Assembly: GCA_012729265.1 (NCBI GenBank)
Contig: JAAYDL010000175.1
Coordinates: 1 to 37,280, forward strand
DNA length: 37,280 nt
Direction of reading: 5' to 3'
From: Lentisphaerota bacterium
Lineage (GTDB): Bacteria; Verrucomicrobiota; Kiritimatiellia; Kiritimatiellales; Pontiellaceae
The position numbers were made by a program, and so were the translations under genes. Positions within the stretch are counted from its first letter, which is position 1; each line of letters begins with the position of its first letter. The notes beneath the pieces are model-generated. The model was not told the origin of the DNA. It saw nothing but the letters and a program-made list of their open reading frames with translations, and ran no database searches. Shown piece by piece: positions 1 through 37,280 of this stretch.

Positions 1-360
1 GCGGAAGGGGCCCGCATCCAGTACATCGACGTCCATCTCGATTTCCACTTCTACGGTTTCGTTGGTGACCGAAATATGGGCCGTCCATTCCGAGCGGATC
101 AGACGGGCCGGAGGGGGAGTCGGCCCGTCTTCTCTGCCCGGCAATAGAGCGTCCATAAAAAAGGCGTTGATTACCGGAAAGGGGACGGAAAAGGAAAACG
201 AATCAGCGTCCGCATATTGTGGAAGTTTTTCCAGTGTTTTTCGAGCCAGCTGCGCGCGCACATCCGGATTCTGCGCCTGAACAGCTCCGGCGGCCATCAC
301 CGCCGCAACAATTGCCAGCGGTTCGCGCATCGAACTTTTCACTATGGATTTACACCTCAT
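1..360 (-). CDS. Secreted protein of unknown function (5' part only)
   Basis: The reading frame is open from the ATG at 360 back to the window edge, giving the first 120 residues; the rest lies outside the window. An AGGAG ribosome site sits 7 nt before the ATG. An internal ATG at 330 would give a compact signal peptide (MREPLAIVAAVMAAGAVQAQ), so export is likely with either start. The mature part begins NPDVRAQLARKTLEKLPQYA and continues with a stretch rich in Glu/Val/Asp that looks like beta strands (VTNETVEVEIEMDVDV). I do not recognise the family. The gene is divergent from everything else in the window and is followed upstream by almost 1 kb without genes. Confidence 0.7.
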   Translation of the reverse strand, partial: MRCKSIVKSSMREPLAIVAAVMAAGAVQAQNPDVRAQLARKTLEKLPQYADADSFSFSVPFPVINAFFMDALLPGREDGPTPPPARLIRSEWTAHISVTNETVEVEIEMDVDVLDAGPFR

Positions 361-540
361 GCACACTCCTAAACACACTTGCTAACGACGGAGATTCTAG
401 GGCCGAAGCGCAAAATCGGTTAGTAAAAATTTGTAAAAAGGTGTGATGAGATGTTTGCAGTTAGAGGTTGGCGGTTTGCGGTTTGGGTCAAAAAGTGACG
501 GACGTTCACTGAAATCCACGAAGAGCTGAATAAAATCATT

Positions 541-564
541 CCATCTGCGTTAATCTGCGGTTCC
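541..564. repeat. Degenerate intergenic repeat A, copy 1
   Basis: The sequence CCATCTGCGTTAATCTGCGG followed by TTCC recurs in changed form (CCATTCTCGTTAATCTGCGG...) at 867-892. The two copies share the core GTTAATCTGCGGTT. Neither is coding. Confidence 0.5.
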
Positions 565-766
565 AACTCCCATGCACCCAGAGAAAATCATCTTGTCCAA
601 AATTATTTTGTTAATAACCCATGCACCGTCAGCTTTTTTTCACAACCCGCTGCGCTGGAGGACGACGAGTTCACAGAGAAGATATTTTACAAAATGATTT
701 AGGACAGAATAATTATACCCATTCGCTGCTTTTCCTTCATTCGTTGCAAATAATCGATAATTTTCA

Positions 767-840
767 TGCACCCGAGCTTTTCGTGTATTTGGTGTGTTTC
801 GTGGTTGATATAATCTCTCACGCAACGCCGCTAAGCTCGC
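767..840. repeat. Degenerate intergenic repeat B, copy 1
   Basis: This 74-base unit begins TGCACCCGAGCTTTTCGTGT, runs through ATTTGGTGTGTTTCGTGGTT and ends TCTCACGCAACGCCGCTAAG plus CTCGC. A second copy lies at 998-1068. Both contain two sub-words: the TTCGTGTATTTGGTGTGTTT part and the TCACGCAA(A/C)GCCGCTAAGC part. The second sub-word also appears at 8647-8674, so the units mix and match. Confidence 0.7.
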
Positions 841-866
841 AAAGAACTTCTCCTTAAAATGTGTGT

Positions 867-892
867 CCATTCTCGTTAATCTGCGGTTCTCC
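867..892. repeat. Degenerate intergenic repeat A, copy 2
   Basis: This second copy of the GTTAATCTGCGGTT word is preceded by CCATTCTC and followed by CTCC. It matches the unit at 541-564 with a few differences. Confidence 0.5.
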
Positions 893-997
893 AAAGCACT
901 CTCGGTCCGAAGCGCAGCGCAGATAATTTCCAGTATGGAAATAGCGACGAAGGAGCGGCTCATCATTCTGCCCCCAAATCATTCTGCCTAAAACCCC

Positions 998-1068
998 TGC
1001 ACCCAAGCTTTTCGTGTATTTGGTGTGTTTCGTGGTTAATATGATCTCACGCAAAGCCGCTAAGCAGC
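998..1068. repeat. Degenerate intergenic repeat B, copy 2
   Basis: This copy begins TGCACCCAAGCTTTTCGTGT and follows the unit at 767-840 base for base with scattered substitutions and small gaps (for example GGTTAATATGATCTCACGCA in place of GGTTGATATAATCTCTCACG). It has the same orientation, so the pair is a direct repeat about 230 bp apart. Confidence 0.7.
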
Positions 1069-1203
1069 CAAATAGTCCGCGATACGTTAAATTTTTCGCT
1101 TCATTTCTTTGGAGTGCTGCGGCTTGACGGAGCTTTACATCACGATGCATAAGGTTTTTTAACGTGCGGGTTCAGATTATTTTTTAAAACAGGCATAATG
1201 CAC

Positions 1204-1231
1204 TTGATATTATCCATTTATCGGGTAGCAT
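1204..1231 (+). promoter_or_regulatory. Possible sigma70-type promoter before beta-helix gene
   Basis: TTGATA at 1204-1209 and TAGCAT at 1226-1231 are separated by 16 bases, about 85 bases before the chosen start codon. The same TAGnAT form of the -10 box occurs before murB and before the NSS transporter, which lends slight support. This rests on sequence likeness only. Confidence 0.3.
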
Positions 1232-1314
1232 GATTTCCTATTTTGTCGCGTTTGCGGGATACTATGGGGAGGATGCGGGCGTGGTGCACAGGGGTTAATT
1301 GGAAAGGGAAGTCT

Positions 1315-4300
1315 ATGAAAAAGGTTGTGGTGTTTCTATTTGCGGCGTTGACGGGAACGAATCTGATGGCGAAGACGCTGCACGTCGATCTCAACAGCAC
1401 CAATTCGATAGCGCCCTATGACAGCCGCGAAACCGCCGCCACCGACATTCAAACCGCCGTCAACGCTGCCGTTTCTGGCGACACCGTCCTCGTCTGGGAC
1501 GGGCACTATCTGCTCTCAAGCGAAATTACCGTTTCCAAAGCGATCACGGTCCAAAGTGCGAACGGCCCGGAAACTACGATCGTGGATGGACAGGGAACCG
1601 TCCGCTGCTTCAACTTGGGTAATAGTGTCTGTGTTCTTGAGGGGCTGACAATCACTAACGGATACGATAGCGTCGGTGGCGGCGGAATCTTCTGTTCAGG
1701 CAGGATCCCAATGGTCGCCAACTGCATCCTCAGCGGGAATTCGGCCGAGTGGGGCGGCGGGATGTATTATGGTACAGCGAACAACTGCACCATCAGTGGC
1801 AATTCGGCATCCGAATATGGCGGCGGGATGTATTATGGAACGGCGAACAACTGCACCATCAGTGGCAATTCGGCTAATTATGGCGGCGGGATGGTTGAAG
1901 GCACGGCGAACAACTGCACGATCACCGGTAATTCGGCATCCGAAGATGGCGGCGGGATGTATGGAGGCATGGTGAACAACTGCACCCTCAGCGGTAATTC
2001 GGCAGCCAAACGGGGCGGCGGGATGTATTATGGCACGGCGAACAACTGCATCATCAGCGGGAATTCGGCCAACAGTGGCGGCGGGATATACTACGGTACG
2101 GCGAAGAACTGCATTGTCTATTTCAATACCTCTCCCACCGGGAACGATTTATATGATACAACGGCAAGCTATTCCTGTTCGCCCGACGTGACGCATGGCG
2201 TGGACGGTAACATCACGAATGCACCGATGCTGGTTTCCTCTTCGCACATTGCGGACGATTCACCCTGTCGAGGTGCGGGTAGCGTGGAATACAACACCGG
2301 AACAGATATTGACGGAGAGGCATGGGCCAATCCCCCCTCCATGGGGTGCGACGAGCCTTCCGACGATCTACTGAGAGGACCTATCGCGGTCGACTTTGTA
2401 GTCAATGAATCGATGGTAGCTTCCGGTTATCCAATTCGTTTTTGGGAGCAGATTCATGGTGGGCTTTCTAAACATGTCTGGGATTTCGGCGATGGCACCC
2501 GGGTTGCCAATTCCCCTTCCGTGGAGCATGCGTGGGCTTCGCCTGGCACCTTTGAAGTGGTGCTGACGGCGTACAACGCCGATTGGCCGGGCGGGGTGTC
2601 GGCGACGCAGGAGGTTTCCATCCTTTCCATTGAAGAGTCCGCCATCCATGTGTCGCCAGACGGAAACGATTCGAACGATGGCACAAGCTGGGCGAGTGCC
2701 AAGAAGACGATTCAGGCGGGTGTCGATGCCCAAAATTTTCTAGGTGGCGGAGTTCTTGTTGGAAGTGGATCATATAGTTTAACGAATGAAATCGTGGTGG
2801 ATAAGCAGGTACGTATCATTGGGGTCGATGGTCCTGATTCGACCAAAGTGGATGGGCAAGGGCAGGTCCGCTGTTTTAATCTTGGCGACAGTGCCTGTGT
2901 TGTTGAGGGGCTGACTATAACGAATGGATACAGTAGCGGAAGTGGCGGCGGGATCTATTGTTCAGGCGCCTCCATCCTAACCAACTGCACCATCACCGGG
3001 AATTCGGCATTCCAATATGGCGGCGGGATGTATTATGGAACGGTGAACAACTGCACGATTACCGGCAATTCGGCGGGCAGTGGCGGCGGGATGCGTGGCG
3101 GCACGGCAAACAACTGCACCATCACCGGGAATTCGGCAGCCCAAAATGGCGGCGGAATGTTATATGGAACGGTGAACAACTGCATCCTCAGCGGAAATTC
3201 GGCGGGCATGGGCGGCGGGATCAGTGGTGTCGTAGCGAATAATTGCACCATCAGCGGCAATTCGGCGGGCTACAGTGGTGGCGGAGTGAATTATGGCACG
3301 TTGAACAACTGCACGATCATTGGCAATACCGCTGAGGTTGGCGGCGGGACGTACGACGGTACGGCGAACAACTGCACCATCAGCGACAATACGGCAACTG
3401 AAGAGGGCGGCGGGATGCGTGGCGGCGCGGCGAACAACTGCACTATCAGCGGCAATTCGGCTGAGTATGGCGGCGGGATGCGTGGCGGCACGGCGAACAA
3501 CTGCACTATCAGCGGCAATTCGGCTGAGTATGGCGGCGGGATGTCCTTTTGCACGGCGAACAACTGCATCCTCAGCGGGAATGCGGCTTTCTTCTATGGC
3601 GGCGGGATGGAGTATTGCACGGCGAACAGCTGCACCATCAGTGGCAATTCTGCTTCCAACTATGGCGGCGGGATGGGTCGCGGCACGGCGAAAAACTGCA
3701 TTGTGTATGGCAACTCGGCTCCTCAAGGGAACAATTTGTATTCCGCAACGGTATATTTTTCGTGTTCTCCGGATGCAGCCCATGGCGTGGATGGAAACAT
3801 AACCAATGCGCCGGTGTTTGTGGATGCGCTGAACGGGGATTATCGGTTGGCGGCGGGGTCGCCGTGTATCGATGCAGGATCCAACGGATTTGTCGTTGGC
3901 GCACTGGATCTGGCAGGAAACCCTCGCATTGTCAACGGAATCGTCGATATGGGGGCGTATGAGTTTCAAATGGCGTCGGGCACGGATGCCGACAGCGACA
4001 GAATGGATGATTTCTGGGAGCAGGAATATTTCGGCGGTCTGGATCGGGATGGAGCAGGAGATTATGATGCAGATGGCCTGCTTGACCTCGCTGAATATAT
4101 CAGCGGAACCGATCCGACCGATGTAGCGTCAAGTTTTACGGCGACGGTCGGCGGTCCCGACTCCGGTGGGTTCGTCGCAGACTGGACATCAGTCGAAGGG
4201 CGTACCTACAGTGTGTTCTGGAGCCCGGCGCTGGATACCGATTTTGAACTATTGCAGGATGGGATCGAATATCCGCAGAACAGCTATACCGACACCGTTC

Positions 4301-4350
4301 ACTCCGCCGAATCAGCGGGCTTCTACCAGATCGGCGTGCGCTTGAAATAG
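1315..4350 (+). CDS. Large secreted beta-helix repeat protein with PKD domain
   Basis: The 1011-aa protein is exported: MKKVVVFLFAALTGTNLMAK is a clear signal peptide, and the ATG at 1315 has an AAAGGGA ribosome site, which decides against the longer frame from 1243. Residues about 23-128 form an N-terminal module ending GLTITNGYDSVGGGGIFCSG. About six units of the form NNCTISGNSA..GGGM..GTA follow. A PKD-like domain covers about 375-438 (VWDFGDGT, EHAWASPGTFEVVLTAY). A second copy of the N-terminal module (about 443-548) is followed by about eleven more units. The C-terminal part contains DADGLLDLAEYISGTDPTD (about 920-938), a segment common in large exported proteins of Kiritimatiellota and Verrucomicrobia. 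The repeats should fold as a right-handed parallel beta-helix. A role in adhesion or polysaccharide binding is inference; no catalytic residues were identified. Confidence 0.9.
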   Translation: MKKVVVFLFAALTGTNLMAKTLHVDLNSTNSIAPYDSRETAATDIQTAVNAAVSGDTVLVWDGHYLLSSEITVSKAITVQSANGPETTIVDGQGTVRCFNLGNSVCVLEGLTITNGYDSVGGGGIFCSGRIPMVANCILSGNSAEWGGGMYYGTANNCTISGNSASEYGGGMYYGTANNCTISGNSANYGGGMVEGTANNCTITGNSASEDGGGMYGGMVNNCTLSGNSAAKRGGGMYYGTANNCIISGNSANSGGGIYYGTAKNCIVYFNTSPTGNDLYDTTASYSCSPDVTHGVDGNITNAPMLVSSSHIADDSPCRGAGSVEYNTGTDIDGEAWANPPSMGCDEPSDDLLRGPIAVDFVVNESMVASGYPIRFWEQIHGGLSKHVWDFGDGTRVANSPSVEHAWASPGTFEVVLTAYNADWPGGVSATQEVSILSIEESAIHVSPDGNDSNDGTSWASAKKTIQAGVDAQNFLGGGVLVGSGSYSLTNEIVVDKQVRIIGVDGPDSTKVDGQGQVRCFNLGDSACVVEGLTITNGYSSGSGGGIYCSGASILTNCTITGNSAFQYGGGMYYGTVNNCTITGNSAGSGGGMRGGTANNCTITGNSAAQNGGGMLYGTVNNCILSGNSAGMGGGISGVVANNCTISGNSAGYSGGGVNYGTLNNCTIIGNTAEVGGGTYDGTANNCTISDNTATEEGGGMRGGAANNCTISGNSAEYGGGMRGGTANNCTISGNSAEYGGGMSFCTANNCILSGNAAFFYGGGMEYCTANSCTISGNSASNYGGGMGRGTAKNCIVYGNSAPQGNNLYSATVYFSCSPDAAHGVDGNITNAPVFVDALNGDYRLAAGSPCIDAGSNGFVVGALDLAGNPRIVNGIVDMGAYEFQMASGTDADSDRMDDFWEQEYFGGLDRDGAGDYDADGLLDLAEYISGTDPTDVASSFTATVGGPDSGGFVADWTSVEGRTYSVFWSPALDTDFELLQDGIEYPQNSYTDTVHSAESAGFYQIGVRLK
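1720..2106 (+). repeat. In-frame ~66-bp tandem repeats, array 1
   Basis: Six coding repeats of 63-66 bases each encode a variant of NNCTISGNSA(x)nGGGM(x)nGTA. Copies are very alike at the DNA level: AACTGCACCATCAGTGGCAA recurs nearly unchanged. They differ mostly in the short variable loop between NSA and GGG. Confidence 0.9.
2983..3693 (+). repeat. In-frame ~66-bp tandem repeats, array 2
   Basis: Eleven coding repeats of 63-69 bases are of the same kind as the array at 1720-2106. Two neighbouring units around 3430-3540 are virtually identical over their full length (both encode NNCTISGNSAEYGGGM), pointing to recent duplication or conversion. Confidence 0.9.
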
Positions 4351-4458
4351 GCTCGATACCGATTTTTTCAACAGAAGGTCAACAAGCTCGCGAAGAAGAA
4401 GGTGGTTTGCTTGAAAATGATGCAGCACCCAAGATGCGGGGAAAAAGCTTGAGCGACT

Positions 4459-5226
4459 TTATCGAACATTGGAGATGTGGAACATGCAGATGCTGCCCGC
4501 GACGGCGGCGTTGAGAGATTCGCACTGGGGCTGAAGGGGAATGGTGATTTTCTGCGTGGCGCGCTGCTGGAGCGCATCGCACACGCCGTGTGCTTCGGAG
4601 CCGATGGCGAGGATGGTTTTGTTGCTGAATCGGCTTTCATAGAGATTGGTTCCGCCGAGGCCCGCGGTGATACAGAGTTCAAATCCGTTGGCTTGCAGGT
4701 CTTCAATTTCCTGATCGGTTATGCTCCACAGGTTGCAGTAAGCGAAGGTACCCATGGTGGAGCGGATGACTTTGGGGCTGTAGGGATCGACGCAGTCGCC
4801 GTAGAGGAGAATTCCGTCAAAACCAGCGCCAACAGCGGAGCGGATGAGGGTACCGAGATTGCCGGGGTCGCGCAGGTTATCGAGCAGCAGTAGTTTGCCT
4901 TTGTCGGGGACGGAGAAGGGAAGGGGGCTGTGTTTGATGATGCCGAGAATGCCCTGTGTGTTTTGAACATCGGAAACCTTGTTGAGCAGCGGGGCGGGCA
5001 AAAGGACGGTGTCGATTTCTTTTGGGAGCCGAGGGTCGTCGATCCATTCCGGCGCAATGACCAGCGTTTCAAGCTGGTAGTTTCGGCTTGGATGGCGAAG
5101 GAGCGTATCGATTCCGCGCCAGCCCTCAACGATGAAGGATTGGCTTTGGCGGCGGGCCTTTTTGGTTTCGATCAGCGCGCGCAACTCCTTAATAAATGGA
5201 TTGGTGGCGGAGGTAATTTCTCTCAT
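4459..5226 (-). CDS. TrmH/SpoU-family RNA 2'-O-methyltransferase
   Basis: The 255-aa protein is predicted to transfer methyl from S-adenosylmethionine to a ribose 2'-OH of tRNA or rRNA. The three SPOUT motifs are present in order: LDNLRDPGNLGTLIRSA (about 115-131), IGSEAHGV (about 211-218) and IPLQPQCESLNAAVAGSI (about 232-249). The N-terminal stretch (ITSATNPFIKELRAL, then FIVEGWRGI) matches the substrate-binding domain found in the rRNA-acting members of the family. The length is usual. It is divergent from murB, with a 94-base gap between the starts. The exact target nucleotide cannot be read from the sequence. Confidence 0.88.
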   Translation of the reverse strand: MREITSATNPFIKELRALIETKKARRQSQSFIVEGWRGIDTLLRHPSRNYQLETLVIAPEWIDDPRLPKEIDTVLLPAPLLNKVSDVQNTQGILGIIKHSPLPFSVPDKGKLLLLDNLRDPGNLGTLIRSAVGAGFDGILLYGDCVDPYSPKVIRSTMGTFAYCNLWSITDQEIEDLQANGFELCITAGLGGTNLYESRFSNKTILAIGSEAHGVCDALQQRATQKITIPLQPQCESLNAAVAGSICMFHISNVR

Positions 5227-5264
5227 GGCAACATCCGGGTTGGTTAACTTCTTTTGTCAAGGGC

Positions 5265-5293
5265 TTGGAAATTAGCCGAGGCACAATTAGCAT
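5265..5293 (+). promoter_or_regulatory. Possible promoter of murB
   Basis: TTGGAA at 5265-5270 and TAGCAT at 5288-5293 have a 17-base spacer, ending 27 bases before the murB ATG. The -10 form is the same TAGnAT seen elsewhere in the window. Confidence 0.35.
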
Positions 5294-5320
5294 GGCGAGA
5301 ATTTTACGGAAGAAACCATA

Positions 5321-6253
5321 ATGGATGTGTCCTTGATAAATTCTCTGCCCGAGTCGGTGCGCGTTGTGAATGACGCACTGTTGAGCCAATATACCACCTT
5401 CGGCCTCGGCGGCCGCTGTCCTGCGCTGCTGGATTGTCCGGATGCGGAAGCGCTTTGTGCTTCGGCGCAGCGGCTGGTTGAAGCGGGCATTGATTTCGAG
5501 GTAATCGGCCAAGGGTCCAATTTGTTGGTGTCGGATGTGGGGATTGAGTCGGTGGTGCTGCGCTATTGTGCGGAGGAGCATCCGGTGGTGTCGGTCGACG
5601 GTTGCTGTGTTCGCGTCTCCGGAAATACGCTGCTGAACGATCTGGCCTGCACGGCGATTGAGCATGGGGTGGGGGATCTGTCGTTCTGCTGCGGCATTCC
5701 GGGCACGGTGGGCGGTGCGATTGCCGGCAACGCGGGGGCGTTCGGTAGGCAGATCGGCGATGTGGTGGAGTCGGTGCGCCTGATGGAGAAGGACGGCACG
5801 ATTCGAGAGGTTGCGCGGGAGGAGTTGGAGTTTGCGTATCGCTCGTCGGTGTTAAAGCAGAGCGGGGCGGTGCTGCTGGAGGCACTCCTTCGTTTGGAGA
5901 GGTGCAATATTGAAGCGATGCGCTCGGAGCGGGACGAAATTATGGCGTTGCGCCGGAGCAAGCATCCGGATTGGCGGAAAACGCCGTGTGCGGGCAGTGT
6001 GTTCCGCAATATAGAGCCGACCTCGGCGGCGGGGCGGCGTCAGGCGGCGGGCTGGTTTTTGGAACAAGCGGGAGCGAAGGCGTTCCGTGTGGGTGGGGCG
6101 CATCTGTTTGATAAACATGCCAATATTATCGTTGCTGATCCTGATGCAACGGCGGCGGATGTGTATCGGTTGTCGGAGATGATGATCACCGCCGTACGTG
6201 AAAAGTTTGGCTTTGACCTGACGCGGGAAATTAAACTGCTGGGTACTTTCTGA
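5321..6253 (+). CDS. murB: UDP-N-acetylenolpyruvoylglucosamine reductase
   Basis: MurB reduces the enolpyruvyl group of UDP-GlcNAc-enolpyruvate with NADPH to give UDP-MurNAc, an early cytoplasmic step of peptidoglycan synthesis. The 310-aa protein has the family signature: YTTFGLGG near the N-terminus, the FAD-binding segments IGQGSNLLV and IPGTVGGAIAGNAGAFG (about 127-143), YRSS, the catalytic-serine segment CAGSVFRN (about 225-232) and HANIIV near the C-terminus. The start is ATG at 5321 after ACGGAAG. The stop codon overlaps the next start (TGATG at 6251-6255), so the two genes are translationally coupled. It shows that the organism makes peptidoglycan precursors. Confidence 0.95.
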   Translation: MDVSLINSLPESVRVVNDALLSQYTTFGLGGRCPALLDCPDAEALCASAQRLVEAGIDFEVIGQGSNLLVSDVGIESVVLRYCAEEHPVVSVDGCCVRVSGNTLLNDLACTAIEHGVGDLSFCCGIPGTVGGAIAGNAGAFGRQIGDVVESVRLMEKDGTIREVAREELEFAYRSSVLKQSGAVLLEALLRLERCNIEAMRSERDEIMALRRSKHPDWRKTPCAGSVFRNIEPTSAAGRRQAAGWFLEQAGAKAFRVGGAHLFDKHANIIVADPDATAADVYRLSEMMITAVREKFGFDLTREIKLLGTF

Positions 6254-7206
6254 TGGAAAAGATCCGTGTTGGAATCAGCCAGTGCCTGCTGGGCGAAAAC
6301 GTGCGCTACGACGGGCAGCATAAACAGGACCCTTATATTACCGGCGTGCTGGGACAATGGTTTGAGTTTGTTCCTGTGTGTCCAGAGGTGGAGTGCGGCA
6401 TGGGCGTTCCGCGCAAGCGGATTCAGTTGGAAGGGCGCGTGGAGGCTCCGCGTATGGTGACGATTGAAACCCGCAACGATTTGACGACGTTGATGCAGGC
6501 GTGGTGCAGCAGGCGTATGCCGGAGCTGGAGGGCGAGGCGCTGTGCGGTTTTATCTTTAAACGGAAGTCGCCGAGCTGCGGTGTGGAGCGGGTGAAGGTC
6601 TATTCGGCGGAAAACGAGGCACCGGAGAATAAGGGCACGGGGCTTTTTGCGGCGGCGTTTATGCACCATTTCCCGGAGTTGCCCGTTGCGGAGGAAGATT
6701 GGCTTCATGATCCCGGTCTGCGAGAAAACTTTATTGAGCGGGTTTTGGCGCTCAAGCGCTGGCGGGAACTGATCGCCGATGGCAGCGGAGCGAGTGGGCT
6801 GGTTAAATTTCATGCGCACTATAAATATCTGCTGATGGCGCACAGCGTTCCTTTGTATCGCGAGCTCGGGCGCATTACGGCCGACTTGAAAAATCGTCCG
6901 ATCGAACAGATTCAGGCGGACTATTATGAGCGGCTGATGAAGGCGTTGGCGCTGCGCACAACGGTTAAAAAGCAGGTGAATGTGCTGCAGCACATGGCGG
7001 GCTATTTTAAAAAGCAACTGAATGCCGATGAAAAACGGGAACTGCACGAAGTGATTGAGCGCTATCACGAAGGGCATGTTCCGCTGATTGTACCGATCGC
7101 GATTCTGAACCATTATGTTGAGAAATATGATGAGCGTTATCTGAAGAACCAATATTACCTGAACCCGCACCCCATGGAGCTGCACCTGCGCAATCATCTC
7201 GACTAA
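6253..7206 (+). CDS. TudS-like (DUF523) protein fused to YbgA-like DUF1722 domain
   Basis: The 317-aa protein has two domains. Residues 1-150 match DUF523, the fold of the thiouracil desulfidase TudS: SQCLLGENVRYDG, CPEVECGMGVPR and KSPSCG supply the conserved cysteines expected to hold a [4Fe-4S] cluster. Residues about 180-310 are DUF1722 (KFHAHYKYLLMAHS, then YFKKQL). This two-domain form is common in bacteria. TudS proteins remove sulfur from thiolated uracil; whether this fused form does the same is not established. It overlaps the murB stop by one base, so it is co-expressed with murB, though no functional link is obvious. Confidence 0.85.
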   Translation: MEKIRVGISQCLLGENVRYDGQHKQDPYITGVLGQWFEFVPVCPEVECGMGVPRKRIQLEGRVEAPRMVTIETRNDLTTLMQAWCSRRMPELEGEALCGFIFKRKSPSCGVERVKVYSAENEAPENKGTGLFAAAFMHHFPELPVAEEDWLHDPGLRENFIERVLALKRWRELIADGSGASGLVKFHAHYKYLLMAHSVPLYRELGRITADLKNRPIEQIQADYYERLMKALALRTTVKKQVNVLQHMAGYFKKQLNADEKRELHEVIERYHEGHVPLIVPIAILNHYVEKYDERYLKNQYYLNPHPMELHLRNHLD

Positions 7207-7283
7207 CGGATTTTGAATTTTAAATTGGCGAGTGTTGATTTTTGGGTCTGCGACGCCATAAAAGGAAGCTAACGGAGAAACCG

Positions 7284-7544
7284 ATGCCGATTCATGAATA
7301 TGCTGCCCACGATCCCGAGCACGCCTGCGATCATTGCCGCGACGGTTTTGAGCAGGTGGAGGGAATCCATGCGCTAGCGCTGGAGCGTTGCCCGAAATGC
7401 GGAGCGCCGGTGGTGCGTCAGCTCTCGGCTCCGTCTATCGGTCGGTCGGAAAGCGGACTGCACGATCGAGCCAAACAGGCGGGTTTTACAACGTATAAAA
7501 AGACGGGCAAGGGCGAGTACGAAAAGAAATATGGAGCATCGTGA
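7284..7544 (+). CDS. Small zinc-ribbon protein, FmdB type
   Basis: The 86-aa protein starts MPIHEYAAHDPEHACDHC and has two CxxC pairs (CDHC about 15-18 and CPKC about 36-39) typical of the FmdB/CxxC regulatory-protein family. The tail is basic and low in complexity (KKTGKGEYEKKYGAS). ATG at 7284 follows ACGGAG; the longer frame from 7242 has no ribosome site and does not match the family. The function of this family is largely unknown; most are presumed metal-binding regulators. Confidence 0.8.
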   Translation: MPIHEYAAHDPEHACDHCRDGFEQVEGIHALALERCPKCGAPVVRQLSAPSIGRSESGLHDRAKQAGFTTYKKTGKGEYEKKYGAS

Positions 7545-7592
7545 CGTGAGAATACTGAAAAACGAGATTACGCGGTATAAGGAGGAGGGAAA

Positions 7593-8516
7593 ATGGAGAT
7601 GAAGGTTAAGCTTGTGGGGTTGTTTTCAATGGTTGTCCTAGCGCAGGCGCTCGCTCAGGAGACAAAACCCATTGTTCCGTTTGGGTCGGATATCGGTCCG
7701 ATCGAGCAGATGCGCCAGTCGCACGCCTTGGCAAGGACTCTTGCCACGCCGGAGGGTTCCGAGTGGCGGGCCAAGGGAGACCAACGGCGGACCTACCGCA
7801 ATCCGGACACCGGAACGGAGATGCCGTTCCGGCTCTGCGTGCCCGATAGCTGGGATGGAAAATCCGAGCTGCCGCTGGTGATGTTCCTGCACGGTGCCGG
7901 AAGCAATGAAAGCACGTATCTCGATGCGAACAGCAAGCAGATGGTCAAGCTCGCCAACGAGCATGGCTATATCCTCGTGTCGCCGCTGGGGGCGGATGGC
8001 GCTTATGGAACCTATCTTCGGCTGCCCGCTGTATTTGGAGCAGAGGACGAAGCAACAAAGATGCTGGCTGGAACCCGCACGGCGGAGCGGATCAAGTCGC
8101 AGGAAAACAGCGAGCGGGACGTGATCAACGTGCTTGAACTGGTGATGAACGAGTATCCCGTTGATCGGGCCTCGATGTTCCTGATGGGGCATTCGATGGG
8201 AAGCGGAGGCACATGGTACATTGGCGGCAAGTATGCCGGCTACTGGGCCGCGCTGGCCCCGATCTCCGGGCCGTTCGTCCAAAAATCGACCTATCCATGG
8301 GACCGCATCCGCGACAAGCCGATCTTTATCACAGAAGGCACCGGGGCAACCCCTTCGCTGGCAGGCAGCCGCGCCATGCAGACATGGATGAAGGAAGACG
8401 GATTCCGCGTTGAATACATGGAAGTGGACGCAGACCACGGCGGGATGGTACGTCTGGTCCTGCCTTCGATCTTCGAATTCTTCGACCGCTGCCGCGCAGC
8501 GACGGAAAGCAAGTAG
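7593..8516 (+). CDS. Secreted alpha/beta hydrolase (esterase/PHB-depolymerase-like)
   Basis: The 307-aa protein has an N-terminal signal peptide (KLVGLFSMVVLAQALAQ). The alpha/beta-hydrolase fold is shown by the oxyanion segment LVMFLHGAGSNE (about 95-106), the nucleophile elbow GHSMGSGG (about 198-205, Ser as nucleophile) and a late DADHGGM (His, about 281). This arrangement fits the polyhydroxybutyrate depolymerase / feruloyl esterase-like group, which cleaves ester bonds outside the cytoplasm. The substrate is not predictable. A strong AAGGAGG lies just before ATG 7593; a second ATG two codons later is possible. It is probably co-transcribed with the zinc-ribbon gene 48 bases upstream. Confidence 0.85.
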   Translation: MEMKVKLVGLFSMVVLAQALAQETKPIVPFGSDIGPIEQMRQSHALARTLATPEGSEWRAKGDQRRTYRNPDTGTEMPFRLCVPDSWDGKSELPLVMFLHGAGSNESTYLDANSKQMVKLANEHGYILVSPLGADGAYGTYLRLPAVFGAEDEATKMLAGTRTAERIKSQENSERDVINVLELVMNEYPVDRASMFLMGHSMGSGGTWYIGGKYAGYWAALAPISGPFVQKSTYPWDRIRDKPIFITEGTGATPSLAGSRAMQTWMKEDGFRVEYMEVDADHGGMVRLVLPSIFEFFDRCRAATESK

Positions 8517-8548
8517 AGGGGCGATTGCGGGAACTGAAAAAGATAATC

Positions 8549-8621
8549 GTAGACGGAGCATCGTGCTCCGTTGTGCTCCTTGGAACCTTTTCACCACAAC
8601 GAAGCTGGACGCTTCGTCTAC
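8549..8621. repeat. Complex palindromic element with GTAGACG ends
   Basis: Two 27-base arms (8549-8575 and 8595-8621) are reverse complements at about 22 of 27 positions, separated by 19 bases. Each arm is itself nearly palindromic: GGAGCATCGTGCTCC in the left and GAAGCTGGACGCTTC in the right. The outer ends are GTAGACG and CGTCTAC. Related right-arm sequences appear at 10943-10953 (GCTTCGTCTAC) and 31258-31305. Confidence 0.7.
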
Positions 8622-8646
8622 AATCCTCCCGTGCTTCGTGGTATCC

Positions 8647-8674
8647 TCTCACGCAAAGCCGCAACGTCGCAGAG
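8647..8674. repeat. Degenerate intergenic repeat, TCACGCAAAGCCGC type
   Basis: TCTCACGCAAAGCCGCAACG followed by TCGCAGAG shares its first 16 bases, with few changes, with the ends of the long repeats at 767-840 and 998-1068, about 7.6 kb away. Confidence 0.55.
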
Positions 8675-8765
8675 AATTCATTTACTATACTTTGTAATAC
8701 TATCCGCCGATTCCTTGTTTTCTATGCACGTTTTACAAAACACCCGCTACGCTCAAGGCACCAAG

Positions 8766-8800
8766 AACACCAAGCTTGGAGCCCTTTGTGCCTTGGTGTT
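8766..8800. repeat. Inverted repeat AACACCAAG / CTTGGTGTT
   Basis: A perfect 9-bp inverted repeat has a 17-base spacer. It is embedded in related words (AAGGCACCAAG upstream, CTTTGTGCCTTGG inside). No T-run follows, so it is not an obvious terminator. Confidence 0.5.
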
Positions 8801-8944
8801 TATTGGTTGCGGCTCTGCCGCGCTGTGTTCTTCGTGCGCGAATGCTTAAAGGCCTCACTGTATCGAATATCTGTCTTCACTTCGGATTTTCACCTGATTA
8901 GTAAGATCAGGGACCCCAATCTTTAGAAATGCGGATAGTGAGGA

Positions 8945-8972
8945 TTGCAATGGCGTCCGAGGTGTGTAGTAT
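8945..8972 (+). promoter_or_regulatory. Possible promoter of the NSS transporter gene
   Basis: TTGCAA at 8945-8950 and TAGTAT at 8967-8972 are separated by 16 bases, about 95 bases before the start codon. The leader then contains the hairpin at 9021-9037. Confidence 0.35.
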
Positions 8973-9066
8973 GATTTTTCCTAAGTTTTGGAAGGAGCTG
9001 TTGCACTGTACAATCTGACCAAAGGGTGCACCCCTTTTCCGTCATCGTAGCTAAAAGGACTCTGTT

Positions 9067-10608
9067 ATGGCAAAGCGCAGTTTATGGGGCAGTAAGGTGG
9101 GATTCCTCTTGGCCGCGGTCGGCTCGGCGGTAGGGCTGGGAAATATCTGGCGGTTTGCTTATATGGCCTATGAAAACGGCGGCGGAGCTTTTTTGGTTCC
9201 TTATGTCGTTGCTCTCTTGGTGGCCGGTATTCCGTTGATGATTCTCGAATATGCGCTCGGTCATCGCGAAAAATCTTCTCCGCCGCTCGCGTTTGCCCGC
9301 GTAAATCCACTCTGGGAGCCGTTGGGCTGGTGGATGCCGACGGTGGCGTTTCTGGGCATTAACCTGTTCTATGTCGCGGTCATCAGCTGGTGTATGAACT
9401 ATTTCTGCTTTTCATTTACCGGTGCATGGGGCGCGGATACCGGGGCATTTTTTTATGGAAAATTTCTCCAATTAAGTGACGGCCCTTTTAATTTAGGCGG
9501 TATTCGCTGGCCGATTCTCGGCGGAACGGTCCTTACATGGGCGATTGTTTGGTTGATTTGTTATCGGGAAGTCAGCCACGGAATAGAAAAAGCGAGTATG
9601 ATTTTTATGCCGCTGTTGTTTGTGCTGACGCTGATTCTGGTCGGTTGGTCGCTTCAGCTTCCCGGTGCCTGGACCGCAATTCGCGATAATTATCTTCACG
9701 CGGAGTGGTCAAAAATCAACCCGTTTGATGCCGAGGGAATTAAGGTCTGGGTCGCTGCTTTCGGGCAGATTTTCTTCACGCTGTCGCTGGGCTTCGGGAT
9801 CATGATTACCTATGCCAGCTATCTGCCGAAGAAAACCGATATTGTCGGAAATGCATTTTCCACCTGCATCATTAACTGCCTGTATTCTTTCATTGTCGGT
9901 TTTGCGGTTTTTGGAACCATCGGCCATATGGCTCAGGCGAAAGGGGTTGCTTTCAGCGAAGCGATTGCATCCGGTCCCGGCTTGGCGTTCGTTGTGTATC
10001 CGGAGGCCATTAATCAGATTCCGGTGGGCGGACGCATTTTCGGGGCGCTCTTCTTTCTGGTGCTGATCGTGGCGGGGCTCTCTTCGGCCATTTCCTTAAC
10101 CGAGGCCTTCGCCTGTTCCATCTGCGACAAGTTTAAGATGTCGCGCAAGACGGCCACATCGATTATCTGCGGCATCGGATTGGTTGGAAGTATGATTTTC
10201 TGCACGAACGCGGGACTGTACATTCTCGATATCGTTGATCATTTCATCAATAACTATGCGCTGATTATCGGCGGTATCATGGAATGTGTGCTGGTCGGCT
10301 GGATACTTAAATCAGGTGTGATGCGTCGCCATGTAAACCGCGTATCTTCGGTTCGGCTCTGGCCGGTTTGGGATTTTATTATTCGTTTTGTAACGCCGGT
10401 GATTTTGCTCATTATGGTTGGCGGCGCGCTCAAGAACGAGTTTAAGGAAGCCTATGGCGGTTATCCCGTCTTTGCACTGCTGTTGATCGGCGGCGGAATT
10501 CTGTTCTTCACGCGTATGATCTCCTTTGTGTTCAGCCACGTGAAGTGGGATCCCGTTCAGCTGAAAGAGCGGCACCACGAGCCGGAAGAAGACGATTTGC
10601 TGGTTTAG
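9067..10608 (+). CDS. Sodium-dependent transporter, NSS (SLC6-like) family
   Basis: The 513-aa inner-membrane protein is expected to import an amino acid or related solute with sodium. The N-terminal NSS signature is intact: WGSKVGFLLAAVGSAVGLGN, followed by IWRFAY, which carries the unwound first helix that binds substrate and sodium. About twelve hydrophobic segments follow, including the segment with GFGIMITYASYLPK, where members of the family have their conserved TM6 glycine region. The C-terminus is acidic (EPEEDDLLV). The length is usual for bacterial members. ATG at 9067 follows AAAGGA. The substrate cannot be called. A strong terminator follows at 10684-10707. Confidence 0.92.
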   Translation: MAKRSLWGSKVGFLLAAVGSAVGLGNIWRFAYMAYENGGGAFLVPYVVALLVAGIPLMILEYALGHREKSSPPLAFARVNPLWEPLGWWMPTVAFLGINLFYVAVISWCMNYFCFSFTGAWGADTGAFFYGKFLQLSDGPFNLGGIRWPILGGTVLTWAIVWLICYREVSHGIEKASMIFMPLLFVLTLILVGWSLQLPGAWTAIRDNYLHAEWSKINPFDAEGIKVWVAAFGQIFFTLSLGFGIMITYASYLPKKTDIVGNAFSTCIINCLYSFIVGFAVFGTIGHMAQAKGVAFSEAIASGPGLAFVVYPEAINQIPVGGRIFGALFFLVLIVAGLSSAISLTEAFACSICDKFKMSRKTATSIICGIGLVGSMIFCTNAGLYILDIVDHFINNYALIIGGIMECVLVGWILKSGVMRRHVNRVSSVRLWPVWDFIIRFVTPVILLIMVGGALKNEFKEAYGGYPVFALLLIGGGILFFTRMISFVFSHVKWDPVQLKERHHEPEEDDLLV

Positions 10609-10683
10609 CCTGTATTGCCGGCAGCGGCGAGGCGTGTTCTTCGGGAAGTTCTCTCTACCGAAGCTGGTCGAGCAAGGCACTTA

Positions 10684-10707
10684 AAACCGCGCACGCGGTT
10701 TCTTTTT
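10684..10707 (+). terminator. Rho-independent terminator after NSS transporter
   Basis: A perfect 8-bp stem AAACCGCG-CA-CGCGGTTT is followed directly by CTTTTTG, 75 bases after the stop codon at 10608. Confidence 0.8.
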
Positions 10708-10749
10708 GTGCTTCGATGCGGTTTCCGGAGAGCTCAATTCTTGAGCGGG

Positions 10750-10887
10750 TCAGGATGCGGTCCGGTGCCTGTGCATTTTCGAAATTCCGGCTTCGGAATC
10801 AGGAACGGTAGCTGCGTGATAATCAGTTTTGATCTCCAGAGTGTTTTTGCTAACATTCACTGCAACTAGGGTGACTTCATTGTTCAT
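10750..10887 (-). pseudogene. Possible remnant of an IS110-type transposase (N-terminus)
   Basis: Read on the minus strand from ATG 10887, the frame gives MNNEVTLVAVNVSKNTLEIK and about 25 further residues before likeness is lost. The VxVxVSKxTLE pattern resembles the first beta strand of IS110-family transposases, which carries the first catalytic acidic residue; here that position is Asn (VNVSK), not Asp. No further transposase sequence is present, so this is at most a dead fragment in the gap between the transporter and the DAHP synthase gene (10609-10949). Besides the terminator, nothing else is visible in that gap. Confidence 0.4.
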
Positions 10888-10949
10888 GGTTTTCTGTAGC
10901 GGAAGGGGAATCAGTATGGCTGGGATTATGCAGCATAAAGATGCTTCGT

Positions 10950-12023
10950 CTACGTCAATCGAGCTTCTTCCTGTCGGCGAATGGCTTCTTCGTGCAGCGT
11001 CTGCATGATATGGTCGACAAAGTCGGACGGAAGCCCCAGCTTTGCGCCGTGCTCTTCGCGTTCGCGCAGGATTTCCTGCCATCGGTGCGGTTGCAGGGTG
11101 GAGACATTCTGCTGTGCTTTCAGGGTCCCCATTTCGCTGACAATTTCCATGCGCTGAGCGAGCATTTCCAGTAGGCGGCTGTCCATTTCGTCCACCTTTT
11201 CGCGCAATTGGCTCATTCTTTTTTCAAATGCCGCATCGCCGCCTTTTTCATGGGGATGACGCAGTGCGGCGACCATTTGAAGAAAGATTTCAGGCGTCAG
11301 CTGTTGCGCGGCGTCGGATAGAGCGCTGGTCGGATCCGGGTGCACCTCCACCATAAGTCCGTCGAACAGTAAATCCATAGCTTCCTGGGCAATGGCGGGA
11401 ATCAGTGCCGACTTTCCGCAAATATGGCTGGGATCGCAGATCATCGGAAGATTCGGCATTTTGCGCATCAGCTCAATCGGCATTTTCCATGCGGGGGCAT
11501 TGCGGCAGCGCATTTCCTGCGTGGAGCTGACACCGCGATGAATGGCGCCGAGTTTATTCAGTCCCGCATTGGCGAGGCGCTCCAGCGCGCCGATCCACAG
11601 GCCCACGTCCTGGTTCATTGGGTTTTTAACCAGCACTGGAATGTCGCAGCCTTTTAATGCATCGGCCAGTGCCTGAACGGAGAATGGGTTGGTGGTGGTG
11701 CGCGCGCCGATCCAGACCAGATCCACGCCGAACTGAAGGCAGGCATCGACATGCGACGGCTCGGCCACCTCGGTGGCAATCTTCAGTCCGGTCTCACTGC
11801 GCGCTCGATCCAGCCAAGCGAGTCCGCGCAGGCCGACGCCTTCGAATGAACCCGGCCGAGTCCGCGGTTTCCACAGTCCGGCGCGCAGATAGGTTGCGCC
11901 GCGATCCGCCAGCGCGCGGGCAACCTGCAATATCTGGTTTTCGCTTTCTGCGCTGCACGGTCCCGCAATCAACAGCATGTTTCCAGTGGAAACGCCCCAG
12001 TCCTTCAGTTTTTCAGTGCTCAT
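10950..12023 (-). CDS. Bifunctional DAHP synthase / chorismate mutase
   Basis: The 357-aa protein joins two shikimate-pathway enzymes. Residues 1-265 are a type I-beta (KDO8P-synthase-like) DAHP synthase, which condenses phosphoenolpyruvate and erythrose 4-phosphate: LLIAGPCSAES, LRAGLWKPRTRPGSFEG, WIGARTTTNPF, LVKNPMN, IHRGVS, CDPSHICG and DGLMVEVHPDP. Residues about 270-350 are an AroQ-type chorismate mutase (LREKVDEMDSRLLEMLAQRM ... VSEMGTLK). The same domain order is known in Bacteroidetes, where the mutase domain also serves allosteric control; that role here is inferred. ATG 12023 has GAGGA upstream; the start overlaps the end of the short upstream ORF. Confidence 0.93.
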   Translation of the reverse strand: MSTEKLKDWGVSTGNMLLIAGPCSAESENQILQVARALADRGATYLRAGLWKPRTRPGSFEGVGLRGLAWLDRARSETGLKIATEVAEPSHVDACLQFGVDLVWIGARTTTNPFSVQALADALKGCDIPVLVKNPMNQDVGLWIGALERLANAGLNKLGAIHRGVSSTQEMRCRNAPAWKMPIELMRKMPNLPMICDPSHICGKSALIPAIAQEAMDLLFDGLMVEVHPDPTSALSDAAQQLTPEIFLQMVAALRHPHEKGGDAAFEKRMSQLREKVDEMDSRLLEMLAQRMEIVSEMGTLKAQQNVSTLQPHRWQEILREREEHGAKLGLPSDFVDHIMQTLHEEAIRRQEEARLT

Positions 12024-12252
12024 CAAAAATCCTCGTTAAATCAACAGCCTTCCATGTTTTATCCGTTTGTGCAACACGAAGTGATGCGCCGAGAAAGGTT
12101 TTGGCGGTGACGAGCGGGCTGTACGTCTCCGGCGCATTAGAAAGCGGTGGAAAAACCAACAGGATAACAGGCCACCAGCCAAACGCCGGGAAACAGAGCG
12201 GAAGCAGGGCTCCGCTTAAAACAGCCAGTGCGATTCGGATGGGAAGTTTCAT
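12013..12252 (-). pseudogene. Truncated apolipoprotein N-acyltransferase-like ORF (79 aa)
   Basis: The first 38 residues (LPIRIALAVLSGALLPLCFP then AFGWWPVILLVFPPL) resemble the first two membrane helices of apolipoprotein N-acyltransferase (Lnt), which is about 500 aa when complete. After SNAPETYSP the sequence is hydrophilic and unlike Lnt, and the frame stops at 12013. The catalytic nitrilase domain is absent, so it cannot act as Lnt. The start overlaps the helicase stop (ATGA at 12249-12252) and the end overlaps the DAHP synthase start, as in a tight operon. It may be a deletion product kept for translational coupling, or a small membrane protein in its own right. Confidence 0.5.
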
Positions 12253-14252
12253 AGGCTCTCCGGGAGTTCAACGATTTCGATCGGGCATTCTTCGATGGAT
12301 TCGAGAAAGAGGCGGCCATACCATTGGTTCTGCACGCGGCTGTCGAGAATGGTGACGGTGCCGGTGTCGGAGGTGCTGCGGATGAGCCGTCCGACGCCCT
12401 GGCGGAATTTAAGCACGGCTTCGGGGAGGGAATATTCGCGGAATGGATTGCCTCCTGCGGCTTCGATCGATTCAAACCGCGCCTGAATGAGCGGATGGTC
12501 GGGGACGGCAAAAGGCAGGCGGGTAATGATGACATTACTCAGTGCTTCGCCCTGTACATCGACGCCCATCCAGAAGCGATCGAGGCCAAACAATACGCCG
12601 GCTTCGTGGTTACGGAAACGCTCAATCATCTGTTTAGGCGGAATGCCAGAGCCCTGCACAAGCAGCTCAAAGCCGTCGAGCTCAAAATCAAAGCGCAGTT
12701 CGTCGGCCACGTTCTTCATGAAGCGCGCGTTGGTGAAAAGGACAAACGCGCGCCCGCAGCTTTCGCGGACAAAATGGCGAATGGCGATGCCGGCGGCTTT
12801 CTCAAATTGGTCGGCGGAAGGGGGCGGCATGGCGGCGGGAATTTGAACGCGCATTTGCCGCGCATAATCGAATGGCGATCCGACGCGCAGTTCGGTGCAG
12901 GTTTCGGCGCCGATGCGGTGGCGGAAATAGGAAAGGTTGTTACCGACAGCGAGCGTTGCACTGGTCATGACCACGCACGGCACCTCTTCAAACAGCATTT
13001 CGCGCAGAATTGGGCCGACATCGACGGGCGCGGAGTAGAGCACTGGGAGGCGTCTGCGTCCCTGGGTTTCAGTCCAGTAAACGTGTCCCTCGAGCGATTG
13101 GCGGAGAAAGGATTCAACGCTGTCGCGCAGCTCCAAGCCACGGTTGCGCAGGCTCTTGATTTCGGCGGCGATGCCATCGTCGTCGATGGTTTCGAGCAGG
13201 GTTTTGAGATGCTGGCAGAGGTTGGTGATTTTCAGCGGGAGGTCGGTCTCGATCGGCGGCGGTTCAAAGATACGCTGCTGGGTTTTCTGCGGGCCAAGTT
13301 TAAAATGGGCGCGCACGTTTTCGAACAGCGCGTTGGCTGCTTCGCGGCATTGGTCGGCCATGAATGCGCCCTTGCCGTCTTTTAGCATGGAGCAGAGGCC
13401 GCGCTGTTTTTCGCTGTAGATTCGGCGAATCCAATATTCGATCATGTAGAGCGAAAGACGGATGCCCAAATGCGACGAAGCGACCTGCTCCATTTGGTGT
13501 GCTTCGTCAAAAACGACATAGCCGTAGCTTGGGAGCAGGGCGGCCCCATCGGCGCGGAGCGCCAGCTCAGAAAAGAAGAGCGAGTGGTTAACCACCAGAA
13601 CATGGGCGTTCTGCATCTTTTTGCGGGCGACCATGAAGTAGCATTCCTGATGGAAGGGGCAGCGCTTGCCGGGGCAGTTTCCGTGTTCGGCACAGATGGA
13701 ACCCCAGACCTCGTGATCGGGTTGCTCCTCCAACTCCTGAATGCTGCCGTCGCCCAACTGTTTGTTGCTGGCGAGTGCATAGATGGTGTCGATTTGCTGC
13801 GCGCGCGCGTTGTCGAAGAAGTCGGCGGCGGAGCGGCGTGCACGCTGCAGGCGGAGGAGGCAGAGATAGTTGGTGCGGCCCTTCACCATCACCGCATTAA
13901 ACTCGCGGCCGAGCGCCTTGCGCACAAAGGGAATATCTTTGTGGATGAGCTGTTCCTGGAGGGTGATCGTATAGGTGGCGATCACGCAGCGCGTTTCATG
14001 TTCCAGTGCGGAGAGAATCAGCGGAACCAGATAGGCAAAGCTTTTCCCCACGCCGGTACCTGCTTCAACCGCAAGGTGATGCTTCATGGTGGCGGCGTCG
14101 GCCACCGCTCGGGCCATTTTCTGCTGCTGCGGACGAATCTCAAACGCAATGCCGTCCTGCACACAAAGCTGTTCCAGCAGCCCGCCCGGTTCAAAGAAAC
14201 GGTCGGTCAGTTCGGGCGCAGATGAAATGGGCGCTGGATCGGGAAAAATCAT
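12249..14252 (-). CDS. DinG-like ATP-dependent DNA helicase (XPD family)
   Basis: The roughly 667-aa superfamily 2 helicase has Walker A ([14 protein letters not shown], about 62-75), the Walker B box DEAH (VVFDEAHQ), VVNHSLF between them, MTSATL (motif III region) and the late VGRLIRS motif VI. Four cysteines (YLC, then [18 protein letters not shown]) lie where XPD/DinG helicases bind an iron-sulfur cluster. Such enzymes unwind 5'-tailed DNA, R-loops or D-loops during repair. I chose ATG 14252; a GTG at 14261 in frame is the alternative. It is the first gene of a minus-strand run with the truncated lnt-like ORF and the DAHP synthase. It is divergent from the chemoreceptor gene with a 214-base gap in which I see no clear promoter. 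Confidence 0.88.
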
Positions 14253-14466
14253 GGCGCGCACTCTATTCCATCTTTGCGCCGGAGAAAACGCCGTTGTTCA
14301 AAAAACGGAGCGATAAAACTCTACGCTGCTGCTGATCTGGTGTTGAGAGGGGGGAGGAGAAAAATTTGCGTTTGGATTTATAGATAGTTTGAAGAAGGGC
14401 TCGTCAAATGCCTTTCTTTCCTCCTAAATTGCTGTCGATTGAATCAGGATTTTTTAGGGGTGAAGG

Positions 14467-16767
14467 ATGACGATTACGCATAGAATGATTTGGATTGCGG
14501 TGGTTCCGATTGCCGGGTTGGCTCTGACAGGGTTAATCTACCTGTCGCAGATGGAAAAGATGACGGAGTCGGTTGATAAAACCATGAATGAAACCTTCAT
14601 GCGTATTCTTGATACCGATCTGTCCGCCATTACGGAGCTGGATGAGGGAATCCGGGCTTTGCTCAAAGCCGACCGCGCTGCGTATCAGGCGTTGATTGCT
14701 CAGACGTCGGCGCTGGATGATGCCAATCTGGAAGAGCTGGAAAAGTATGATCTGGAAAACAGTGAAAATATTACCCAGGTTCAAGAGCGGTTAAAGGAAG
14801 CCAGTTCGGTGTTTTCTGTCGCCGAGTCCGCGTTGTATAAGGTTTTTGAGCATGAGTTTGAAAACTGGAGCACCGCAAGCCGCAATGCCATTACACTTAC
14901 GACGGAGCTTCGTGATGAGATGCCGGCTTTGAACAAAGATTTGGCATCGGAGCTTGAGCTGTTTGATTCGATGCGGAGTCAGCTCAATGCAATTGTCGGT
15001 ATTTTGGAAGAACAGATTCTTGTGGGCGAAGAGTTGGCTCAGGATGAGCAGCTTTCCGCTAAGGCCACAGAAGATGCGGTTAAGAGTATTGCGGGTTTGT
15101 CGCCGAAGGTGAAGGCCTTTACTGAAGAAGCAACGGAGCAGATGAAGCAGGTTTCTCAATCGATTGCCGAGCAGGCGGTTCAGGTGGTCGCACAAGAGTC
15201 CATCAAGTTGGTGCCTGTGGAAGGCGATACGAATGCGCCTTCATTTTCTGTGGAAAACGTTATTGGCCAGGTTGGAAAACGCATTATTGAGCAGCAAGTC
15301 AGCGTGCCTTCGGTTTCCACGGTTGAGTTGGATCAGGCGATAAAGCTTGCTGAAGAGTCGGTAAAAAAGGAGAGTCAATTGTCCGCCGAGGCTGCGGCTC
15401 ATCAGAAACAGATTTCGGAACTGAAAGATGCGCTGCTGCTTTTAGTTAAGGCAGATAGAGACCTTTATCAATGTTATGCTGCTCAACTGAAGCTGGATGA
15501 TGCATCAGAAACGGCGGAGTTGAAGTCGTTGGCGGATGAGTTTGCTGAAAATGCGGATCAGGCGGTGGAGTGCTGCACCGATGCGTCGGCGCTATTTGAC
15601 GAGGAAGCGCAAGGTCAGTATGAGGCTTTTCTTGAAAGCTTTAAGCAGTGGCGTGACTTGGGTGAACCTCTATTTGTTCGAGCCCGGACGATGCAACAGA
15701 AGGTTGAAGCGCGCCGGGCTGAAGCACTGTCCGCTGAAAAGACATTTGCTTCAATGCGCGATCTGATTGCTCGATTAGGGACGTCGCTTGAGGAGCGGAT
15801 CGAGGATCAAAATCAGATTATTTCGGATAAGAAGGATGTTGCTGTTCAGGAGGTTGCCGACCTGAAGGATTCCGGAGATCGCCTTAATAAGGGAATGATA
15901 ATTTTTGTGTCGGCGGTGATTTTCGCTGTTGCGGTTATGCTGTTCCTGATGATTCGCCAGCTCATGAAGGTGCTGGGCAAAATTTTATTAGAACTGAAAA
16001 AAGGTTCTCTGGGAGTCGCGGCGGCGGCGAGAGAAATTTCAACTTCCGCACAGTTGCAGGCGGATGGCGTCACGCAGCAGGCGGCCGGGCTGGAGGAAAC
16101 GGCCTCGAGTCTGGAGGAGATGTCGGTGATGACCTGTTTGTCTGCAACCAAAGCCCAAGAGGCAAGCCAGTTGGCTATTGCCGCTTCATGTGCGGCGGAA
16201 TCGGGTAGTGTCGCCATGCAGAGAGTGGATGGTGCGATGAACGACATTCAGTCGAGTTCTTCCAAAACGGCGAACCTTATTAAGGTGATTGATGAGGTTG
16301 CCTTCCAGACCAAACTGCTGGCGCTCAATGCGGCTATTGAGGCGGCACGGGCCGGAGAGTCCGGAAAAGGGTTTGCTGTGGTTGCGGAAGAAGTTCGTAA
16401 TTTGGCGCGCCGTTCCGCTGATGCCGCGCGAGAAACGTCGCAGTTGATTGAAGAGGCGGTTCAGCATGCAACGAATGGTGCCGTTGTGGTAGATGAAGCC
16501 GAGGCCGCGCTGAAGAAAATTGTGCAAAATGTTTCCAAGACGGCTGAGCTGATCAACGAAATTGCTGTTTCAAGCAATGAGCAGGCGGAAGGGCTGAAGC
16601 AGATCAATGTAGCTGTTGCGCAGATGGATGAGGTTACTCAGGGCAGTGTTGCGCATGCGGAAGGGTCGGCCAGTGCCTTGTCTAAACTCAGTGCGCAGGC
16701 GAAGAAGATGGACAAGGTCGTTGAAGAGTTGAACGCATTGGTGTTTGGGCGTCCCCGCATCTTTTAG
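14467..16767 (+). CDS. Methyl-accepting chemotaxis protein
   Basis: The 766-aa transmembrane receptor starts with a membrane helix ([20 protein letters not shown]), followed by a long, mostly helical, acidic periplasmic region (about 35-470) with two similar parts: the [14 protein letters not shown] region (about 75) and the [16 protein letters not shown] region (about 330) look like repeats of one module. A second membrane helix lies at about 476-496. The signalling domain is clear: [15 protein letters not shown], then the hairpin tip [18 protein letters not shown] and [19 protein letters not shown]. No typical HAMP domain is visible between the second helix and the coiled coil. No chemotaxis genes are nearby. 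The ligand is unknown. Confidence 0.92.
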
Positions 16768-17050
16768 TTCAAAGCCATTAATCTGCTTCTTGTTTTCCTC
16801 GTTAAAGAGGGCCAGATAATGATTGAGCAGCAGGATATCGTTCTGTCGCTCCCGCAGCGGCGGAAGTCTGACAACGACCATAGAGACGATAAAACAGATC
16901 CTCGCGAAATTCGCCCTTTTCCACCATGCCCTTGAGATCGCGGTTGGTGGCGGCAATCAGGCGCGTATCCACATTGACGGGTGTATCACCGCCAACGCGG
17001 GTTTCACCGCGCTCCCATCCGCCTTCGGTCCGCTTTTTGCCGATATTTTG
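16768..17050 (-). pseudogene. Frameshifted fragment of a sigma54 activator gene
   Basis: The minus strand encodes [20 protein letters not shown] and [13 protein letters not shown], then, after a one-base shift near 16888, [20 protein letters not shown] and [15 protein letters not shown]. Together these form a continuous piece of the AAA+ domain of NtrC-type activators, from just after the sensor I region to before WPGNVREL. The Walker A, GAFTGA and DNA-binding parts are missing. The fragment ends exactly at the chemoreceptor stop on one side and near the gltB promoter region on the other. It is clearly dead. It fills nearly all of the 361-base gap before gltB. Confidence 0.8.
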
Positions 17051-17063
17051 CCGGGTTAAGGGG

Positions 17064-17092
17064 TTGACTTGCAGTGTGGGGGTACTCCAGAT
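17064..17092 (+). promoter_or_regulatory. Weak candidate promoter for gltB run
   Basis: TTGACT at 17064-17069 is a good -35 box, but the -10 region (CCAGAT at 17087-17092, 17-base spacer) is poor. No sigma54 GG-N10-GC element is seen between the pseudogene and gltB, so this run does not seem to share the sigma54 control of amt and glnN. Confidence 0.25.
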
Positions 17093-17128
17093 TACCGCGC
17101 AATTTTACCGGAACGAGACGAGGTTTTT

Positions 17129-20100
17129 ATGTCCAAAATGAGCGCCGATACCAAGAAAAACGGGTTTTCTCCATCGGGGTTCCCGGCAAAACAGGGTCTG
17201 TACGATCCGCAAAACGAACATGACGCGTGTGGCGTCGGATTCATCTGCAACCTGCACGGGAAAAAGTCGCACGACATCATCCACCATGCGCTTGAAATCC
17301 TGGTTCGGCTGACCCATCGCGGCGCGGCGGGATCCGATCCCCTGACCGGCGACGGCGCGGGGATTCTCCTGCAGATTCCCCACAATTTCTACAAGCGCGA
17401 AGCCAAGAAGCTCGGCATCGAGCTGCCGGACCCCAAGGCGTATGGAACCGGATTGGTTTTCCTTCCGCAGGATGAAGCCCAGCGCGATGCCTGCAAGAAA
17501 ATCCTCGAAGAGACGGTGGCATCCGAAGGCCAGAAGCTGCTCGGTTGGCGCAAGGTGCCCACCTGTAACAAGTTTATCGGAAAGACGGCCAAGGCGTCGG
17601 AGCCGGATATCTGGCAGATTTTCATCGGCCGCAGCGACGCTGTCAAAAGCGAGCGCGAGTTCGACCGCATGCTCTATATCATCCGCAAGGTGGCGGAAAA
17701 CAGGATCTTCAAATCCGACATGGCGGACAGGAACGATTTCTACATTCCCACCCTGACCTGCCGCATCATCATCTACAAGGGCCTGTTGCTCCCCGAGCAG
17801 ATGGAGGGCTACTATACCGACCTGCTCGATCCGGAATTCGAATCCGCGCTGGCCCTGGTGCACCAGCGCTACAGCACCAACACCTTCCCGGCGTGGAAGC
17901 TGGCGCAGCCGTTCCACCTGATGTGCCACAACGGCGAAATCAATACGGCGCGCGGCAACTTCAACTGGATGAATGCGCGGCAGGGCCTGTTCAAGTCCGA
18001 CCTCTTCGGCGACAACATCGAACGGTTGTTCCCGGTCATCCAGCCCGGGCTGTCCGACTCCGCCCAGCTCGACCAGGCCGTGGAGCTGCTCTACCACACC
18101 GGCCGCTCGCTCCCGCACGTGATGATGATGCTTATTCCGGAGGCGTGGCAGAACCACAAGACCATGTCGGCGGAAAAGAAGGCGTTCTACGAATACCATT
18201 CCACGCTCATGGAGCCGTGGGACGGTCCGGCCTCGATCCCGTTCACGGATGGCCACTGCCTCGGCGCGATTCTCGACCGCAACGGCCTGCGCCCCTCGCG
18301 CTACGTCGTGACCAAGGATGGCTTCGTCATCATGGGTTCCGAAACCGGCATCGTCGACATCGATCCGGCGAACGTCGAATACAAGGGCCGCCTCGAGCCG
18401 GGCCGCATGTTCCTGGTGGACATGGAGGCCGGCCGCATCATTCCCGACGAGGAGATCAAGCAGCAAATTTCCACCCAGCAGCCCTATGGCGAATGGCTCC
18501 GCGAAAACCTGATCGACATCGAACGGCTCCCGTCCGCGCCCGTTCCCGCGCCGGACAAGGAAACCCTGCTGGAGCGCCAGCGCCTCTTCGGCTACACCAT
18601 GGAGGACCAGGATCTGCTGCTCGGCCCCATGGCCGACAAGGGCATGGAGCCGACCTCCGCCATGGGGATCGACACGCCGCTCGCGGTTCTTTCGGAAAAA
18701 CCGCAACTGCTCTACAACTATTTCAAGCAACTCTTCGCACAGGTGACCAATCCGCCGCTCGACGCCATTCGCGAGGAGCTCGTGACCTCGCTGGTCACCA
18801 ATATCGGCTCGGAGCAGGACCTCTTCACCGAGACCCCGCTGCACTGCCGCCAGCTCAAGCTCAGGCAGCCGATCCTCACCAACGAGGCGATGGCCAGGAT
18901 CAAGGCGCTCAACCAGCCCGGCCTGAAGAACGTCGTGCTCCCGATCACGTACAAGGTGGCCGAAGGCGGCGAAGGGCTCGAAGCGGCGCTTGTCGAACTC
19001 TGCGCCGCCGCATCCAAGGCGGTGCAGGACGGCTACACCATCATCACTCTGTCCGACCGCGCGGTGGACCGGGAGTCCGCGCCGATTCCCGCCTTGCTGG
19101 CCACGGCGGCGGTCCACCACCACCTGATTCGGAGCTTGCAGCGGACCGCCTGCGGTCTGGTGGTCGAATCCGGCGAGCCGCGCGAGGTACACCACTTCTG
19201 CCTGCTGTTCGGCTATGGCGCGGGGGCCGTCAATCCCTACATGGCCTTTGAAAACCTGGAGGATATGATCCAGCAGGGCATGGTGGTTGAAACCAACATC
19301 GAAAAGGCGACCTACAACTACCTCAAGGCCGTCAGCAAGGGCATGCTCAAGGTGATGTCGAAAATGGGTATCTCCACGCTGCACTCCTACCGAGGCGCGC
19401 AGATCTTCGAGGCGATCGGGCTGCAGGAGGAATTGCTGGAACGCTACTTTTCGGGAACCTTCTCGCGGATTGGCGGCATCGGGCTCGATGGGGTTGCGCG
19501 CGAAATCGCGGTCCGCCACCGGCACGCCTATCCCGCGCGCCGCATCCCGAAAAACCTGACGCTGGATATTGGCGGGGCCTACCAATGGCGACGCAACGGA
19601 GAGGAGCACCTGCTCCATCCACAGGCCGTGGCCATGCTGCAGGAGGCCGTCCGCACCGACAACCTGGACCGCTACAAGGATTTTTCCGATTTCATCAACG
19701 ACCGCAGCAAGCGGCTGCATACCCTGCGCGGGCTCTTCACCTTCAAAACGACCCGCGAGCCCGTTCCGCTGCGCGAGGTCGAGCCATGGACAGAAATCGT
19801 CAAGCGCTTCAAGACCGGCGCCATGTCCTATGGCTCCATCAGCCAGGAAACCCACGAGACGCTGGCGATCGCGATGAACCGCCTCGGCGCAAAGTCCAAC
19901 AGCGGCGAGGGCGGCGAGGATTCCGACCGCTTCGATCGCGACATCAATGGCGACTTGCGCCGTTCGGCGATCAAGCAGGTGGCCTCCGGCCGCTTCGGGG
20001 TCACGAGCAACTATCTGGCAAACGCCGACGAGCTCCAGATCAAGATGGCGCAGGGCGCCAAGCCCGGCGAGGGCGGGCAGCTGCCGGGGCACAAGGTGAA

Positions 20101-21691
20101 GCCGTGGATTGCGCGGACGCGCTACTCGACGCCCTACGTCACCCTCATTTCCCCGCCGCCGCACCACGACATCTATTCGATCGAGGATTTGGCCCAGCTG
20201 ATCCACGACCTCAAGAATGCCAATCCCGCCGCGCGCGTCAGCGTCAAGCTCGTCTCCGAGGTTGGAGTGGGCACCGTGGCCGCCGGCGTGGCCAAGGGCA
20301 AGGCGGAAGTCGTCCTGATTTCCGGCTATGACGGCGGAACCGGGGCGTCGCCCCAATCGTCTATCAAGCATGCGGGGCTGCCGTGGGAGCTTGGCCTGGC
20401 CGAGGCCCAGCAAACGCTGGTGCTCAACCATCTGCGCAGCCGCATCCGCGTGGAGGTGGACGGTAAGCTGCTGACCGGCCGCGATGTGGCGGTGGCCATC
20501 CTGCTTGGGGCCGAGGAGTTTGGTTTCGCGACCGGACCGCTGATGACCCTCGGCTGCATCATGCTGCGCAAATGCCACCTGAACACCTGCTCGGTCGGTA
20601 TCGCCACCCAGGATCCCGAGTTGCGCAAGAAGTTCACCGGCAAGCCCGAGTATGTCATCAACTTTTTCCGCTTCGTGGCGGAGGAGTTGCGGCAGATCAT
20701 GGCGAATCTTGGCTTCCGTTCGATCGACGACATGGTGGGCCATTCCGAAATCATCGACACGACGCAGGCGCTCCGCCACTGGAAGGCGATGGGATTGGAT
20801 TTTTCGCGCATTCTACACCGTCCCGATGTCAGCCCGGCGGTCGGACGCCGCTGCATCGATTCGCAGAACCACAATCTGGATGGGGCGCTCGACCACAAGC
20901 TGATTACTCTGGCCCAGTATGCGTTGCGCCGCGGAGAGCCGGTCGTGATCCAAACCGAAATCCGCAATGTCAACCGGACGGTTGGCGCGATGCTCAGCTA
21001 CGAGATATCCAAGCACTACGGCGAGGAGGGTCTGCCGGACGATACCATCCGCGTCGACTGCACCGGATCGGCTGGGCAAAGCTTCGGCGCGTTCGGCGCC
21101 CGGGGCCTGACGTTCAGCATCAAGGGCGATGCCAACGACTATTTTGGAAAGGGACTGTCCGGCGCGAAGCTGATCATTCGTCCCCCGCAGGAATCCACCT
21201 TCGTCGCCGAGGAATGTGTTCTGGTCGGCAACGTCGCCTTCTACGGCGCGACCCTCGGGGAGGCCTATATCCGCGGACTGGCCGGCGAGCGCTTCTGCGT
21301 GCGCAATTCCGGGGTGAAGGCGGTGGTCGAGGGCATCGGCGACCACGGATGTGAATACATGACCGGCGGACGGGCCGTCATCCTGGGCCGAACGGGCCGC
21401 AACTTTGCCGCCGGGATGAGCGGCGGGGTGGCGTACGTCTTCGACGAACAGGGCGACTTTGCCGAAACCCGCTGCAACCGCGAGATGGTGGATCTCGATC
21501 CTCTGACCCCCGAGGACGTCGAAATCCTGCGGGGCATGATCGAAAGGCATTTCGCCTACACGGAAAGCGCGGTCGCCGGGCGGATCCTTGCCGACTGGGA
21601 GGCTTCGCTCGAACGGTTTGTGAAAGTGATCCCGGTCGATTACAAGCGGGCATTGGCGCTGCTGGCCAGCGAGCAGTATGCCGGGGAATAG
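17129..21691 (+). CDS. gltB: Glutamate synthase large subunit
   Basis: The 1520-aa large chain of NADPH-type glutamate synthase makes two glutamates from glutamine and 2-oxoglutarate. The catalytic N-terminal cysteine lies in HDACGVGF (Cys34), so a 33-residue propeptide should be removed. The amidotransferase domain runs to about 430 and contains [10 protein letters not shown] and HNGEINT. The FMN synthase domain (about 850-1250) shows [22 protein letters not shown] and [12 protein letters not shown], followed by the 3Fe-4S cysteines Cys1143, Cys1149 and Cys1154 ([12 protein letters not shown]). The C-terminal beta-helix domain has the usual G-x-x-G runs ([20 protein letters not shown]). ATG 17129 follows GACGAGG; the upstream frame from 17069 is not needed. 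gltD follows after 17 bases. Confidence 0.97.
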
Positions 21692-21708
21692 GGGAACGGA
21701 GTTTCATT

Positions 21709-23175
21709 ATGGGAAAGCCAACCGGATTTAAGGAATACAAGCGACAGGTGCCCGTGGAACGCCCGGTCGAGGAGCGCATTTGCGATTTCAAGGAGGTCTA
21801 CGAGCCGTTCGGCGACGAAAAGCTCAAGCGACAGGCGGCACGCTGCATGGACTGCGGCATTCCGTTCTGCCATATCGGCTGTCCGCTCGGGAACATTATC
21901 CCCGAATTCAACGATCTCGCCTACCGCGGCCTGTGGAAAAAGGCGTGGGAGGTGCTCTCGGCCACCAACAACTTTCCGGAGTTTACCGGCCGTATCTGCC
22001 CGGCTCCGTGCGAGGAAGCCTGCGTGCTCGGCATCAACGAACCAGCGGTCACGATCGAGAATATTGAAAAGTCGGTCGTCGAGCATGCGTTCAAGGCGGG
22101 CTGGGTGGTTCCCGAGCCGCCGGAAACGCGCACCGGAAAAACCGTCGCCGTGGTCGGCTCCGGACCGTCCGGGCTGGCGGCGGCGGACCAGCTCAATCGC
22201 GCCGGTCATACCGTGACCGTGTTTGAACGGGCGGATCGCATCGGGGGCTTGCTGCGCTACGGCATTCCCGATTTCAAGCTCGAGAAGAGCGTCATCGACC
22301 GCCGGCTCGACGTGCTGAAGGCCGAGGGCATCGTCTTCAGGACCAGCGCGGCGATCGGCTCGGACATTCCGGCCGACGAACTTAAGAAATTCGATGCCGT
22401 GGTGTTGTGCTGCGGCGCAACGGAACCGCGCGATCTCCCCATTCTGGGAAGGGACCTGGAGGGGATTCACTTCGCGATGGATTTTCTGCCGCAGCAAAAC
22501 CGCATGAACGCGGGAGAGCGCCCAGCCAACCGCATTTCCGCCAAGGACAAGCATGTGGTCGTGATCGGCGGGGGGGACACGGGGTCCGATTGCGTCGGTA
22601 CCTCCATTCGCCAAGGCTGCAAGTCGGTCGTCAACTTCGAGTTGTTTCCGCAACCGCCGCTCTACCGCCCGTCGCACCAGCCGTGGCCCTACTGGCCGAT
22701 GAAGCTCCGCACCAGCTCCTCGCACCGGGAGTGCGGCTATGACCCGCGCCACTATGCATTGCTGACCAAGGCCTTTGGCGGGAGGGTCGGGCATGTGGCC
22801 AGCGTGACGACCGTGGGGGTTGAATTCACCCGCGAGCGCCAGACCGGAAACTCGAACATGGAAGAGGTTCCCGGAAGCAAAAAGGACTGGCCCGCCGATC
22901 TCGTTCTGCTGGCGCTGGGCTTCACCGGTCCCGAACGCGGAAACGTACTTCGTGGCCTGGGCATCGAGCTGGATGCGCGTGGCAACATCAAGACCAACGC
23001 GCAATACCAGACCAACCTGGAAAACGTGTTTGCCGCCGGCGACTGTCACCGCGGCCAATCCCTCGTCGTTTGGGCCATTTCCGAAGGACGCGAGGCGGCC
23101 CGCAACGTGGACCTCTACCTCATGGGCGAATCCGATCTGCCGACCAAGGGGCCGGACGATCTGCCGAGGAGATAG
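21709..23175 (+). CDS. gltD: Glutamate synthase small subunit
   Basis: The 488-aa flavoprotein passes electrons from NAD(P)H to GltB. The N-terminal cysteines that bind two 4Fe-4S clusters are all present: Cys46, 49, 54, 58 (CMDCGIPFCHIGC) and Cys97, 101, 105 (CPAPCEEAC). The FAD site is VVGSGPSGLAAADQL (about 147-161), the pyridine-nucleotide site is VVIGGGDTGSDC (about 284-295), and the second FAD segment is NVFAAGDCHRGQSLVVWAI near the end. The ribosome site is GGGGAACGGAG. It is directly downstream of gltB, as expected for the two-subunit enzyme. Confidence 0.97.
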   Translation: MGKPTGFKEYKRQVPVERPVEERICDFKEVYEPFGDEKLKRQAARCMDCGIPFCHIGCPLGNIIPEFNDLAYRGLWKKAWEVLSATNNFPEFTGRICPAPCEEACVLGINEPAVTIENIEKSVVEHAFKAGWVVPEPPETRTGKTVAVVGSGPSGLAAADQLNRAGHTVTVFERADRIGGLLRYGIPDFKLEKSVIDRRLDVLKAEGIVFRTSAAIGSDIPADELKKFDAVVLCCGATEPRDLPILGRDLEGIHFAMDFLPQQNRMNAGERPANRISAKDKHVVVIGGGDTGSDCVGTSIRQGCKSVVNFELFPQPPLYRPSHQPWPYWPMKLRTSSSHRECGYDPRHYALLTKAFGGRVGHVASVTTVGVEFTRERQTGNSNMEEVPGSKKDWPADLVLLALGFTGPERGNVLRGLGIELDARGNIKTNAQYQTNLENVFAAGDCHRGQSLVVWAISEGREAARNVDLYLMGESDLPTKGPDDLPRR

Positions 23176-23392
23176 CGCCATTGGCGTTGAACGCGAAAAA
23201 CCCGGAGGTTCCACGCTTGGAATCATTGGATCACCCACGGTTTTGGCGAATGAGCCAACCCTGTTCAGGACGGTTCAAGCTTTGCCCATTTCACGAAATA
23301 AAGGATTGCATGGGACCCACCCGACATGGATGATTTTGCAGATTTTCAAAAAAAAACCGGGTTTTCGCCCACGAAATTTTACGGAAAAGACT
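23176..23392. other. gltD-carA spacer with inverted repeats
   Basis: The 217-base gap holds three small dyads: CGCCA-T-TGGCG (23177-23187) just after the gltD stop, TTCCA-CGCT-TGGAA (23209-23222) and TTGGC-GAATGA-GCCAA (23243-23258). None is followed by a clean T-run, so a terminator cannot be asserted. One may be an operator or processing site, and a carA promoter could lie downstream. Confidence 0.4.
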
Positions 23393-24502
23393 ATGAATAA
23401 AGCGCTTATTGCACTCGAAGACGGCACCTGCTTTGAAGGCCGGGCCTTTGCCGGTTCGGGTGAATTCGACGGAGAGCTGGTCTTCAACACCTCCATGACC
23501 GGATACCAGGAAATCCTGACGGACCCTTCCTACCACGGCCAGATCGTCACGATGACCTATCCGCTGATCGGCAACTATGGAATCAACGACGAAGATGCCG
23601 AGTCGCGCGGTATTTTTGCGCAGGGGCTTGTCGTGAGGGAATACTCCCGGATCCACAGCAACTGGCGGGCAAGCAAGTCGCTGGCGCAATACCTCGAGGA
23701 AAACGGCAAGATCGGGGTCGACCAGGTCGATACGCGCGCCATCACGCTGCATATCCGCGACAAGGGCGCCATGAAATGCGTCGTTTCTACGGAGGACCTC
23801 GACAGATCCAGCCTGGTTGAAAAGGCGAAAAATTCCGCGGGATTGGTCGGACGCGACCTGGCCACCGAAGTCAGCACCGCCGTAAAATATGTCTGGCCCA
23901 AGGGCGGGAAACCGGATGCCGAGTTCAGGGTGGCGGTCATCGATTGCGGCATCAAGCTGAACCAGTTGCGCATCTTCGAACAGCTTGGTTGTGAGTGCAC
24001 GGTGTATCCCGTCGCCACGGCCGCGGCGGAAATCCTTGCAACGAAGCCCGATGGCATCTTCGTCTCCAACGGCCCCGGCGATCCGGCCGGCGCGCGGGAT
24101 ATTGCCAGACTGGTGGGCGATCTGATCGCCTCCAAGCGGCCGATGTTCGGGATTTGCTTCGGGCACCAGATGATAGGCCTGGCGCTCGGGGCCAACACCT
24201 ACAAGCTCAAGTTTGGCCACCGGGGCGGCAACCAGCCGATCCAGGACCTGCGGACAACCAAAGTCGAAATCGCATCGCACAACCATGGCTTCTGTGTCGA
24301 TGCCGACAGCGTCGATCCCAGCATCGCCGAAATCACGCATATCAACCTGAACGACAACACCGTGGCCGGCCTGAAGCACAAGAAGCAGCCGCTCTTCTGC
24401 GTACAATACCATCCGGAAGCCGCGCCCGGCCCGCACGACCCGTTCTACCTCTTCGAGGAATTTATCGACCTTATGAAGGAATACAGGAAAGAAAAACCAT
24501 GA
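23393..24502 (+). CDS. carA: Carbamoyl-phosphate synthase small subunit
   Basis: The 369-aa glutaminase chain of carbamoyl-phosphate synthase delivers ammonia from glutamine to CarB for arginine and pyrimidine synthesis. The N-terminal domain begins [16 protein letters not shown] and contains [17 protein letters not shown]. The class I amidotransferase domain has the nucleophile Cys255 in [14 protein letters not shown] and the catalytic His/Glu in [13 protein letters not shown] 23393 follows ACGGAAAAGA; the frame stays open upstream, but the family start is here. The TGA stop overlaps the guaA start (ATGA at 24499-24502), so the two are translationally coupled. Confidence 0.96.
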
Positions 24503-26046
24503 ATCATCCCGAATGGATCGCCATCCTCGACTACGGCTCCCAGGTCACCCAGTTGATCGCCCGCCGCATCCGAGAACAAAAAGTCTACTGCGAAATCATC
24601 CGCTTCGACACCCGGGCCGAGGAGCTGGCCCGGCGCGCACCGAAAGGCATTATCCTTTCCGGCGGGCCATGCAGCGTCCCCGACAGCGATTCGCCCAAGT
24701 GCGATCCCGCCCTGTTCGACCTCGGGATTCCGATCCTGGGCATCTGCTACGGGATGCAGCTCACGGCCCATGCGCTGGGCGGCAGCGTCCGGCCCGGCGT
24801 GAAGCGCGAATACGGCAAAGCCACGATGCGCATCACCAAGGATTCCCCGCTCTTCAAGGGACTTTCACCGGACCTTCAGGTTTGGATGAGCCACGGCGAC
24901 AAGGTCGAGGCCATGCCGAAAGGCTTCGAGGCCGTTGCCGAATCGGACAACTGCCCCTTCGCGGCCATGCAGGACGCCTCGCGAAAGATTTACGGGGTCC
25001 AGTTCCACCCGGAAGTCGTGCACACCCCGCAGGGCAAGGAAATGCTCTGGAACTTCGCGTTCGCCATCTGCGGCTGCACGGGCGACTGGGAAATGTCGCG
25101 CTTTATCGACGACACGGTGGCGCGGGTTCGGGAAACCGTGGGCGACAACCACGTCTTGCTCGGACTCAGCGGCGGCGTTGATTCCTCCGTCGTGGCGGCC
25201 CTGCTGCACAAGGCCATCGGCGACCAGCTCCACTGCGTCTATGTCGACAACGGCCTGATGCGCTACCGGGAGACCGAGGAGATCGAGGATCTGTTTGGCC
25301 GCGCCTTCGGCATCGATCTCCATGTCGCCCGCGCCGGCTCGACTTTCCTTTCGAAGCTGGCAGGCGTTTCCGACCCCGAAAAGAAGCGGAAGATTATCGG
25401 CGGCACCTTCATCGAGGTCTTTGCGGAAAAGGCCCGCGCGCTCAGCGACAAGGTCAAGTTCCTTGGCCAGGGCACGCTTTATCCCGACGTCATCGAATCG
25501 GTCTCTCCCATTGGCGGTCCTTCGGCCACCATCAAGAGCCACCACAACGTTGGCGGACTGCCGGACGATCTCCAGTTCAAGCTGATTGAGCCGCTGAGGG
25601 AACTCTTCAAGGACGAGGTTCGCGCCGTGGGCCGCGAGCTGGGCCTCCCCAGCTATGTCGTGGACCGCCAGCCCTTCCCCGGCCCGGGGCTCGCAGTGCG
25701 CATCATCGGCGACATAACACCCGAGCGCATCGAAATCCTGCAGCAGGCCGACCTGCGCGTGCGCGAGGAAATCATGAAGATGCCGAACCACCTGGATGTG
25801 TGGCAATACTTTGCCGTGCTGCTCCCGATCCAGTCCGTCGGGGTCATGGGCGACAACCGCACCTACGAAAACGTCGTGGCCGTGCGCGCCGTCGAAAGCC
25901 GCGACGGCATGACCGCCGACTGGTACAAGCTGCCGTACGAGGTGCTCGACTCCATTTCCAACAGGATCATCAACGAGGTGCGCGGCGTCAACCGCGTCTG
26001 CTACGACATCAGCTCCAAGCCGCCTTCCACCATTGAATGGGAGTAG
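24499..26046 (+). CDS. guaA: GMP synthase (glutamine-hydrolysing)
   Basis: The 515-aa enzyme aminates XMP to GMP using ammonia from glutamine. Residues 1-190 are the class I amidotransferase (Cys83 in LGICYGMQL, later VQFHPEV). The ATP pyrophosphatase domain starts with the PP-loop [17 protein letters not shown] (about 222-238) and includes [14 protein letters not shown] and [10 protein letters not shown]. The C-terminal dimerisation domain ends PPSTIEWE, the standard terminus of the family. Coupling to carA puts two glutamine amidotransferases in one transcript, and with gltB and carB makes a run of glutamine users. A repeat-flanked small gene follows instead of carB directly. Confidence 0.97.
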
Positions 26047-26049
26047 TGC

Positions 26050-26104
26050 GAAAGCTGAAACTTGAAAGCTGAAACTTGAAACCTGAAACTTGAAACCTGA
26101 AAAC
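26050..26104. repeat. CTGAAACTTGAAAC-type repeat, left flank of small gene
   Basis: Four imperfect tandem units of about 13-14 bases ((G/C)CTGAAACTTGAAA) begin 4 bases after the guaA stop and run to the start codon of the four-helix-bundle gene. The inverse of the same words lies at 26481-26512. Confidence 0.8.
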
Positions 26105-26470
26105 ATGAAAAGCGGACCCACCAGATGTGATTTGAGAGAGCGAACCACGCTGTTTGCAATCCAGATTGTCCATTTGTACGGAGCGCTGCCGATGCAGGAT
26201 CGGTACGATGTACAGGTTGCAGGGAAACAGGTCGTTCGCTCTGGCACCTCGGTGGCCGCCAATTACAGAGAGGCATCGAGGGCACGAAGCAAGGCGGATT
26301 TTATTTCGAAAATTGATATATGCACACAGGAAGCCGACGAGACGCTTCTGTGGCTCGAAGTGTTAAACAAAGGTTGCAAATTGGATTTAGAAGCAATTGA
26401 AACCCTGAAAAAGGAAACCGACGAATTAATATCCATGTTCGTCACGATGTCTAAAAACAGTAAGAGCTGA
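26105..26470 (+). CDS. Four-helix-bundle protein (23S rRNA intervening-sequence family)
   Basis: The 121-aa, all-helical protein belongs to the family first seen encoded in intervening sequences of bacterial 23S rRNA (S23/IVP, TIGR02436-like). Hallmarks are [20 protein letters not shown] (about 43-62) followed by [20 protein letters not shown] and the closing [20 protein letters not shown] helix. The function of stand-alone copies is unknown. A related fold (Avd) serves in diversity-generating retroelements, but no reverse transcriptase or template repeat is present here. The gene interrupts guaA and carB and is framed by inverted CTGAAACTTGAAAC repeats, which suggests it arrived as a small cassette. 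ATG 26105 lies directly at the repeat end with only a weak ribosome site. Confidence 0.85.
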
Positions 26471-26480
26471 CCCGGCCATT

Positions 26481-26512
26481 CAGGTTTCAAGTTTCAGGTT
26501 TCAAATTTCAGG
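26481..26512. repeat. Inverse copy of CTGAAACTTGAAAC-type repeat, right flank
   Basis: CAGGTTTCAAGTTTCAGGTT then TCAAATTTCAGG is the reverse complement of the repeat words at 26050-26104. Its last bases form part of the AGGAG ribosome site of carB, so removing the cassette would have to spare this end. Confidence 0.8.
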
Positions 26513-26519
26513 AGACACT

Positions 26520-29500
26520 ATGCCTAAACGTACAGACATTCACCACATCCTCATCATCGGCTCCGGCCCGATCGTGATCGGCCAGGCCTGCGAATTCGAC
26601 TATTCCGGAACGCAAGCCTGCAAGGCCCTTCGGGAAGAGGGGTACAAGGTTACCCTGATCAACTCCAATCCGGCGACCATCATGACCGACCCGGCCACGG
26701 CTGACCGCACCTACATCGAGCCGATCACGCCCGAAGCCGTGGAAAAAATCATCATCAAGGAACGGCCTGACGCCATCCTGCCGACCCTCGGAGGGCAAAC
26801 CGCGCTCAACACCGCCATGAAGCTGGTCAAGATGGGCATCCTCGAAAAATACGGTGTGGAAATGATCGGCGCCAAGTATGACGCCATCATGCGGGGCGAG
26901 GAACGCAATCTCTTCAAGATGGCCATGGCCGAAGCGGGTATTGAAACGCTGAAGAGCTTCGAGGTGCACGATCTCGAAAGCGCCCGGCGGATTGCGACCG
27001 AAGAACTGGGTTTCCCCATCATTGTCCGCCCCTCCTTCACGCTGGGCGGGACCGGCGGAGGGATTGCCAACGACATGGATGAACTCATGAGGATCGCCGA
27101 AGGCGGACTTAAGGCCAGCTTGACCACGGAGGTTCTCCTTGAAGAGTCGGTTTTCGGCTGGAAAGAGTTCGAAATGGAGGTCATGCGCGACAAGAAGGAC
27201 AACGCCGTCATCATCTGCGCCATTGAAAACATGGACCCGATGGGCATCCATACCGGCGACAGCATCACCGTTGCACCCACGCAGACGTTGACGGACCGCG
27301 AATACCAGGTCATGCGCGACGCGTCCTTGAAAGTCCTGCGGGCCATCGGGGTTGAAACCGGCGGATCGAACGTGCAGTTCTGCATCCATCCGAAAACAGG
27401 CCGCATGGCGATCATCGAGATGAACCCCCGCGTTTCGCGCTCGTCTGCCCTGGCCTCGAAGGCGACGGGATTCCCGATCGCCAAGCTGGCCGCCAAGCTG
27501 GCCGTGGGCTATACGCTGGACGAATTGCCGAACGACATTACCAAGGAGACACCGGCCTGCTTCGAACCCTCCATCGACTATGTCGTGACGAAGCTGCCGC
27601 GCTTCACCTTCGAAAAATTTCTGTCGGCCAATCCCCTGCTTGGCGTCAGCATGAAATCGGTCGGGGAAACCATGGCCATCGGGCGCAATTTCAAGGAGTC
27701 GCTGCAGAAGGCCTTCCGGTCCCTGGAGATCGGCGTGGATGGGCTGGACCTTAAGGCGGAAAAAAGGGTCAATCCCGACAAGCTGGACACCTACCTCAAG
27801 ACGACTTGCACGGAGCGGACCATTGCCATCAAGATGGCGTTGAAGCGGGGCTATTCCATCGAGAAGATCCACGAGATGACCTATCTCGACCCATGGTTCA
27901 TCGACAATATTCTGCAAATTGTCGAACTCGAAAAGGAGCTTAAGGACGCCGCGGACCTTGATTACGACCTGCTCAAGAAAGCCAAGCAAAACGGATTTTC
28001 GGACGAACAGATCGGCGCCCTGCGCGGCTGCAAGGGTAATGATATACGCACCCTCCGCAAAAAACTCGGCATCGTTCCGGTCTACAGCCTGGTCGATACC
28101 TGCGCCGGCGAGTTTGCGGCATCCACGCCCTACTTCTACTCCTGCTACGCCGATCTCGACGAAACGCGCAAGACCGACAAGCCAAGCGTTGTCGTGCTGG
28201 GCTCCGGCCCCAACCGGATCGGCCAGGGAATCGAGTTCGACTATTCCTGCGTCCACACCGTCAAGGCGCTGAGGGAAATGGGCTACGAGGCCATCATGGT
28301 CAACTCCAACCCGGAAACCGTTTCGACGGACTACGACACCTCCGACAAGCTCTACTTCGAACCGCTGACCTTCGAAGACGTCATGAACATCTACGAAGCG
28401 GAAAAACCCATCGGCATGATCGTCCAAATGGGCGGCCAAACGCCGCTGAATCTTGCGAACCGGCTGCTGGATGCCGGGGTTCCAATCCTGGGAACCTCGC
28501 CCAAGAGCATCGCTGCGACCGAAGACCGCGAACTGTTCCGGCAGTTGCTGGACAAACTCAATCTCAAGCAGCCGGAAAGCGCAACCGCCCGCACCATCGA
28601 CCAGGCCGAAGCCATCGTCAAGCGGATCGGCTTCCCGGTGATGATTCGTCCCTCCTTCGTGCTTGGTGGCCGCGCCATGATGGTGGCCTACGAAGAGAAG
28701 GAACTCGAACCGTTCGTCAATGCAGCCTTCGCCGCCAGTCCCGACCATCCGGTCCTGATCGACCGCTTCATCGAACACGCCATCGAGGTGGATGTCGACC
28801 TTGTTTGCGACGGTACGGACGTCTATGTCGGTGGAGTAATGGAACACGTCGAAGAAGCCGGTATCCATTCGGGTGACAGCGCATGTTCCATCCCTCCCTA
28901 CTCGCTCGGCCATGAAATGGTCGAACGCATCAAGACGGCCTGCTCGGCCATGGCCCTGGAACTCAACGTCAGGGGTCTGATGAATGCGCAGATCGCCGTC
29001 AAGGGCGACGAGTTCTACATCATCGAGGTCAATCCCCGTGCATCCCGGACGGTTCCGTACGTCAGCAAGGCCACGAATGTTCCCTTGGCCAAGATTGCCA
29101 CCCAGATCGCCACAGGAACAACCCTCAAGGAACTGGGCCTGGTGGGATTCGAACCCAAGCTGGAATGGTTTGCCGTCAAGGAAGCGGTGTTTCCGTTCAA
29201 CCGTTTTGCGGGCGTTGACCCGATCCTTGGCCCGGAAATGAAATCCACGGGCGAAGTCATGGGAATCGATTCCTGTTTCGAGCTGGCCTTCTGGAAAGCC
29301 GAAATCGCGGCGGGGCAAGCGCTGCCAACGGAAGGCGCCGTATTCCTGAGCGCCAAGGATCGCGACAAGGATTGGATCATCCAGATTGGGAAGGAACTGT
29401 CCGAAATGGGATTCAAGTTGGTCGCCACGGAGGGTACCGCCCACGCGCTGCATGCCGCGGGACTGGAAATCCTGCTGACCCACAAGCTGTCGGAAGAGGG

Positions 29501-29726
29501 CAAGAACGTGATCGACCTCATGAAGGGAAACGGGGTTCAACTGCTGATCAACACTCCCAGCGGACCCGTCGCGCGCCAGGACGAAATCAAGATACGCTCC
29601 GAAGCCATCCTTCGTGGAATACCGATCGTCACCACCGAATCGGGAGCCATTGCCACGATCAGGGCCATCCGCTACATCAAGTCGAACGATTGGAACGTGC
29701 GGGCCATCCAGGAGTACCACGCCTAG
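26520..29726 (+). CDS. carB: Carbamoyl-phosphate synthase large subunit
   Basis: The 1068-aa synthetase chain makes carbamoyl phosphate from bicarbonate, ammonia and two ATP. The two homologous halves are both complete: the first starts [20 protein letters not shown] and has [14 protein letters not shown] and [18 protein letters not shown]; the second starts [20 protein letters not shown] and has [14 protein letters not shown] and [18 protein letters not shown]. The C-terminal MGS-like domain (about 935-1068), where effectors bind in known enzymes, includes [18 protein letters not shown] 26520 follows AGGAG. In most genomes carA and carB are adjacent; here guaA and a repeat-framed small gene lie between them. 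Confidence 0.97.
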
Positions 29727-29737
29727 AAACGGCCTAG

Positions 29738-30010
29738 ATGCAGCAGGGCGTCGTGGGGCTGGTCAATCGCCGGAACCAGCTCAAGTTTTCGCTGAACCAG
29801 CGTGAAGACGAGGAGATCGTCGAGGCTGACCAGTCGTCCGGCGCCGATGCGCAAAAGATCGAGGCGCAGGTGGGCGACAAGGAAAGCAGTGCCTTGAGCA
29901 GCCTGACCGAACACCTGCTCGACCAGGAGCAGGCCATCTCCGTGGTGGCGTGCGTAGGCTTGGTGCTTGGCCTTGGCGGCGTGGCCAGGTGTTTCCGCCG
30001 GGCGGGATAG
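29738..30010 (+). CDS. Small ORF with C-terminal membrane helix, doubtful
   Basis: The 90-residue frame has G-rich first and GC-rich third positions as in the neighbouring real genes. The product is polar and acidic for its first 65 residues and ends in one hydrophobic segment (AISVVACVGLVLGLGGVA) followed by RCFRRAG, like a tail-anchored protein. There is no ribosome site before ATG 29738, which follows the carB stop by 11 bases. I do not recognise the family. A minus-strand frame over 29723-30154 also stays open, so the coding strand is uncertain; both could be remnants of an old gene. Confidence 0.3.
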   Translation: MQQGVVGLVNRRNQLKFSLNQREDEEIVEADQSSGADAQKIEAQVGDKESSALSSLTEHLLDQEQAISVVACVGLVLGLGGVARCFRRAG

Positions 30011-30020
30011 CGCCCGGCGG
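29995..30020. other. Perfect 10-bp GC-rich hairpin
   Basis: CCGCCGGGCG-GGATAG-CGCCCGGCGG is a perfect stem. The stop codon of the small ORF lies in the loop. No T-run follows (TTCCCG), so it is not a standard terminator, but its place at the end of the carB run suggests a 3'-end stabiliser or stop signal. Confidence 0.5.
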
Positions 30021-30320
30021 TTCCCGTGACCGGCAAAAGGTGCCGATGGTGTGGGTGTAGTTAAGCGGTTGGTTGTTCGGGACCGCTCGATGAGGGGGAA
30101 AAATGCGCCCACCCATCCAGAGAGGGCAAGGATGGGCGGGCGGTCTAGGAGCAAATTTAGCCATTTTTAAACGACCATTTGAGAAACTTGGGTTAAGGAC
30201 GTCAAGATCGACTGTGTCAACACCGCCTGCAACTACGCACATAAAACCTCGTTTTCTCAGCAATAAATAGGGCCATGGTGATCGTTTAATTCCATTTTAC
30301 GGCGAAACTGGAGCTGAAGT
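30021..30320. other. Gene-free stretch before membrane protein gene
   Basis: About 300 bases hold no credible gene. A CATTTGAGAAACTTGGGTTA segment near 30173-30196 could be a worn element end, but no partner end or transposase was found next to it. Confidence 0.35.
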
Positions 30321-31136
30321 GTGAAGTGTAATTTGAGATGTGCAGGGACGATCGTTTACTTTTGGTTGCTCCAGCTGGCGCTAATTGTGCCGGCTCTTGA
30401 TTTCTGTCTGTTCTCTCCCCTGATCCCATTGTGTTACGCGTATTCCGCGCTCGGCGCTATGATTCTGTATGGCGCCTTTTTGTTAAGATATACAAACTCG
30501 GCCACGTTGCGGGATCTGAGCGGCGGAATTGGGGCCTCCTATTTGGTGACCGCGCTCCTGCTTGCATTATTCGGCGGAGCCGGACTTGCCCATTGGCTGT
30601 TGGCCGGATACTGGGTAATTGTTTGGATCGCAGCGGCATCGGGCTGTGGATTTGCGATTGCAGTCAGCAAAAAGTGGAATTCGATTCGCGCTCGGTGTGT
30701 ACTCAAATGGTTGGCTCCGGTAGCGGGTTTGGCCTCCGTGGCGGGGTGCTGCCTGTATGACTTTGCAGGCTGTTTGAATTCGGATAGATCGGAAGATCAG
30801 TCCAGTGTGCCGATGTTGGAATGCCGTGCGGAGGATCTACAGCGTACACAGGTTTCTCCTGCGCTGACGCTCCTGTTTCCCGAAAAAACAATCGCGGAGA
30901 CGATTGAAGAGGTCTGTGGTGATGTGGGTTCGTTGGAGCAGAAACCCCTCGAGCCCAATCAGAATCTTGAAGTTCCGCTGTTTAACTTCAGCATCGGTCA
31001 GGATTATTCCGAACGGATTGATCAACTTTGTTTCGATGATGCCCGGAAGCTCGAAATAGCGTGGCAGAACATTCGTTTTCGCTATCAAGACAACCCGCAG
31101 CCCTATGACAATGCGGAAATCCTCGTAAAACCCTGA
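30321..31136 (+). CDS. Membrane protein of unknown function
   Basis: The 271-aa product has four or five hydrophobic segments in its first 150 residues (IVYFWLLQLALIVPALDFCL, YSALGAMILYGAFLLRY, YLVTALLLALFGGAGLAHWL, LAPVAGLASVAGCCLYDFAG). A polar, Glu/Asp-rich region of about 120 residues without membrane helices follows, probably outside or in the cytoplasm as one domain. I do not recognise it. The frame begins at GTG 30321 with a weak GGAG upstream, so the start is uncertain. It stands alone between the carB run and the amt operon, which converges on it; a hairpin at 31172-31187 follows. Confidence 0.6.
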   Translation: MKCNLRCAGTIVYFWLLQLALIVPALDFCLFSPLIPLCYAYSALGAMILYGAFLLRYTNSATLRDLSGGIGASYLVTALLLALFGGAGLAHWLLAGYWVIVWIAAASGCGFAIAVSKKWNSIRARCVLKWLAPVAGLASVAGCCLYDFAGCLNSDRSEDQSSVPMLECRAEDLQRTQVSPALTLLFPEKTIAETIEEVCGDVGSLEQKPLEPNQNLEVPLFNFSIGQDYSERIDQLCFDDARKLEIAWQNIRFRYQDNPQPYDNAEILVKP

Positions 31137-31171
31137 CTCCACGCTCAATATTCACCCCCTTTTTCGCTCAA

Positions 31172-31192
31172 GCCGCCTTCAGGCGGCGGTTT
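31172..31192 (+). terminator. Possible terminator of the membrane protein gene
   Basis: GCCGCC-TTCA-GGCGGC is a perfect 6-bp stem with a tetraloop, followed by GGTTT, 35 bases after the stop codon. The T-run is short, so confidence is moderate. Confidence 0.45.
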
Positions 31193-31257
31193 CACCAAGC
31201 TCCCCTGTGCTGTAGGTACATGAGATAAGCACTACAGATTCTGCCATGCCGAGCGGG

Positions 31258-31305
31258 CACAACGAAGCAAGTGGTTGCGCCGGAAAGAAGCAGGCTTCCG
31301 TCTAC
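31258..31305. repeat. Copy of the CACAACGAAGC...GTCTAC element
   Basis: CACAACGAAGC (31258-31268) and GCTTCCGTCTAC (31294-31305) match the two ends of the right arm of the palindrome at 8549-8621, here separated by a longer insert. It lies in the 318-base gene-free gap 31137-31454, in which only this and the two terminator hairpins are visible. Confidence 0.5.
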
Positions 31306-31390
31306 AGAAAAACGCCACCGATACAGCGGCGGCGCTACCCTGTACAGCCTGCACCACGTGCCGGCTATGGACCTCGCGATGACCCCATTT

Positions 31391-31427
31391 AAACAAGAAA
31401 AGCGCCCTCCGCCGAAGCGGAGAGCGC
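31391..31427 (-). terminator. Rho-independent terminator of the amt-glnK-porin operon
   Basis: An 11-bp stem with one mismatch (GCGCTCTCCGC / GCGGAGGGCGC on the minus strand, loop TTCG) is followed by TTTTCTTGTTT, 28 bases beyond the porin stop codon. Confidence 0.8.
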
Positions 31428-31454
31428 ATGGCATTCCTACAGGAAAAAGACTCC

Positions 31455-32210
31455 TTAGAAAGAAGCGCTGAGACTCATTACACCAACAAAGTTTACGTCG
31501 TAACTTCCCGGGCCGTCCGGCAGAATCTCGTCGTCGAGCTGAGCAATATAAGAACCGTTTACCCCGAGGCTCCAAATATCAGTCAGCGCATAGCTTACAC
31601 CTGCCGAAAGAGACCCATCAGCAAGCCCGCTGTCACCGTTTTCCGGCTCAACATAACCGGCAACTGCACCAAACGATGCGGAAACCGAATCTGAGATGGC
31701 ATAGTCATACCCCGCAGACAACTCAATGCGGGCATCACCACAATAGTCTCCACCAACGAACTGATAATAAGTAACACCCAAACCAACATCGCCAACCGCA
31801 TAACCAAGACCCACGCGGAGTTCCTTGTCAGCAACCGTGGGCGGAGTTGAAGCGTCGCCGCTCATTGGATAAGTATACTCAAAATATCCGATAGACACAT
31901 CCAATCCATCAACCATGGAAGGAAGCGAATAGAAAGCATACCAATCGACCTCTGAAAACTGGGACCCGGTCAAACTACCACCGTAATCATCAATGTCATA
32001 GTTTGCCCAAGCACCCACTGCCACGGATCCCATCTCTTCCGGAAGCCCAAGCCCGGAGACTTCGATGCCCGGCTGAAATACCGCTCCATCATTGTAGGTT
32101 ACACCACGAAATACATACGCCGATGCCAAGTCAAAGCTTGTTCTCACTTCTGCGGAGACCGCCGCTGCCATAAGCCCGGCTGCCAACGTTATTGCAATAA
32201 TATTTTTCAT
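31455..32210 (-). CDS. TorF-type putative porin
   Basis: The 251-aa exported protein has a signal peptide (IIAITLAAGLMAAAVSAE) and the start of the TorF/Gcw_chp family: SFDLASAYVFRGVTYNDG. Alternating polar/apolar strands follow and the terminal residue is Phe (SLSASF), as in outer-membrane beta barrels. A 12-14 strand pore in the outer membrane is expected. In proteobacteria members of this family often sit beside glnK and amt, and it is the third gene of such an operon here. A role in letting ammonium or another nitrogen compound into the periplasm is inference. The 108-base gap before it has an unusually A-rich leader on the coding strand. Confidence 0.85.
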   Translation of the reverse strand: MKNIIAITLAAGLMAAAVSAEVRTSFDLASAYVFRGVTYNDGAVFQPGIEVSGLGLPEEMGSVAVGAWANYDIDDYGGSLTGSQFSEVDWYAFYSLPSMVDGLDVSIGYFEYTYPMSGDASTPPTVADKELRVGLGYAVGDVGLGVTYYQFVGGDYCGDARIELSAGYDYAISDSVSASFGAVAGYVEPENGDSGLADGSLSAGVSYALTDIWSLGVNGSYIAQLDDEILPDGPGSYDVNFVGVMSLSASF

Positions 32211-32318
32211 TTCTGGTTTTTTCTTTCTATTTTCTATTTCTGTTTTCTTTTTTCAGTTATTGTACATTCCTGTTTATCGGAGGCACCGATCCTGCGCGGC
32301 CGGCATAACCGCGAGGCT

Positions 32319-32660
32319 TCAGCCGATCGCTTCTTTTCCGGTTTCGCCGGTGCGAATCCGGATGCACTCATCCAGACTCATCACAAAAATCTTGCCATCG
32401 CCAATCTTGCCTGTACGGGCTCCGTCGATGATCGCGTCGATGGTGGGCTTGACAAACTCGTCATTGACGGCCACCTCGATTCGGATCTTCTTGAGCAGGT
32501 TGACTTCAATATCGACCCCGCGATAGGACTCGTGATACCCCTTCTGCTGCCCGCAACCGAGCGCATTGGTTACCGATATTTTATAGATCTCGTTGCCGTA
32601 AAGCGACTGCTTGACCGCGTTCAGCCTCTCGGGCTGTATATATGCAATGATCAGTTTCAT
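32319..32660 (-). CDS. glnK: P-II nitrogen regulatory protein, GlnK type
   Basis: The 113-aa trimeric signal protein senses ATP/ADP and 2-oxoglutarate and normally plugs the Amt channel. Family marks: [20 protein letters not shown], the T-loop [14 protein letters not shown] (Gln39, Tyr46), [11 protein letters not shown] and [13 protein letters not shown]. Position 51, the tyrosine that GlnD uridylylates in enterobacteria, is Ile ([12 protein letters not shown]), so control by uridylylation is not possible at the usual site. This variant T-loop is known from other phyla. ATG 32660 follows GGAAAAG; the frame is open further upstream, but those residues are not part of the family. It follows amt by 61 bases. 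Confidence 0.95.
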
Positions 32661-32721
32661 TTTCTTTTCCTTTCGATTGGCCCGCGCCCGGTTTACTGGC
32701 GCGGGGAGCGTTACGTTCACC

Positions 32722-34068
32722 TTATTCCGTTGTAAAGATCTGGAACCCGCTGTAGGCTTCCTCGCCATGTTCGCCGATATCCAGCCCACGCACTTCCTCC
32801 GCCGCCGATACTCGCAGCATACCGAAGGCCTTCAGCACCGAAAAGAGAATAAACATCGTCCCGAACGCCCACAGGGGAACCACGACCGAACCGACGATCT
32901 GCGCGACCATCGGATGCCCGCCAAAGATCCAAGTGGCCAAGCCACCCCAAAGGCCGCACAAGCCGTGTACCGGCCAGGCACCCACCGGATCATCGATCCG
33001 CAGTTTATCCAGCAGCTTGATCCCCATTATCACAAGAACACCGGCCACCGCACCGATAATGATCGCCTCGACATTGCTCACCGAATCGCAGTTGGCAGTA
33101 ATACCCACCAGACCTGCGAGAATGCCGTTGAGCGCCATCGACAGTTCCGGCTTCTTGTGCAGGGCCCAGGTCAACAACATCGCGATTAACCCGCCTGCTC
33201 CCGCCGCCAACGTCGTGTTGACCGCAATCTTCATCACCGCCGCCGTGTTGTCCGCTCCTACAATCGCCAACTGACTGGAGGGATTGAAGCCATACCAGCC
33301 GGTCCAGAGAATGAACACACCCAAGGCCGCAAGCGGAAGGTTGTGGCCCGGCATCGCCTTCGGTTTACCATCCTTGGAGAAACGACCCGTGCGCGGTCCG
33401 AGCACAATCGCACCCGCCAGTCCGGCAAAGCCACCGACCGCATGCACCAGGATCGAACCTGCGAAATCATAGAAGCCCATCGCGTCAAGCCAGCCGCCGC
33501 CCCATTTCCAGAACCCGCTGATCGGGTAGATAAAACCGGTGATCACGGCACTGTAGACCAGATACGAACTGAACTTCATGCGGCCCGCGACACAACCCGA
33601 AACAATCGTCGCCGCCGTCGCTGCAAAGGCCACCTGGAACAAGAAATCGACCTGCGGATGCAGAACGCCCGCTGCCGGAGCATCAGTCATCTCGCCGATA
33701 CCTACACCGCCCCACCCTAGGAATCCGTCGATCACCGAGTCACCGTACATCAGCCCGTACCCGATCAGATAGTACAGCAGCACGCCGATACACAGATCCA
33801 TCACATTTTTGAACAGAATGTTGACGGTATTCTTCGCCGAGTTAAACCCCGCCTCGACCATGGCGAAGCCCGGCTGCATGAAGATCACCAGCACCGCGCC
33901 AAGGAAAAGGAAGAGATTATCAATCGCAAACGCCGCGAGCGCGTTATCCGACGCCTCTACGACAACGGCTTCCTCCACCGACACCTCCTGAGCCCACACC
34001 GGCACCGACACCACCATCAAGGCAGCGATCAGCGCCCCGGTCAATACTCCTCGCAAACGACCTTTCAC
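32722..34068 (-). CDS. amt: Ammonium transporter
   Basis: The 448-aa Amt/Rh channel moves ammonium across the inner membrane. It begins with a signal-peptide-like helix ([20 protein letters not shown]) and then shows about eleven membrane helices. Family signatures: [54 protein letters not shown] with the first pore histidine, and [10 protein letters not shown] with the second. The start is GTG 34068 after AAGGAGG, a strong ribosome site that decides against other starts. The gene is preceded by a sigma54 promoter (34186-34200) and paired upstream sites; glnK and the porin gene follow. Expression under ammonium shortage through the neighbouring sigma54 activator is the likely control. Confidence 0.96.
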
Positions 34069-34185
34069 TTATTCCTCCTTATTCTCTTGTTTTGATTTCT
34101 TGACCATTCACACCTAACAAAAAACGACTGTGGTACTTTTTCGTACATCTTTCTCCTTCACAGTCATGCGTTAACGGCACTCTTT

Positions 34186-34200
34186 GCATTCACTGTGCCA
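34186..34200 (-). promoter_or_regulatory. Sigma54 promoter of amt
   Basis: The minus strand reads TGGCACAGTGAATGC, with GG and GC separated by exactly ten bases, close to the consensus TGGCACN5TTGC. The leader to the amt GTG is about 105 bases. The identical 15 bases lie before glnN. Confidence 0.9.
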
Positions 34201-34293
34201 ACGGTCGCAAATAAATTATAAGTCATTCGTGTGAAAATAATTATGAATATAACCATGCGTCATACATAAATGAAGTTATGGGGAATAATACAA

Positions 34294-34333
34294 ACAAATA
34301 TGTTGATACAAACTCCATTGGATACAAATATGT
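34294..34333. promoter_or_regulatory. Paired candidate activator sites upstream of amt
   Basis: ACAAATATGT occurs at 34294-34303 and again at 34324-34333, 30 bp apart (three helical turns). Each is a near-palindrome ACA-N4-TGT. They lie about 95-135 bp upstream of the sigma54 promoter, the usual distance for enhancer sites. The same pair, same spacing, exists before glnN. Confidence 0.65.
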
Positions 34334-34493
34334 GGCGCCACTTGACTATAAAATCAGAGGTATATTTGGCTTCAAAAAGACACTGAATTCCCAGTGCGGC
34401 AGAGCCGCAACCAAATTTAGGATTACCTGCGGAAGGTTATTTGGCATCCTTCCAGGACTGAATTTATCACCAAACAATCAGGAAAGGATGCCA

Positions 34494-35042
34494 ATGAAAA
34501 ACTTCTTGAGAACGTGCGCGAAAAGCATTGTGGGCGCAATCAGCGGATGGGACCGGATCCGTTTCCGGGGAACGATTGGCTGGCTGGCCAATACGGCGGG
34601 CATCAACTCGTACTTTTTCACCCGGAACATCCTGCTCAGGGACTTCGGGAAATGGGGGGAATCGATCACCGCAAAAGTCCGTTCGCAGTGCAATGAGCAG
34701 GCGCAGCAGTTGGACATTCCGATGATCTATCTGCCATTGGCCGCCATCGACAAGGAGATCCATGCAAGACAGATCATGGCTGAGCTCAAGGTGGAGACGG
34801 GGCCGATCTGCATGTCAGTTTACGGTTCTCAAGAAGGAGCTGAAGTCGGCTACAACCCGCACAAGCCCGGTCGTCCTTCTTTCTGCTACCACACTTATAT
34901 ACTCGTCAGCGCGCGCCTCGTTATGAATGTCGATATGCTCCCCGGCAACCAGACCACCGGATGCTACCCACTCTCCGGGCTTTGGCATATACTCGACGGC
35001 CTGCCAGATCGCCGATCCCTCGAGCACGTTGAACCCCTTTAA
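34494..35042 (+). pseudogene. Chimeric ORF: unknown family joined to IS1380-type transposase fragment
   Basis: The 182-residue frame (ATG 34494 after AGGAAAGG) has two unlike parts. Residues 1-107 (FLRTCAKSIVGAISGWDRIR, FRGTIGWLANTAGINSYF, LRDFGKWGESITAKV, TGPICM) look like the N-terminus of a long conserved protein of unknown function that I recall as multi-copy in many environmental genomes. From residue 108 the sequence is that of IS1380-family transposases (YGSQEGAEVGYNPHKPGRPS, then RLVMNVDMLPGNQTT), lacking the rest of the catalytic core. Likeness fades after about 34980. The switch near 34815 is in frame. The stretch is bounded by the left inverted-repeat arm and the 3' end of the regulator gene. 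Activity is very unlikely. Confidence 0.65.
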
Positions 35043-35122
35043 TCCAGTTGTTTTGCCCTTTCCATGTGAAAGCATATGGTGGGGGTGGGGTGGGGCACAC
35101 GCACGTCCCGGCGATACTCCCC

Positions 35123-36685
35123 TTACTCCTTGAAATTATCGCGATTGATATTCAATTGGCTGATGCGGTAATTGAGAATGCGCTGGGTGGTGTTCAGGTA
35201 GCGGGCGGCGGCGGCGGCGTTACCGCGGTTATTTTTAAGGGCATCGATGATGATCTCGCGCTCGTAGGCGTTGACCATCGCCCGGAGGTCGGCTCCATCG
35301 CTGGGCAGTAGTCCGGTGCGGGTCTGCTCGCCGGTCTGGAGGGACGGCGGCAGGGTATAGGCGTGAATGACATCGTCGTTGCTGGTGAGCACGGCCCGTT
35401 CGATGCAGTTCTCCAGCTCCCGCACGTTGCCTGGCCAGTGGTAGGCCATCATCATGTTGATCGCCGCCGTAGAGATTCGCTTGACGGTCTTTCCGTAGGT
35501 TTTGTTGTATTTCTGGATAAAATGATCGGCCAGCAGAATGATGTCGGATTTGCGTTCGCGCAGCAGCGGCAGGATGATCGGGAAGACATTGAGCCGGTAG
35601 TACAAGTCCTCGCGGAACTCCCCGTCCGCGATGGCTTTCTCGAGATTCACACTGGTGGCGGTGATGATTCGTACGTTGACCTCGACTGGCTTCATGCCGC
35701 CGACCCGCTCGAAACAGCGCTCCTGCAGCACCCGCAGCAGGCGAACCTGCACGGAAGGGCTTATGTCGCCGATCTCATCCAAGAAAAGCGTGCCGCCGTT
35801 GGCGAGCTCAAAACGGCCCTGACGTTGCTGTATCGCCCCCGTGAACGCCCCTTTCTCGTGGCCGAAGAGTTCGCTCTCGATCAAGTTCTCGGGCAGGGCT
35901 GCGCAGTTGACGCAGATGAACGGGTTGTTCTTGCGCGGACTGCTGAAGTGGATTGCGCGGGCGACGAGCTCCTTGCCGGAACCGGAGGCGCCGCGGATTA
36001 ATACCGTGGCCCCGCTGCTGGCCACTTGGGCGATCTGCTCGTAGACCATCCGCATACTTTGGCAGTTGCCGATAATGTTTGACGGACGATACCGGTCCCC
36101 CAGTTCAAGTTTGAGCTTGCGGTTTTCCGCCATCAGGCTTTCCTGGGCCGCAATGCCTTCGCGAATGTTGTAGACTGCCTCGGCCAGCAGGTCGGCCAGC
36201 AGTTTCAGGAAATTCATATTCTTGTGCAATTCGGCCTCATCGGCAGGAGGCCGATCAATGCTCAGGGTGCCCACTACGCGCTTCTGGTGGATGATTGGTA
36301 CGCAGATGAATGCCATGAGTTCATTCTTGCGGGAACGGGTCCGGTCCAAGAAGCCCGGTTCGCTGTGGATATCGGGAACGATGATCGGTTTACCGGTCGC
36401 GGCGACTTTGCCGGTGATGCCTTCGCCGAGCTCATAGCGGCCCCGTTGCTTTTTCTCCGCAGAGATGCCACGCGAAGCCTCGATCTCGAAAATGTCGCTG
36501 TCAGGATTCCGCAGGGTAAGGGTACCCCGCGCCATGCCCATCTCGGTCTCCAGAATATCAAGGACTCGGTCCAATAAGGAGTTGACCCCCTTCTCATGAG
36601 CCATCGCCTGTGAGACGCGATAGAGAATGTTCAGTTCAATTTCCGTACGTGGTTTTTGTGGGACGGTTGGATCGGAAACGTTCAT
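35123..36685 (-). CDS. Sigma54-dependent activator, GAF-AAA+-HTH (NifA-like)
   Basis: The 520-aa enhancer-binding protein has three domains: an N-terminal GAF sensor (about 15-180, with IIVPDIHSEPGF and FICVPIIHQKRVVGTLSIDR), an AAA+ domain (about 205-435) with Walker A GASGSGKE, the sigma54-contacting GAFTGA loop, Walker B GTLFLDEIGD and WPGNVRELENCIERAVL, and a C-terminal Fis-type helix-turn-helix (about 475-515). The architecture is that of NifA, but no nitrogenase genes and no NifA cysteine linker are seen, so general nitrogen control is more likely. It lies between the amt and glnN control regions, divergent from glnN. The ribosome site is weak (AGGG about 12 bases before ATG 36685), so the protein may be made in low amount. 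Confidence 0.93.
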   Translation of the reverse strand: MNVSDPTVPQKPRTEIELNILYRVSQAMAHEKGVNSLLDRVLDILETEMGMARGTLTLRNPDSDIFEIEASRGISAEKKQRGRYELGEGITGKVAATGKPIIVPDIHSEPGFLDRTRSRKNELMAFICVPIIHQKRVVGTLSIDRPPADEAELHKNMNFLKLLADLLAEAVYNIREGIAAQESLMAENRKLKLELGDRYRPSNIIGNCQSMRMVYEQIAQVASSGATVLIRGASGSGKELVARAIHFSSPRKNNPFICVNCAALPENLIESELFGHEKGAFTGAIQQRQGRFELANGGTLFLDEIGDISPSVQVRLLRVLQERCFERVGGMKPVEVNVRIITATSVNLEKAIADGEFREDLYYRLNVFPIILPLLRERKSDIILLADHFIQKYNKTYGKTVKRISTAAINMMMAYHWPGNVRELENCIERAVLTSNDDVIHAYTLPPSLQTGEQTRTGLLPSDGADLRAMVNAYEREIIIDALKNNRGNAAAAARYLNTTQRILNYRISQLNINRDNFKE

Positions 36686-36804
36686 AATATTAATACCCTA
36701 TTTGATTGTCACAAAAGTCAAAGAAGAAGTTCATCCATTCTGTTTTACGAATCCAGTGTCTTTTTGAAGCCAAATATACCCCTGATTTCGTAGTCAAGTG
36801 GCAT

Positions 36805-36844
36805 ACATATTTGTATTCAGTGGCGTTTGTGTCAACATATTTGT
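36805..36844. promoter_or_regulatory. Paired candidate activator sites upstream of glnN
   Basis: ACATATTTGT occurs at 36805-36814 and 36835-36844, 30 bp apart. The first sits in the longer dyad ATACA-TATT-TGTAT, the second in AACA-TATT-TGTT. A weaker third site (CTGTATTTGT, 36863-36872) continues the spacing. The distance to the promoter is about 90-130 bp. The sites are equally placed for the divergent activator gene, so self-control is possible. Confidence 0.65.
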
Positions 36845-36935
36845 TTATATTATTGCCCATAACTGTATTTGTGTATGATGTATAGAATTTCGTAATTATC
36901 CATATATGAATGACTTACAACTTGCCAGCGACAGC

Positions 36936-36950
36936 TGGCACAGTGAATGC
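36936..36950 (+). promoter_or_regulatory. Sigma54 promoter of glnN
   Basis: TGGCACAGTGAATGC has GG at 36937-36938 and GC at 36949-36950, the exact GG-N10-GC arrangement. It is identical over all 15 bases to the amt promoter on the other strand. Transcription should begin near 36961, giving a leader of about 145 bases. Confidence 0.9.
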
Positions 36951-36991
36951 GTAGAGTGCCGTTAACGCATAAGCGTGAAGAAGAAAGGCGT

Positions 36992-37069
36992 ATGGGAAAA
37001 TACAATAGTCGTTTTTTGGTAGCGGTGATGATGATGGTGGCGGGTTCGGCCTCCGAGAAATTTGAATAA
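36992..37069 (+). CDS. Leader mini-ORF (25 aa) in the glnN 5' region
   Basis: ATG 36992 follows AAGAAAGG with good spacing and encodes MGKYNSRFLVAVMMMVAGSA then SEKFE before TAA at 37067. The product looks like a truncated signal peptide. It lies wholly within the predicted glnN transcript and ends 37 bases before the glnN start. It may be a leftover of a duplicated gene start (the amt gene in the mirror copy also begins with a signal-like helix) or a translated leader peptide. There is no direct proof of translation. Confidence 0.4.
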   Translation: MGKYNSRFLVAVMMMVAGSASEKFE

Positions 37070-37106
37070 ACAACAACTGAAAATTAATTATTAAAGGAAA
37101 ATTGAA

Positions 37107-37280
37107 ATGAATAATAACATTGAAGACTTCGGCGCCAACGTCTTTAGCCTGAAGGTTATGGAAGAGCGCCTATCGGCTCCGACGTTTGAAAAGCTGAAAA
37201 GGACCATAGACGTGGGCACAGAGCTTGATGCCAGCATCGCCGATGAAGTGGCGGAAGCGATGAAGGAATGGGCGATGGAA
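37107..37280 (+). CDS. glnN: Glutamine synthetase type III, 5' part
   Basis: The frame is open from ATG 37107 (after AAAGGAA) to the window edge, giving the first 58 residues. The sequence NVFSLKVMEERLSAPTFEKL followed by KRTIDVG and EVAEAMKEWAME is the N-terminus of type III glutamine synthetase (about 700 aa when complete), which joins ammonia to glutamate at the cost of ATP. Type III enzymes are typical of Bacteroidetes, some cyanobacteria and PVC bacteria and are not adenylylated like type I. Placement behind a sigma54 promoter identical to that of amt ties ammonia capture to ammonia import; its product glutamine feeds the gltB-carB run upstream in the window. Confidence 0.88.
   Translation, partial: MNNNIEDFGANVFSLKVMEERLSAPTFEKLKRTIDVGTELDASIADEVAEAMKEWAME

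Follow-up and report, generated by a model that had tools for sequence, protein, structure and literature searches.

NtrC controls glnA and glnK-amtB in a sigma54-dependent manner. The locus described here is like this control in the kind of target genes and in its predicted sigma54 dependence; however, NtrC has a receiver domain, whereas the activator of our locus has a GAF domain and stands between control regions in which no NtrC-like dyad was found. The excerpted account of E. coli regulation also places nitrogen genes under NtrC (PMC6615313). NifA-type activators share with our activator the GAF–AAA+–Fis build and sites more than 100 bp before GG-N10-GC promoters, with looping expected. 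The NifA upstream motif is given as TGT-N10-ACA in the excerpt of PMC2820453, in contrast to the ACA-N4-TGT found here, and the NifA targets are nif genes, whereas amt-glnK and glnN are the predicted targets in our case.

The Clostridiales EBP regulons, as presented in the same excerpt of PMC6615313, are similar in having several sites 100–250 bp upstream of sigma54 promoters (the distance range used here) and a Fis-type HTH. However, they belong to other bacteria, 15 of the 39 groups have TGT-N10-12-ACA dyads, and the excerpt holds no mirrored duplicate control regions. Prevotella ruminicola 23 has glnN-2/gltBD and amtB-glnK as neighbours and two glnN genes, comparable to the two glnN 5' ends of the genome studied here, and its nitrogen genes are strongly induced under ammonium limitation, but neither sigma54 control nor inverted arms appear in the part of that paper drawn on (PMC5552732). 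In the phase-variable upaE promoter, a regulatory segment inverts, as was proposed for our locus; the excerpted report ascribes this to tyrosine recombinases (PMC6083910), whereas our locus has long, diverged arms and no recombinase was noticed. Among the literature matches listed, no title or abstract opening concerned such a regulator in this group.

The window (the whole stretch of 37,280 nucleotides that was analysed) contains a sigma54 activator gene between two inverted control regions, the arms. Its most probable overall explanation, in which we have good confidence, is an inverted duplicate control region with one activator for both outward operons, the activator being a foreign one that displaced the native gene.

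Inverted control regions around the activator gene

The features of the locus are collected in Table 1. Amt, the PII protein, the sigma54 activator and type III glutamine synthetase (GSIII) keep the labels of the initial annotation by Pfam, while the porin label is weaker, since PF09694 gives 25.2 bits (cut-off 24) and TIGR02001 34.1, under its cut-off of 47.15. The glnK start at 32660 was read from the translation (region scanned, 32319–32687). The contig end cuts glnN off after its first 174 nt, and the window stops with it.

Table 1. Positions of genes, arms and putative control elements in the window
Feature	Positions	Strand	Remarks
TorF/Gcw_chp-type porin, weak assignment	31455..32210	-	PF09694, TIGR02001
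glnK-type PII protein	32319..32660	-	PF00543; NCBIfam PII equivalogs under their cut-offs
amt ammonium transporter, GTG start	32722..34068	-	PF00909 9.8e-126; TIGR00836 above cut-off
Left arm, control region toward amt-glnK-porin	34118..34390	-	81% inverted copy of right arm; alignment reaches 34103
Sigma54 -24/-12 promoter of amt, TGGCACAGTGAATGC	34186..34200	-	15 bp, identical in right arm
Putative enhancer site pair, left arm, ACATATTTGT twice, 30 bp apart	34294..34333	-	
Insertion-like block, activator 3' end to left arm	34391..35042	+	dispersed 28-nt repeat and ORF
GAF–AAA+–Fis HTH sigma54 activator, 520 aa	35123..36685	-	Pfam/NCBIfam
Right arm, control region, activator/glnN interval	36749..37018	+	inverted copy of left arm; alignment reaches 37038
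Putative enhancer site pair, right arm, ACATATTTGT twice, 30 bp apart	36805..36844	+	
Sigma54 -24/-12 promoter of glnN, TGGCACAGTGAATGC	36936..36950	+	15 bp, identical in left arm
Short frame, signal-peptide look, MGKYNSRFLVAVMMMVAGSASEKFE	36992..37069	+	behind ribosome-binding-like stretch
glnN 5' end (type III glutamine synthetase)	37107..37280	+	PF12437 4.6e-14, GSIII N-terminus

The arms had been described by eye as imperfect inverted copies of about 75–80% identity, and pairwise alignment confirmed this at 81%. Local alignment of 34390 to 34103 (-) with 36749 to 37038 (+) scored 291; none of 100 mononucleotide shuffles exceeded 31, which rules out chance similarity. Of the 293 columns, 236 were identical, and the longest identical run was 27 bp. 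By repeat search, the arms consist of three collinear inverted pieces of 140 nt (77%), 79 nt (86%) and 54 nt (93%) that enclose a segment of 2358 nt. Searched against the whole draft genome, the left arm matched only itself and the right arm, the latter at 81% over 273 nt.

The two arms together were seen in none of 57 other genomes. In a class-wide DNA search of 345 genomes, the activator gene dominated the matches listed, so that arm copies elsewhere are weakly excluded by it. The right arm also aligned with the region upstream of the activator in G341 (score 79, maximum 47 in 50 shuffles), and the upstream regions of G340, G337 and G339 aligned weakly with the arms (54–79, shuffle maxima 47–69).

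An identical 15-bp sigma54 promoter is indeed present in each arm, as first annotated. The upstream sites, described as identically spaced, are so to within 2 bp and not exactly: the 14-bp sites start 136 and 106 bp from the promoter GG in the left arm and 134 and 104 bp in the right. Each arm thus has a GG-N10-GC element with candidate activator sites at a sigma54-type distance (roughly 100–250 bp upstream; range from the excerpt of PMC6615313). The right-arm pair precedes the start of glnN by 263 bp and that of the activator by 120 bp. Throughout the window, ACA-W4-TGT occurs only as these two sites per arm.

The activator and its predicted regulon

The AAA+ domain of the activator is of the sigma54-interacting type (PF00158, 5.6e-73), and the translation contains GAFTGA, which we take to be the AAA+ loop motif. 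The C-terminus carries a Fis-type HTH (PF02954, 24.0 bits, cut-off 22), and the N-terminus a GAF domain and no NtrC-type receiver domain. The NifA NCBIfam model scored 522.4 bits, just under its cut-off of 528.85, and the protein is not assigned to NifA by it. A separate paralogue, 48–50% identical, adjoins a nifV-like gene (named by reading) in some same-genus genomes and forms a separate clade in the activator tree; no nif genes were noticed by eye in the ORF lists of the window.

Among relatives, with the window excluded, ACA-N4-TGT was the top dyad upstream of glnN, in 27 of 30 regions (2.1 expected), and was present upstream of amt in 12 of 18 (1.5 expected), the expectations being derived from shuffles that ignore the kinship of the sequences. 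The dyad test took the place of a de novo PWM/EM motif search, which returned AT-rich low-complexity motifs only. GGCA-N8-GC precedes amt in all 18 relatives counted (loci L074–L091), a count that omits L092–L102 as cut or more distant. In all nine same-genus amt regions that have the exact site (of 12 regions), the site starts 146 bp from the GG, a constant distance despite leader differences of up to about 115 bp; among the 17 same-genus glnN regions in which both elements were located, 14 show a distance of 91–92 bp.

Exact site pairs numbered 54 in 58 genomes, versus two for the reversed control pattern. At least 30 of them lie within 500 bp before the activator (16), amt (9) or glnN (7), two being counted twice, and 24 have no listed target. 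Pairs are mostly 30–31 bp apart, and double sites 38 bp apart occur in two amt regions (G001 and G024). The exact site before glnN is absent in six activator-bearing genomes (G010, G033, G034, G038, G047 and G049). Four glnN-bearing genomes have no activator at E ≤ 1e-100: in G036 and G039 the lpxD–glnN interval is without sites and promoter, and in G035 and G006 (87% and 84% complete) both are kept there. The proposal that one regulator drives both outward operons is well supported by this comparison (shared dyad, fixed geometry, exact pairs), and this regulator is predicted to be the NifA-like, non-NifA activator. A nitrogen regulon with the ACA-N4-TGT dyad and such an activator would then be common to several families of the class.

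Control of the arm promoters by a different sigma54 activator, NtrC or NifA, is improbable. NifA is the best NCBIfam model for the window protein and the genus has NifA-like paralogues, but neither TGT-N10-ACA sites nor the two NtrC-like dyads tested are present in either arm, and the HTH residues of the window activator (TTQRILNYRI) differ from those of the NifA paralogues (ITERMVRYKI; 12 of 45 sequences compared). Moreover, in 15 other genomes the site pair precedes the matched start of the activator itself by 25–66 bp, and the window activator has a single match in its own genome at E ≤ 1e-100. Even less credible is the reading that the arms are alike through selection of the same promoter and sites twice, with no duplication, whose probability we regard as negligible. 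Outside the tips, conservation is highest at the sites and the promoter (41 of 43 columns identical versus 145 of 195 others; Fisher p 0.002), but stretches without known role are 71–77% identical all along the arms, and the arm alignment scores far above the shuffles. Since an arm-only search at E ≤ 0.001 gave no match in the 57 other genomes (58 including its own), shared function alone does not yield such likeness. The inner 54 nt are the most similar part (50 of 55 columns versus 186 of 238, p 0.037), and for the left arm this inner-end likeness is not explained by function alone.

Origin of the activator and orientation of the segment

The activator protein is 91% identical to that of G341 and 88% to that of G340, from another family (DNA identity 85% and 80% among the matches listed), versus 65–67% to the full-length matches of its own genus, where 20 of 21 other copies are 82–90% identical to that of G004. 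Family f47 has at least five genomes among the matches listed, and regions were taken from all but G338. In the activator tree (45 rows), which predates the finding of G340 and G341 and does not include them, the window branches at an unresolved fork and falls outside the clade that unites 21 same-genus copies with G028; the G007 copy is likewise outside. At the genus-type locus of the same genome (contig C249), a site pair persists between pcnB-like and prmC-like genes, the activator gene is absent, and no convincing relic of it was found (best E 0.11). Judged by its relatives, the activator looks foreign, from another family of the same class, and the bacterium seems to have replaced its own nitrogen-control gene with a relative's version. 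Amt is 76–78% identical to the donor family, 78% to G052 and 73–77% to f2 genomes, and the porin is 38% identical to the donor family; being no closer to the donor, amt may have another source.

The second glnN, after lpxD, shows a gap of 162 nt, compared with 288–464 nt in each of the 21 loci of the genus for which lpxD could be located, and neither sites nor a promoter were found in this gap. The 5' end of the second glnN is on contig C196, with a 127-nt identical suffix.

We infer binding, looping, the nitrogen response and the order of events from these comparisons. The arms themselves are inverted duplicates of a single control region, in which a putative enhancer pair of ACA-N4-TGT sites precedes a sigma54 promoter by about 105–135 bp. 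The GAF–AAA+–Fis activator would bind the arm sites and loop to the promoters, so that under nitrogen scarcity it would turn on both amt-glnK-porin to its left and glnN to its right; the right-arm sites probably set its own expression too. Activator and control region were probably acquired from another family of the class, in which activator and amt are divergent around such a region. The foreign copy would have displaced the native activator, whose gene is gone while its site pair remains, and the native-locus glnN would have lost its control sites, a second glnN 5' end now standing behind the duplicated region. This would be a global regulator seemingly swapped for a foreign orthologue; as old locus, old target promoter and new wiring are readable in one genome, the steps of regulator replacement should be directly testable.

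An assembly artefact or a contaminating contig is a very unlikely source of this picture. The draft genome has 385 contigs, and this one ends inside the repeated glnN. However, the best match of its CarB is in a same-genus genome (91%, full length), and that of its glnN start is in C196 of its own genome (90%), followed by same-genus G004 (86%), so both contig ends fit this genome. CarB separates the genus poorly from its sister family f2 (where full-length matches reach 88% and one fragment 91%), and contamination was judged unlikely on both matches together. The arms differ at 19% and are thus not one sequence assembled twice.

The initial annotation also raised the possibility that recombination between the arms inverts the segment. 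As an active switch, in which repeated recombination flips the 2.36-kb activator segment between two expression states, this is unlikely, with a probability that we consider slight. Inverted arms do flank the activator gene, the inner 54 nt are 93% alike with the 27-bp identical run, and flipping would give the layout of all three donor-family genomes with amt visible, where the activator is divergent from amt. Against a switch, the arms are not near-identical, only two copies exist in the assembly, and no recombinase was noticed by eye in the ORF lists (at least 80 aa over 29000–37280, at least 200 aa over 1–27000). With the activator leader inside the segment and the arms near equivalent, a flip would also alter little.

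Given the donor-family orientation, which G047 of another family shares, the locus probably underwent, once in its history, either an inversion or an inverted duplication. A single arm-to-arm inversion from a donor-like amt<-[arm]->activator layout, with no switch, has somewhat less than an even chance; the conserved inner ends, such as a conversion tract would leave, agree with it. However, their signal is weak, and an inverted duplication of the region with the amt operon, the first amt then being replaced by glnN, accounts for the same observations. In G048, G052 and G054, whose activators belong to a more distant clade, activator and amt are arranged as in the window, arms not being known there. 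The right-arm short frame fits the duplication account: in register with it, the left arm reads TKKYHSRFLLGV, and the frame may be the start of a lost amt. More tentatively, and with still lower confidence, the full course could be that a foreign activator displaced the native one, enclosed by mirror enhancer–promoter copies for amt and the second glnN, that the native gene and glnN control decayed, and that arm recombination set the orientation and may still flip it at a low rate.

The insertion-like block contains an ORF (34278–35042) with no Pfam or NCBIfam match at E 0.01, which leaves a transposase assignment unsupported. Relatives of this ORF occur in only two of 57 other genomes, G053 (three partial) and G008 (one), and the first 28 nt of the block recur at 93% at two other places in the genome.

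The inverted arms and the genes around them

The initial annotation described the two control regions flanking the activator gene as imperfect inverted copies, and repeat search, genome search and shuffled alignment agree that these arms are true inverted homologues. Their local alignment scores 291, against a maximum of 31 in 100 shuffles, and the repeat search resolves collinear inverted pieces of 140 nt at 77%, 79 nt at 86% and 54 nt at 93% identity. Within its own genome, the left arm matches only itself and the right arm, the latter at 81%. The 15-bp sigma54 promoter said to be identical in both arms, TGGCACAGTGAATGC, is indeed present unchanged in each. Two ACATATTTGT sites, 30 bp apart, are found per arm, with no other ACA-W4-TGT site anywhere in the 37,280-nt window. 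Identity outside the promoters is not near random: 145 of 195 other non-tip columns are the same, compared with 41 of 43 columns in sites plus promoter (p 0.002). The dyad TGT-N10-ACA, given for NifA in PMC2820453, is absent from both arms, as are the two NtrC-like dyads tried.

Features of the window and of compared loci
Feature	Sequence	Position	Strand
Large secreted-looking ORF	window	1243-4350	
Genes reading like gltB, gltD, carA, guaA and carB	window	17069-29726	
amt, PII gene, probable TorF-like porin	window	beyond left side of left arm	minus
Left arm	window	34118-34390	minus
GAF-AAA+-Fis activator, 520 aa	window	35123-36685 (between arms)	minus
Right arm	window	36749-37018	plus
glnN, first 174 nt, then contig end	window	begins right of right arm	
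Activator of G007	L040	1973-3496	
Second activator	L053	4221-5816	
Second activator	L057	12127-13722	
Inverted pcnB-like region	L204 (C249)	9092-11060	

NifA is the top NCBIfam model for the activator, at 522.4 bits, under the cut-off of 528.85. In the accessible parts of the literature searched, including PMC10880615, PMC2820453, PMC5552732 and PMC6615313, no description was found of a sigma54 activator enclosed by mirrored control regions, nor of a nitrogen activator other than NifA in this class; the diazotroph Pontiella agarivorans is mentioned there with nifA and two PII genes (PMC10880615).

A second contig of the same genome, C196, stops at the same point of glnN, with a suffix of 127 nt identical to that of the window. 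The remaining glnN body was not found in the bin, where the only two matches cover query residues 10-67 and 9-67. Most simply, the genome would have two glnN genes, with a common body collapsed by the assembler. Upstream on the contig, five genes from gltB to carB were named by reading their translations, so that much of glutamine metabolism lies together. The translation of the large ORF near the contig start contains many NCTISGNSA..YGGGM-type repeats, presumably resembling polymorphic outer-membrane or parallel beta-helix proteins.

The ACA-N4-TGT sites in related genomes

Trinucleotide dyads were counted upstream of glnN in 30 genomes (own copies, L034 and L070 excluded) and upstream of amt in 18 (loci L074-L091; 11 cut or more distant loci, L092-L102, excluded). 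Against dinucleotide shuffles, which ignore relatedness, ACA-N4-TGT ranked first of 25,581 dyads before glnN (27/30, 2.1 expected), while before amt the sigma54 element was top (18/18) and ACA-N4-TGT occurred in 12/18 (1.5 expected). The distance from site start to the promoter GG is 146 bp in all nine same-genus amt regions with an exact site (12 regions examined), the leaders of which vary by up to about 115 bp. Among 17 same-genus glnN regions with both elements, it is 91-92 bp in 14, and 93, 121 and 67 bp in the others. This fixed geometry provides an independent argument for the sites belonging to the activator.

The spacing of double sites is mostly 30-31 bp, roughly three helical turns, and 38 bp in two amt regions (G001 and G024). 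Across 58 genomes, exact pairs at 30-31 bp occur in 54 places, versus 2 for the reversed pattern. For at least 30 of these 54, the activator (16), amt (9) or glnN (7) follows within 500 bp downstream, two counting twice, with hand-picked gene places offered for 46 activator, 12 amt and 9 glnN genes; without the two sites of the window, the figure is 28/52. Since a pair precedes the activator's own matched start by 25-66 bp in 15 other genomes, this arrangement suggests that the activator controls itself.

Other loci argue against such a regulon. Four genomes hold glnN without a match to this activator at E<=1e-100. The lpxD-glnN gap has shrunk to 69 nt in G036 and 78 nt in G039, and neither promoter nor sites were found in these gaps, two pattern matches in G039 sitting farther upstream, within lpxD; G035 (87% complete) and G006 (84% complete) retain both elements. 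No exact site was found before glnN in six activator-bearing genomes (G010, G033, G034, G038, G047 and G049), nor before the second glnN of G051. Finally, 24 of the 54 pair places could be assigned to no listed target, one of them being a relict on C249, another contig of the window's genome. A single unrelated repeat seems to account for the pair places in G039 and for three of the four in G041. What recurs at these places (L187 and others unlisted) is a palindrome-like repeat, ACAGGAGTGTCTGC...GCAGACACTCCTGT, which fits the pair pattern and looks dispersed.

Source of the activator and fate of the native genes

In the tree, 21 same-genus activator copies form one clade with that of G028. With the G004 activator, 20 of the 21 other same-genus copies share 82-90% identity, that of G007 68% and that of G028 80%. 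The window activator shares 65-67% identity with full-length same-genus copies. Its closest DNA among the matches listed, with 345 class genomes searched, comes from G341 (85%) and G340 (80%), of genus g118 in f47, another family of the class, and the proteins are 91% and 88% identical, respectively. Between G340 and the window, PII is 93% identical, Amt 76% and the porin 38%; therefore, the parts need not all have one source. CarB from the contig matches same-genus genomes at 80-91% identity (full-length matches), and the sister family f2 at up to 88% full length, or 91% over a fragment, which places the contig in the order and not firmly in the genus. For the glnN start, identity is 90% to the C196 copy, 86% to same-genus G004 and at most 73% in f2.

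The G007 activator, which lies outside the genus clade, is possibly a second independent displacement. A second activator, 48-49% identical, occurs in four same-genus loci (L047, L053, L056 and L057), where it groups in a clade of its own and probably represents the true NifA. It adjoins a nifV-like gene in L053 and L057, and L053 also has genes reading like modABC; the window's genome has no match to it at E<=1e-100.

Two neighbours, named from reading of the genes, mark the usual activator locus: in 13 of 23 same-genus or same-family loci, the gene immediately preceding the activator is pcnB-like (the stretches covered for the others show none), and a prmC-like gene follows the activator in 4/4 compared loci (G004, G016, G018 and G027). 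C249 carries the pcnB-like gene, a site pair and the prmC-like gene in order, with no activator; the first half of its site pair matches the corresponding half in several genus loci. On this contig, the pcnB-like gene and its upstream gene are inverted relative to the prmC-like gene, against the genus order. The second glnN, on C196, follows lpxD as in the genus, with a gap of 162 nt, compared with 288-464 nt in 21/21 same-genus loci with lpxD found. This gap yielded neither an exact site nor a promoter, one single-mismatch site being counted upstream; the window's glnN has both sites and promoter. The activator-less C249 locus and the element-less gap thus suggest that the native activator was lost and that the native glnN no longer has its control region, although the native activator may sit in the missing part of the genome, which is 94% complete.

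Origin of the mirrored layout

An active switch, raised by the initial annotation as an invertible segment, is unlikely: the arms are 19% diverged, with a longest identical run of 27 bp, the assembly holds no third arm copy, and no recombinase was noticed by eye among the window's size-limited ORF lists.

In relatives, activator and amt are divergent in G340, G337 and G339, where the intervening region contains enhancer sites and a sigma54 promoter; the same elements are present in G341, whose contig stops short of any amt. Alignment of the G341 region with the two arms scores 79 and 83, where 50 shuffles give at most 47 and 43, while the regions of G340, G339 and G337 score barely above shuffles. 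The activator is also divergent from amt in G047; in G048, G052 and G054, amt lies downstream on the same strand, matching the order of the window.

Two histories fit. The control region and the amt operon may have been duplicated in inverted orientation, with glnN later replacing the first amt, or the region may have been copied beyond the 3' end of the activator, followed by arm-to-arm inversion. At the end of the right arm, a short frame, MGKYNSRFLVAVMMMVAGSASEKFE, follows a ribosome-binding-like stretch, and the left arm, in the same register, reads TKKYHSRFLLGV. This frame resembles the beginning of an exported protein, perhaps a former amt later joined to glnN, whose similarity to C196 starts at 37081. 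An insertion-like block adjoins the left arm. Recombination at the inner ends of the arms is slightly favoured, because the inner 54 nt are their most alike part (50/55 columns versus 186/238, p 0.037).
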